From: Owenia fusiformis
Lineage: Eukaryota > Annelida > Polychaeta > Sabellida > Oweniidae
Assembly: GCA_903813345.2 (NCBI GenBank)
Contig: CAIIXF020000005.1
Span: 26,663,375 to 26,727,374 of the forward strand
Length of the DNA stretch: 64,000 nucleotides
Reading direction: 5' to 3'
Within the stretch, counting starts at the first letter, position 1. Each line of letters starts with the position of its first letter. Position numbers and translations under genes: made by a program. The notes beneath the pieces were generated by a model. It had not been told where the DNA came from and ran no database searches. It saw only the letters and a list, made by a program, of their open reading frames with translations. Positions 1-64,000 of the stretch are shown one piece after another.

Positions 1-1374
1 CCATTTGATAACTATGTTATTTCACCCTTATTTCTCGTTCCTAAAAAATCTCCAGGCGAATTCCGTGTTATTCACAACTTATCACATCCCAGAGGCCAAT
101 CCATAAATGATACTATCCCAGATGAAACTTCTACAGTTAAATATGCAACTGTACAGCAAGCCATAGATATTATAAAACATTTAGGAAAAGGTTGCTTCTT
201 GTGTAAGACCGATATCGAAGCTGCCTTCCGTATCATACCTATGCATCAATCCACCCATAATCTTCTGGGCATGAAATGGAATAACAAATTTTATTTCGAC
301 AGATGTCTGCCAATGGGACTTTCTTCATCATGTGCAATTTTTGAACTTTTCAGTACTTCACTGGAGTGGATCGCTAAGAATAAACTGAACATCCCCTACA
401 TGATACATATCCTTGACGATTTTCTAATTCTGTCAGCAAATGAAGAACAATGTTCTGGCGATTTAAACAAATTCTTGAGTATGTGTGCAGATATGGGAGT
501 GCCTTTGTCTCCAGAGAAAACTTTTCTACCTAACACTACTTTAACTTTCGCTGGAATAGAGTTAGACACTTTATTATTAGAAGCTCGTTTGCCTGTGGAA
601 AAAATAGTCAAAGGCAAAACAATCATTGACACTTTATGTAACATTAACCCCATTACCAATAAGCCAAAACCAAAGAAAGTCTCAAAAAGAGAACTTTTAT
701 CTGCTATAGGATTCCTTAGCTACTGTTGTTGTGTGATTCCTTTAGGTAGATCATTTATTTCAAGACTTATTCATCTATCTAAAAAAGTGAAGGAGCTACA
801 CTATAAAATCTTAATCAACACTCCAGCTATGCAGGATTTATTAATGTGGAAAGAGTTCCTAATACACTTTAATGGGAAATCTATTTTCCTTACAGAAGAA
901 CAAGAGACAAGAGAACAATTGCATCTATTTACCGATGCTTCTACTACGATAGGTTATGGAGCCGTTTGCAATAATCTTTGGTTTAAAGGGGAATGGCCAG
1001 CAGAATGGAAAGAATTGGACATCAATATTCTTGAATTATATCCCATTGTTACTGCTATACTTACATGGGCTAATTTTATGTCTGGACACACAGTTATCCT
1101 ACATTCTGACAATGAAGCAGTAGTGAACATTCTAAATAAATTTTCCACCAGCAATCAAACGTCCATGCAACTCTTACGTCCCATGATATTAAAATGTCTC
1201 TTAAACAATATCATGTTCAAAAGCGAACACATTGCTGGTATTCATAATTCTGCAGCTGACGCTTTATCTAGAAACAATTTATCTTACTTTCAGAAGCTTA
1301 TTCCGACAGCATCTAAAGATCCGTCATGTGTACCAGATCAGTATTTACCTCACAATTGGACACTATCGTTTTAG
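1..1374 (+). CDS. Reverse transcriptase-RNase H of DIRS/Ngaro element (5' partial)
   Basis: The frame is open from the first base of the window, so the true start lies outside. It begins with the RT fingers motif VPKKSPGEFRVIHNLSHPRG, followed by motif A (KTDIEAAFRIIP, catalytic Asp), the PMGLSSS motif and motif C ILDDFLIL, the LDDF variant of the usual YxDD. RNase H follows: LFTDAS (first Asp), an ILELYP Glu, LHSDNEAV (second Asp) and HIAGIHNSAADALSR (last Asp). All expected acidic residues are present, so both activities are plausibly intact. The enzyme would copy element RNA into cDNA. The last 49 bases overlap the recombinase frame. The stop is TAG at 1372-1374. Assignment to the DIRS order rests on the neighbouring recombinase as well as on the RT. 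Confidence 0.9.
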   Translation, partial: PFDNYVISPLFLVPKKSPGEFRVIHNLSHPRGQSINDTIPDETSTVKYATVQQAIDIIKHLGKGCFLCKTDIEAAFRIIPMHQSTHNLLGMKWNNKFYFDRCLPMGLSSSCAIFELFSTSLEWIAKNKLNIPYMIHILDDFLILSANEEQCSGDLNKFLSMCADMGVPLSPEKTFLPNTTLTFAGIELDTLLLEARLPVEKIVKGKTIIDTLCNINPITNKPKPKKVSKRELLSAIGFLSYCCCVIPLGRSFISRLIHLSKKVKELHYKILINTPAMQDLLMWKEFLIHFNGKSIFLTEEQETREQLHLFTDASTTIGYGAVCNNLWFKGEWPAEWKELDINILELYPIVTAILTWANFMSGHTVILHSDNEAVVNILNKFSTSNQTSMQLLRPMILKCLLNNIMFKSEHIAGIHNSAADALSRNNLSYFQKLIPTASKDPSCVPDQYLPHNWTLSF

Positions 1375-2225
1375 AAGCACTTCAAGCTGCCCAAGCCCCG
1401 TCTACCAGAAAGTCATATGAAAGAGCATGGGATTTATTAGTACAGTTCAACTCCCAGACAGGTATAGGTGAATTTCCTCTAACCCCAGCCTCTGCTAGCC
1501 TTTTCGCAGCACATCTTCGTTTAAAAAAGTATGCCCCTAATTCAATCAAGTCAATTCTGTCAGGTATATCATATTTTCACAAAATTAACAATTTCAAGGA
1601 TCCCACTACTTCTTATGTAGTCTCTCAAATAGTTTCCGGTTTTTGTAAACAAAATCCTACCATAGACACTAGATTGCCAATCAACATAGCCTTGTTAGAA
1701 AAAATGATTTCTAAAACTTCTGAAGTAGAGTTTGACCCTTTTGCTCAAGTCTTGTACAGAGCTATGTTATCTACAGCCTTTTTTGGCTTACTAAGAAGTA
1801 GTGAGATGACAAGTACTTCCGCTGGACACAACTTACAGTTAGAAAGTATTAAATTCTCTCCTGATGAAGCCTTTTTCACCATTACCTTTCCGCATTTTAA
1901 ACATAGCTCATCTCCTGCTACGATATCAATTAATTCTCAATTACCTTCTTGTTGTCCAGTATTACATATGAAGTTGTACCTGAACATAAGATCTTTTAAA
2001 CCAGGTCCTCTGTTCATTTATAGAGATGCTCCAGTGAAGACTTCTGTTTTTAACAATTTTCTTCACAAACTCTTTGTTCAATGTCAGGTAGATCCTACCT
2101 TCTACAAATGCCACAGTTTGCGGATAGGCGGGACTACATGGGCAGCAAATCTCGGACTTGATGACTATACTATCAAAAAGATTGGGAGATGGAAATCTTT
2201 AGCCTTTAGAAAATATATTAGGTAG
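1326..2225 (+). CDS. Tyrosine recombinase of DIRS/Ngaro element
   Basis: A 299-residue frame starting at an ATG inside the end of the RT/RNase H frame and in a different phase; the first methionine is taken, but the true start may be re-initiation or a frameshift. An N-terminal core-binding region (STRKSYERAW, SIKSILSGISYFH) precedes the catalytic domain. The catalytic set is visible: first Arg in FGLLRSSEMT, HSLRIGG giving His-x-x-Arg, the Trp of GRWKS, and the tyrosine nucleophile in the C-terminal KYIR. The R-H-R-W-Y set is complete. Known role: it joins a circular cDNA to target DNA without target-site duplication, replacing the integrase of LTR elements. The last residues sit directly before the stop, as usual for these enzymes. 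Confidence 0.9.
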   Translation: MCTRSVFTSQLDTIVLEALQAAQAPSTRKSYERAWDLLVQFNSQTGIGEFPLTPASASLFAAHLRLKKYAPNSIKSILSGISYFHKINNFKDPTTSYVVSQIVSGFCKQNPTIDTRLPINIALLEKMISKTSEVEFDPFAQVLYRAMLSTAFFGLLRSSEMTSTSAGHNLQLESIKFSPDEAFFTITFPHFKHSSSPATISINSQLPSCCPVLHMKLYLNIRSFKPGPLFIYRDAPVKTSVFNNFLHKLFVQCQVDPTFYKCHSLRIGGTTWAANLGLDDYTIKKIGRWKSLAFRKYIR

Positions 2226-2236
2226 ACATTTAAAAA

Positions 2237-2447
2237 CTCAGACAGGTGTCGAGTATGCATTTTCATGTAAGCCCCAAAGTTGCTCAGACAGGTGTCGAGT
2301 ATGCATTTTCATGTAAGCCCCAAAGTTGCTCAGACAGGTGTCGAGTATTCAATTTTCATGTAAGCCCCAAAGTTGCTCAGACAGGTGTCGAGTATTCAAT
2401 TTTCATGTAAGCCCAAAGTTGCTCAGACAGGTGTCGAGCATACAAAT
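2237..2447 (+). repeat. 46-bp tandem repeat after the recombinase stop
   Basis: Five units start with CTCAGACAGGTGTCGAG at 2237, 2283, 2329, 2376 and 2422 (period 46-47). The first four continue with a CATTTTCATGTAAGCCC-type segment; the last is truncated and diverged. It lies in the element's 3' untranslated part, starting 12 bases after the recombinase stop. Function unknown; it could act in RNA packaging or simply be slippage. Confidence 0.9.
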
Positions 2448-2753
2448 TTCAAGTAGCTAATTTTTTCTCTTCAGGAAGATGTACTAGAAACTTAATTGAG
2501 ATAAACCCGCATTTTCTGAATTCAAAATTTTCATACAATTCTAATTCCTTTATCTTACCTGAGAATGACAGTTTATTACACTACATTACATTAATTTGCC
2601 CTTATTTCAGAATTTGCGGATTTACTTTAATTCATTTCTATGATGTTCTTATATTTTGGTATTCATGTATTGATTTATGTGTATCAATAAATGATTTAAC
2701 TACTTTGTAATTAATCTTCTTTTCTTTTGGGCTCTCGCGAGAGGTCGCGCATG

Positions 2754-2990
2754 GCCTTATTTTCGCCCAAGAAGATGAGTTGGAGATGGTATTATAATAT
2801 ATCCAATTGAGCTAATTAACAGTTATGTCAAATTCTAAACTCTTTTAGCTAATTAACTTAAATTAGCCATTAATTTCTTAGGTATTGTGTTTTGTGTTAA
2901 TTGGCTCAATATTTATTTATATTAATTTTATATTAATAATTTTACATGTACGACTCTCACAGCCATATTTATACTCTACATGAACATAAA
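2754..2990 (+). repeat. Split direct repeat, proposed B1
   Basis: A 237-bp segment beginning GCCTTATTTTCGCCCAAG and ending TACATGAACATAAA. It recurs with the same length at 3296-3532. Near its right end CGACTCTCAC (2951-2960) is the reverse complement of GTGAGAGTCG at 3026-3035, so an inverted repeat spans the B1/A2 junction. Confidence 0.85.
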
Positions 2991-3295
2991 TTCAAATTAT
3001 TGACAATAATTTCATTTATGGCAATGTGAGAGTCGGTTAAGGTTTAGGTATGAACAAGCCCTGAGAAGACCATTCCCCGGTTATCCCAGGTAAATGTTTC
3101 TGGTAAGTTACACTGAACGAAACATCAAGCTTCAGATCTCGAGAGTACGAGATGAGACTTCAGACGAGATATCGATAGGATTGAAGTTGGAGGGTCTTCT
3201 CCCTAGGTCCTTAAAAAATCCTTAAACATCAATGTAAGTTATACATTTCGATTCTTTTCCCTCACCTCCTTCCCCAGCTTACACCACCAGTTGGA

Positions 3296-3532
3296 GCCTT
3301 ATTTTCGCCCAAGAAGATGAGTTGGAGATGGTATTATAATATATCCAATTGAGCTAATTAACAGTTATGTCAAATTCTAAACTCTTTTAGCTAATTAACT
3401 TAAATTAGCCATTAATTTCTTAGGTATTGTGTTTTGTGTTAATTGGCTCAATATTTATTTATATTAATTTTATATTAATAATTTTACATGTACGACTCTC
3501 ACAGCCATATTTATACTCTACATGAACATAAA
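3296..3532 (+). repeat. Split direct repeat, proposed B2
   Basis: Second copy of the 237-bp repeat. By the split-repeat model it is the 3' terminus of the element. Downstream DNA (3533-3560) shares only a short word, TATGGCAATGT, with the sequence after B1; this could be a residual longer repeat or target similarity at the junction. Confidence 0.8.
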
Positions 3533-3710
3533 AATATATTATGTATGGCAATGTTAAAATCCACAATTTAAAGATGTTTACCAAGCTTAGTGAGAAAGGG
3601 GAAACATGTTTTCACACATCTAACAAATACATATAATCTGTAGCTATCTACATATTGGAATAAATCAGGTACTATTCATTTATATGTCGCTCATGCCATT
3701 ACTATTGGTG

Positions 3711-3919
3711 TGATTGACAACCTGGAAAGACAGGTAAACTAATAATGGGTCCAGGATACTGGACATGTAAGTCATGGCAGTGATGCCATATATGCAATGT
3801 TGATGTGTGACAGTCAGTCGGCTATGAGCTCAAGTGGTAGAGCACCTGACACGTAATCGGGAAGTTGTGGGTTCGATTCCCACAAGGGTGGAGTAACTTT
3901 TTCACATCAGCCCTTAGCA
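3711..3919 (+). mobile_element. tRNA-Thr-derived SINE, copy 1
   Basis: A tRNA-like core lies at about 3820-3890, with an A-box-like TGAGCTCAAGTGG and a perfect B-box GGTTCGATTCC (3870-3880). The anticodon loop reads CACGTAA, giving a CGT (Thr) anticodon, but the base before it is A instead of the invariant T and the acceptor ends do not pair, so it is not a working tRNA gene. About 100 bases before the core (from TGATTGACAACCTG) and the tail (ACTTTTTCACATCAGCCCTTAGCA) both recur at 56038-56246 on the other strand. This shows a dispersed Pol III-type element. Confidence 0.8.
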
Positions 3920-4218
3920 TAGGATTTGATCCTATGTTTTCAGATTAACTATTGGTACACAAACAACTGCTTTTAAATGATGACCCAGACAAATCATGAA
4001 CCTTCAATCAACAACTTTTTGAAATGGTACAGATATTCATTGATTGCACCCAACATTTTATGTCACCTTTGCATAATATACATGTTTAAATAACCATTGC
4101 ATTTAGACCCCTTGAGAGTTAAAGTTGTTATCAAACTATTAATCATTTTAAAATATTCTATTTGGTGAAGATAAAATTCCAAAAAGAGCAATCCTAATAT
4201 TCTATGACAGCTACTTAC

Positions 4219-5188
4219 CTAATTTATATATGAGCACAAATCCCATCATCCAGCGTGTCCCTGGAGAATCCCAGATGTCTTGAAGGAACTTGAATTTATT
4301 CCTCCAGTCTTTCATTTCACTTGGTTGCACATAACTATGTGTCAGCCTACTTATATCTATAGTTTCCTCATCCTCGGAGGACTCTGTCCGTGTTAGATCT
4401 CGTAAATGTTTCGAATCAGCAGCTGGTTTAGTCAGTAGTTTTCTTTGATAAAACACATTATCACTTTCAGCGTTATCAGTTGTACTTTGATGCTCTTGAT
4501 TCTGTATGTCATTGTTCAGTAAAGGGGATGCCGTATTCTCACTATCTGCATCACTAAGTAATGGTGTTGCTGCGTTGCTCGTTCCACTTTCGGCACTTTC
4601 TGCCGTCAACAGTTGCAGAGCTTCTAGATGGCGTAATTTAGGCAAGAAGTAAGTGAAAAACACAGCTTCTAAGTAAATCACGGCTAATATGAGAAACATT
4701 CCACCCCATCCTAAATAATCAGCAAGAATTACGAGGATTCCTCCACCACAAATAGACCCTAGTTTATAACCAACGACTTGGATAGTGTTTCCTAGACCTA
4801 GTTCATGATCACATAGGATTTCTAACGCAATACTATCAACTGCAATGTCTTGTATGGATACAAACAGATTCAGTAAAACAATCACGACGCATAGCATGAT
4901 GATATATTTAGGTGTCACGATTGTACCTATAGCACACGTAAGCACAAGGCAACTCATACTGTAGATTAACCACTTCCGTTTTGTGCTATATTTATCAACT
5001 AATGGTGCCCAGAGAGCCTTACACAACCAAGGTAATGAAAGCAGTTTGTAGAATGTGATGTCACTGAGTGAAATCCCTTGTTGACGGAGGTATACAGGCA
5101 TGAATCCAGTTTGAAAGCCATAAGGGAGCCCCTGTACAAAGTAGAGAAAACCCAACAGAACCATATTAGATGATATTCCAAGCTTCAT
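4219..5188 (-). CDS. MFSD3: MFSD3-like major facilitator transporter, first coding exon
   Basis: The coding part starts at the ATG at 5188; the exon itself begins at 5220 after a TTTGTTTTTCCAG acceptor, so 32 bases are 5' UTR. It ends at a GTAAGTA donor (4218), leaving 323 codons plus one base. The protein opens with a transmembrane segment, LYFVQGLPYGFQTGFMPVYL, then WAPLVDK at the end of helix 2 and IQDIAVDSIALEIL in the helix 4 region, the conserved set of the MFSD3 / AmpG / SLC33A1 branch of the MFS. About six helices are followed by a long Ser/Glu-rich cytoplasmic loop (about residues 190-295) and DSPGTRWMMGFVLIYKLG, the start of helix 7. The second half must be encoded left of the window, beyond the retrotransposon. 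Substrate unknown; the family is related to the acetyl-CoA transporter. Confidence 0.8.
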
Positions 5189-5220
5189 CTTGCAATATGG
5201 TATTTTCCACTGCAACTTCT

Positions 5221-6530
5221 CTGGAAAAACAAATATAACACACTGTGTGAACATACAGCATTGATAATAACGTCTTCATATAACAGACGTGTATTATACA
5301 TGTAAGTATATTACATGTACAATCCAAATCAAGGCAGATTGATTCACAGGGGCTTGTATGAAAGATGACACTAGTCACACATGATATGAATACCTGTACG
5401 TAATAGTGTTAAACTGAAATGAGAGTCACAAGAAATGCATACCAAATATTTAATTCTATTGAGGTGAATACTCCGTTACTCCGAAAAATATAATGATAAT
5501 TTACCAGAGAAAGGGGGGACGTTCTTAACCTTAGGCCAGTTTCATGCCATGTATTTGGCCAAATTAATGGCATGAACGCATTCTGATGTTCATGCATCCA
5601 TTGCATGGCGTTACCAGAATGGCAGGGGGGGGGGATTTATTTTACATTGTGATTCTAGATAAGGTTATTCAAACAGAATATATATTACTGAACAGTTTAT
5701 CTTATCTTCTCCAATCTCTTTTATATAGGCAATATAAAATGACACCTATTTTGAATCAGATAAAATAAGTTAACGCATCGAACTTTAAGAATAAAACAGT
5801 ATACATATTACGTTGTCAAAATATTTCGTCCCTGATTTAATTTCTTATGGTCTCTGTCTCTTATCAAATCGTAAAAGAACAAAACATTCTAAACTATGGA
5901 TTTATTTTTCGGCATTCGTTTCCGGCATTTGTTTTTTATGTTCTTCTCCTGAAATGTATTTGCTTGAAAATAATCAGAGAAAGTGCGTATACGTATAAAT
6001 TTGCGTGGCATATTCTGTCACGCAAACAAACGGGAAACGGGTGTGACTTCAATTTCTTGTCTGTCTGAGGACGTAGGCTTATTGGGAACGAGGTAGAATT
6101 AAAGAATTCTTATGAACGGTCATGCAAGATACTAGAACTAGTAAAATAATTTATTGGATAAGTTAATTTCTGATGGATCTAGATAAAATATGTCTCAAAA
6201 CTTTGTGAACACTAGATAACTACATTTAGGCAGATATAGTATCTTGATATATTTGGCTATCATGCGTTTAAAATACGTTCCTAAAACTATGAAGACGTTA
6301 GGTGAGAAATATATTGCTATTGTACGTTCGAAAAGTATTTGGTTGTATTTTGTAGTTCTCAAGTTACCCATGAACTTTCGTAGGCTACATATTAAACAAT
6401 TAACGTAATAGACTTAGCATATTTAGCCTAATTTTTGAATGATGTCAACGTGATTCCAATGTTATGTTGTCGTGATTTGCAGAGATCGGACAAGATTCGT
6501 TTTAAGAAATTGTATTTCTTTTAGATAAGA
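5221..6530. other. MFSD3 5' intron / upstream DNA
   Basis: AT-rich DNA without a credible frame. It must contain the upstream non-coding exon(s) and promoter of MFSD3, because the first coding exon starts at a splice acceptor, but I cannot place them. A weak palindrome around CATGCCAT...ATGGCATG lies at 5545-5610. Confidence 0.4.
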
Positions 6531-6537
6531 TTCCCTA

Positions 6538-6617
6538 GTTTTCGGACAACTGGGTTTCGGACAACTGGGTTTCGGAAAACTGGGTTTCGGAGAATTGGGT
6601 TTCGGACAACTGGGTTG
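6538..6617 (+). repeat. 16-bp tandem repeat
   Basis: About five units of GGGTTTCGGACAACTG, with single-base variants (GGAAAACTG, GGAGAATTG). Short minisatellite, no coding sense. Confidence 0.9.
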
Positions 6618-6949
6618 ACCCCATATTTGATATCATTTGATATTCACTCAACAGAAGTCATGTGATGCTTGTTATTTTTAGTCACATATAGGACATAGAC
6701 CAAATAAAATGGAATATTTGATATTTTTCTGCCATTTCTAAAGCGGCAGCCATCTTTTTTTTGCCTAAAACTATTTACCAATAAATCTCTCTTCACCAAA
6801 TATAAAGAAAATCTGTCTATTAGTATTCGCATTATCTTCTGGACAGAAGGACGGACCGACGGATGGCCTCACTATATCCCTATAGAATTTTGTTTGTTTG
6901 GATAATAAACCCCTCTTGATAAATCCTGGCTATGGCCTACACACATGCA

Positions 6950-7510
6950 AATTACTTCAGGCCCCGTGCGAGCTCATATGAGCCTCGAGAATTACGAGTC
7001 ATTACGGGCAAAATGGAGCACGATCTTTGTACGAACTCGTACAGAGCTCATTTTCAAGGCCTGCACTAGCTCATACGATGCTCGTCATTGTTCTTTTGAA
7101 GGCCCGTACAAGCATGTACGAGGCTCGTAATTTCAAGGCCTATATGAGCTCATACGAGGCCCATTATCGGTCTCTTTTACAGTGCAAAAATTATTATTTT
7201 ATGTCATGCTTAATCATTCACGTATCTTTCATATCTGTTCCAAAAGAGCTCATTTAAAATAAACGAGCAATTACGAGCCTCGTTACGAGCCCCATACGGG
7301 CAAGTACAATGCTCGAAAATCATGAGCCAAAAACTACGATTTATTACAGGGATCGTTACGAGCACCGTACGGTCAAGTACGGGGGTCGAAAATTACAAGC
7401 TATTACGGACCTTGTAATCACAAGCTCTTACGAGGCTTGAAAATTACAAGCAATTACGAGACTCGTAATGAGGCCCGTACGAGGTTACATAGGGCCTGTT
7501 GACTTGAGCT
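6950..7510. repeat. Degenerate TACGAG/CTCGTA motif cluster
   Basis: About 560 bp in which short words TACGAG, CTCGTA, GAGCTCATACGAG, CCCGTACGAG and GAAAATTACAAG recur on both strands at irregular spacing of roughly 20-35 bases, in otherwise AT-rich DNA. Open frames here follow from the repeat. I see no clear unit length and no element boundary. Confidence 0.6.
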
Positions 7511-8860
7511 CCGTATGGACTTGTTCTGGGTCTGATGTAATTTGCCTGTGTAGTTCAACAACATTAGACCTAGCCTGGGGCCTTGTTTCTTAACTGACAT
7601 GTCTTATGGCCCCGGCCAAAGAAAGTCGTTATTGAGTTTAACATTGTTTAACCAGCTATGGCCATGCTAATTCAATTATTTTCATCAATATTTATGTCCG
7701 CAAATCTAAATTTATCAACTGCTATGCTTATTGAGTCAAGGCTTGCTCTATTGACTTCTTTTTCCTACTAGACGAATTCCTGTGCTGCTATGTACCGGTA
7801 CTCTGCACAGTCGGAGAATATACTCCCGGTAACATACATATACAGTTCAAAACGAGGCTGTACCTGGAGGCTGCAAGAGAGGGACATATTTTCCATCAAT
7901 TCCTTCACATTGTGAATCACAAATACATGTTTCACTCAGCCAATATTCCACTTTGGACAGACTGACAATAAATTGAGTTCAAACAGTGGATAAAAAATAT
8001 GAAAGTAAGCATACCTACCTAGAGACTAATGTGTCAATAATATATCGTTTAGATACACTTATTTTGCACTTTTTATAAAGGAAATATTGGAGTAGCAATG
8101 GACAACGAATAGATGGCGCGTTTTCGCGGGAAATTTTATTCACTAAAAAATTGACCCCGCTTTTATATGCAATTTTGGTCGCTCATTTTAACTATGTTAA
8201 AAGTCGAATTGCTGTTATTTCTTTATAAAATCTGTTTAATAATTGAATGAAGTCTTCGCGCATTCTTAAGAATAGAAGAAAATCGTTTTTGGCGAGGACG
8301 AACTTCACGAGGTAAAGTTTAAATCATTTAATTATACCCTCAATAATTTTTGGTCGCTGTGATTAAGCAGTTATTTGTAGAGTTTAAAGTCTTGAGATCG
8401 TAAAAAATTAAAACTTACACTGATATATATATGCGCAAATGTAGAAATTCAACTTCTAAAGTGGCTGGTGTAATCTTCCGATTCTCATGCAAGATGGCGG
8501 CCATATTTATCTTCCGGGGTCGCGTGTCTTGCGCAAAAATAAAATCGTTAATTTTGGTTAATCTGTGTTCAATTATGGTTGTTACTTCAAATAAATGTAT
8601 ATTTATGAAATCAAATATGCTATTGAAAACTTCTTCATACGATGTCCGTTGAATTTGGACTTATTAGACACAGATTAAAAGATTGTTATTGTCACGTGAT
8701 TAGTTTGTTGTTGTTCTGGCGATCAAGCACGTGGATCGATGTGGATAGGTATGATTATTTGACAATTACCAATGCATAATTCAGTAATTACAGGTGGCCC
8801 AATCTATTATCATCGGATAATCACTTTGACTACTTGCAGTCTCACCTCCCTTGATGCCCC
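7511..8860. other. Intergenic DNA with a CpG-richer patch
   Basis: No gene seen. From 8105 to 8540 CpG-containing motifs cluster, among them TTTTCGCGGGAAAT (8120s), which resembles an E2F site, and CAAGATGGCGGCCAT (8489-8503), a YY1-like word. This could be a promoter, but no exon is recognisable next to it. Confidence 0.3.
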
Positions 8861-8861
8861 A

Positions 8862-9350
8862 TACTGTAAAAGTTTATCATTGATGACCCATACTAATGAT
8901 CACTTGACGTCCCATACTATTGATCATTTGATACATGTATACCATACTATTGACCACTTGATGTCCCACACTATTGATCACTTGATGTCCCACACTGTTG
9001 ATTCCTTTGATATACTATTGATCACTTGACGTCCGATACTGTTGATCAGTTGATGTCCCATACTATTGATCATTTGATGTCCCATACTATTTAACACTTA
9101 CTACCCCATACCATTGATCACTTGATTTCCCACACTGTTAATTATTTTATTCCCTAATACTTATTAATTACTATTGATTATTGATTGTCCAAGACTGCTG
9201 ATTACTTGATATCCAGTACTGTTGATCACTTGATGTTCCATACTGTTGATCACTTGATGTCCCATACCATTGATCACTTGATGCCCCATACTATTGGTTA
9301 GTTGATGTCCCATACCACTAATCACTTGATGTCTCATACCATTGATTTCT
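8862..9350 (+). repeat. 24-bp satellite-like tandem repeat
   Basis: Many diverged copies of CCATACTATTGATCACTTGATGT(C), interrupted and AT-expanded in the middle (9090-9190). The minus strand is open for 65 codons only because the unit length is a multiple of three. Not coding. Confidence 0.85.
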
Positions 9351-10429
9351 AAATGCAGCATGCTTGTTTTAACGACTTGGAAAGTTTTATTTTGGTCTCT
9401 CTAGACTTTTGAAAACTATAATACATGTACATATGAACATATGTATAATATATATTATGGTAAACAATTTAGTGATATACATGTAGTGTCAGCTTATAGA
9501 TACACTATTTGTATACATGGAAAGAATATTACTCAAGTGATAAAAAAATATTTGTACTATGTTCTCCATTGATCCAAATTAAAGAGACATAGGAAATTGT
9601 ACATTGCAAATGTTTATTTTTTAAAAAAATACAAAAAACGCCCATGGGTGATACTCTGTGACTGTAATTTACGAAAATATGAACTTATATTAGACCTTCA
9701 TTTTTTTTGTTTGGTTAAATAAAAGTTAGAGTTACAAGAAAATATAAGGTATGATAAGATAAACCTTATTGTTAATTTTTAATTAAATTTCAAAGTTGGG
9801 GTCAGTTTTTAGCAAAAACGATTTTTGGACCCCCTGAGGGTGACCTACTTTAAATGGGTGCCACGGCCAGTATGCATTTTCTAAAAATTTAGGTTATAGA
9901 TTTTCTTTTTATTGAAACTCCAAGCTTTCAGAAAATATATAGTTTAATGGGGTTAGGTTGATTTAAAAAAATGGTTGTCCAATGCTAATTGGAGAGTATT
10001 TTTGTTGTGATAGGTGTCGCTTTTTTAATTGACAACACATTCCAAATCAGTTTGCATCATTTATCATTTTATGATTTTATATTATTTCCAATCAAAAACT
10101 GGTCAAATCATGTCTATATATCAGTCAGCATAACATGAGTATTGTTAGTATTAGCTGCCTTCTTTTTATCTCACTTACTGGTAATACAATTGAACTTATT
10201 TATGGAATGTGTATTTGGCTATATCGATTATTTGTTTTTCTTGATAAGGAAATAATTTTACTTGGAACACTTGAATCTTGATCAAGTGTTCATTCGACAG
10301 CATTACAGTGTCTAGGATAAAGGAGAAGAAGAAATCTTGATTGATCGAACGAATAATATCTGGATAGTGAATACAGGTAATTTTATTTATTTCTATAAGA
10401 TAATCAAGTCTACAAAAGCCCATTTCATT
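9351..10429. other. Intergenic, nothing recognised
   Basis: AT-rich DNA without convincing exons or clear repeats. A short inverted pair around 9795-9835 (GGGGTC...GACCCC) is the only structure noticed. Confidence 0.4.
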
Positions 10430-11065
10430 GTACAAAAACCTAAAAAATAAGAAATCAAAAGATCATATTGTGCAATGGGGATATGGAAAAATATATTCAT
10501 ATTGTACATAAATGACATTTGTATATCTTGGATTGCTTCTAGTTTGGCTAATAAGTGGCCTCTTATATTTTGATGCATAGTATTTTCAAAAAGATTACAT
10601 GGCTGAAATTCTCACAGGAACCTGTATCAACACCTGAGAGTGACATCTATTGGTGATTACTCTACCGAACTGACAGAAGTCAGCTCTGGTATGCTGGATT
10701 GAAAATTCTTGTAGAGAAAAAATCGCCTGCTTGAAGTTGGAGAAAACCACTTCACAAGACGGCATATTTGAACGTTCCGTCAGCTGGTTTTTGAGCCAGC
10801 TGTGTTCAGTAAATTGGTGACCAAACCCCGGAAATAACCCTGTATCTCTTATAAGAGATATATTCCCAGGGTTCTGTTACCAACAGATGTTGATACAGGT
10901 TCCTGTGGAAATTCTTTAAATTACAAGAGGGCGTAGGCTTATTGCAAAAAACTAAATAATCTGAAATATACAAATGTCATTCATGTACAATATGAATATA
11001 CTTTTCCATATATTATTGCACAATGGTCCCCTGATTTCTTATTTTTGGGGTTCTAGTCTACTGAT
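10430..11065. mobile_element. Large palindromic (foldback-like) element holding a MITE
   Basis: The left arm (about 10430-10572) and right arm (about 10920-11065) are imperfect inverted copies of each other for about 130 bases. For example, ATTGTACATAAATGACATTT on the left matches in reverse AAATGTCATTCATGTACAAT on the right. The loop between them contains the hAT-like MITE at 10613-10907. Arm divergence is clear, so this is older than the MITE. Confidence 0.7.
10613..10907. mobile_element. MITE with 20-bp perfect TIRs and 8-bp TSD (hAT-like)
   Basis: The left end CACAGGAACCTGTATCAACA (10613-10632) is the exact reverse complement of 10888-10907. The element is flanked by GAAATTCT on both sides (10605-10612 and 10908-10915), an 8-bp target-site duplication. 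Length 295 bp, no coding capacity. An 8-bp TSD is typical of the hAT superfamily, and perfect TIRs and TSDs suggest a recent insertion. Confidence 0.88.
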
Positions 11066-11785
11066 GAAATAAAACAGTGAAGTTGGCTGTAGTTTTGTGA
11101 CGAAATAATCATGCCAGGTAAACCTTAACCTTTCCTTAGCAATTTGACAATCTGCTCACAGAGTTGGAGACAGTACACTAGGCCTAGTGTCAGAAGTAAA
11201 TAAAACAAGATTGACTGTCTATCATCTATGGCTATAGACTATAGTGCACTAATAGCATAAGCACTTACATAATCTAAACCTGTACAGCTGGCTGTAGTAA
11301 AAATAGACTTGTAATTGTAAACTCAATATCTACACCTAGTCAGAAGAGATTTGAAGTTCTGGCTTGTTATACAGCTCCCCGGATGAGCATGTCGACGGTT
11401 ATAACATTGGTGTCAGATCCCGGGTGTCTGATGTTGGATTTTCCTTGTGAATCATCAATCAGTTATGACAGGACAATTATCTTCAAGGGGGATGGTGTAA
11501 TGAGCCTCCATAGCAAGTTGCTGCTATAGCCTTGCTTTACATGTAGTTGGCTTGAGCAGTAGAGTGTCAAGACTTTTCTGACAGTCTTCTGGTTTCGATT
11601 CTCACACGTGGAATTTTATTAAGCACACACCCTTTCACGTCTAGTACTGGCTTGTTAACTACAGCTCTTGGCCCTGGATGAGCATGCCCATGCAGGGTTG
11701 TTACATTCTCTGTATTAAAGAATATTAGAGTGGGGCAACTTCCCTGGGGGGGTTCATTTTATATATCCTCCACGCACATGGGGTA
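11066..11785. other. Intergenic, nothing recognised
   Basis: No exon with good splice sites or homology found. Contains two loosely similar passages around 11365-11400 and 11650-11690 (CTGGCTTGTTA...CCGGATGAGCATG and CTGGCTTGTTAACTA...GGATGAGCATG), probably a diverged duplication. Confidence 0.4.
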
Positions 11786-12630
11786 CTTTTTAGCTCACAC
11801 AGTGAGCTATTGGAATCACTCACTTGTCCGTCTGTCTGTTTGTCTGTCCATCCATCTGTCCATCTGTCAACAATTGGCCTGTTTTAAAACCTCTGTCAAT
11901 TGGATTCCCGTTTTAAATTATTTTTGTTCAACATCAATATAGAAAACACCCTTATGACTATGGTCGCCATTTTTGTCTCAAGAAATTCATTTCTTGCCCA
12001 TTTCCTAGCTTTACAAATAATTTCAGGTGTCCTGCATTGTTAAAAGCCATGTCACTGTAAAGAGTAGCTGTATGAAATAATTTTATTACAAAAATCGGCA
12101 AAAAATTATATCAATTTGTTTATTTTCAGTCATTTTAGTTAACATTGATTTTTCTATCTGTCTCGCTAAATCCATTTTTGGACCATTTGCCTTAAAACCT
12201 TGTTGATAGGATTCCTGTTTTGAGTTATTTTTGTTCAACATCAATACGGAAAACTACCCTATGACTCCTGGTTCAAAAGCTTGCATATTTTCAAAATTGT
12301 TGCCATTTTTGTCTCGCGAAATTCACTTTTGGCTCATTTCCTAGCTTTACAAATAATTTCACTGTAAAAAGCCATATCGATGTAAAGAGTACATGTAGTT
12401 GTATGAAATAATTTTGTTACAAAAAATCTGCAAAAATATATCCATTTTTTATTTTCAGCATTGTTACTTAATATTGATTTGTCCATCTGTCTCGCAAAAT
12501 AGACTTTTGGACCATTTGCCGTTGATAGGATTCCCGTTTTAAGTTATTTTTGTTCAACATCAATACAAAAAACTCCCCTATGACTCCTGGTACATACGTA
12601 TATGTGTATTCTGTGCAAAACTGAGATGTT
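11786..12630 (+). repeat. Tandem about 310-bp repeat with 'AGCTCAC...GTCCGTCTGTC' head
   Basis: The head reads TTTTAGCTCACACAGTGAGC and then GTCCGTCTGTCTG, a dispersed motif I associate with bivalve genomes. The body repeats three times: TTATTTTTGTTCAACATCAAT occurs at about 11918, 12222 and 12544, each with ATTCCCGTTTTAA or similar before it and CCCTTATGACT or CCCTATGACTCC after it. The third copy is truncated. A degraded dispersed element is likely, class unknown. Confidence 0.7.
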
Positions 12631-14431
12631 TGAATAGCGAAGAGTTTAAGCATCGCATATGAAATCGAAACAAAATAATTCTACATGTACAGTGTATCGA
12701 AATCAGAATTATCAGTATGATATTCAATAAACACGAGTATAATGATTCCCGTTGACACCAATGCGAGATTTCAAGTTTGCCATTCTGGACAGGAAACTCC
12801 TCTGAAGGAGACTAAACCGCATACAAAACTATGTGCGCTCAAAACATTCATATATTGATTCATGTACTTCCCATTCACGTTTAGGTTTTGAAAAACAGTG
12901 CAAGCTTAAAGTCTCCAGTGTCCTGTAACATTTACAATCCCAGGCAAAGGGAATGTGCGGTGGTTCTGTATATTGAGACATTTTAATGGCATTTGTTACA
13001 TGAGAAAATGTTTATGCTCCCTATCAGGAATTTATTCCCCTTACTCACTGATTTATATTTGTGTAAGAACAGACCGACTGTGAGGATAAATTGGATATTA
13101 GAAACACAGTGTAGCTTAAAATTCAATGATCAAATGTGTATATCGTTTGTTTGCCAACAAGCAGTAACATTACATGTTAACTTTTGGCATAACTATTCTT
13201 CCTTCTGCTTTATTTTAATGGATGTGGTATATAAAAAATAAATCACAAAAAAACACTCAGACATAAAAATGTCTAAAAATCATATCAACTCATTTTTACT
13301 TCCAGTTCACTCAGCAAATACTTGTGCCGAATGGGGATTAGCTGGCCAAATATCTGGTATGAGAATTTATTATTTGTTTCAGCCTTATTTTATAAACACT
13401 TATCGGTTGAAAGTGTAAATAAATATTTGTCACATTGTTTGCTGTATTTTTATACACTTTAGGGGTACCATCATTTATTTTCTGTGTCATGTATTTTCTT
13501 AATCCATGCATTAGAAAATTGAGATGTTTATTTATCATTGTGACTCAGCATGATTTAGCAGAACTCATAATATTGATCATATACCTCGCTGTCAGACCAA
13601 CCTTATAAGAATCAATCACTGAAGGCATCCATTCAAGTCTAGGATTCATTCTTTCAGTCATCAAGAATACAAAATTCTCACTTTGAACCATACAAAAATA
13701 TTGGCACAGATCTATGCATGCAATCAAACTTTTTGGTAAATTTTTTTTTGGTAAGTGTAGATTTAACCTGGAAGTAACATGTACTAAATTAGTTGTATAA
13801 AATAGTGAGTTCATATCCCACCTTTGGTATCAGGAGCCTGTGGAAATGGACTAGAACGGTGCAAAATGCTTGACTGGTATGGCACAAGCGTTTTTTTAAT
13901 TACCCATTATTTGCTAATAGGCATTTCTGCACATCAGTTTAAAATCAATAGAACAAACCACATAGAGTTTAAGTCAATAGAACTTGTTTAAGTATTCAGC
14001 AATTTATGAGCTATTTAAATTCAAAAATAAATATGACACACACCGTACAAGCAAAAGTGAGCCTTTGGCACTATTCTGATTCATTCTCATATGCTCTGTA
14101 AGTCAAGTGTGTATCATTCAATGTTATTATTTTTATTTATTCATTTTTTATTCCCAAGTAACATATTTACATGTGCATTACAAAATATTTACAATCTCTC
14201 GTTGAAAGACAATAAATTTTCTCCACAGTTCTTATATTTGAAATCATGAATAGTTTTCTTAATTAAGAGCGTTTCGTAAAATAAATCTGGCTTCATTTCA
14301 GTCAGACCTAACTTTTCATTATCGTTTAACTGGCTACCTTGCCATAAAATCCTTATAGAAGGACAAGTAACAAGAAAAATGTAAGTTATCATTCAATATT
14401 ATTAATATTATAGATATTTTTTCTTAAATAG
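12631..14431. other. Upstream of NAPE-PLD exon; nothing recognised
   Basis: AT-rich, no homology seen. Any 5' exon and promoter of NAPE-PLD should lie here or further left, because the first mapped exon is preceded by a usable acceptor at 14430-14431. Confidence 0.4.
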
Positions 14432-14496
14432 GACATAACGTATCTACTGCAACCTATGCTGATACACCTGGTGCAGAGAAAACCAATGATCCTACA

Positions 14497-14709
14497 ATGG
14501 CAGATGCACTGAATGATAACCCAACAGGAGGTAGCTACAAGAAAACTGAGGATAAAGACCAAGGGCTTAAAGATGAAGACCTTTTCCGACCAATATTAAG
14601 CGGTGGTAGATTCCAGAATCCATGGTCTGGATGGAAAATGCCTGGACTTGGAGGGGTACTGAAATGGAGAATGACTCAGAATGACCAAAGCAACATTCCA
14701 AAGAAAAAG
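14497..14709 (+). CDS. NAPEPLD: NAPE-PLD first mapped coding exon
   Basis: This exon is 6.9 kb from the next one and easily missed. It ends PKKK at a GTATGTG donor and joins in frame to EELDETLP at 21607. Key evidence is [23 protein letters not shown], shortened here to its core, which matches the conserved stretch before the catalytic domain. The start used is the first ATG (14497); the frame stays open back to an acceptor-like TTCTTAAATAG at 14421-14431, so about 22 further residues from a spliced exon are possible. Confidence 0.85.
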
Positions 14710-17700
14710 GTATGTGTACAGTCTTATACATTCTCATACTCAGACCATCTCTGCCATAAGAATCTTTAAGGAAACTGATAGAAGGCTGGCATATCTCACA
14801 ATGAGTCTTATATGGGTTCACTCTATTTGGCCAAAGCAACACAGTTCTCACTTGTGGATGCAGAAGGTAACAAGGGGGAGCTAATTTCAAATCCAAAAAA
14901 GATTTCCGTGCTGGCGCGGAAAAAATTTTGGGCACCTAAATCCCAAATTGGGCCCAAATTTTGAAAATTTAAGGCCCATTCTTTGATAATGGACCCCATG
15001 CCCCCACCCCCTGGATTCGCCAGTGGTTCTATAATAAGTATATGGAAGGTAGTAAATTCCTTCATCCTGTGACTTACACTTTTGAGCTGCACCTGCAACC
15101 TACAGGGTTACCAAAAATATGACCTGTAGGCTACAAAATTTGGCCTATCACTTGAATATAACCTAATTTGAGTTACATGTCAGAGGAGAGTTTTTTGCCA
15201 AAATGAGACACCTCTACTGCCTAGTTATTAATATCATGAAAAGTTCAAAACGAGGAGAGATTTTGTCAAGTGGGATTTTCTACTCCTGGAGTTGCTGTGT
15301 TTCTAGTTCATTATCCCATCTAACAAAGTTCAAGAGAAACTTACATTAATCCATATGTTTACTCAGATAACTAAATGAGAATGAATTTCCAATATGGCCA
15401 CTCAGCTCAAAATGGCCACCAAACTAAAATACTAATTGATTGATTTGGTTTAAAATGTATGTGCTTCAGCACTCATGTTTGAGAAGGGGAACAGAGGATA
15501 CTGCCTGGTTATATCTATCATGTAATGCTCAAAATGACATGAGTTGCTGTTTTTATCACACCAGGCAATGCATTTGAGGATTTAATTTCAAATTTTCATA
15601 GATTTTTCTTTGTTTGAAAATCTAGACCTGATAATTTTTTAATTATTTTGAATTTTCATTCTTGAAAACTTATTTGTAAAGTCTTGTCTATGGATTTCCA
15701 GCCAAACCATTTGACAGATTGAGATCAAACTTTTAGGAATGTTTCTTGGTATGAAACCCAAGAATGGATTTAAGTTTTGGGACTTTTGGGTAAATGTTAA
15801 GGGAACTGTGTCAGATATTCAGTCATAAAATCTTGTCTACATGTTTTAAGCCAATCCATTCTATGGATCAATCTAAAATTTCAGGGGATGCTTCCTGGTA
15901 TGAAGGTCTACACTTGATTGATTGATACTCTTCCAGCATGGTTTTATTTCAAAATTATGAGTGGTTTGATAAAATATATTTTGCTAATTGGAATTTGCTA
16001 CTCTGGGAAGTTACTGTTTTTTCTTGTTATAGCTTTATTTCTAACATTGACCTTTCTAATGATATATTCAAATAGCATCAATTTTTCATCAATGTTTGCT
16101 TACTAAAACCACAAACAAAGCCTTATGTGGTTGGCTGTTACTTATAATAGATAATGATAGTTTTAGTTGAAACATAACCAACCATTCCCTATTTGTTCAG
16201 CTTAGATTGGTTTCTATACTGCAAATATATAAATTATTTAAATTTCATATTCCTTTCAATAATTTCCATGCCGTTATAATTGGCTCTCAATTTTCACAAA
16301 AATGAGAATCAAAAATATTTTTCTCCTTTATTTTGTATGTCATTCAAACACTGTTTTTCCTCTCTCTTCTCCCTTTTTTATGTCACCACCAGAAGTGGTG
16401 AAATGTTGTTCTAAATGTTTGTGATGAAATATTTCACATTTCATCAATAGGTACAGTATTCATGAACTCTTAATTAAAATATCATGTAGTAAAATCAAAA
16501 ATAGAATGTTCAAGAGATATCAATAAAAAAATGAAGATAACATGTATTCAATACTTAAATTTATATATAGATATACCAAAAAATTAGCCAATCCATTCAC
16601 ATTTTAGAGGAATGATGTAGAATTGGCGTAAACCTGACAGTTATTTTATGTGCTGGAAGATATGTAGGCGTCATTCCAACAATAGAAAAAAAAAATTAAA
16701 ACATTCTAAAAACATAATAAAACCAATCATAATTGAACGCGTAATTTACATGGAAACAGCAAGAAAAATATTTGAAATAAAAATGATACTTTTCTTCATT
16801 TTTATTTTTATTTGTCATATAAATCTTGTGTCCGCTTTTGATGAAACGATAGGAGTTGAAAGAGTTAGTAGAATGGCAGGATGTGACACAAAGGAGGGGT
16901 GTAACACCGTAGATTTGGGACATGCTATTAACAGCTTTGGACTGGATCTCTACAAACTCCTCCCTACAAATAAAGATGGGAATATTTTCTTTAGTCCATT
17001 TAGTATCTCAACAGCACTAGCAATGACGTACCTCGGCACAGCAGGGAAAACTGCACAAGAAATGGAGGACACTCTGAAATTTGATCGATGTCCCAATTAT
17101 CATGAGCTATTCAAGAATCTGTTGAATGATATTAACAGGAAAAACCAACCATATACTCTTAAGTCTGCCAACAACCTTTTCCCTAATATGAGACTGGATG
17201 ATTCATACCTAAAGGAGGTTGCAAATTACTATCTAGCTCAGATAACACAGCTTGATTTTTCTAATGCAGCGTATGTCACAAAATATATTAATGAGTGGGT
17301 TTCAAACAATACTGAAGAAAAAATCAAAGATATAATAGACCCTGGAATTATTGGACCTCTTACAAGACTCGTTCTTGTCAATGCCATATATTTTAAGGGA
17401 GATTGGAAGTATACATTCGATAAAAGGGACACAAAACCTATGCCATTTTACCCTGCAGATGCAAAACGCTATAAGGTGGACATGATGTTCCAAACATTAA
17501 ATAAGACCCAAGATTTCATATACTTTGAGGATCATACCTTGAATGCTCAAATATTGGAACTGTTCTACAAGGGAGAAGACATCAGCATGGTTATTATCTT
17601 GCCCATAATACGAAGAGGACTAAAAACAAATATCACGGATCTGGAAGCAGCGTTAAACATCACGACCCTCAATAATATCCAATCAACCCTGGCCAACTAT

Positions 17701-20700
17701 GACTTCAGCAAACCGCGACGGGAAGTGAATGTTAGAATCCCAAAGTTTTTGATAGATTGGAAATCTGATATTGAAGCACTTCTAAAACAACTAGGAATGC
17801 AGGATTTATTTTCATCTGGAAATTTCAGTAAACTTTGTGGCTGTAGCTTGCCAGTTACTGATGTTATCCATCAAGCATTTGTTGAAGTTAATGAAGAAGG
17901 TAATGATTCATAAATTTGTTTTTGTTATATTCATTCAGTCTGGAGGCAAACTAAAGGTTGGAGTAGTACAGGGTGTCTCAAAAAAATGTAGACCAGCATC
18001 TGGACAGAAATCAAAACATTCCACCAGAAATATCAAATGTGATGAACAATGTAGTACTAAGGATGCAGACTGTCATCGAAATATGAGGTTACATTAAATA
18101 TTTGGTGTCAAAGGTAATGGGTTAAAGTATCAAAAAGGCAAAAATGGATCAATTTACTGTGTATATGGGAAAAAAATATTGATTGGTTTGACATGCTGTT
18201 GATATACTTTTGGGTACATTTTTTGAGTCACCCTATACATAATGGAAATTATTAGTTTTTAGAAAAATAAATTAATTTTTCTGGTGGTCTTATGGGGATA
18301 TTCATGAACAAGGAATTAATTTGAAAAAGTTTTAGTAATTCAAAGTACATAGCTTTTATGTATAACTTGATTTCATGGGAAATGTTGCCTTTTACAGGCT
18401 GATCCAAAAATGCAACCATCTGATATTGATATCTTCTTGAATTTACTCACATGCAGGGTGACAGCTGGAAAAGTACATGTATCATCATATGATACATGTA
18501 TTGTTTTATTGAATTAAATGGGTTGATATTATATCTATGATGTTCTTTTTTCATTCATGGCTGTCATGCTTTGTGATTATTTTTACTGTGCAGGGACAGA
18601 AGCAGCTGCTGCAACTGTAGTTTTTATTGCTAAATCAATAGGATCAGGACCTGTGGATTTTAGAGCTGACCATCCCTTCTTGTTCCTCATCCGACATAGA
18701 TGCTCCAATATTATCTTGTTCATGGGATGTGTCTCAAAACCAAGTAAGAAGGTCACATTTGGGTGGAACTTGAACCTTGTCTGGTTAAATAGTCTTCATT
18801 TTAATTGATTAAAATCCAAAATTTGGAAAATGTTCTTGAAGGTTCCTGTTTTCATTATCATATTAAAGTCATACATAATCATAATATTTATTAGGAAGCC
18901 CCAGGCTGAAAGCATTATTGTCCCACCTCCCAAATTGCCATTTGAAACTAGGACCTACTTTAGCTGGGATGAAAATTACAATACATCATTACTGTAAATT
19001 TAATATTTTAGACAAAGCTGAGAAGAGAATATCATGTCTTACTGAAAAACCATGTTTGAAACTCTACAATGGTGAACCAGCACCGAAGTGTTGTGGTTGT
19101 AGGTTTCAGTTCAAGGACCCATCTGAAAAGGTTTGTGTATTTCTTGTATTGTTCAATGCCATTCCTGTAATTCTTCAAATGTATCAATTGGTTTTCTGTT
19201 CATCTTTATTGATATGGCAATTTTCAATGTGAAAGTTACACTGTACAATTAAAACAATGAATCGATTGCCATTTCATCTTAAATCCCATAATTGCTGTAC
19301 AATTGTGTGCTTAAAATGGCATAACATTACAGGATGGGCCAATATAAATAAGATTTGGATAGTAGTAGTTTTGGCCCAGCCTGTATATTATACAAATGAA
19401 TAATAATTTGGTTTTAGTGGTATATATTCATCGAGTATTACAAAGGAAGTTAGAATAAATTTTGTTTAACATACGAAATCCACATAATAAAAATGCACTA
19501 TTAATTTTATTTTGTAGAAATCAAAGCCTCAATCACCAATGAGGGTTCTAAAAAAACTTAAGAAGCAGGGCAGAGATGATTGCTTTGAGAAATGTCTGAA
19601 TGACGATTGTAGGAAAAAATTTGGATTCAAATGAGCACCTCTTCAAAAGGAAGACATAATACAGTATATGCAGTATATAATATGCAGTGATCTCCCCAGC
19701 ATTAAAGCAAGTGGGCGTAGCACCCACCTAAAATTTTGAAAAGAGGCTTCCACCCACTTGAAAAAATCATGAAACAATTTTGGTCTAAATTGTGAAAATG
19801 GGAATTTTGCACCCACTTGAGAAAAAGTTCTGTGGAGATCACTGATATGTATATTCAGGATTTACAACAAACTAACAAATTGAGAGACATTGTACAGTGA
19901 GACCTGTTGGTGGAACACTTTTCAGTCTCAAAACCAACTGACTTAATGTTTAATGAAAGTGGAACACCTCTCAAGGGGAACACATTTTAGAGGTATCAAT
20001 GGTGTTCCACTGGACAGGTTTTACTGTCTCATGTACAGGGCTAACTATCTATAAAGTGATCCCATTGAAGCTGGTTGTTTATGCAAATGAGAATGGAATA
20101 ATGGTAGCAGAGTTGATGGAAGGAAATGTGTTGCATATTCAGGATTTGGATTTGGACAACTGTGATCTGATACTTTTCAATGTACAGAATAAATTCTGAT
20201 AATAAATTAGGGTTATCACAAACAACAAATATTACTTGTTCAATTTAAATTAGAAAAGTATGAATGTTTATGTCACTATCAAGAAATTGTGACATATTGT
20301 TAGAGCCACAGTTTTTGCGACTGGCATTTTGCATTGGTGCCTGAAACATATTGTTGCACTTTATTATTGCAAGCAGGTGGTGATATTTTGTCATTTCAAA
20401 AGACAACAGGGGAAATAATGTATCAATGCATAATTCAAAGATGAACCTATCTTAGTAAAGACATGGGCTTTCAAGAGAAGAGCCCGTGGTTCATTTTTAC
20501 CATGGGCTTTCAAGAGAAGAGCCCTGTGGTAAAGATGAATCACGGGACTCTTCTCTAAATTAAGATAAGTTCATCTTTGAATACTGGATTATTATCCCAA
20601 CGAACGAAGTTCTGTAGGGATTTAGTGAAGCCCTCCGTCCGTCAGTCAGTCAGTCAGTTCGTCCGTCTGTCCGGAAGATAACTCGAATACTAGTTGACAG

Positions 20701-23700
20701 ATTTTCTTCATATTTGGTGGGAAGATGTATATTGGTAAATAGTTTTAACTAAAATAGTTTTTTTTCAAGATGGCCCCCAGTTTAAAAATGGCGAGAATTT
20801 TTCGCAAAAATCTTATGTTTTTCATTTTTAACCAAAATAATAAATATTATTATTTGAAATTTTGGTAGTATATAACAACATCTATCTATTTCACATATAT
20901 CCCGGGTTTTTCACCCTGACCCCCAGGGGCCGTAAATGGGGAATTGGGAAAACAGTAATTTGCGTTAATTTTGAGATGTTTTTAAAGTATAGCTTTATTA
21001 TACTCAAATGAAAGGCAACTTAGGGTAGATTGCAAATATTGTAGCGTTTTTCTGATTTGGGCCTCAAAAAATCAAAATTGCCACTTAATGCGGGATTACG
21101 CACTTATTTTCTGATCTCTTAAAAGTATGGCTATATTATACACAAATTGAAGGAATTTCAGAGTAGATCACAATTATGGCATTGTTTTTCTGATTCTTCT
21201 CTGAAAATTCAAAATGGCTGACTAGAGCAGAAATTCGCCATTACTTAGAGTTATCTTGAAAGTATGGTTACATGATACTACAATGATTTAAAATATTTAT
21301 TGAAGGTAAGAGTAGATGGTAAATATTATATTGTGACTGTACAGATTGATGATTTATATAGTGTTTGTTGGGATTTGCTACTCCGTGGAGTTGCCATTTT
21401 CTAGTTCACTTTTGACCAAATATTCGTAAAAATATTCATTGTGAAAATGTATCTTGTGTATTGTGTCACAATCTTTACAGTATATCTTTAATTATAGTAT
21501 ATAAAATCTTTACTTAAAGTATATAAATCTTTACTGATATTACTATAAATCTATACTGATGGTATATACACTATTAACTTAAGGTATGTACAATATTTAC
21601 TTACAGGAGGAGTTAGATGAAACACTTCCTGTTCAAGATGTTGATATCAATGAAATATCACAACCACCAAAAAATGGAATGAGAGTAACATGGATGGGAC
21701 ACGCATCAGTTCTAGTGCAGTTTGATGAAATATCAGTACTAACAGACCCCGTATTCAGTGAACGCTGCTCACCAATGCCATCTATTATGGGACCTAAGCG
21801 CTATCGTCCTGTTCCGTGTCAGATAGATGACATTCCTACATTAGATGCTGTTGTAATCAGTCACAATCACTATGACCATCTTGATCATGGAACAGTTGTC
21901 CAACTGAATAAAAAATTTGGTTCAAAATTGAAATGGTTTGTACCAATGGGACTTAAATCCTGGATGAATGACACTGGATGTAAAAATGTTGTGGAGATGA
22001 CATGGTGGGAAGAGCAGCCTCTTTCTGAACATGAGACAGCTGGGGCGACATCTGGTGGCAGTGGGGTAAAGTTTGTCTGTTTACCATGTGCTCACTGGTG
22101 CACAAGGAAGGGTCCTATAGATTTTAATAAGGTGAGGAGTATTTTATGTATCTAAGCTTGTATTTGCAAATGCAACAAACGCCCGTCGACTTCCAGATTT
22201 GCCTGCTATTTTATGGGCAACTCATTTAAATATGAAAAGTACCTGTCACTATTCCATTCATACTTAAATGAGTTGGTCATGAAATATTAGGTTAATCTGG
22301 TAGCTGACAGGCGTTAGTTGAATTTGTGAATATAAGCTTAGATAAGTGTTACATGTATTATTTTGACTAATAAACTGTCAATTTACCCTTTGCATTCGTT
22401 TAACTTTGCTTCTTAAAACATGTAAAAGAGAGCTTCATCTTCACTCTTTCAGTTTACATTAAATCTCTCAACTCACCGAGCCAATCAGAGTTTGTCGTCA
22501 AAATAGGGACAACTTTCTATACATGGTCATGTCCTCTTACATCACTGCATACTGTAGTTAACGAGCATGCATTTAGCATGTGTTCCTTCATTCTGCTGAT
22601 TGGTTGATAAAAGGCTGGGGTGTCCCAGGCATCAGTCGTGGGGCTGGGGCTGCTAAACTGTAATGGGTTATGGTAACCATATCCTATAGCGTAGGATTTC
22701 ATACTGTTGAAAAATATGGAAATTATCCTGTTGTTTTATGCTATAAATAACTTCATAACTCATGAGATTAACAAAATTTTTGAAGTTCATACAATGTTCT
22801 TATCATAGGTGTTGTGGTGTAGCTGGGGTGTGATCGGTCCATGGAACAGATTCTATTTTGGAGGAGATACTGGTTATTGTGAGGGCTTTAAACAAATTGG
22901 GAAAAAATATGGACCATTCAATCTAGCAGCTATTCCTATAGGAGCATATGAACCCAGGTAAATAGATGTAGATTGTAGATGTAAAAATACTTTAAATATT
23001 TGATGGCAGGTTCACTTAGACTGACAAAATAATACAATCAGTTGAAGACCATATTAAAAACATTGCTTGCTGTACTTTTGCAAAATCAGGATATGTGCCT
23101 CAACATAGGACAACCAGCCTTATCACAAAAATTAAAATTGTGCTACAGACCCAAAAATGTGCCCAAGATTAAGAGGAAAATGTGCTAAATTCAAATCCGT
23201 CTTTTTGGTCCATATCTGCAAGGAAGAATTGTTAAGACATAAGCCATGGCTCATTTGAAAGGTCTCTGCTTTTTAAAATACATAAAAAAATCAAAATATT
23301 GAAAAAATCCTATCCCTTTTCCTATGCCCTGGCTCATATATAACTGCATACAATATATACAACCCTTTATTTTGGAAAGACTTGATATATTTGCCATTTC
23401 CATCCCTACCTTCCCTTATAGGGCAGAAATGAGAAATGTGCCTTACTAAAAGTAGACCTCATAGAAAAATGTATTTGCAGAAACTTTATGAAATGTCAGC
23501 ATGTCAATCCAGAAGAGGCTGTGATGATACATCAAGATATAGGGGCCAAAAAATCTGTAGGGGTCCACTGGGGAACATTCAAACTCACAGATGAGGTAAA
23601 TTTATCTGCTATATTTGGTTTGTCACCTTGCTGTTACCTAGCCATGAACATTATAAGCAATAATGCAGTTTGATTACAGTATTACATACCCAGCGAAGCA

Positions 23701-26700
23701 TTTGTATTGAAGTCAATGGAGCTGAAGGTCGGCTATATATTCCTGTATAGCCGCCAAACCTTTTACCATGACAATCTTATGACATCATCGGGACGTCATG
23801 TTTCATTTCTTCCTAATTTCACTCGCACACAGACACGTGGCATCATTGATATAACGTAGCCATGATATAAAAGTATTGTCGGACCTGGCCAAAATCTGGT
23901 AGTGTGGTTGTGGTCGGGTCACGAACAATTTTTATTATTTATTATGGGATTCTCACTGGTCTTATGTGGGCGCAGACCTGGTTTGGTGGTACTGCTTTCA
24001 CTGAAAGGGGAGGTTGTTACACATATGCATACAGAATACAGATATACAGTTTTTATAATTTATTAACACTAATTTTTAACAACAAATAAAACACAAATGT
24101 CCATGTAATAATTAACTCTGAGTTGTCTTGTTGCTCTTCTCTTGTTTGCACTCTGCTCTACTTTTACTCTTCTTCACTCTGTTCAGGGGTTACTCTGCTT
24201 TACTCTTCTGTTCTCTACCCACATTTACTCTGCTTTAGTTTCACTCTGTTCAGCTCTTCTTACTCTTTATTCTGCTCTGGTTACTCTTTACTCCTTTCTG
24301 TTCTGCTCCGTTACTCTTTATTACTCATTTGTTCTGCTCTGCTTACTCTTTACTCCTTTCTGTTCTGGTTTACTCTGTTCTGCTCTCTTTATTCCGCTCT
24401 GCTCTGCTTACTCTTTACTCCTCTGTTCTGGTTACTCAGGATTACTCTTCTTCAGCCCGGGTAACTCTTCTTTACTCTTCACCGCTCTGCTCTACTCAGG
24501 GTTACTCTTCTTCAGCCTGGGTTACTCTTTACTCCTTTCTGTTCTGCTCTGCTTACTCTTTACTCCTCTCTGCTCTGGTTTACTCTGTTCTGCTCAGGTT
24601 ACTCTTTACTCCTTTCTGTTTCTGCTCTGCTTACTCTTTACTCCTTTCTGTTCTGCTCTGCTTACTCTTTACTCCTCTCTGCTCTGGTTTACTCTGTTCT
24701 GCTCTCTTTATTGCGCTCTGCTCTGCTTACTCTCTATTCTGCTCTGGTCACTCTTTATTCCGCTCTGCTTACTCTTTACCATGTTCTGCTCTGCTTACTC
24801 TTTAATCTATTCTGCACTGCTTACTCTTTAATCGGCTCTGCTCTGCTTACTCTTTAATCTGCTCTGCTTACTCTTTAATCTGCTCTGCTTACTCTTTATT
24901 CTGTTCTGCTCTGCTTACTCTTTATTCTGCTCTGCTTACTCAGGACTGCTCTTCTTCAGCCTGGGTTACTCTTCTTCAGCCTGGGTTACTCTTCTTTACT
25001 CCTATCTGCTCTGGTTTACTCTGTTCTGCTCAGGTTACTCTTTACTCCCTTCTGTTCTGCTCTGCTTACTCTTTACTCCTTTCTGTTCTGCTCTGCTTAC
25101 TCTTTACTCCTCTCTGCTCTGGTTTACTCTGTTCTGCTCTCTTTATTCCGCTCTGCTCTGCTTACTCTCTATTCTCCTCTGGATACTCTTTATTCCGCTC
25201 TGCTTACTCTTTACCCTGGTCTGCTCTGCTTACTCTTTACTCTATTCTGCACTGCTTACTCTTTAATCTGCTCTGCTCTGCTTACTCTTTAATCTGCTCT
25301 GCTTACTCTTTAATCTGCTCTGCTTACTCTTTACTCTATTCTGCACTGCTTACTCTTTAATCTGCTCTGCTCTGCTTACTCTTCAATCTGCTCTGCTTAC
25401 TCTTTAATCTGCTCTGCTTACTCTTTATTCTGTTCTGCTCTGCTTACTCATTATTCTGCTCTGCTTACTCTTTATTCTGTTCTGCTCTGCTTACTCATTA
25501 TTCTGCTCTGCTTACTCAGGACTGCTCTTCTTCAGCCTGGGTTACTCTTCTTTACTCCTCTTGGCGAATAGATTGGGAATATCGATCAAATTCTGAGATT
25601 AGACCCAACTATCTGCCCTCAAAGGAAATAAAGCGATCACTTCAGTTGGAATCCCTGTTGTTCCAAAAAACACTCCTCCAGACGAGTAATTCGGGAATAT
25701 CAATCAAATTCTGAGATTAGACCCAAATTACTAGTCACATAATAAATCTGCTACCCCACAAATACACTTGCTCTTGGTGGGACTCAAGAATGTCAATCAA
25801 ATTCTGAGATTAGACTTGAGCCACATGTGAACCGGAAGTCATACAAGATGGCGGACTTGCTGAGGATTGTTGGAAAATGATGATGCAATCACAAAATAGC
25901 CACGCTGATTAGCAAAGAATCATCAAGTAAAACCCTCTAATTCTACCTCAGAATGAATTATAAACTCAAATCAACACTCACAAATTCTCCAAAACGTCTT
26001 CTAGGCGCCTCTAGACTGCAACTTCTCTGGCAGTACTCCCTGGTCAACACATCAGGCCAAACGGCTCTATATCCAAGTGTCACTGTTGATTCCCGTCACA
26101 AAACAGTGAAAATACTCCATAAACTCCAATATCCACGATTAAACTCCAAAATTCCTCACATCGAGTAATACTCCATCATAAAATCACCTTTCCGCCATCA
26201 ACATCATGAGCCAGCTTCTAAAAATGACACTACAGGTCCTTACTCTGTGACTTCTTGAGCTAGACTAACATCAGGTGTTCAGATCATGTGCTATCTCAAC
26301 CCACTAATGAGATGCATAGGGAAGCTATCTGATTGGCTACAGCTGGACTGAGCTGGTGTGTTTACTCCATTTGGTGATGCATTGTGGGAAATCACTATAG
26401 CAATGTCAATCAAGTAGCCTCTAATTGCTGATGACTCATAACCATGTGGCCTATTTCTCCTACAGGTTGACCAATTCTAGGGCAAGGGTCCCCGCACAAG
26501 CAAAGAGTAAGGTTACTCTTACTCTTACTCCCAGCTTACTCCTTGAGTTTATGGTTACTCCTAAGTTACTCCTTGATCGTTGCACTTACTCTTAGTTTAC
26601 TCCTTAACTTACTAGCAGCACATGAAGTGTTAATTATGAATAAAATAGTCTAAAAAAATAACAAAAAGTGGGGAATTTCTAAATTTCCCACACACCCCCC

Positions 26701-29700
26701 ATCTTAAATCAATGCGCCCTCGCATTGCTACTCCTAACTTAACAATTAGTAACCAACTTTCTTAATCCACAATTCCATGAACTACAAAAACAACATATTC
26801 GAACATTTAACATCTCAGAGTGTATGATGTTACAATTACTCATCATCACCTTACATTAACTCAAAAAGCTTAAATATCTCTTCATAAAATTATCACATAT
26901 TTTAATACAATAACAATAAACTACAGGTTTCTAAATAAAACTGCTCCTTTACCACTACAACGTGTACAAATGCACATGTGTTACTTACAAGCAAACATCT
27001 TAAAATAACTCATATACTCCTGTCTATCACTGTTCATATACACCTACATCACTAAATGTCTTTAAATATACCCATAATAACCTTTACTCCTCAATCTGTA
27101 AACATTGATCTATCAGTGCAACTAAATTAAGAGTTCATAACTTATCACTTTCTATGTGCACACACAATGTGCTGCTACAGGAGTTTGTGTTCCTTGGTCG
27201 ATCTGTGTACTCATAGTGACCACTAGCTCTTTTGATGGTCCTTGGAGGTTTGTCCCATCTCTGTAGTCTGTTCCTCTTCCTTCCTTATTCCTCTGATTAA
27301 GTCCAATCGCTTCACGTTTCAATCTTGGCATCTCCATCTTACTCATCACCACCTTTCTCCTTAAAGCAGACTCTCTTCTATCACTCACCAAGGATCCGTG
27401 TATAGAAAATATCCCTTCTTCCCCATTGGGTGGCAACTTCTCACTCTTAGAATCTTTACTCATCCCCAAGTCATCTTCTCTATTCATCCACCCATTGGCT
27501 CTACTCCTGGTGAACAGCCATCTCTGACTTCTACTCTTTTGGGGGCCTCTATGAGTAGAATCATCATAATCACTCCTTGCTGACTCAGGAGCTGGAGTAA
27601 CCTTCTTCATTTCACTCTGCATGTTATAACTTCTAGGAGGTTGTCTTCTCTTACTCCCTTGCAACATCTTAGTCTGAGTAGGCACTCCTCTCTCCTTGCT
27701 ACCCTCGTGAGTAACTCTTCTCACCTTCCTCACTTGAGGTGGCTTCCCCGGAGTACAACTTCGGAAATTACTCTCTTGAAACTGAGTAGACAACACCCCC
27801 TTCTTCCTCTGCTCTAAATCCTTGCTCTGAGTATGCTTACTCTTTAGTGAGCAATTCTTCTTCTGTGGTTGGCTGGAGGAGCACAGCATTATTTCTGCTA
27901 CATCATGTTTCCTCTCCTCACGGTCCTGTCTGTTGAAATAAATTCTAAGATCAGCATAGTCTATAATTGCTCCGCTTGCAGACAAGTACTCTGACCCAAG
28001 GATACCATCTTGGGCGATATCTGCTACCACAATATTCATCGGCATAAACTTACCATCCAACTCAATATCACACGAAATCATCCCAAATACAGCTAAGTGG
28101 GATCCATCTGCCTGAGTGAAAAGTCGATCTAAGGGCCTCAAGGTAGGGCGATGTCTCTTTGGGATCCGATTGTAGCACCCCCACCCTAGCATACTGCTTA
28201 CAGCTCCTGAATCCACAAGGAACTCCATCCTAGTCCCACAGATATCAACATCTGCTATAATTTTCCTAACTGGCTCCTCACTATTCGCTGAAGTTATCTC
28301 CTCATACCTGTCTGCCATAAACCTCACAGGAGTAACAGAATTGGTTGTATTTGTCCTGGATTGGCCTTTCTCTCTTCTTGGCATCTCTGGTAGTGGACAG
28401 TCGTATGACAAGTGACCTGGTTTGTTACAATTGTAGCATGTCAATGTGGGACACCTTCTCACTATATGTCCGTCCTCTCCACATTTTCTACAGGTGGACA
28501 CGCGTTTGGAGGACCCTCTGTTAGCGATTTCAGCTATTCCTTTACTTATTTCTTTACTCATCTGTCCAAGTGTCTCTTTGAGTGTTTCCCCCAACTGCTT
28601 TCCCATCTCCATTTGCATTCGTTCCAGTTGAGTGCATATATCTTCTCCCTCTTCAACGTGCAGGATTTTATGATCCCTCTTTGACTTCAGGCCCTTTCTT
28701 ATTCTTTCTGATTCCCGGTAGCTTTCTTCTTTTATAGCTACTTCAATTGCTTTATCAAGTGTTTCGGGATCCTTCCTGTGTATTGCCTCTCTTAAGTCAT
28801 CGTCGGGTATGGCTTGCTCGAAGCTTCTTCTAGCCAGCCTGTCCTGAGCATTCCTGCTCATCTCCGGGTAGGCGAGTGAAGTCAAACGTCGGATGTTTTG
28901 GCCTAAACTCGGAAGGGATTCTTTCGGCTTACGCGTGCGACTGCACAACTCAGCCTCATAGACGTCTGCCTTCCCTCCAGGGCCGAACCTCTTCTCCAGT
29001 GCCATAAGTAAATCTTCATAGGAGTATCCTTCATCCAACTCCAGGACCAACTGCTGTGCATCTCCTCTTAAATTTGTGGCCAAATATTGCTTCTTCTCTT
29101 GTGGGGTCCAACCATTATTCTCAACACAGGTGGCAAAATAGGCCCTGTAATCTTTCCATGGTGCACTACCATCAAAGGTCTGTGTGGGCTTTATTCTTGT
29201 TCGAGTATTAGAACTCTTGGTAGACTCTATCAACTTCGAACACATGTTCGAACACATGTCAACCATCTTGGCCATTAGCATTGGGTTCGACTCCTCATCT
29301 ACCTTCTTCATCGGCATATACTCTTCCTGCTCTCTGGTAGACTGTCTTGGTTTAGCTTCATGTAGGGGCTCTCTAGGCTGGGGTCTCAGTTCAGTATAGT
29401 CATCCATATTAGGGCAAGTAGCACTATTCGTGAGGTCATCTCGTTTCCTTTCCTCCCAATGGCCTAGATAGGAATCCCTCGTACCATAGTACTCCCCATC
29501 TCCTCTCTGCACCCCAGAGTAGTGTTCTGTACTCTTCTGTCTCTCTGCAGGGAGTAGTGGAGTAGGCCTTCCTGGCTCTCTCGATGGCTCATGGGAACCT
29601 GTCCTGTACTCCTCTGATACTGGCTCTCTGCTACCCCCCATCTTGGCATCTGGTGCCCATTCGCTTCCGAGATGTGATGCCAACTCTTTCCCACTGTATC

Positions 29701-32700
29701 CATCTTGTCTCTGTAGTGAGAGTTTCTTCGTATAAATTCCGGAGCACACTTCTCCATGGGCCTGTGAACTTACTCTACTCTTTTGCTCTGGCTCCAAGTT
29801 TGCAGTCACTGTATTTCCGCTACTCATCATTTGCTCCTTCTCCAATTTCTCAGGAGTCAAGTGACTGTCATCTTTAGCAGCAGGGAGGCGCTGAACTATA
29901 TCCGACAGGAGGCCCTTGAACTCTTGTTGAGCCTCTCGATGGGTTGTATTCAGACTCTCTATCTGTCTCTGTATCTCTCCTTGACTCAAATGGACTTCTC
30001 TTCGAAGGCCTTCCTGCCCGGAGTACACTTCTCTTCTGAGGTATTCATACTGCTGTGCTTGGGCCTTCATCTGGCTGCTTAACGCAGACATCTGGAGTTG
30101 CTGACTATGTAACTCCTGTTCCAGGGGCATGGTAACCCCAGGAGATCTTCCCTCCAGCACAGTCGAAGTTAAAGGAAAGCCTCTCGATGGCGTCATCCCA
30201 TACCCTACTCCTGGTACCATATAACCCGTCTTAGACCTTGCTCCTTCGGGATTTTCTTCCACTTCTCTTGTGGAATCTACTCCACACATCCCTGGCACTG
30301 TATCATCTAGCTCCATGTCCACTTGGGTGTAGTCCCCCTTGAAGAACACAGTGTTGTCCGCAGACTCCTCTTCCTGTTGTCCTCCTTCCATCCTGGAAAC
30401 TATACCATCAGGCCCTTCTTCCTGTTTAGAAGCCATTTTCTTCTCTTAAGTCTTTGTTCCCCGTCAGCAAATAATCCCACCGCTGCCACCAATGTCGGAC
30501 CTGGCCAAAATCTGGTAGTGTGGTTGTGGTCGGGTCACGAACAATTTTTATTATTTATTATGGGATTCTCACTGGTCTTATGTGGGCGCAGACCTGGTTT
30601 GGTGGTACTGCTTTCACTGAAAGGGGAGGTTGTTACACATATGCATACAGAATACAGATATACAGTTTTTATAATTTATTAACACTAATTTTTAACAACA
30701 AATAAAACACAAATGTCCATGTAATAATTAACTCTGAGTTGTCTTGTTGCTCTTCTCTTGTTTGCACTCTGCTCTACTTTTACTCTTCTTCACTCTGTTC
30801 AGGGGTTACTCTGCTTTACTCTTCTGTTCTCTACCCACATTTACTCTGCTTTAGTTTCACTCTGTTCAGCTCTTCTTACTCTTTATTCTGCTCTGGTTAC
30901 TCTTTACTCCTTTCTGTTCTGCTCCGTTACTCTTTATTACTCATTTGTTCTGCTCTGCTTACTCTTTACTCCTTTCTGTTCTGGTTTACTCTGTTCTGCT
31001 CTCTTTATTCCGCTCTGCTCTGCTTACTCTTTACTCCTCTGTTCTGGTTACTCAGGATTACTCTTCTTCAGCCCGGGTAACTCTTCTTTACTCTTCACCG
31101 CTCTGCTCTACTCAGGGTTACTCTTCTTCAGCCTGGGTTACTCTTTACTCCTTTCTGTTCTGCTCTGCTTACTCTTTACTCCTCTCTGCTCTGGTTTACT
31201 CTGTTCTGCTCAGGTTACTCTTTACTCCTTTCTGTTTCTGCTCTGCTTACTCTTTACTCCTTTCTGTTCTGCTCTGCTTACTCTTTACTCCTCTCTGCTC
31301 TGGTTTACTCTGTTCTGCTCTCTTTATTGCGCTCTGCTCTGCTTACTCTCTATTCTGCTCTGGTCACTCTTTATTCCGCTCTGCTTACTCTTTACCATGT
31401 TCTGCTCTGCTTACTCTTTAATCTATTCTGCACTGCTTACTCTTTAATCGGCTCTGCTCTGCTTACTCTTTAATCTGCTCTGCTTACTCTTTATTCTGTT
31501 CTGCTCTGCTTACTCTTTATTCTGCTCTGCTTACTCAGGACTGCTCTTCTTCAGCCTGGGTTACTCTTCTTCAGCCTGGGTTACTCTTCTTTACTCCTAT
31601 CTGCTCTGGTTTACTCTGTTCTGCTCAGGTTACTCTTTACTCCCTTCTGTTCTGCTCTGCTTACTCTTTACTCCTTTCTGTTCTGCTCTGCTTACTCTTT
31701 ACTCCTCTCTGCTCTGGTTTACTCTGTTCTGCTCTCTTTATTCCGCTCTGCTCTGCTTACTCTCTATTCTCCTCTGGATACTCTTTATTCCGCTCTGCTT
31801 ACTCTTTACCCTGGTCTGCTCTGCTTACTCTTTACTCTTTAATCTGCTCTGCTCTGCTTACTCTTTAATCTGCTCTGCTTACTCTTTAATCTGCTCTGCT
31901 TACTCTTTACTCTATTCTGCACTGCTTACTCTTTAATCTGCTCTGCTCTGCTTACTCTTCAATCTGCTCTGCTTACTCTTTAATCTGCTCTGCTTACTCT
32001 TTATTCTGTTCTGCTCTGCTTACTCATTATTCTGCTCTGCTTACTCTTTATTCTGTTCTGCTCTGCTTACTCATTATTCTGCTCTGCTTACTCAGGACTG
32101 CTCTTCTTCAGCCTGGGTTACTCTTCTTTACTCCTCTTGGCGAATAGATTGGGAATATCGATCAAATTCTGAGATTAGACCCAACTATCTGCCCTCAAAG
32201 GAAATAAAGCGATCACTTCAGTTGGAATCCCTGTTGTTCCAAAAAACACTCCTCCAGACGAGTAATTCGGGAATATCAATCAAATTCTGAGATTAGACCC
32301 AAATTACTAGTCACATAATAAATCTGCTACCCCACAAATACACTTGCTCTTGGTGGGACTCAAGAATGTCAATCAAATTCTGAGATTAGACTTGAGCCAC
32401 ATGTGAACCGGAAGTCATACAAGATGGCGGACTTGCTGAGGATTGTTGGAAAATGATGATGCAATCACAAAATAGCCACGCTGATTAGCAAAGAATCATC
32501 AAGTAAAACCCTCTAATTCTACCTCAGAATGAATTATAAACTCAAATCAACACTCACAAATTCTCCAAAACGTCTTCTAGGCGCCTCTAGACTGCAACTT
32601 CTCTGGCAGTACTCCCTGGTCAACACATCAGGCCAAACGGCTCTATATCCAAGTGTCACTGTTGATTCCCGTCACAAAACAGTGAAAATACTCCATAAAC

Positions 32701-34049
32701 TCCAATATCCACGATTAAACTCCAAAATTCCTCACATCGAGTAATACTCCATCATAAAATCACCTTTCCGCCATCAACATCATGAGCCAGCTTCTAAAAA
32801 TGACACTACAGGTCCTTACTCTGCGACTTCTTGAGCTAGACTAACATCAGGTGTTCAGATCATGTGCTATCTCAACCCACTAATGAGATGCATAGGGAAG
32901 CTATCTGATTGGCTACAGCTGGACTGAGCTGGTGTGTTTACTCCATTTGGTGATGCATTGTGGGAAATCACTATAGCAATGTCAATCAAGTAGCCTCTAA
33001 TTGCTGATGACTCATAACCATGTGGCCTATTTCTCCTACAGGTTGACCAATTCTAGGGCAAGGGTCCCCGCACAAGCAAAGAGTAAGGTTACTCTTACTC
33101 TTACTCCCAGCTTACTCCTTGAGTTTATGGTTACTCCTAAGTTACTCCTTGATCGTTGCACTTACTCTTAGTTTACTCCTTAACTTACTAGCAGCACATG
33201 AAGTGTTAATTATGAATAAAATAGTCTAAAAAAATAACAAAAAGTGGGGAATTTCTAAATTTCCCACAGTATGTAATACAACAGTTATGTCCGTATCATT
33301 GAATATCTGCCTTCGGTCTGTCGTAATATAACCCTCGCAAGCTCGGGCTATATTGGTGACAGACCTTAGGCATATATTAAATGATAGGGACATAACTGCT
33401 AAATATGGCTAAATGCATTATATTATATTATTATATTGTAACATGTTTGGTGTCCAAAAATTGTTGAAATACCAATTTTTCTCAATTGCTGAATTAGTTT
33501 GTATTTGGAAGATTTCAATAATTTGTCTGCACTTATAAAAGTGATTTCAATCTGCACTTTTGGGAATCCTTCGGTAAAGCTGATCAATGCCCCTTCCCAT
33601 AGGTTTTAGGCCGATGTAAAGGTGGCAGTAATAATACTGATCTTACTCAAAATACAGAATGATTGATTACACTCCCATCTTTATTTAAAAATTATTTCTA
33701 TTGCCCTTTAGCCTTTGCCTCGTTTTTACCTCATCACTTATTGTTCATAAATAATTCCAAGAGATTAGGTTTAAATAATATTTGTAGTGCCACAAACCTA
33801 GAATTACATGCACTGTGTAGTCATGGAATACATTGAACATTCACGAGAGATATTTGCTCAGCGAAATCCTGTGTGTTCTGACCCGTAAAATAAATCAGAT
33901 TTTCTTCTTTCTTTTAGTTCTATCTGGAGCCAAAGTCCAAAGTGACAGATGCAATGGAGGCAGCTGGCCTTAAGGTTGAGGACTTCTTTACGCTGAATCA
34001 TGGAGAGTCTTGTATAGTTGGCGATAATTATGACAATGTGGATGATTAG
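14497..34049 (+). CDS. NAPEPLD: N-acyl-phosphatidylethanolamine phospholipase D (five coding exons)
   Basis: Exons: 14497-14709, 21607-22131, 22809-22957, 23481-23595, 33918-34049 (stop TAG). Joined they give 1134 bases, 377 residues; vertebrate enzymes have about 393. All junctions are GT-AG and keep frame. The enzyme is a metallo-beta-lactamase-fold, membrane-associated hydrolase releasing N-acylethanolamines (such as anandamide) from NAPE. Visible zinc ligands: HNHYDHLD (HxHxDH), the His of CAHWC, the Asp of GGDTGYC and the His of VHWGTF; the family motif [11 protein letters not shown] spans the active site. The N-terminus carries [12 protein letters not shown], as in the animal family. 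The first mapped intron contains a whole serpin gene; the last intron is 10.3 kb because of an LTR element. An upstream exon is possible. Confidence 0.93.
14710..16749. other. NAPE-PLD intron, part before the nested serpin
   Basis: No exon. Holds two degenerate copies of a TTCTACTCCTGGAGTTGC..TTTCTAG motif (15277-15304 and 15988-16027), the same 3' end as the Helitron-like element at 20595-21404. A TTTATATATAGATATACC stretch at 16559-16576 is a candidate TATA region for the serpin. Confidence 0.4.
16750..19634 (+). CDS. Secreted serpin with cysteine-rich C-terminal extension
   Basis: Exons: 16750-17899, 18594-18743, 19012-19130, 19518-19634 (TGA). They join in frame to 511 residues; a typical serpin has about 380-420. 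The ATG at 16750 is chosen because it starts a signal peptide ([17 protein letters not shown]); the frame is open upstream. The serpin core shows [33 protein letters not shown] and [16 protein letters not shown]. The reactive-loop hinge [10 protein letters not shown] crosses the exon 1/2 junction and is the small-residue pattern of inhibitory serpins. P1 is predicted at Lys or Ser of IAKS, so the target may be trypsin-like. [17 protein letters not shown] closes the fold. Exons 3-4 add a basic tail of about 75 residues with eight cysteines ([21 protein letters not shown]). The gene sits whole inside a NAPE-PLD intron, same strand. Confidence 0.88.
17969..18235. mobile_element. mariner-type MITE (TA-flanked, CAGGGTG ends)
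   Basis: The left end TA-CAGGGTGTCTCAAAAA at 17967 and the right end GAGTCACCCTA-TA at 18225-18237 are imperfect inverted repeats with flanking TA. It lies in intron 1 of the serpin. The same type of end is seen at 52587-52723 and 62026-62356. Confidence 0.6.
19330..19383. mobile_element. 54-bp TA-flanked inverted-repeat remnant
   Basis: The left end CAGGATGGGCCA and the right end TGGCCCAGCCTG match in reverse at 11 of 12 positions and are flanked by TA. Very short; a deleted Tc1/mariner-type MITE in serpin intron 3. Confidence 0.55.
19685..19844. mobile_element. 160-bp MITE in serpin 3' region
   Basis: The ends CAGTGATCTCCCCAG and CTGTGGAGATCACTG are inverted repeats (14 of 15). ATATG is found on both sides (19680-19684 and 19845-19849), a candidate 5-bp TSD. 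Internally GTGGGCGTAGCACCCACC and related ACCCACTTGA words recur. It lies just after the serpin stop, so it would be part of its 3' UTR. Confidence 0.65.
20188..20206 (+). terminator. Candidate poly(A) signals of the serpin
   Basis: Two AATAAA hexamers at 20188-20193 and 20201-20206, about 560 bases after the serpin stop and before the next mobile element. Cleavage site not determined. Confidence 0.4.
20398..20577. mobile_element. Palindromic MITE, copy 1
   Basis: TTCAAAGATGAACCTATCTTA near 20432 (shortened) is matched in reverse by TAAGATAAGTTCATCTTTGAA near 20560; between them CATGGGCTTTCAAGAGAAGA occurs twice. The left part (AACAGGGGAAATAATGTATC to GACATGGGCTTTCAAG) recurs at 36162-36235, so it is a dispersed family. 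Confidence 0.65.
20595..21404 (+). mobile_element. Non-autonomous Helitron-like element
   Basis: The left end is A|TCCCAACGAACGAAG, the right end CTAG|T. A 12-base palindrome ACTCCGTGGAGT (21380-21391) lies nine bases before the terminal CTAG (21401-21404). A 5' TC, a 3' CTRR, a hairpin just upstream and insertion between A and T with no TSD are the Helitron hallmarks. 810 bp, no Rep/helicase frame. Contains (GTCA)n and GTCCGTCTGTC near the left end. The same 3' motif recurs in diverged form at about 15277, 15988 and 52093. Confidence 0.6.
21478..21600 (+). repeat. Short AT-rich tandem repeat before NAPE-PLD exon 2
   Basis: Diverged units of about 25 bases, (AG)TATATAAATCTTTACTGAT, end right at the acceptor TATTTACTTACAG of the exon at 21607. 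May influence splicing; no evidence for it. Confidence 0.6.
22132..23876. other. NAPE-PLD introns between exons 2 and 4 and left flank of LTR element
   Basis: Introns 22132-22808 and 22958-23480 and the start of the last intron (23596 on). No other gene or clear repeat. CACGTG occurs at 23835-23840. Confidence 0.5.
23877..26692 (-). repeat. 3' LTR (element sense), 2816 bp
   Basis: Contains a 1.4-kb CT-rich array (24120-25555) and, at 25570-25830, three copies about 110-120 bp apart of TCAAATTCTGAGATTAGAC. Ends TGTCGG (left) and CCCACA (right) on the plus strand. Unusually long for an animal LTR. Confidence 0.92.
24120..25555. repeat. CT-rich array in the left LTR
   Basis: Irregular tandem arrangement of CTCTGCTTACTCTTTA(C/A)TC-type units of about 20-32 bp, mixed with TTCTTCAGCCTGGGTTACTC. 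Strong strand bias: pyrimidine-rich on plus, purine-rich in element sense. Long open frames here are by-products. The matching array is at 30736-32130 in the other LTR. Confidence 0.9.
26693..26705 (-). other. Polypurine tract
   Basis: On the minus strand AAGATGGGGGGTG directly precedes the 3' LTR start TGTGGG. Standard position for the plus-strand primer in reverse transcription. Confidence 0.75.
27152..30436 (-). CDS. Gag-protease polyprotein of LTR element
   Basis: An intact 1094-residue frame; the ATG lies 38 bases after the primer site. Residues about 105-190 are Gln/Glu-rich and likely coiled coil. About 417-570 is a retrotransposon Gag core ([19 protein letters not shown], then the LMALEKRFG and [11 protein letters not shown] regions). 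Two CCHC zinc knuckles follow at about 649-681 ([28 protein letters not shown]), the RNA-binding nucleocapsid part. A retropepsin domain lies at about 725-835, with active site LVDSGA (about 740-745) and ILGSEYL at about 812. The last 250 residues are basic and low-complexity and match nothing I know. No RT, RNase H or integrase. Known role: particle assembly and self-processing. The family looks Ty3/gypsy-like by knuckles, protease and TSD, but without RT this is inference. Confidence 0.92.
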   Translation of the reverse strand: MASKQEEGPDGIVSRMEGGQQEEESADNTVFFKGDYTQVDMELDDTVPGMCGVDSTREVEENPEGARSKTGYMVPGVGYGMTPSRGFPLTSTVLEGRSPGVTMPLEQELHSQQLQMSALSSQMKAQAQQYEYLRREVYSGQEGLRREVHLSQGEIQRQIESLNTTHREAQQEFKGLLSDIVQRLPAAKDDSHLTPEKLEKEQMMSSGNTVTANLEPEQKSRVSSQAHGEVCSGIYTKKLSLQRQDGYSGKELASHLGSEWAPDAKMGGSREPVSEEYRTGSHEPSREPGRPTPLLPAERQKSTEHYSGVQRGDGEYYGTRDSYLGHWEERKRDDLTNSATCPNMDDYTELRPQPREPLHEAKPRQSTREQEEYMPMKKVDEESNPMLMAKMVDMCSNMCSKLIESTKSSNTRTRIKPTQTFDGSAPWKDYRAYFATCVENNGWTPQEKKQYLATNLRGDAQQLVLELDEGYSYEDLLMALEKRFGPGGKADVYEAELCSRTRKPKESLPSLGQNIRRLTSLAYPEMSRNAQDRLARRSFEQAIPDDDLREAIHRKDPETLDKAIEVAIKEESYRESERIRKGLKSKRDHKILHVEEGEDICTQLERMQMEMGKQLGETLKETLGQMSKEISKGIAEIANRGSSKRVSTCRKCGEDGHIVRRCPTLTCYNCNKPGHLSYDCPLPEMPRREKGQSRTNTTNSVTPVRFMADRYEEITSANSEEPVRKIIADVDICGTRMEFLVDSGAVSSMLGWGCYNRIPKRHRPTLRPLDRLFTQADGSHLAVFGMISCDIELDGKFMPMNIVVADIAQDGILGSEYLSASGAIIDYADLRIYFNRQDREERKHDVAEIMLCSSSQPQKKNCSLKSKHTQSKDLEQRKKGVLSTQFQESNFRSCTPGKPPQVRKVRRVTHEGSKERGVPTQTKMLQGSKRRQPPRSYNMQSEMKKVTPAPESARSDYDDSTHRGPQKSRSQRWLFTRSRANGWMNREDDLGMSKDSKSEKLPPNGEEGIFSIHGSLVSDRRESALRRKVVMSKMEMPRLKREAIGLNQRNKEGRGTDYRDGTNLQGPSKELVVTMSTQIDQGTQTPVAAHCVCT
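30474..30491 (-). other. tRNA-Leu primer binding site
   Basis: The plus strand reads ATCCCACCGCTGCCACCA, which equals the 3' 18 bases of an animal tRNA-Leu including CCA; the element-sense strand is therefore complementary to it. One base (30492) separates it from the 5' LTR. Confidence 0.85.
30493..33268 (-). repeat. 5' LTR (element sense), 2776 bp
   Basis: Second LTR copy, 40 bp shorter through loss of two CT-array units; elsewhere almost identical by eye. In element sense it supplies the promoter of the Gag-PR transcript, reading opposite to NAPE-PLD. Confidence 0.92.
30736..32130. repeat. CT-rich array in the right LTR
   Basis: Counterpart of the array at 24120-25555. The same unit order apart from two deleted units shows that both derive from one template. 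Confidence 0.9.
33282..33398. repeat. Imperfect long hairpin next to the LTR element
   Basis: CAGTTATGTCCGTATCATT (33282 on) is mirrored by AATGATAGGGACATAACTG (to 33398), and pairing continues inward through GGTCTGTC/GACAGACC, giving arms of about 45 bases around a loop containing CCCTCGCAAGCTCGGG. MITE-like. It lies 13 bases from the LTR end. Confidence 0.7.
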
Positions 34050-36140
34050 AGATGCATGACGATGATGAGAGAAACTCATATCTCTGATGGAAATGCTTAC
34101 ATTGAACATTGTCAAAGTATGAGTTCATTCATCAATGCATATTATGCATTTTATAGCCTATGGGAAGGAGTTATAGAGAAACAAAATTTGTAGAAAATAT
34201 GCCATAATATGGGAAAAAAATGATGTACTATTGGATTCTACAGAGCGGATGGACATAACGGTTAAAGTAACGTGTTTGTATATTATACTGCCTTACTGTA
34301 ACTTGGATAATAGAATATGATGAATGTGATAAACATTGTGCAGTATCCGAGACACATTTTGCGTGCAGTGGATTTTGTATGGCTTTGCAGTATGATGAGA
34401 GCCCATACTGTCACATAAACAGATTATCAGATCATTTTGAGTCATACGGATATGCCGCTGATAAACAATATAAGCCGAATAGGAGGCTGATAAATGATTT
34501 TCTGAAAAATATGACAGAGATCTCCATAATATAAGAAATATCACTGGGTGTTATTGTATAGATAACACAATAATCGTTGGATAAATATGTATATTATACT
34601 ATGTGTTATTTTATCCATAGTAGGAATTGTTAACTTATGATGTCATATTAAGTATGCCATTTGTCTCATAAAAGAATTATAGAGATGCACACAACCATGT
34701 ATAATCTATTGTTTTACACAACTCAGAGATTTTGCAACCTCACTTACAATATAGCCCACCTATATAAAATCTGAGGTCATATATTCGCCATAAATTATTG
34801 AATTAAGATAATTGTTAAGGTTCTAATATATGATAATTAAATATATGCCATTGTAACATATAATACATTTACTGGTCAGTATTGATATTTACCCAAACAT
34901 ACCTCATTATACAACAGTTAATCAATCAATTTAGTTAAAATGAGTTCACATATCAAGTTTAAGTTATAACATGTATAAATGTACGATTTAAGATAATCTA
35001 AATATTATTCAGGAGTTTTACTAAAAGTTTTTATAACTTACATTCATCTTTTAATTTATATGTTACGGATATAAATGGGTAATTATTGTATTTTTGTATG
35101 CATCTATCTACAGTATACACTTACTATGGCTTATAATAATGACCACTACCTGTAATTGACTTTAAATGTACAATGTATATACAGTAGATGAACATCTCCT
35201 GACCCCATGGCTCCAAGATCCTGAAGGAGGAAGAGTTCTGTAGCCCCGGGTTTGGAGGATGAGAAATGAACTATTTTAGATAACTAGGGTAATCTAATTA
35301 AATTACTGCTTGGAAAGGACTTTACAATGATACTAAATGTGAAAAAGTTTTTAATGAAACATTTTATTTTTAAATGGAACATGTTCAGACTGTATTTTAC
35401 TTACATAATTCAGATTGAATTTATTGTACATGTATAACATTGTATCTTACTGATATGTGGTATTTTTTACCTTCAAATTTATGTTCCTGTCCTACAACGA
35501 TATCTCAAGAACCTTTGAAAGATTTCTCCATGGTTTCAGAAACTAGATCAAATGATCTATTGTTACAGTACAGTAAATCCTTTCTGAAATGAGTTGGGAC
35601 CAGCTATGTTGATTCAGGGGAGATAAAGCAAGGAGCTTCTAAGCAAATGTAGGACGCTTGGTCACAATAAGTTTATTCAGAGGATAATTTCTGAACATGA
35701 TAAATATGTAAAAAAAAATTTTTTATCCTCTGGTGAATATAATTGTTATTATATGTTATATATGTTATACAAGTTAGGAAAATGTATGTGAAATATATAT
35801 GCAGATGTTCCATAGATATGGATTTTTAATGGTTCATTTTGTGGAATTTTGGAATAGTGTTGTCGCAATTAATCGATTTATTATGGCAAATTGCGATAAC
35901 ACTGAGTATGGAATAAATAAAGGTAAATTTTTATGAGAATTGATACTGATTTTAACATGCTGTATCTAACAGTTTAATAAAAATGTCATGTTGAATGTAC
36001 ATCAGTGTGAGTGGTGCAAACAAAATGCTCTATAAATTAGGCATTTGAGGGATAGAATTTGATCATGGATGGAAGACCTTTACTTTTTCAGAAAAAAACA
36101 TTCTGGTTATTAAAACAGAAATATCCTGTTTTGGTTATAA
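34050..36140. other. NAPE-PLD 3' UTR and intergenic DNA
   Basis: No frame worth calling. Several AATAAA hexamers (for example 35911-35920, ATAAATAAAGG) could end the transcript. No repeats of note. Confidence 0.4.
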
Positions 36141-36337
36141 GTAGCCTTGCCCAAGTCAAAAAACAACAGGGAAAATAATGTATCAATGCATAATTCAAAG
36201 ATGAACCTATCTTAAGTAAAGACATGGGCTTTCAAGTAAGTAGCCTTGCCCAAGTCGGTATTTTTTTTACTTATCTGATCTTGAATTATTACAATAGAAA
36301 TCAAGATACATAAAAGAGACCGACTTGGGCAAGGCTA
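36141..36337. mobile_element. Composite MITE: TIR element of 97 bp plus outer copy
   Basis: TAGCCTTGCCCAAGTCGGT (36241-36259) is perfectly inverted at 36319-36337. A third, direct copy of GTAGCCTTGCCCAAGTC stands at 36141-36157. Between 36162 and 36235 lies a piece of the palindromic family also found at 20398-20475, which suggests insertion of one element into another. Confidence 0.7.
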
Positions 36338-37140
36338 GGGTATAAGGTGAGATGTCCATCCAAGAATTAAGTTCAAACACTAAAACATTATGCACAATGT
36401 AAGGATTTATGTATGATTCCATTATATACAATTTATGCTCAGGCATAACAGTATATTCATTTTACAATAAATGTAAAGTCTCTGGATCCTGCCCCCTATA
36501 ATGTAAAAGGGTCACATATTTTTAAAGCTACCTGACTTTATCAGTGTATGCTCATGATATTCATTGAGTGACATGCAGAGAATAACAGGATAAGTACATG
36601 TACAGTGAATGTTTCATCATAATGGTTTTATAAATTGAAATCATTCTGCCAAATGAAGATATGTTCCATCCTGTTCCACCAACTGTATGTGTACATATAT
36701 GAAAACATGTATATCATTTAAATTAAGAGGCGGTGAGTTCAAGTCTCCCTCATTAGCACAATCAACAAAATGCAATTTTATACAACTGTTGGCACAATAA
36801 AAAGGTAGCATAGAATGTATACCTCTCATATTTAGACCCATATCACTTTATAATTTGAAAAGCGTGTTTTAATAATTGATCTGCAGGACACGCACACTAT
36901 TTCGCCTATCAGGCATTATTTATAATAGAAATAAAATGCATGAGTTTTATTAGCTGACTAGAATAAAAAAGTTTGAAAGATACAAATTGTTATGTAACGT
37001 TGGTTGCACTTAGTCACTACATTCAGTCTATTCATGGGCTTTCAACAGTTGTCAGAATGGTTGTGTCAATCATGAGGTTGTACCCAGTCTATGAGCACCA
37101 TCTATTATTACAGTAGTTATTACCAGCCATTGCACCCTAC
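36338..37140. other. Intergenic, nothing recognised
   Basis: AT-rich; the last 100 bases are diverged copies of the minisatellite that follows. Confidence 0.4.
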
Positions 37141-38095
37141 CTATCATCAGTATGGTTGTACCATGTAATTGCCCTCAACCTATTGTCACAGTGGTTGTAC
37201 CATGTAATTGCCCTCAACCTATTGTCACAGTTGTTGTACCATGTAATTGCCCTCAACCTATTGTCACAGTGGTTGTAACATGTAATTGCCCTCAACCTAT
37301 TGTCACAGTGGTTGTACCATGTAATTGCCCTCAACCTATTGTCACAGTGGTTGTACCATGTAATTGCCCTCAACCTATTGTCACAGTGGTTGTAACATGT
37401 AATTGCCCTCAACCTATTGTCACAGTGGTTGTACCATGTAATTGCCCTCAACCTATTGTCACAGTTGTTGTACCATGTAATTGCCCTCAACCTATTGTCA
37501 CAGTGGTTGTAACATGTAATTGCCCTCAACCTATTGTCACAGTGGTTGTACCATGTAATTGCCCTCAACCTATTGTCACAGTGGTTGTAACATGAAATTG
37601 CCCTCAACCTATTGTCACAGTGGTTGTACCATGTAATTGCCCTCAACCTATTGTCACAGTGGTTGTACCATGTAATTGCCACCTATTGTCACAGTGGTTG
37701 TACCATGTAATTGCCCCAAACCTATTGTCACAATGGTTGCACCTAGTATTTTCACCCTACTATTGTCAAAGTGTACCTAGTAATTGTGCCTTACTTACCG
37801 TCAGACTGGTTGCAGCTAGTAATTGCACCGTACCTGTTATCAGAGTGGTTATACTTAGTAATTGACACCAACCTATTGTCACAGTAGTTGCACCCAGTAA
37901 ATGCGCCCTACCTATTGTCACAGTGGTTGTTCCAGTAAATGCGCCCTACCTATTGTCACAGTGGTTGCACTCAGTAATTGCGCCCTACCTATTGTCACAG
38001 TGGTTGCACCCAGTAATTGCGCTCTACTTATTGTCAGAGTGGTTGCACCTATAGTAATTGTGCCTACCTGTTGTCACAGTGGTTGTACCTTACTC
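37141..38095. repeat. 39-bp minisatellite
   Basis: The unit (CCCTCAACCTATTGTCACAG followed by TGGTTGTACCATGTAATTG) repeats almost perfectly from 37141 to 37735 and diverges to 38095. Variants (GTTGTACC, GTTGTAACA, TTGTTGTACC) recur with a 234-bp, six-unit higher-order period (37190 to 37424). Because 39 is a multiple of three, both strands stay open for more than 140 codons; I do not regard them as genes. Confidence 0.92.
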
Positions 38096-38399
38096 AAGTC
38101 TCTAGCCAAACTGTGGCCAACGAAAGGTAAGTTGTACTTACTCGAGTCTCCAGCCAATACGTACAGTGGCCTTAGAAGAAGGTAAAGTTGTACCATGCAA
38201 ATCAGTGCATTTTTTGGTAAACTAGAACTCTTGCTAAATTGACAATGCAGATTTTGCATTGATTTGGAGAATGCATCGAGGAGAATGCATATTGAGAAAG
38301 AAAGGCAAGATCACACCGTATAAATATTTCCTAAAAATATAAATTTATTTTTAAATTATTTTTTACAATTCATTTTTGAATAAAAAGAAAGAAAATTGC

Positions 38400-38618
38400 A
38401 GGTCCTTTTAAAGTTTGTTCTTTGACTTTGTTTTACATACCGGTGTTTCTTGTCATGTTCCAAAGCGGAAGTGAAAAATAAAATAAGGAAGTTCAAAACT
38501 TTTTATGAAGTTCGCTACTTATCGTGGTTTTATGGTGTTATATGATCATGCAAATGATATACTATTGATAGGAGGGTGACATATTTATAAAAATGTATTA
38601 CGAGATGCTACAAATACC
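38400..38618 (+). promoter_or_regulatory. Candidate FGD6 promoter / 5' UTR
   Basis: Directly upstream of the first coding exon. Contains AAGCGGAAGTG (38463-38473) and AAGGAAGTTC, which resemble ETS-factor sites. No TATA box placed. Weak evidence, based mainly on position. Confidence 0.3.
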
Positions 38619-41600
38619 ATGATGGAGACTGAAAATACACGAAAGAAAGGTAAATTATTTGTTTTCTTTTTTCTTTTCCCAAAAATCAAAATATTTTCAA
38701 ATTCAATAGGCATAGGATTCTTCGAATGTTTTTTATTTAAATGGTTTCAGTTTTCACCTGACATGACTCATTACTTGACAAATGAAATTCCAAATCACTG
38801 AATTGAAGAAATGTGCGAACACTGACTGTAACATATTTCCTTTCTATTTCTAAAGTAACCTAGGTCTAGTTCAAAATAGTTCTAAACAAACCAAATTGTG
38901 GTGTAAAATGTGTCTACTATGACAATAAAAAGATTGCAGATGTATAAAGATGCTTCTTCTATACTTTTTTATGTATATACTAAGGACTAATTTTTTGTTG
39001 AACCGGTTGCTTGAGTACAGCAACGCTTGATGTACTGATATTCTGAAGTATTTATAGCTATTTGTTGTTTTTACTGTTAATCATCAACCTCATTTACTAA
39101 CAGTAAACCAGAAGTGCACTCGATTGTAAAAAAACTTCATTTAAATGAAATAAGTTTGAGTACAGAAAAGAGAAGTATCACCGCCATACTAAAGTCCTCA
39201 CAATAATTACTCAATGGGTTGTTTTGATGCAGGTAAGCTGTGTAAAGTTGTATGGTTAAATAAGCAAGGATAGTCTGATTGATGCAACAGGTATGACAAA
39301 GGAAACTATAATTATTTACAATGTTCACTATACAATGCTGTAAAATGTGCAACATACATAATGCTCAGACATGATAGCAGTTCTGGCGTCCGTTGACATC
39401 AATAGATTTTGACTTCTTTAAATGATGAGGTGGGAATTTTCTTCAAACCTTTCATGAAATTTATGCAGTAAATTTATGTATACATTTAGGATTTGTACCC
39501 AAGGAATAAAACAGGTTGGCAAATCCTCAGTAGCAAATAGGTTTGAGATGATACTAAAAATTGATATTCAAATATTCCATAGAGTGTAAATGTATAATTA
39601 CCATTTTCTCCATATTTTTATTCGTCGACATGGCTTATGATTATGTAGCAAATGTACATAAGAGACAACAACAATATATCGTGTACAGATAAAAAGTCAA
39701 TATTTATTCCATTGCTGCAAAATATGTATTTCTAATCGAACCAACTTTATTACTTCTGGTTCACTGTCAGTTCATTTCCGATTGTTTTAATTGATATTGA
39801 AGGGGAGCTAGCTGGCAATATATGATAATTTACTATCAATTTCAGCTCTAGTTTACAAGTACAGCCCATTTATTATATCATTTACTTGTAATCAATGATT
39901 AATTTTTTTCAGGCCTGAAAAAGCCACCAACACCACCGAAGCCTACAATTCCACCAAAGCCAGGGTAATTATATTTCAGTCATACTGTTTTATACTTTAC
40001 TAGGAGTAAATTATTTAATCATAAGAGTGAAACGTTTGTACAGATCGGTCTTAATCAGTGTATTTCTCCCAGACGTTGTATGAAATAGCTTGCTGAATCA
40101 AGATATATAAAGGAAATCAACTATCAAGAATCATATTTCTCAAGAAAGACTATCCCCTATGGATTTCAGATAGCAAATCACTAACATACAATGCTATATG
40201 GTCAAAATATCAGTCCCATAGCTAAGGGGTGTGAGCGCCCCCCTGGCCATAAAATCAAAACGATGATGTTATAACCATTCTGAGCTTTTTCATGTAATTT
40301 TGGGCCAAAATGGTCAACTATGAACCTCCCCAAAAATTTCTTAAAAGTGAACCACCCCTTGGCAAAAGCTGGCTATGGGTCTGAACCTGTCAATATTTCG
40401 TCCTTTAATTGTTCTTTAATTGTGCAAAAGTATATCTAACAATGTCTAGCATCCAGTTGCTTCCATGCAGCACAGAACCCCTTATGATATATTGTCTAGT
40501 ACATAACAATTACATATCAACATTTACACAGTTTAACATAACTGTGCCTAAAATAAATAATCTTGAAAATGTTTGGCTTATGGTTTCTTTGAGGTTCATT
40601 GACAGGCATATATTGGATTAATTATTTCATGTTATAATATCCAATACTTTGGGTTTCAAATCTGATTTTCTCACATGATCCGTTAAAACTGAAAAATGAG
40701 GGGAAATTGTACAATTTTCAAATCATAATAACTTGCTGGATTACACATATTATATCCAATACAAGTGGCGTTATGTAGCACCAATATTCAGCAGAGATTA
40801 TTACAAAGTAGTTGACTTACATTTGAAATTATTTGACTGTCGAGTTAAATCACAATCAGGTAAATGTGCTATCTACAGTTATTAATAATGTCACAATAAA
40901 ACTCTTATCTGCTGCTTGTATTGGAAAGTTCAAGGCAAAGGGGTGAAGGTATTGCAATGTCCGTATACTAGATTAATACCAATACAGGGGTACTATTTTC
41001 ACACTTGCGTCAAGTATGTTTAATTTCATTTAATTTAAAATTCATATCAAGTGTATAAAGACCTTATTAAATGTAAATGTTGGTTTTACCCTTCCGAGAT
41101 TATTATACATATGTATATTAGATAAACTCTTAGACAAATAACGTATTGTTCCTAAATCCAGGATTTAACTGGTATCATTTAACATAGAAGTGTATCAAAT
41201 ACAATTAAACAACATGAACACAATATAAATGTTTTTGCTTGTAAATAGTGGAAATGCATTAAAGGTTTTTTTGCAAGGGTTTAGTCGGGTTCAGGTATTT
41301 TAAGGATAAATTGTCAGTTCTAGATATTTGAGGCATCATATCTGATAAATGCGTTTCAATGAATTTTGTTTTGATCTGATTCATAGTCCCAAAAGAACAA
41401 TTTGGGGGGAGGCTATGTTATGTGTCATGAGATTCTTAAAATCAGCCATTTGATTTAAACATTATGTGGTAACTTGACCAAATCTGCCTCCCATTTTTTA
41501 CAAATAGAAATGCTTATATACTGAGATACTCAAATCCCATTTTTATTGTTTTGACTGTGAATTAAATCTCATCTGTCTACTCTTGTGAGGCTTTTGCCAT

Positions 41601-44600
41601 TTGTACCTTATACAAGTGCAAGGGCCGAAAATTATCTGCAAAAGTATGTTACAAGCCCAAACATTTGTTTATCTATAGTTTGGTTTGTTTGAGTGGAGAT
41701 AAAAATTGGATATCACATATCAGGTATATCCATAGTAGATCAAATTATACATAACAAATAAACAGAAATGTAGTACAGTATCAGATCTAACAAACAAACA
41801 GTGTCTCAGTTTTGCAATATTTTGAACTCATATCATTTCTTGTCATGTCTATTCTATAAAACACTGTATTATGCATAATTTATTTAAAGGAACCTAAAAA
41901 TAATAATGTGTTTATTTCTCTATAAATGTGATTACAACATTATTATTTTGGAGAATTTACTTTGTGGCTAATTATACAAATTGAATTTGAGATTGTAAAG
42001 AATGCATTTGTATACATGTTGCTTGCAATTTTGTCATCCCCCCTCCTATGCAATAGATCTGATTCTGCCTCTAATTCATGTAGTTATATTTCACAGTAGA
42101 TGTTGTTTCATGTTCATTTGTTTTCATCAAAACAGTGTGTCGCACATATTTATGACTGGTATAGGCAGCGATATGTTAGAGTGATGCCCTCAAAAGGAAA
42201 GTAAAAATATATTTATACAAAATCTATATATACACTGTATATGCCATGAATAAACCATGTTATATAAATCATTAAAATACATTTATGTTTCTTTTTGATG
42301 AATTGTGGACTCTTGGACTATGAATATGTATTTTGCAAAGTGCTAGGAACTTTAAAACATACCTGTATAATATCCTCGTAGAATATAGCATGTAGACGAA
42401 AATAACAGCAAAATACATTAACAGAAAGACAGGTAAGTTTATATTGAAATAGCAAAAGATTTATTTCATGAATTTAGATATTACAGTATATACAACTGTG
42501 TTTGATATAAGACTATTTAAAAATTGAGCCTGATTGACAAGATCTAATGTAATCCATGAACTCACTATTGGCTGGGTTACTTCAGTATTATTTTATGCTT
42601 GATAACTATTTTCTTTGATTAAGACATTTTATCGCATAACCTGACTCTTGACTTGATGATTGGTGATCATACATGTTCTAATTTTGTTTGGCTATGATAT
42701 TTTCATTCAAAGATAACATTTGATTTTGAGCTGTTTTTTATTCAATGATGACTAATCTTACACAAACTGACAAATAGTCACCAGGTTCTTTTTGCGCTTG
42801 CCACAAAAGAACATTTTTAACCTGGATTTTGTTCAATTTTACGGTTTTTGCTTGTGGGGTATCGGCTTCAACCAGGTGAATTGACAGTATTCAAAACTTC
42901 AAAGTTTACAATTTAGATTTCAGGTCATCTCTATCTTATCTCGAGGATATTGGCCTAAATATAAAATGGCTTCATGTTTGTCTGTAGGGCTTCTTAGAAC
43001 TCATTGTGAAATCTTCATCACACTTTTCCTGTATTTTACTGTTTTTGTTTTCTTTTAATCTTATATTTTTGCTCTTTGTATGATACATGAAATTCACTTT
43101 CATAATAAACTTTCCCCTGATATTTAGTATGACGAGCAATTTTGAAGTTTTATATTGCATTTTTCATATTTACATGTATAATACTCACCCTTATTCTTTT
43201 TGTTACACATAAAGAATTGTTTTGAATTAAGGTAATCCAATAATACATGTATCTTTTAAAAAAGAAAGAATTGACACTTTTCATTTTCCATCATTAATTA
43301 TTCTTTAAATATCATGCACTTATTCATAATGGTCACTATTTCAGAGAAATATGTTAGCTAACTGAAAACATTGAAATATTTTTTACAATTTGTTAATTAA
43401 TGAATTGAATATGTCTAGATAATTAGGTACAGCCTATCCCAGTTGATTTTTTACTTAAATCCCCTGTAGCATTCAGTAGTTTATGATGGTATTTATTAGA
43501 TCTAAACAGGTAGCATGTTATGATTTGTTGTATATTTGAATGATGGATATGTACCATTCATTAGTGTTATAGGTTTTATTAGATGTCATAGATCAAAAAT
43601 TGTACATGTAATGTAAACTCTCACTTTGACAATATTATTCCACCATAGCTTAATTGAAATGACATTCACATAAAAAAGGTTATAAGTAACCTAGTTCTGT
43701 TGAAATGACACATGTGTGGTATCAGTAACTTAGTTGAAATGACATATGTACAGGGTGATATCAGTAACTTAGTTGAAATGAGGTTCACATATATGGGGTG
43801 ATATCAGTAACTTAGTTGAAATGAGGTTCAAATATGCTGGGTGATATCACTAACTTAGTTGAAATGAGGTCCACATATACATGGTGATATCAGTAACTTA
43901 GTTGAAATGAGGTTCACATATACGGGGTGACATCAGTAACTTAGTTGAAACGAGGTTCACATATACGAGGTGATATCAGTAACCTAATTGAAATGAGGTT
44001 CACATATAGGGGGTGATATCAGTAAATTAGTTGAAATGAGGTTCACATGAACTGGGTGACATCAGTAACTTAGTTGAAATGAGGTTCACATATACGAGGT
44101 CACGGTGTATAACCCAAACGCTCCTACATGCACGACGGAGCGTTACATTTACGCGGAAACGCTCCGGAGCGAAATAAAATGGCGGCTAATGAAGATTCTA
44201 CTATGACCGTAATATTGTTTCTCTCGTTTCTCTTACATATCATATGTCATGGTGAAATATTATGTACCATTCGATGAACAATACCGTGAGCAAAGATCTT
44301 ATTTATTCAACTTTTGGTGGTAAACTGTTATTTGCTTGATCAAAGCTCCGTAGTGTAGATCGAACGAATCTGAAGATGACGATTTGACCACAAATTACGA
44401 ATTAAACTAGTATTTCTATGAAAACGTTAATCTTTCTGTTTAAGCAGTAGATCATAAACTCGTATATTCTCATTTCCTAAAATCCCAGTCCAAATCCATT
44501 ACTTGTTCTCGAGAAATCGCTTGTTTTCCTCGTAACGCTCTGTCGATTTAGACCACAATTTTAGAAACGCTCTTACCATTTTGTTTTAATATCATTTTCA

Positions 44601-47600
44601 GATTATTAGAGAAGAGTTCCGAATCGAATCTATCTCTCAAATACGTGTTGTAGTTGTTAGGCAAATTGAAACATCTGAACCTGGTGGTGCTAAACGTGCA
44701 ACTAGCTGATTAAAGCCTATACATTAGATGATGTCATGCCTACATATGTGCTAAATCATAAAACTATAGAAAAAAACGAAAAGTTATATGTGAATTAATC
44801 TTTCTTCTATTGATGCCAAGGGGTATAATAGATCTTTTCTTTCTCTTCCTGAAAAGGAAAGGCAAGCTATATATTTCCTTAACTGATCTAGACCACCGGA
44901 GCGTTTCCAATTCACTGTGTTAACCAGATCGGAGCGTTTCTTGAATATGAGAATGTCATCATTTTTAAGACTGGATTTTCGGTCATCAAATCACTATTAC
45001 GATAATGTATGGTGCGTTGAAGCATTGGAATTTGACTAAAATATACGTTGGTGCTCTAATCTTGGCTCAACTAATCACAAGTATCGACAAAAGGGGTTTT
45101 GACCGGTAGAATGACAAATGCGTTTTTGAATTTTGATAACTATACTGCTTCGTACAGCTCTTCCGAATTGCTTCAAACGTCAACAGCCAGCCACGTACAA
45201 CATGAATATCACACCCATCGAATGGTATACTCGAAATATGTAACTCATACCTCTTATTCCCATTATTGGGGAAATTGTCAGACGGCTCATCATTCCCGCC
45301 AGACAGTTTTTCTACTCCGGAGCGTTTCTTTGTTTAATTTCAGTAATGGAACGCTCCGTCGTGCATGTAGGAGCGTTTGGGTTATACACCGTGGAGGTGA
45401 TATCAGTAACCTAATTGAAATGAGGTTCACATATACAGGGTGATATCACTAACTTAGTTGAAATGAGGTTCACATATACAAGGTGATATCAATAACTTAG
45501 TTGAAATGAGGTTCACATAAACTGGGTGATATCAGTAACTTAGTTGAAATGAGGTTCACATATGCTGGGTGATATCAATAACTTAGTTGAAATGACATAT
45601 GTACAGGGTGATATCAGTAAATTAGTTGAAATGAGGTTCACATGAACTGGGTGATATCAATAACTTAGTTGAAATGAGGTTCACATATGCTGGGTGATAT
45701 CAATAACTTAGTTGAAATGACATATGTACAGGGTGATATCAGTAACTTAGTTGAAATGAGGTTCATATACTGGGTGATATCAGTAACTTAGTTGAAATGA
45801 GGTTCACATATACAGGGTGATATCAATAACTTAGTTGAAATGAGGTTCACATGAACTGGGTGATATCAATAACTTAGTTGAAATGATGTTCACATATACT
45901 GGGTGATATCAATAACTTAGTTAAAATGAGGTTCACATATGCTGGGTGATATCAATAACTTAGTTGAAATGAGGTTCACATGTACTGGGTGATATCAGTA
46001 ACTTAGTTGAAATGAGGTTCATATATACTGGGTGATATCAGTAACTTAGTTGAAATGAGGTTCACATATACAGGGTGATATCAATAACTTAGTTGAAATG
46101 AGGTTCACATGAACTGGGTGATATCAATAACTTAGTTGAAATGATGTTCACATATACTGGGTGATATTAATAACTTAGTTGAAATGAGGTTCACATATGC
46201 TGGGTGATATCAATAACTTAGTTGAAATGAGGTTCACATGTACTGGGTGATATCAGTAACTTAGTTGAAATGAGGTTCATATATACTGGGTGATATCAGT
46301 AACTTAGTTGAAATGAGGTTCACATATACAGGGTGATATCAGTAACTTAGTTGAAATGAGGTTCACATATACAAGGTGATATCATTAGCTTAGTTGAAAT
46401 GAGGTTCACATGTACAGGGTGATATCATTAGCTTAGTTGAAATGAGGTTCACATATACAAGGTGATATCAATAACTTAGTTGAAATGAGGTTCATATATA
46501 CAGGGTGATATCAGTAACTTAGTTGAAATGAGGTTCACATATACAGGGCGATATCAGTAAGTTAGTTGAAATGGGGCTCACATATACAGGGTGATATCAG
46601 TAACTTAGTTGAAATGAGGTTCACATATACAGGGTGATATCAGTAGCTTAGTTGAAATGACATTCATAAATGAATCTGATACCAGTATCACATGATTTTT
46701 CTTGAAATCATTTTACCTTATTGCCATACAAAATACTAGAGGAATAGTGCATATTCAGTTATTGTGTTTGAAAATACTACTACTCAGGAAGTATACAAGT
46801 GATCTACTCTTGATCATATTACATCGCATCAAGTTTGAGAGCTTATTTGACATTCTATTAATTCATGTTATCTTTGAATGACATTTTCAAGGACAGATGT
46901 TAAAGTAATGTTACTTCTTCCTGACTCTCACCAGGAAAGGTTGAGAGTGTGATGGAAAGGGTTTAAGTAAAGTGGTACTATTTATCTTCTACATTTTACA
47001 GGATATAATTGTGAACATTGTGACAAGTTCACATGGCTAGTCAATGGTTTGTGGCTAGAGCCTAAAAGACTCACAAAAGCATGGCATGTGACATGTATGC
47101 ACATGGCTGCCTGATTCATATTTTTCAATGATTGATAAAATATCTTTTTGATGTTGTTTTTATCTCCAAGTTGAATTTTAAAAAATTTGAAAAGTAGTTT
47201 GAAAAATACTAACAACCCTCTATTTTTATCGGATCTATAAGATAAAAATATCATCCACTGGTTTTGAATTATTTTTGTTTCCTCACTTAATATATTATTA
47301 TCTACTTGTGGATAAAAACCATATACATGTACCATACCGTGTACACGTACCATGTGATAAATGAAATGAGATATTTAGACAATTAAAAAAATCATCAATA
47401 CCTATTACTGCAGGGCATCAAATTAAACACATACATAATCATATAATTACTTTCCCATCTATTTCATATTTGCCATCCATATTGAAGTAAAACAATTTTT
47501 ATTTAACTTGATCAAAATCCGCAATGAGGATGTACATGTTCGAACACACATTAAGATTTCTTAAAGGTAACAGAAGTTAATAACAGAAGTTACTAAAACG

Positions 47601-50600
47601 CTATGTGACGCATAAATCTAAACAATACAAGAATACAAAACATGTACTTCTAAATCTAATTGAAGGCTCTACTGTGAACTGAGTTACAGCAATTGTGTGG
47701 TTTATAACAAGGAAGACATGAAATCCAGATGACTTTGCACTAGTATTAAACCACAGAAACATAAAACAGCTAGCTGCGAGTGATGACTCATCGTCATTAA
47801 AGAACTTCTATTTACTAACAACTCGTTATTGTGTTAAAAGATTTAAAAAGATATTCAGAAATATTTATTTCCTCATCATGTGGAGCAATGGGAAGACATA
47901 TACTCTGGGAAGATTTAATTATTTAGAAGGAATATGTCCAGAGGATGAAATGAGGACCATGACAGTGTCTAGGCTACCCTACTCTAAGCTTAGGTACTCA
48001 ATGCATCTCCTGGAACTTTAAATACACCTCGTGGAACTTTTAATGCATCTGCCCTATGGTCTTATGGCTCAGAATACTTTTAGAATTGAATTCTACTAAT
48101 TGCACACATTGAATTAAGTCAAAAAAGAAGTTGTGCCAAATGTCCAAAACCAGATAGAAATAGCATTGTTGATATTGGATATCTTTTCTAGCTAATAAGA
48201 TAAAATTATAAAAGTCTATCATAATTTGAAAAATAAACATTCACTTCACCTTTTTCATTATATAATTTTTGTATGTTCTAGGGAATCTGGAGAAAAGCCC
48301 AAGCCAGCGTTACCCAAAAAACCACCAGTTGCTCATGTGAAGCCATTTACAGCAAGAAATGTGGAATCCCCACCAGTGATTGCAGTCAAACCCCTTAAAG
48401 ACCCACCAGCCACCAATTCACATCAGGAACAAGAAGGATTTGCTGCTAAAGATGATGGTAGGCTACTAATATACTTAATTGCATGTGTATCAATTCATAG
48501 CACATGGATAAATAGTAGGTTTATGAAAAATAATAATTTTATTAAAAGAAACTGCATGGCTTAGTTTTACTAATATGTTAAAATTTACTTGGTTATGGAT
48601 AATGTCTAATGTAGCATTTATTTTATTTTTAGATATATCGACAAAAACAATGATATTAAAGATAAATGTAAAATTTTTAATTTTAACAAACATTTAACGA
48701 ACATATTTAAAACTCTTCCTTCTGTTGCTTTTTCTTTGCAATGTTGGTTTAGATTTTGGGATGTCCAAGCTTGCTAAAATGTTGGTGTTGGGTAAAAAAA
48801 AAGTATTAGTCAAACTCAGTCCACCAAAAACTGACAATTTTAAATTTGGCTCATGGGCATAAGACATATGCATGGTTTTTACTGGCTCGATCTATTATTT
48901 GTTGTTTATTTTTGTTTATTTTTCTAAAATCTCATTGTAATGCTTTAGTCTTGCTTTTTTGTTGCATGGCAATTTATTTTACCATAATTTTACTGCTCAT
49001 CAAATTTATTTGCTTCTAATAGAATATGTTAAATATCCCAAAGTCTAGTCCTGTCTCTCAATGGAGGGTTTTCTCAGATCCCAAGCTCATTGAAGATATA
49101 AACACTGGGGCATCTGGGAACAGATCCTCCCTTGTCCTGTGAAGTGATCATTTTTATTGCGAAATTCAACCTAAGGCAAAACAAGAGAACCACAATGAAT
49201 ATAATGTATGTCACGCAGACATGGATAATGAAGTCATGATTGTGGGATTGGCTCTTTTATTTAAACTAATCCTTAGGGCTTGAAATCAAAGTTGCATACG
49301 CATGTAGCTTGTCACATGACTGAAAATGAAAATTGACTGTTTTCGAAATTATGTAAAGTGGTATTTTGTATCCGTTTTTAATTATCACCTAAGGTTGAAA
49401 TTCTCAAGAAATTCTATGTTCATTCCAAACCTTGTCCTACATTGAATCCTCCTTTCTTTAGCACCACCCCCAGGCAAGTCCCCACCCCCCAGACCCAGGG
49501 TACCTCCAAACGTCTGCTGGGGTCCACCGAAAGTCACCAAGAAGATTATGCTACAGAGCATGAGCCACAATCTCCGACCAAGAGCAGGTTCAAGCGACAA
49601 CTTTGACTTAAACACCACAAATAGTGATGTCACAATAGAAGGTGCAGAAAAGAGAAGTTACAGCACATCTTCAGTAGAAAGTGAGTCACATATTGATCAG
49701 TTATTGGACAAGCCCTCTGAGATTGAGGAAAAACATGGAGAAGAGGATTTTGAAAGTTATAGCCCTCAAGTATATGACAGTGATGAGATTAATAGAACAA
49801 GTAAAACTGGTTCAAAACCTAAGCCTCAACCTCGAAAACGATCTTTGATTAATAAGCATTTGGATAAAACTCATGATTTTTCCTCAGTTCCACCTTTGCC
49901 TGTAAAAGAGATAAAATCATTCCGGATTCACCAAGATGGTTTAGTTAGGGAGGCTTCGTCTATAAGGAGTCGTCATGGATTATTTGCATCACCTTCATGT
50001 GAGTCTGATTCCAGTCTTTCTCCAAGAAGTTCTGAGGGGTCTCCAACAAGACCCCCTAGACTAAAGAAAACTCAATCCAAAATCAATAAAGAGGCTAAGC
50101 AAAGATTTTTGGCAAGACAGTCATTGGAAAAAGAAGATGAAACTAATGTTGAAAACATAAATGGCGCTATTGATCATAATAATGAGACACCGGACAGAGT
50201 GAAAAATTCTAAAAATATAAATGATGGATATGAAAAAAGAAATGATGCGGCTAAACATGAAGCTGGTTCTTCATTGAGACGAAGTCGATCTTTGGAACAT
50301 TTACATGCAGTAGAAATTGAACAATCAAATGGAAAGATAGAATTAACTCCTACAAAGAAACCCCCTCTACCCTTACCAAGAAAGGTGACTCCAGAGCCAC
50401 CCCCTAGGCGTAGGAGTCGTAGGTTTACTATAGAAAATGTGTACAATCCCAGTCAGAAAATTCCAATACATTCAAATGTTGGTAAAACACTTAGCGTTGA
50501 TAGTGCTAATAGGACAATAAATGTAGGTGTTGCACCCGAGGAGCCAGAAACTAAGATGGAGGTTACAAATAACAATGATATCATGGCTAAAACATTTAAT

Positions 50601-53600
50601 TCAGATATTGAAACACCTAAGAAAATGCCTCCAAAACCAAAACCAAGGCGTTCAAAGTCATTAGAAAATTTATTTGAGTCTTGCTCGTTTGAAGAAGATC
50701 AATCAATTGAAATGTCTCCGATATCACGGAAAAATCGGTCCCAATCTGTTGACAGATATTTAGGGGATGCACCAGTATTTGTGGCACCTCCACCACCTCC
50801 TTTGTCAGAGTTAAGAGAACCCTCTGAAACTACAAACCAAAATAATAAATCCACAGAACCTGCAAGAAATGTTGCCCATGTACGACTCTCGGGAGGGGAT
50901 GTGTTCTTTTCAAAGGGATCTGTTGATAGTTTGGGATCTGGGAAATCTGGGGCTGGTACTGATCATTCAGAGGATGAAACTGTCAAGATGGAATTGAGAA
51001 TTACCCACAGTCCCTCCCCCAAACGTGTCCCTCTTAGACCTGCCCCACCACCCCCATCTGCTAAGTATATCAATAGAGACAAAGAGTATGACGCTTCGGG
51101 ATATTTACAGCCTATTGTGCATGATGATTTATCAGTCAACACTAAAAATGGCACTTATTCCTATGCAGATGTGCCACGTGAAGATGATGATGATGTGTTT
51201 CACCCAAGATCCCGGAGCCTCTCTTTGGATAGCATACAAAGTAAAGGGAGTCATATATATGAAAGTGTTGGTTCTAAAGGAAGCACTCTCACACGCTCTA
51301 ATGAAGGACTGACTGAAGTTGAAGGGTCCTCCTCTAAACACAATACCCTCACTAGAAATAAATCCTATGATCTTGCACTTGATGATGACACATATAGCTC
51401 AATACAAATTGCTACTAGCTCAGATGATGAATCTTCTGCTTATGTAAATCAAAATGTACCAAGTCCAGCTAGAATACCGCCTAATCCACCTCCCCGTAAT
51501 AGGCTGCCAAAAGACAGACTTGAGGCAGGCCTTAGTTGCTTGCTAGATACTCCGGAGCCTTTAAGTGCAGTTAAATCAAACACTATGAAATCAGATAAAT
51601 CTGACGATTATATATATCCAGAGAACTTCAATCCTGAAACAGACTCAGATGATGATAACGTATATTCTCCAGTAGACTTTTCAAAGATCAATTCAGCCGT
51701 TTCATCTCCCTCATCACAGCGCCCTCTATCACAATGCAGCTCAACCAGCTCTGGGAGTACCAGTACGTACTTTGATATGTCTAATATCAGTAATATCAGC
51801 CACAATACAAGTAATGCATCTAGTATGATGTCTGAAATGGCACCACATCATTCTGATACGGACACTGACACCGATGAGCCAAATGAAGAAGTAAGTAAAA
51901 ATCTTTTGTTGCATAATCTGAATATTTTTATCACATTGAATAAAGTTCTACCACTGAATTCATGATAGGGCTTCTTGCCCATCATGGGTTTAGGTTCATT
52001 ACTGTAATACTACAGTACCTAGTTATTTGTATCATGTTATGTTCAAAATGCTGAGTGATTTGAGAAAATATGTTTTGTTTGGTGTGATTCGCAATTCTGA
52101 GGAGTTGCTGTTTTTCTATACTAATTAAGTATTAGTAGATGAATATAAAATGATAGAATATCTGTTGATTCCATAAAGAATTTGTCTAGAAAGAAAAAAT
52201 CCCCAAATGTGGGCTATGTAAAATTATATTTAGCTGCAATTTATCAATTCTCTTTCTTTCCAATTCTGGTTTATTGATCCTTTGTGGCATACTGAAAAAC
52301 AGAAAATAAAAGCATTCTTATGCCTGGGGTTATTTCTACAAAATATGAAGTAAATATTCCTACAATGTAAAATATCTTTGAAACCTTTAAGTAGATTGAC
52401 CATGAAAATTATTCTGTTTCAGATCAACAAGGAGAAAAGAGAAAAGAAGATTAAGAATATTGCAACGGAAATTATGTCATCCGAGAAAGTCTTTGTTGAT
52501 GTCCTGCATTTAATAAATATTGTGAGTACACATCTAAGTACATAGATAAATGGCTGAGATGTACAAAAGACAAATTCATGCAGATACAGGGTGTTCCAGA
52601 ACTTACGAGAATTTTTGAGGGAGATATAAAGCATGGGTGATTTTTCTTCAAATTTGGAACATTTATGAAACCTACATTGAGAAATGAATATCAAAGAATT
52701 CTCATGAGCTCCTGGACATCCTGTATCTGAATTTGAGAACAATTTAAAAATTTCTTATCATATTCATATGTACAGTAATTCAAAGTCAAGTCAATCTCAC
52801 CAATAAACAACCTTCTTGATCTGCAAAAATGGGCATTTGTTTTTAAAGATATTAATAGTTGCAGAATTCATCATTTCAACTTGCAAAAAATTGGAAGAAG
52901 AGAAATATGAAGGGACAATGATATGAATAACAAGTAGTGTCATATAGTCTCATAGCAAATGTTTATATGTACAAATGTACTTCTAGGACTTTCGCAGGGC
53001 TGTAGCTGATGGCTGCTCAGAATTTGACCAGGAGATTATACCTAGCAGTATGCTGAATCAGATACTCAACAACCTTCCTTCTCTTTACAATTTCAACAAG
53101 ACCCTCTCTCTTGATCTCAATAGCCGCATTGATAAATGGTATGTACAGATGTTAAATGTTTTGTTTTAAGTGTTGTTTTCCCACTGCAAGTGGTGACATA
53201 TTGTTGTAGTCTCCAACTTTTTTGTTGATGTTGTATGACATACATTTTACATTTGGTGTCCAGCGTTCAGTCTGTAACAAATGGGAGGCGAGATGGTGAC
53301 ATTATGCATATTAATGCCTTGTATCAATTTATTATTGATTAGGAGCAACAAACACTAGAGAATTTAGAGTAAATGTTTATGGATGTTGCAATTTTACAGT
53401 ATGCCTTTGCTCATATTCCATGTATGCCTATTGTCTAAACAGTTGGGCTTCATTTTTAATAAAATTAGGATTGTACACTCTATCCTCTAGCTACCAATTT
53501 AAACAAGAACATTTCAGTTTTTAGAAAGACTTAAAAATATACATGGAAAAATAAAAGTAGAGCTGTAAATCAAATCTGAAATAGAAAAAGAGGAAGTGAA

Positions 53601-56600
53601 TACTGGTATTGCATTTCTTTCACAGAAGATAGAATTGTTTAAAATAAACTGTCTCGTAAATGGAATTATGAGTCAATGAATTTGTATACTATATCTAGTA
53701 GGTTTTATTGACCTGGTTGCAAAGGAGAATTTATTTCATAATGCTTCTCATCCTCCTAAGCAGGTGTCCAGAATTCGTACCTCCTTCCCCCTGCTATAAC
53801 CAATTTGGAAGCGCCCGATTAAACTGAATTACGTGATCTAATTATGCGCAATGACTTATGCATGATTTCTGTTGCAGTGTTGCGACAGCCAATCAGATTG
53901 CGAGTTCTTAATCGGGGAAATGCTAACTGCTTATTGCAGGGGGTAAAAAGAAAGAATATATTCTGGATTTTGAAGCCCTGTGATCGGAGGATGAATGCCT
54001 CTTCGTCTATTGAAATATGATTCTTACTTTACATTAACAGGGAAAGCAATCCAAAGGTAGCTGATATATTTGTGACGATGGGCCCATTCCTGAAACTTTA
54101 TACCTCTTATATTCGAGACTATGAGAAGACAACAACATTACTGGAGACTACGAAAGAAACTTATCCACATTTTGCAACAGTAGTGAAAAACTTTGAGGTA
54201 AGTCCATCAGTTGTGTGGGTTGAAAGAAACAGATATGTTAATGCTATGTTAAATCTACAGCAATTTTTACACAAGTAACGATTTATGCAGTCTCGGAGAT
54301 ACTGAACTGTATTATAATAATTAAAACATTATTTTTGATCTGACCATAAATCTGCATGTTTATAAATTATTGCATGATATTTTCATGGTATCCCTTATTA
54401 TGTTTTTTTAGTTCAGCCCTTAATGTCCTCATCCTAATTCTTGTATTTTTGTCAAGTTCTTAATGTGCTATTTTAGCCCAACCCTAAATGTGCTCATCCT
54501 TATTCTTGTATTTTTTGTCAAGCCCTAAATGTACTCACCCTAATATGTTATTTTTTCATGTGTTGACTGAAATTCTTGTTATTTTTAGTCAAGCCCTAAA
54601 TGTGCTCACCTGGCTATAAATCATTATATGCTGAAGCCAATTCAGAGGATACCACAGTACAAGCTCCTACTTAGTGACTACCTGAAACACTTACCAGAGG
54701 ACCATCCTGATTATGATGATACTATAAGTGAGTCCATGTACAGTACAAATGTATTTATCAGAGGACCATCGTGTCATCATCATCTTGCTTCATTGCAAGA
54801 CAAATTGTCATCGAAATATTCAGTTCAAATTTAATCAAAATCAAAATGGCAACTACTGAGTAATATCATTGTGAAATCTTTTACATGAAATAAATTGTAC
54901 ATAATTGTAAATATTAATTTTAAATGATTGACAATAATTGTAGTTTCGAAGGGAATTTAAATTCAGAATTTCAATAGTACATGTACATGTTTCATAATTT
55001 GTATGTTCCAGAAGCCTTAGAGATTGTCACTGAAGTAGCTAATCATGCAAATGATGGGATGAAACAAGGGGTAAGTAAGACTTATATCCCCTTAGTAAGA
55101 CCTAATGTATTATATGAGCTATCAAGACTTAGAGTATATACTTTATTTAGCATGGTGTTTTTAAAGGGAATGAGTTCAAAGAACAGTCATTCTTGGTAGG
55201 ATCTTGAGTCTAAATGTACAATGTCTTACTTCAAGTCTCTGAACCTCCTCCCCCCCCCCCCCCTTTATTTACTTCACCACAATTTGAATGAAAGGTGTCT
55301 CGTAGAGGGGTAAGAAGGGCTTGAATCTAGGCCATGTACTATGTTATTTTTGTGTCTGTGTTAGGCCTTCATTGTGAAGTAAAGACAGCATACATGATCA
55401 ATATGGAATTTAAGTTGAGGTTATAGCCTGTCAGCTGGCCATGTACTAAACCTTAAGTTGTCCATTGCAGGAGCATTTCCAAAAGTTACTAGAGATCCAG
55501 AATAGCATAGAGGGCCAGTTTGAGGTGATCAAACCAGGCAGGCTACTTATAAAGCAGGGTGTTTTGCTCAAACTATCAAGGAAGGAGATGCAACAGAGGA
55601 ATTTCTTTCTGGTGCGTAGCATAATTTACATTGAAGTCCATATGTCTTGTTTTGCTGGTTCAACTTGAAGTGATGATTTAAAATAAGAAATCCTCAAGTG
55701 ACACATATATAGAAAACACATATAGTATTTGTTTGTCACATTATATTCTCTTTAAATTAGATTGTGTAAATTAGAGACCACATCACAGGGGTAATGAGGG
55801 TTTGTACAAAGGGTTCAAATAAGACAAGCTTAGCAGTTTGGCTTGCAATGATGTTTTATATGATCCTGAGTTTAGTAAGTTTAGTTTATTGTTCTTTTCA
55901 TTATTTCTTTCATAAAATGAATTACAGCAGGACACAAAGCATATATTGTAGTAAATCCTTATAACTTTATTGGGTGATATTTTATGATTATGATAAACCA
56001 ATGTATTTATTTAAAGAAAACACAGAATGAACTCCTGTGCTAAGGGCTGATGTGAAAAAGTCAGTCCAACTCAGTGGGGATCGAACCCAAACCCCTCGCT
56101 TACAAGGCAATTGCTCTACCACTGAGCTATGGAACCGACTGGCTTTTTCACATCAACATTGCATATATAACATTGCAGCCATGTCTTACATGCCCAGTTT
56201 CCTGGACCCCATATAAGTTACCTGTCTTTTCAGGTTGTCAATCATTCTATTCATGATGTCACGAGGTTCAGTTATAAATCCTTATAACTTTATTTGATGA
56301 TATTTTGTGATTATGATAAACCAATGTATTTAAAACACTTCCAGACAACCTTGATATAAAAACATCGCATGATTTAACCAAGACAGTTGGGAAAAATCAG
56401 CCACTTTATATTTGAAAATCATGTATGCTGTTTTTAACCCATGGCTCCTAATTTCAGTTCAATGATGTTCTTCTATACACAACTCCTCTGACTATGGGCT
56501 ACAAGTTAAACCATGTGCTTCCACTGACTGGAATGAAGGTTAGCAAACCAGCCCAGGAAGACTTCGCCAATGAGTTCAGCATCTACAGCACACAGCGATC

Positions 56601-59600
56601 ATTTAGCATATCTGCAAGGTAGTACACGTTAATTAACTATCTCCCCAACATTCAGCTGAGAATTCTCCCCGGAATTCTCGTACCCAATGGTATATTTGGA
56701 TATCACATTTTACCCAAAATTGGTAACAATTTGAAATTAGTTTATAATAATACATCTGAAAATGCTCATTGGCATCTTTGTAGTTTGAAATCTAATCTTA
56801 GAAATTTTATTGAGCAAACTTATATCCCCTAGCCATGAATAATTTTGGTTGTGTGACAATTCAACCTATGCCATAACATATGCGTATGTGCTTCTTCCCC
56901 TGAGTTTGAATCAATGAAAGGAAGTCTTTAAAAGCACCCTTTAATACGAAAATAATCCTTCCCAAAACTGCGTAAGATGACCCCTGACCTCATTATATAT
57001 TCATATTTATGTTTCAGTTCCCCGCAAGAGCGAGATGAGTGGCTAAGTGCCTTGACAGGTGCAATACAGAATGTTATGGTCAATAGACGTAGCTTTAGAA
57101 GGTCCAGCAAAAGGTTACAGGTATGGTAGCATGTGTGTGAGTTGAATACACTATTGAACACACTCAGAGAATGAGACAGATGTTCAATCTAGTCTACAAA
57201 GGGTCCATTTGAAAATGTTTAACATTATTATATCATTGTCATATTCCCCACTCCCTCATTGCTCTACTCATTACCCTTGACTTAAAAATAAGAAGATGTA
57301 TTCAATGGCCATACCTGTGATGTCTGAAAAAAGTTGATTCTAGGGAAGGGGTGTATTCACGAGGTGTGTCATTTTGTCCAGTGTAAATCTGAAAGTGATA
57401 TGGAAAATCTAATCATTCTTGTTCTTAAAAAGACATTCCTGACAGTAAGAGTGGTGAATATAACAGTAAATAATAAAACAGATATTTCATACTATTTTCA
57501 GTGAATACCTGTTGCACTTTCAATAATTTCGCAAGGTGTATTCCCTTGACCCTTCGGCTTGGAGAACACACCTTGCTAGAATCATTGAAAGATGAACATG
57601 TATTCACCTCAACAGTATGAAATATCTGTACAATATTGAATATGCAGTTGAATTTCAAATTGTTTCGTTTATTTTTTTTTCATTTTATAATACAATGACA
57701 GACATTTGACTGCCTACAGTGCTTGTTGTTATATGCCAGTTCTGTTAATATTAAATTAAAATATGTATTAACACCAAGCATTGTGAAAGTGACATATTGG
57801 AAAATACAATGCATTTGCCCATTATGCCATAAGTAATGGGTGTATTAGTGCTTATATCTAATTTACATTATGATGTATATGTAATATATTCTCTTACCTT
57901 TACCATAGGACCAGATTGATAAGGTTACAAACAAGCCAGATTTCAAGCTGGGGTCCAGGGCACCTATCTGGATTCCTGATGCCAGGGTGACAATGTGTAT
58001 GTTATGTACCTCTGAGTTCACAGTCACCTGGAGGAGACATCATTGTAGAGCCTGTGGCAAGGTTTGTACTAAGCTTACTTAGTGAGCGAATGAACCGAAT
58101 CTACAAACCCTTTCCATCTTAGATTCAGTTTTAACACACATTTGTACTTACTGCATATTTAAAGACTGTGCAGTTTGAAAATAGTATTTTTGAACCAAAG
58201 ACTTTTTCATGTCTTAAAAAATGTTTCAGACATTTTTCCAAAAAGTTGACTTTTGAAATTTTTTAATCATTATTGGTTTCAATTAAAAGTAAAGTTTTAA
58301 AATGCATCAGTACTATTTTTGTTCCATGGGTCAATTTCTTGCTCATTTTTTGAATTACGTTTCTTAATTTTTACAGTACAAATAGCTTAGGATATATTCT
58401 GTGCAGTGGTATTAGACACTGTTTATAACTAGATTCTTGTTTTGGAATAACAAACGTGTGTGTTTTACTCTTAGGTAACATGTGGTAGCTGTTCTGACAA
58501 CAAGGCTCCTCTTCTATACCTCAAGTACAAGGCTGTAAGAGTTTGTGATGAGTGCTTTGAATCTCTTTCTAAGGGTAAGCGTACATAACACATGTACTGT
58601 CAGGCCTGTAGCTGGGGGAGGGGGTTTTATGGGGTTTAAGCTAACCCCCCTTGGCCAAAAAATCTTTCAAAATCATGCAGTTTTTCACCTTTTTTAGTAC
58701 CTTTTCAAGTGATTTAAAGGCCAAAGTTTCAAATGTGAACCCCACCTGGAATTATTTAAAAAGTGAACACTCCCTTGGCCAAACCTGACTGTACTGTATG
58801 GTATATTTCATCCATATAAGAAAAAAATCTAAAACCTTGGCAAAATGAGTAAAAATAATAGAAAACCTATTGCAGAATGAGATAATCCTAAGAAATATTT
58901 TGAGTATCATGATATCAAATGTATTTGACGAATAAATCTGTGTACAGTATATTCATATTTCATTCAATAACATTTATATTAAATGTACAGAATTTGAAGA
59001 GAAGGGCCCAGAAGATACGTCAGGTATTGAAGAGGAGGAAGAACTTCCAAGTGAAGCTACACTATCAAAAACGTCCATCAAATCAAGGTTCCGAACATTT
59101 AACCTAAAAGACAAAGGCAACTGGAAGATATTGGCAAAGAAAAAGCCTTCCGTGCTTAGAGAGGTATTATTTCATATAATACTCATTTTTGTACAGTAAT
59201 ATGAGGGATGAGACCTGACTTCATTTTAAACTCATTGTTGGGTTACCCACCCTTAGTCTGCCTACCCAATTTTTTCTGAATATATGTACATGTTCCAGAA
59301 AAGAAATTACATTACTTATCATATTACCTGATAATTTGTTTGATATAATAATCTTACATAAATTAGTACCTTTGTCACAAATATGTTTGAATAATTGAAT
59401 TAATATATCTGAATGTAAAACATTATTTGAAATAAGTAAGTACATTGTATAATACCTTACAGGTGCATGCTAACGATAGTGGTGCCACAATGAGTGGCTA
59501 TCTAAAGGTGTTCAAGGCAAAGGGAAAATGGAAAAAGATGTGGTACGTTCTAAAGGATAAGGTCATGTACACGTACAAGGCTAGCGAAGACACTGCTGCA

Positions 59601-60419
59601 ATGGAGAGTCTTCCACTTCTAGGCTTTCAAGTCAACACCTTCGACAAGGTAATTGTCTATATATAAAAAAATCACAAGAATTTTTTTATTGTGATCTTTT
59701 CAAATATTTTGATATGCTAACAGATGTGAGTTGCAACGTAATCTATTAAATGATATTGTGAGTTCAAGACACATGAGCTTCTTGCATTTCTTCAATATGG
59801 ATTACATAAGTTGATTTTTTGCTTAGGGCTGATGTGAAAAAATGAAGTACAGTATGTCGTCTATTGATGTACTTTTCTCTTTGTAGTATCATGATGGTGT
59901 TCAGCCTAACCTTGTCTTTGAACTGAAGCATAACAACAAGTCATATCACATCTTTAAGACTGAGAGTCCACCTGCGAGGGACAAGTATGTATCATATACC
60001 TTTATAGATTTGAATTCCTTTTTAGATATATAGAAAGAATTAATAAAAGAAATGAAAGAATTACTAATTTTTATGTAACTTTGGTATATTTTATGAATGA
60101 AGTAAAACAAAAATTATTTACCCCAATACTTTATCAAATTGATTAGGAATATAGTCAAACTTAAGCAATAACAGGTGTTCCACTTGGTAATTTTTGATGT
60201 ATATTATATGGATTTGAGTAATAAGATAGTTCACCAACTTTTTTGTGTATGTTGTTTGGCAGTTGGCTTTTGGCATTTAGTGGTTGGCATCTGTAACCAA
60301 TGGCAGGTCGTGACATTTTGCATGTTCATGCCTTATTGTTTATTCTTAATAATGTGTTTTGATTTTTATCCAGGTGGCTTAAAGCGATGCAAGAAGCAGT
60401 AGAAATCGGTCAGAAATAA
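38619..60419 (+). CDS. FGD6: FGD6-like RhoGEF with DH, PH, FYVE and PH domains (18 exons)
   Basis: Exons: 38619-38649, 39913-39964, 48282-48457, 49462-51890, 52423-52521, 52987-53138, 54041-54197, 54589-54727, 55012-55070, 55471-55611, 56458-56618, 57018-57120, 57909-58061, 58475-58574, 58991-59163, 59463-59648, 59887-59984, 60374-60419. They join in one frame to 1484 residues (human FGD6 about 1430). The N-terminus is proline-rich ([16 protein letters not shown]). The DH domain begins near residue 905 ([20 protein letters not shown]) and includes [20 protein letters not shown]1 follows (about 1115-1230), then FYVE with [10 protein letters not shown] and the phosphoinositide motif RRHHCRACG (about 1250-1320), then PH2 ([20 protein letters not shown], about 1385-1480). 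Known role: guanine-nucleotide exchange for Cdc42 at PI3P membranes and actin. FGD5 is the close alternative; [13 protein letters not shown] and PH2 favour FGD6. Confidence 0.92.
38650..39912. other. FGD6 intron 1
   Basis: AT-rich, no repeats or exons recognised. Confidence 0.5.
39965..43645. other. FGD6 intron 2, first part
   Basis: No exon seen. At 40211-40383 the ends CAGTCCCATAGC and GCTATGGGTCTG are near-inverted, and CCTTGGC/GCCAAGG-type words lie inside, probably a 173-bp MITE relic. The rest is AT-rich unique-looking sequence. Confidence 0.45.
43646..46670. repeat. 43-bp satellite array with higher-order structure
   Basis: The unit is GGTGATATCAGTAACTTAGT followed by TGAAATGAGGTTCACATATACAG. 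The array runs over 1.7 kb net, interrupted by a transposon at 44101-45393. Variants (GAACTGG, TATGCTGG, short GACATATGTACAG units) recur in blocks: a six-unit 258-bp block starting GAACTGGG at 45853 repeats at 46111, and a three-unit block at about 45521 repeats at 45646. Confidence 0.93.
44101..45393. mobile_element. Non-autonomous DNA transposon, 44-bp perfect TIRs, CACGGTG ends, 5-bp TSD
   Basis: 44101-44144 is the exact reverse complement of 45350-45393. Ends begin CACGGTGTATAACCCAAACG. GAGGT flanks both sides (44096-44100 and 45394-45398); intact satellite units such as that near 43966 read ATATACGAGGTGATATC with a single GAGGT, which proves a 5-bp duplication. 1293 bp, no transposase-like frame. 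AACGCTCC/GGAGCGTT words are repeated inside both ends and at 44890-44945, possible transposase-binding sites. CAC-start TIRs with 5-bp TSDs are the known pattern of Transib transposons, relatives of RAG1; the RAG signal heptamer is CACAGTG. The family call is inference. Confidence 0.9.
46671..48281. other. FGD6 intron 2, last part
   Basis: AT-rich, no exon or element recognised. Confidence 0.45.
48458..49461. other. FGD6 intron 3
   Basis: No recognisable exon or repeat; ends in a good acceptor CCTTTCTTTAG. Confidence 0.5.
49462..51890 (+). CDS. FGD6: FGD6 giant exon 4 (disordered region)
   Basis: 2429 bases, over half the protein. The acceptor CTTTCTTTAG at 49461 joins GAT G to CA, extending the frame before the first ATG at 49548 with [16 protein letters not shown]. 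The encoded chain is disordered: proline-rich patches ([45 protein letters not shown]) suit SH3 or WW partners, and [18 protein letters not shown] and RSQSVDRYL are repeated Arg/Ser motifs that look like phosphorylation or 14-3-3 sites. [16 protein letters not shown] and GTYSYADV are tyrosine motifs. Little conservation with vertebrates is expected outside these. Confidence 0.9.
51891..52422. other. FGD6 intron 4
   Basis: Contains a degenerate copy of the Helitron-like 3' end (ATTCTGAGGAGTTGCTGTTTTTCTA, about 52093-52117; first 20 bases suffice to see it). Otherwise nothing. Confidence 0.45.
52587..52723. mobile_element. mariner-type MITE in FGD6 intron 5
   Basis: The left end GCAGATACAGGGTGTTCCAG and the right end CTGGACATCCTGTATCTGA are inverted, with TA flanking CAGGGTG/CATCCTG. 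137 bp, no coding capacity. Confidence 0.7.
53139..54040. other. FGD6 intron 6 with a dispersed repeat
   Basis: About 53208-53330 (CCAACTTTTTTGT ... CTGTAACAAATGGGAGG ... TGCATATTAATGCCTT) is similar to 60235-60345 in the last intron (CCAACTTTTTTGT ... CTGTAACCAATGGCAGG ... TGCATGTTCATGCCTT). A diverged dispersed repeat of unknown class. Confidence 0.5.
54404..54588 (+). repeat. Duplicated copies of the FGD6 exon 8 acceptor and first codons
   Basis: The exon starts TCAAGCCCTAAATGTGCTCA after TTTTTAG. The intron just upstream holds near-copies: TTTTTTTAG-TTCAGCCCTTAATGTCCTC (54404 on), GTCAAGTTCTTAATGTGCT (54451), TTTTAG-CCCAACCCTAAATGTGCTCA (54471) and TTTTTTG-TCAAGCCCTAAATGTACTC (54511). 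At least two keep an AG acceptor. Confidence 0.85.
56038..56246 (-). mobile_element. tRNA-Thr-derived SINE, copy 2
   Basis: Reverse-strand relative of 3711-3919. On the minus strand the core GGTTCCATAGCTCAGTGGT ... GGTTCGATCCCC has good A and B boxes and a TGT (Thr) anticodon in loop CTTGTAA. GATGTGAAAAAG(C/T)CAGTC occurs inverted on both sides of the tRNA part (56046-56066 and 56138-56158). It lies in FGD6 intron 10. Confidence 0.85.
58595..58796. mobile_element. MITE relic in FGD6 intron 14
   Basis: GTACTGTCAGG at the left and CCTGACTGTAC at the right are inverted (10 of 11). The interior (AGCTGGGGGAGGGGG, CCCCCCTTGGCC, CACTCCCTTGGCC) resembles the relic at 40211-40383, so the two may share a family. 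Confidence 0.5.
59821..59846 (-). repeat. SINE tail fragment
   Basis: GCTTAGGGCTGATGTGAAAA is the reverse complement of the conserved SINE tail (TTTTCACATCAGCCCTTAGC). Only the tail is present. Confidence 0.6.
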
Positions 60420-63400
60420 TATTAATGATACTTCACCAAATGAACATGGGACCAAAACAGAGAAACAATGTGTATCAAAGCAAACCATAGATCCAGTTAG
60501 CAACTCCAGGGTATCTGAACTGACTAAAGCCAAAAGCTGGTAGCTCAAGTGATTATCAATAAAACTTATAATTCTCCTTACTGACCTGCGAGTAAAACTC
60601 CCTTAAACTCTACCAACAACAGTAGGGTGAGCACTGACCACCTACTTAATAGTTTACACTGTACTACACTGTATAAAAGTAAACACAGTAGGTGAACTCC
60701 GTTGTAACTCACATGGCAGTAAAGTAGTTCAATTTTAGTTGACCTGTATCCAAGATGAAAACATTCATAGAAAGTTTGGTGGAGATCGGTATCTTCAGTT
60801 CTTGATTAAACTAGTCATAAAACCATTATACTAAATAATAGACTAGTATAGAGGGTTAACCACCAATATAAAATTATTATAAGTTCAATAATTGTTTCTG
60901 TAATAATGAGGATCCTTGATTATCAACCTTCTTAAAAATTATGGCAAATATTGAACATTTTAAAATGTTTCATTTCGTGATCAGTATATAATAGTCTAGA
61001 ACTGGAGATAGGTTGAGTAGAATAGGTCCTCACCAAAGGGCGTCAAAGTTGAGATATTTCCGAAGTCTATAAATACCAATTGTCAGATGCTACCCTTGTA
61101 ATATAGGAAGTTGTCCACAAGTTTGACCACCTGGGTACTTTTAGATTTATATGTGTATTGAATTATATTTTTATATAGATCACAGGGTTACAATTGAAAC
61201 AGAATATAGTGTCACAAGTTCAACCAGAACTCTCATTTTTTGATTCACTTTTTCATAACTGCTGAGCCATGTGTGATTTTAAAGTAATAAATCTATTTAA
61301 CTATGTGTCATATTTACATTATTGTATAGCATTTTGTACTTCAAATATTGTTGTATTTCTGGTCACACAACACTAAATTTATAGTATAATGTAGAGAAAT
61401 ATTGAAACAATCAGGAGAAACATTTAAGAGCCTGTATTTTGGGACCAGATCAAAACATCATTGCATATCAATACAAAAAGTTCATTGTATTCTTACTTTA
61501 CCCCCCCCCCCCTTCCTATATTTGTCATTGATTTCCTTAAGGGTAGATAATTATTATCTTCAACCTAGCAGAATTGGACTTTTGCCCCCTCCCATCATCA
61601 ACAACATTTACTTCACATTGATATATTCAAAACTAAATAAAACTAAAATGTATAGTGCAATATTATGAATATAAAAGATATATAGTCTTGCATCAAATGT
61701 CCTTATATTATATTATTTCGTATTTCACACCCCACCCACTTCCCTTCCTCATATGCCAATGAGAGGGAGTTTTAGGCACTTGATGCAAAACTATATGTGA
61801 AGCATTTTAAATGCATTGGAATTCTGGTGCATCGAATATATTGTATTTATATCATTTTATATATATATATACATGTGTATTTGTGTTACAGTGCACAAGT
61901 GTAATTGAAACTGTAATATTAAAATATTACATGTATATAGAATTTTGAATGTGTGTAACGTAATAATAATGGGATAGCTTAACATGAATATGTTTTGACG
62001 CATCCCAAATATATATATAAACATACAGGGTGCTTCAAAACAAATTATAGCAAGACAAAACCTGAAATAAATCTGTGAATGATGAAGAAATGTTTTTAAA
62101 CTTTGGTCATTTGATAGACAAATTAATTATCATGAATATCTTAAAGTTTCATTGAGTAACTCTATTTGGTTTTAAAAGATACAATTTCCACATTTGGAAC
62201 TGCATTCAGCTCTGATGGAAATCATTTAGAGTACATAAATGTTAAATTTCTCCATAAGTAATTTACAAATTCTCTTTATCACGTGCAAAGTTCAGCTTTT
62301 TGATGAAGGAAAAAAGAGTTATTTCATTTGGGTACAATTATCTTTGGGACACCCTGTATATTATTAATATTCAAATTTTGAACAAGCATTGATCATGGTC
62401 ATGTGCATTGAACCAAGGATTTATTTAATACCAGGGGCTTAGTATGTGCACCGAACGAAACAAAATGAACTCTGGGGCTTAGTATGGTCCTTATTACACT
62501 AGTGGACTAAATTGGTTGATAAACAGTAACGGTAAAAAGCTAAATACCAAATACATTAAATTTGCGAACGAGGCATGTTACTGGTATTATGTTCACCCTT
62601 GATTTAACCATATATTTTGATCTCAAACATTGGTCTGTAAATATTTTAAAACAATGAAAATGTGATATAGATGTTGAATGCTAGTTTCAGTCTGAATAGA
62701 AAATTCAATGTTTTTAGTTCAGTAGTTACATGTGTTTTGTAATGTACAATTAAAAATGTTGAACGAGAATTTAATCTTTCATAAAATAGTTGGGTAAATG
62801 AATTTAGGCATAAAATGAGTTGTTTTTATCTCAAATTGTATTTTTAAAAGAGGTATTTTGATTATTTAATATTTGTAAGAAGGTTGGATGACGAATGTCA
62901 TACCTCCATCTTGAATGCAAACCTTGAGCATTCAGCATTCATTTTCTGAGTTGTTCATTTTAAAGGTATCACTCTACTAAATATATTTTGTATGTTTTGT
63001 TACATTGTGTTATTGCTTGAACTAACTTGTCGTTCAAATGGCACAATCTCTTTGTCACAATAAACAATGTGACATCGGTGGCATAACAAAAAGGTGCATG
63101 ATGGCTGGAAGGAAATAAATGAAAGAATAGATAGGCCATGTGACATATTTTTTAATGTATTCATCTGGAAATGGCTATTTTCTAATCCATATTTATTTGC
63201 CAATTTGTCTTAAACATGTTAAATGTTGTTTTTTATTTTAAAATATTTATTGTCTAGATTTAAAATTACATACACTGCTAACACTGTTAGCTTCATATCA
63301 TTTGAATTGCTGTAACAGCATAGTAAATACATGGTCTTTACTATAGATATATAAGGTTAAATATAGACTATAGTAAAGATTTGACAAATCACTGACTTTT

Positions 63401-64000
63401 TTCTTCAGGTCGGTGATGTAAAAAGCTTCATGCCTAATTTCCAGCACAATGCAATTAAGTTTAGAGGTCACATAGAAAATAGCTCAAAAGTGGGTAATTA
63501 TTTTGTAATGTACTTCAGACTGTACTAGTTGTATAATTAGTTATAGAAGTATTTGAAACATTTTCTTCTGGGTTATCTGTCTATTAAAGGCTAACCTTTA
63601 AAATGTCATTATCAAATAAACTATGTAAAAATCTATATTTGTAAATATAATAACAGTCATATACTGTAAACATATTGATTTGTTTTGTGTGCCTTGCTTG
63701 TTTTTTCCAAAACTTCTCTGGTCAAACTTTTTTTTAAGATTTACCATTTTCGCTTTTTGTATTTTTTAAAAAATAAAGTTGAAATAAAAATCGTTATTAT
63801 CCTTTTTGAAATGTTATTTTGTTTTCAGGAAATACTTAAGCTTTATTTTTTTGCATTTCTAGACAAACGATAAATAAAAACCTTAGTTACCTGGTCTTTT
63901 TTGTAAAAGTATCTCCATGGGTTTTACGGATGTGAACAGAAATAGTAGTATATTTAAATGGTACAAATATGCAGTTTACACATTGTAAAACCTTAATTAC
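60420..64000 (+). other. FGD6: FGD6 3' UTR and downstream DNA
   Basis: The first AATAAA after the stop is at 60558-60563; further hexamers follow, so the UTR end is uncertain. Contains a C12 tract at 61501-61512 and the MITE at 62026-62356. No further gene recognised up to the window end. Confidence 0.5.
62026..62356. mobile_element. mariner-type MITE, 331 bp
   Basis: The left end TA-CAGGGTGCTTCAAAACAAA and the right end TTTGGGACACCCTG-TA are inverted and flanked by TA. Same end type as the elements at 17969 and 52587. Confidence 0.7.

Follow-up and report, generated by a model that had tools for sequence, protein, structure and literature searches.

A recently active, MITE-like family of DNA transposons with CAC..GTG ends and 5-bp target duplications in Owenia fusiformis

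The window (the whole stretch of Owenia fusiformis DNA that was analysed, 64,000 nucleotides) contains, at positions 44101-45393, a 1293-base element that very probably (we would put it at roughly 85%) belongs to a non-autonomous family of cut-and-paste DNA transposons. The family is new, recently active, and MITE-like, and comprises a few hundred copies of a unit of about 1.29 kb. Judged from sequence characters, its CAC..GTG ends and 5-bp target-site duplications (TSDs) would place it nearest the Transib/CMC group.

The first-pass annotation of this DNA had described perfect 44-bp terminal inverted repeats (TIRs), a GAGGT target duplication, and satellite units that show the site before insertion, and all three were borne out. 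The left TIR (44101-44144, forward strand, tip CACGGTG) and the right TIR (45350-45393, reverse strand) form an inverted match at 44 of 44 positions; base 45 is mismatched and bases 46-49 match again, which extends the TIRs to 49 bp at 98%. The GAGGT copies lie at 44096-44100 and 45394-45398. The element interrupts an array of a 43-bp satellite, which occupies 43716-44100 on the left, where it ends in the 5 bp of the left TSD, and resumes on the right (45396-46660). When the flanks are joined (43 + 43 bp, with a single TSD), the resulting sequence matches the satellite at 43929-44014 at 83 of 86 positions, and its central 40 bp are found exactly at 43952. The stretch at 43929-44014, inside the left satellite, is a paralogous empty site, which also supports the left TSD.

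The genome search with TIR sequence that the annotation had proposed returned 416 exact matches (205 + 211) to a 20-bp tip of the younger type and 148 to the older-type tip, with 0 matches to the reversed control in both cases. Searching with the whole element gave 620 candidates, 40 of which were scored, and all 40 are near full element length at 96-100% identity. Both tips of the family are written CACGGTGT..AACCC; most copies have CACGGTG at their tips, and in some one end reads CACGGCG, CATGGTG, or CAAGGTG. In agreement with the youth claimed for it, the window copy is 99.5% identical to two other copies (6 differences in 1293 bases). Identity to the young consensus is 96-99.6% (19 copies, with the two that bear nested inserts set aside), and identity to the older consensus is 92.5-97.8% (10 copies). 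The family probably amplified in two waves, an older one (tips CACGGTGTCC) and then a younger one (tips CACGGTGTAT), of which the window copy is part.

An exact 5-bp TSD is present in 55 of 62 two-ended copies, and exact duplications of any other length in 0 of 62; the length check that had been suggested across copies gives 5 bp, and the opposing outcome, a majority of copies with TSDs of other lengths, did not occur in this set. The seven copies lacking an exact TSD retain 4 of 5 bases (four copies), 3 of 5 (two), or 2 of 5 (one); one with 4 of 5 (L018) is young, and the other six belong to the older subfamily. This tally covers 66 loci, including the 62 two-ended ones, and leaves aside 15 one-ended stretches and 39 further tip-bearing places. 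The target is C|WWWWW|G, with C at -1 in 49%, and the GC content of the TSDs is 18.5%, compared with 37.9% in the flanks (Fisher p 4e-10). Given TIRs, a TSD of fixed length, many homogeneous copies, and no recognised transposase gene, the earlier proposal of a non-autonomous transposon family holds.

The element also carries repeated GGAGCGTTT words. GAGCGTT occurs 10 times, six of them outside the TIRs, whereas 500 dinucleotide shuffles of the element average 0.10 occurrences and never exceed 2, and the remaining 62.7 kb of the window have a single one. The words are arranged mirror-symmetrically. A left cluster of three (44117-44164; starts at 44117 on the reverse, 44138 on the forward, and 44158 on the reverse strand; spacing 21 and 20 bp) has its counterpart in a right cluster of three (45320-45377; 45320 forward, 45350 reverse, and 45371 forward; spacing 30 and 21 bp). 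An inner left pair on the reverse strand (44534-44572; 44534 and 44566; spacing 32 bp) is mirrored by an inner right pair on the forward strand (44899-44938; 44899 and 44932; spacing 33 bp). The first-pass annotation had placed such words near both ends; they are indeed symmetric and far above chance, but two pairs sit in the interior. Their number and symmetry fit a role as transposase-binding sites.

With these components, movement can be pictured as follows. The TIRs (44-49 bp), and presumably also the mirror-symmetric words, would be bound by a DDE transposase provided in trans; the two ends would be paired and the element cut out, and its insertion into a C|WWWWW|G target cut with a 5-bp stagger would produce the 5-bp duplications. 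The supply of transposase in trans is only inferred, because no autonomous partner was found. With its ends defined, its target rule measured, and candidate sites for transposase binding at hand, this clean and young family offers a specific test for finding the transposase.

The longer copy coding for a DDE transposase that had been anticipated was not found: no transposase gene was recognised inside the element at 120 tip-bearing genome places, 53 of which were read only about 0.7 kb inward. The underlying tip lists cover 100 of the 416 younger tips and 100 of the 148 older tips, plus 100 of 111 and 100 of 136 in two further lists. This absence is weak evidence, as matches can escape genome searches and the reading covered only some of the copies, and it is equally weak evidence against an autonomous copy with a non-Transib transposase, the finding named beforehand as contradicting a Transib origin, which was likewise not encountered at these places. 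Longer copies seem to represent the same element enlarged by insertions: three measure 2078 bp, 2791 bp, and 1826 bp, and a 12.66-kb copy on C3 contains an 11.37-kb insert that shows TTA duplications (bp 558-560). Among the tips listed, two face each other 2.88 kb apart (C5:23951160-23954040), with a match to the element's peptide between them. When the non-element parts of 24 loci that depart from the element or carry an insert were compared with one another (a set that did not include some other loci departing from it midway, among them L075, L077, L078, and L083), the sole long piece in common was an insert in L067 and L080, and the further matches were of 28-44 bp. Extensions of 7 kb inward of L040, L043, and L086 showed no partner tip; their larger open frames correspond to a GT92 glycosyltransferase (L040), to a frame with a Fic domain and a 202-aa frame that found no match (both L087), and to a GT61 glycosyltransferase (L088). 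Separately, Pfam gave no match for a 385-aa frame that lies to the left of the L028 copy at a distance of about 1 kb.

Transposons with similar ends gave rise to the antibody-gene recombinase, and the tip of HzTransib starts CACGGTG. The first-pass assignment to the Transib/RAG type retains the CACGGTG tip and the 5-bp TSD in its favor, and has against it the AT-rich TSDs and the failure to detect a Transib transposase. That we are dealing with a genuine non-autonomous Transib or RAG-like (RAGL) element, cut at CACGGTG by a transposase that is lost, rare, or missed, seems to us rather unlikely. Transib shares with our family CAC-initial tips and 5-bp TSDs, and protostome RAGL elements also start with CAC, have 5-bp TSDs, and include non-autonomous copies (as given in the portion of PMC7204232 available to us). 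However, a Transib query that recovers HzTransib in the PDB at 4e-83 gave no credible match in the genome (the single hit, E 0.48, looks spurious), and a RAG1 C-terminal query gave a best E of 0.2, to another transposon family with no CACGGTG in the stretches read. The RAG1 Pfam model had no match in the genome, its control being equally silent. These RAG1-like hits of the C-terminal query were considered as a partner and set aside, as they belong to that other family, L033-L036, which has other candidate ends. Of the 17 positions in the protostome RAGL consensus CACTWMCAAACKTYKBB, the tip agrees with 5, the initial CAC among them (consensus from the same portion of PMC7204232), and RAG1L was not detected by these searches. 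In contrast to the AT-rich C|WWWWW|G target of our family, which also differs in its GAGCGTT words, the TSDs of ProtoRAG, Transib, and RAG are reported to be GC-biased (accessible text of PMC8289069). If the transposase falls in the Transib/RAG1 clade, the AT-rich target would mean that RAG relatives can make their 5-bp cut without the GC bias reported for them. Literature searches found nothing on CACGGTG with Transib, on RAG1-like annelid elements, or on non-autonomous Transib MITEs, and nothing relevant by title on MITEs that combine subterminal words with 5-bp TSDs, which does not prove absence in print.

Chapaev and EnSpm (CMC) elements share the CAC..GTG ends, but their TSDs differ in length from the 5 bp seen here, being 4 bp in Chapaev. 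In EnSpm the TSD is 3 bp, and the CMC/Transib/RAG1 clade as a whole is characterized by CA..TG ends and TSDs of 2-5 bp (both from the available part of PMC12730594). A tentative possibility is that the element was moved by an undescribed lineage of this clade that targets C|WWWWW|G and makes 5-bp TSDs. Such a lineage is favored by the joint occurrence of CAC..GTG ends, a 5-bp TSD, an AT target, and symmetric words, and by the presence in the genome of several RAG1-related transposon families (L033-L036 and L091-L093, one of the latter three with a RAG1-N-terminal-like domain); yet, in the stretches read, these families have neither CACGGTG nor a significant match to the element, and CACGGTG was absent from the stretches fetched for the relatives L091-L096. 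A more specific version, in which an undescribed Transib/Chapaev/RAG1-clade lineage combines 5-bp duplications at C|WWWWW|G with hAT-like subterminal words at about two- and three-turn spacing, is doubtful; under it, the GC target bias could be separated from the RAG-like 5-bp cut.

hAT elements often use repeated subterminal words, and their tip consensus is YARNG. Movement by a hAT5-type transposase is in our judgment unlikely. The repeated words and the 5-bp TSD are shared with hAT5 elements and hAT MITEs, and the genome contains at least 147 matches to the hAT dimerisation domain (150 scored of 183 candidates); however, the tip CACGG departs from YARNG at base 3 (C), and the sole hAT match within about 5 kb of the listed tips or peptides, C6:36338393, lies some 4 kb away from a full copy. 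That comparison was made by eye among the matches listed, and by a rough estimate about one chance neighbor is expected. The hAT domain search yielded no partner, and no hAT gene was recognised inside the copies read. The name hAT5 itself refers to 5-bp TSDs (a title in the reference list of PMC12730594, a source available to us in part). If the transposase is hAT-like, the CACGGTG tip would be a convergence and a warning against RAG-like calls from the heptamer alone.

The left part of the element may preserve a trace of a parent element's gene. In the family consensus there is a start codon, together with a GT..AG-like intron and another stretch that is open. In the window, a possible first coding exon remnant of 10 protein letters (44179-44208, forward strand) is followed by a splice-donor-like site, and a possible second exon remnant (44602-44709, forward strand; in the consensus 35 protein letters, then a stop) is preceded by TTTTCAG. 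The donor-like GTAAGT belongs to the family consensus, and the window copy has lost one base of the donor site. The donor string occurs in 46 of 61 loci (three of the 46 being partial copies) and the acceptor string in 52 of 61. Pfam gave no family for the joined exon peptides or for one forward frame of the element read through stops, and the PDB gave no relative of the joined peptides, which is why we keep the split frame, whose coding is unproven, only as a possible remnant. An initial idea that its peptide resembles the RAG1 C-terminus was supported by no result. Conceivably, the split frame (45 aa) encodes a genuine small protein. In a genome search with a guessed longer joined peptide, 150 of 549 candidates were scored. 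Seven loci in which open frames were long or stops absent turned out to be the same element.

The transposon copy at window positions 44101-45393 belongs to what is a well-defined, recently active family of non-autonomous transposons. On re-measurement, its terminal inverted repeats (TIRs) begin CACGGTG and are perfect over 44 bp, as the first-pass annotation had described (49 bp if one mismatch is allowed), with GAGGT duplicated on both sides. The element interrupts a 43-bp satellite array, and adjacent units had been taken to show the site before insertion. When the flanks are joined minus one GAGGT, they are identical to the unit at 43929-44014 at 83 of 86 positions (40 bp exact), and therefore the empty site is real.

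Further copies, for which a genome search with the TIR had been proposed, are present. In the 498 Mb (525 contigs) searched, the 20-bp tip (the outermost TIR bases) of the young subfamily has 205 + 211 exact copies, and an older tip variant (CC after CACGGTGT) has 76 + 72; the reversed pattern occurs 0 times for either. Based on two tips per copy, and counting exact tips only, we infer a family of a few hundred copies. Intact copies are ~1.29 kb long, and all 40 scored matches in a DNA search with the element (620 candidates) span essentially its whole length. Identity to the young consensus is 98.2-99.6% for the window copy and 16 others (L003-L018, among them a copy shortened by deletion to 670 bp), and 96.05 and 96.96% for two more loci, L019 and L020; ten copies of the older type share 92.5-97.8% identity with a consensus of their own. 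Compared with either of two further copies, the window copy has 6 differences over 1293 positions, and such near-identity fits recent transposition.

The 5-bp target-site duplication (TSD) also holds across copies. We surveyed 66 loci, including the window, of which 62 are two-ended (L039, L040, L043, and L054 are without both ends). The TSD is exactly 5 bp in 55 of the 62, with no other exact length; the inexact cases agree at 4/5 bases in four copies, 3/5 in two, and 2/5 in one. Two copies beyond this survey, one of 12.66 kb on contig C3 and one of 60 bp (both described below), also have 5-bp TSDs. With strands pooled, the 55 exact sites give the target C-WWWWW-G (hyphens marking the TSD limits). 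The base before the TSD is C in 49% (binomial p 1e-12 vs. an assumed background of 0.19), and GC content is 18.5% within the TSD vs. 37.9% in the 20 flanking bases (Fisher p 4e-10). Genome-wide, C or G precedes 111 of 416 young-type tips (26.7%, compared with a GC content of 35.4% averaged over the four quarters of the window; p 2e-4), and A precedes 136.

Inside the element, GAGCGTT occurs 10 times, six of them beyond the TIRs (500 shuffles average 0.10, and no shuffle exceeds 2), and once in the remainder of the window. In the young consensus these words lie at element positions 17-, 38+, 58-, 435-, 467-, 800+, 833+, 1221+, 1251-, and 1272+ (signs give the strand), a near mirror image, and 8 of the 10 are exact in the older consensus. 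Adjacent words within a cluster are spaced by 20-21 or 30-33 bp, or about two or three helical turns. Repeated words of this kind are read as transposase-binding sites in hAT and CACTA elements, and by that likeness the GAGCGTT words are likely candidates for the same role.

None of the reading frames listed for the window copy is long: the largest, of 114 aa, starts inside the element and extends 50 bp past its right end. One forward frame read through stops had no Pfam match. The consensus has, in order, ATGGCGGC, a splice-donor-like GTAAGT, TTTTCAG, and a second open stretch; among 61 loci, GTAAGT is found in 46 and TTTTCAG in 52. The joined peptides of this split frame have no relative in Pfam or PDB, and the frame is read as a putative remnant of the parent gene. 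The first-pass annotation had also raised a longer copy sharing these TIRs and coding a DDE transposase. No transposase gene was recognized inside the element at 120 tip-bearing places (including the window; 53 read only ~0.7 kb inward), in a survey covering part, not all, of the open stretches. Longer copies appear to be elements with nested insertions. The 12.66-kb copy (C3:20306930-20319694) is interrupted by 11.37 kb of inserted DNA, whose ends are TAGGCCATCAGC and which has TTA duplications and includes tandem repeats of ~167-172 bp. At L040, the element's first 207 bp adjoin a GT92 glycosyltransferase frame. At L043, a tip and the first 148 bp run into a satellite array of 167-bp units, with a GT61 frame farther along; the satellite (C3:10116640-10125300) has 9.3 units in L043 and 19.2 in L088. 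At the other extreme, the 60-bp element (C9:8679664-8680424) consists of two TIRs only, with the TSD GAGTT, and if single-stranded would fold to a 24-bp hairpin. Two facing CC-type tips that together cover 70 bp (C1:37568537-37568606) may be another TIR-only element.

Transib and RAGL elements resemble the family in tip and TSD length, and protostome RAGL is described in PMC7204232 as having tips in CAC, TSDs of 5 bp, and copies that are non-autonomous. However, the RAGL consensus given there, CACTWMCAAACKTYKBB, fits the window-element tip at only 5 of 17 positions. The TSDs of ProtoRAG are GC-biased, a preference also seen for Transib and vertebrate RAG (PMC8289069), whereas those of the window family are AT-rich. 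On this comparison, we do not file the family as Transib. The wider clade has CA..TG ends and TSDs of 2-5 bp (PMC12730594), and hAT5 is named for its 5-bp TSDs (reference list of PMC12730594). Of the original Transib/RAG assignment, the CACGGTG tip and the 5-bp TSD stand, and the AT-rich TSDs and the lack of a credible transposase match with the queries used count against it. The family works like a cut-and-paste element of this general kind. A link to RAG is possible, without support from any transposase, and the C-WWWWW-G preference speaks against its simple version. As far as literature and searches show, the family itself is new, and the kind of element is ordinary.

A Transib sequence, which found HzTransib (6pqn) at 4e-83 as a positive control, gave a single match in the genome (E 0.48) that looks spurious; a 72-aa C-terminal Transib query gave none, and finds HzTransib at 1.6e-19. 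The RAG1 Pfam model had no match in the genome, but its controls gave none either. Other RAG1-related transposons do occur in this genome, and CACGGTG was not found in the stretches of them that were read. A RAG1 C-terminal query had four matches (E 0.2 to 1.4), all in another, multi-copy family (L033-L036; e.g., L033:2649-4826 in C1:15857500-15865500). Two of its copies have open frames, of 726 and 729 aa; the family shows CxxC and HxxxxH motifs, has RAG1 as its sole Pfam match (E 0.0022, below cut-off), and has candidate ends CATATCGAGATTTT, with no clear TSD seen. Three transposon-like loci, L091-L093, have an N-terminal Cys-rich frame. In L092 it (L092:1130-1873 in C8:37700700-37707000) matches PF12560 RAG1_imp_bd at 1.1e-9, over cut-off, and in L091 it matches zf-AD; L091 and L093 both carry DUF1280 frames. 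The name N-RAG-TP may apply to these loci. They are similar to Chapaev elements, in which the Chapa domain is, by the description in PMC4411706, RAG1's N-terminal part.

Elsewhere in the window, 1-2225 holds a reverse transcriptase frame and, following it, a frame for which the phage-integrase-like N-terminal match is weak (E 0.0026, below cut-off); together they are likely a tyrosine-recombinase retrotransposon. Direct repeats at 24001-25700 and 30617-32276 (97.6% identical, rich in TCTGCTCTGCTTACTC motifs) enclose a minus-strand frame (27155-30445) that has zinc knuckles and weakly matches an aspartyl protease, and the whole is possibly an LTR-retrotransposon-like unit. Host-gene-like frames are of acetyl-CoA transporter/MFS (4214-5275, minus strand), serpin (16621-17910, plus strand), and beta-lactamase-fold type (21583-22152, plus strand).
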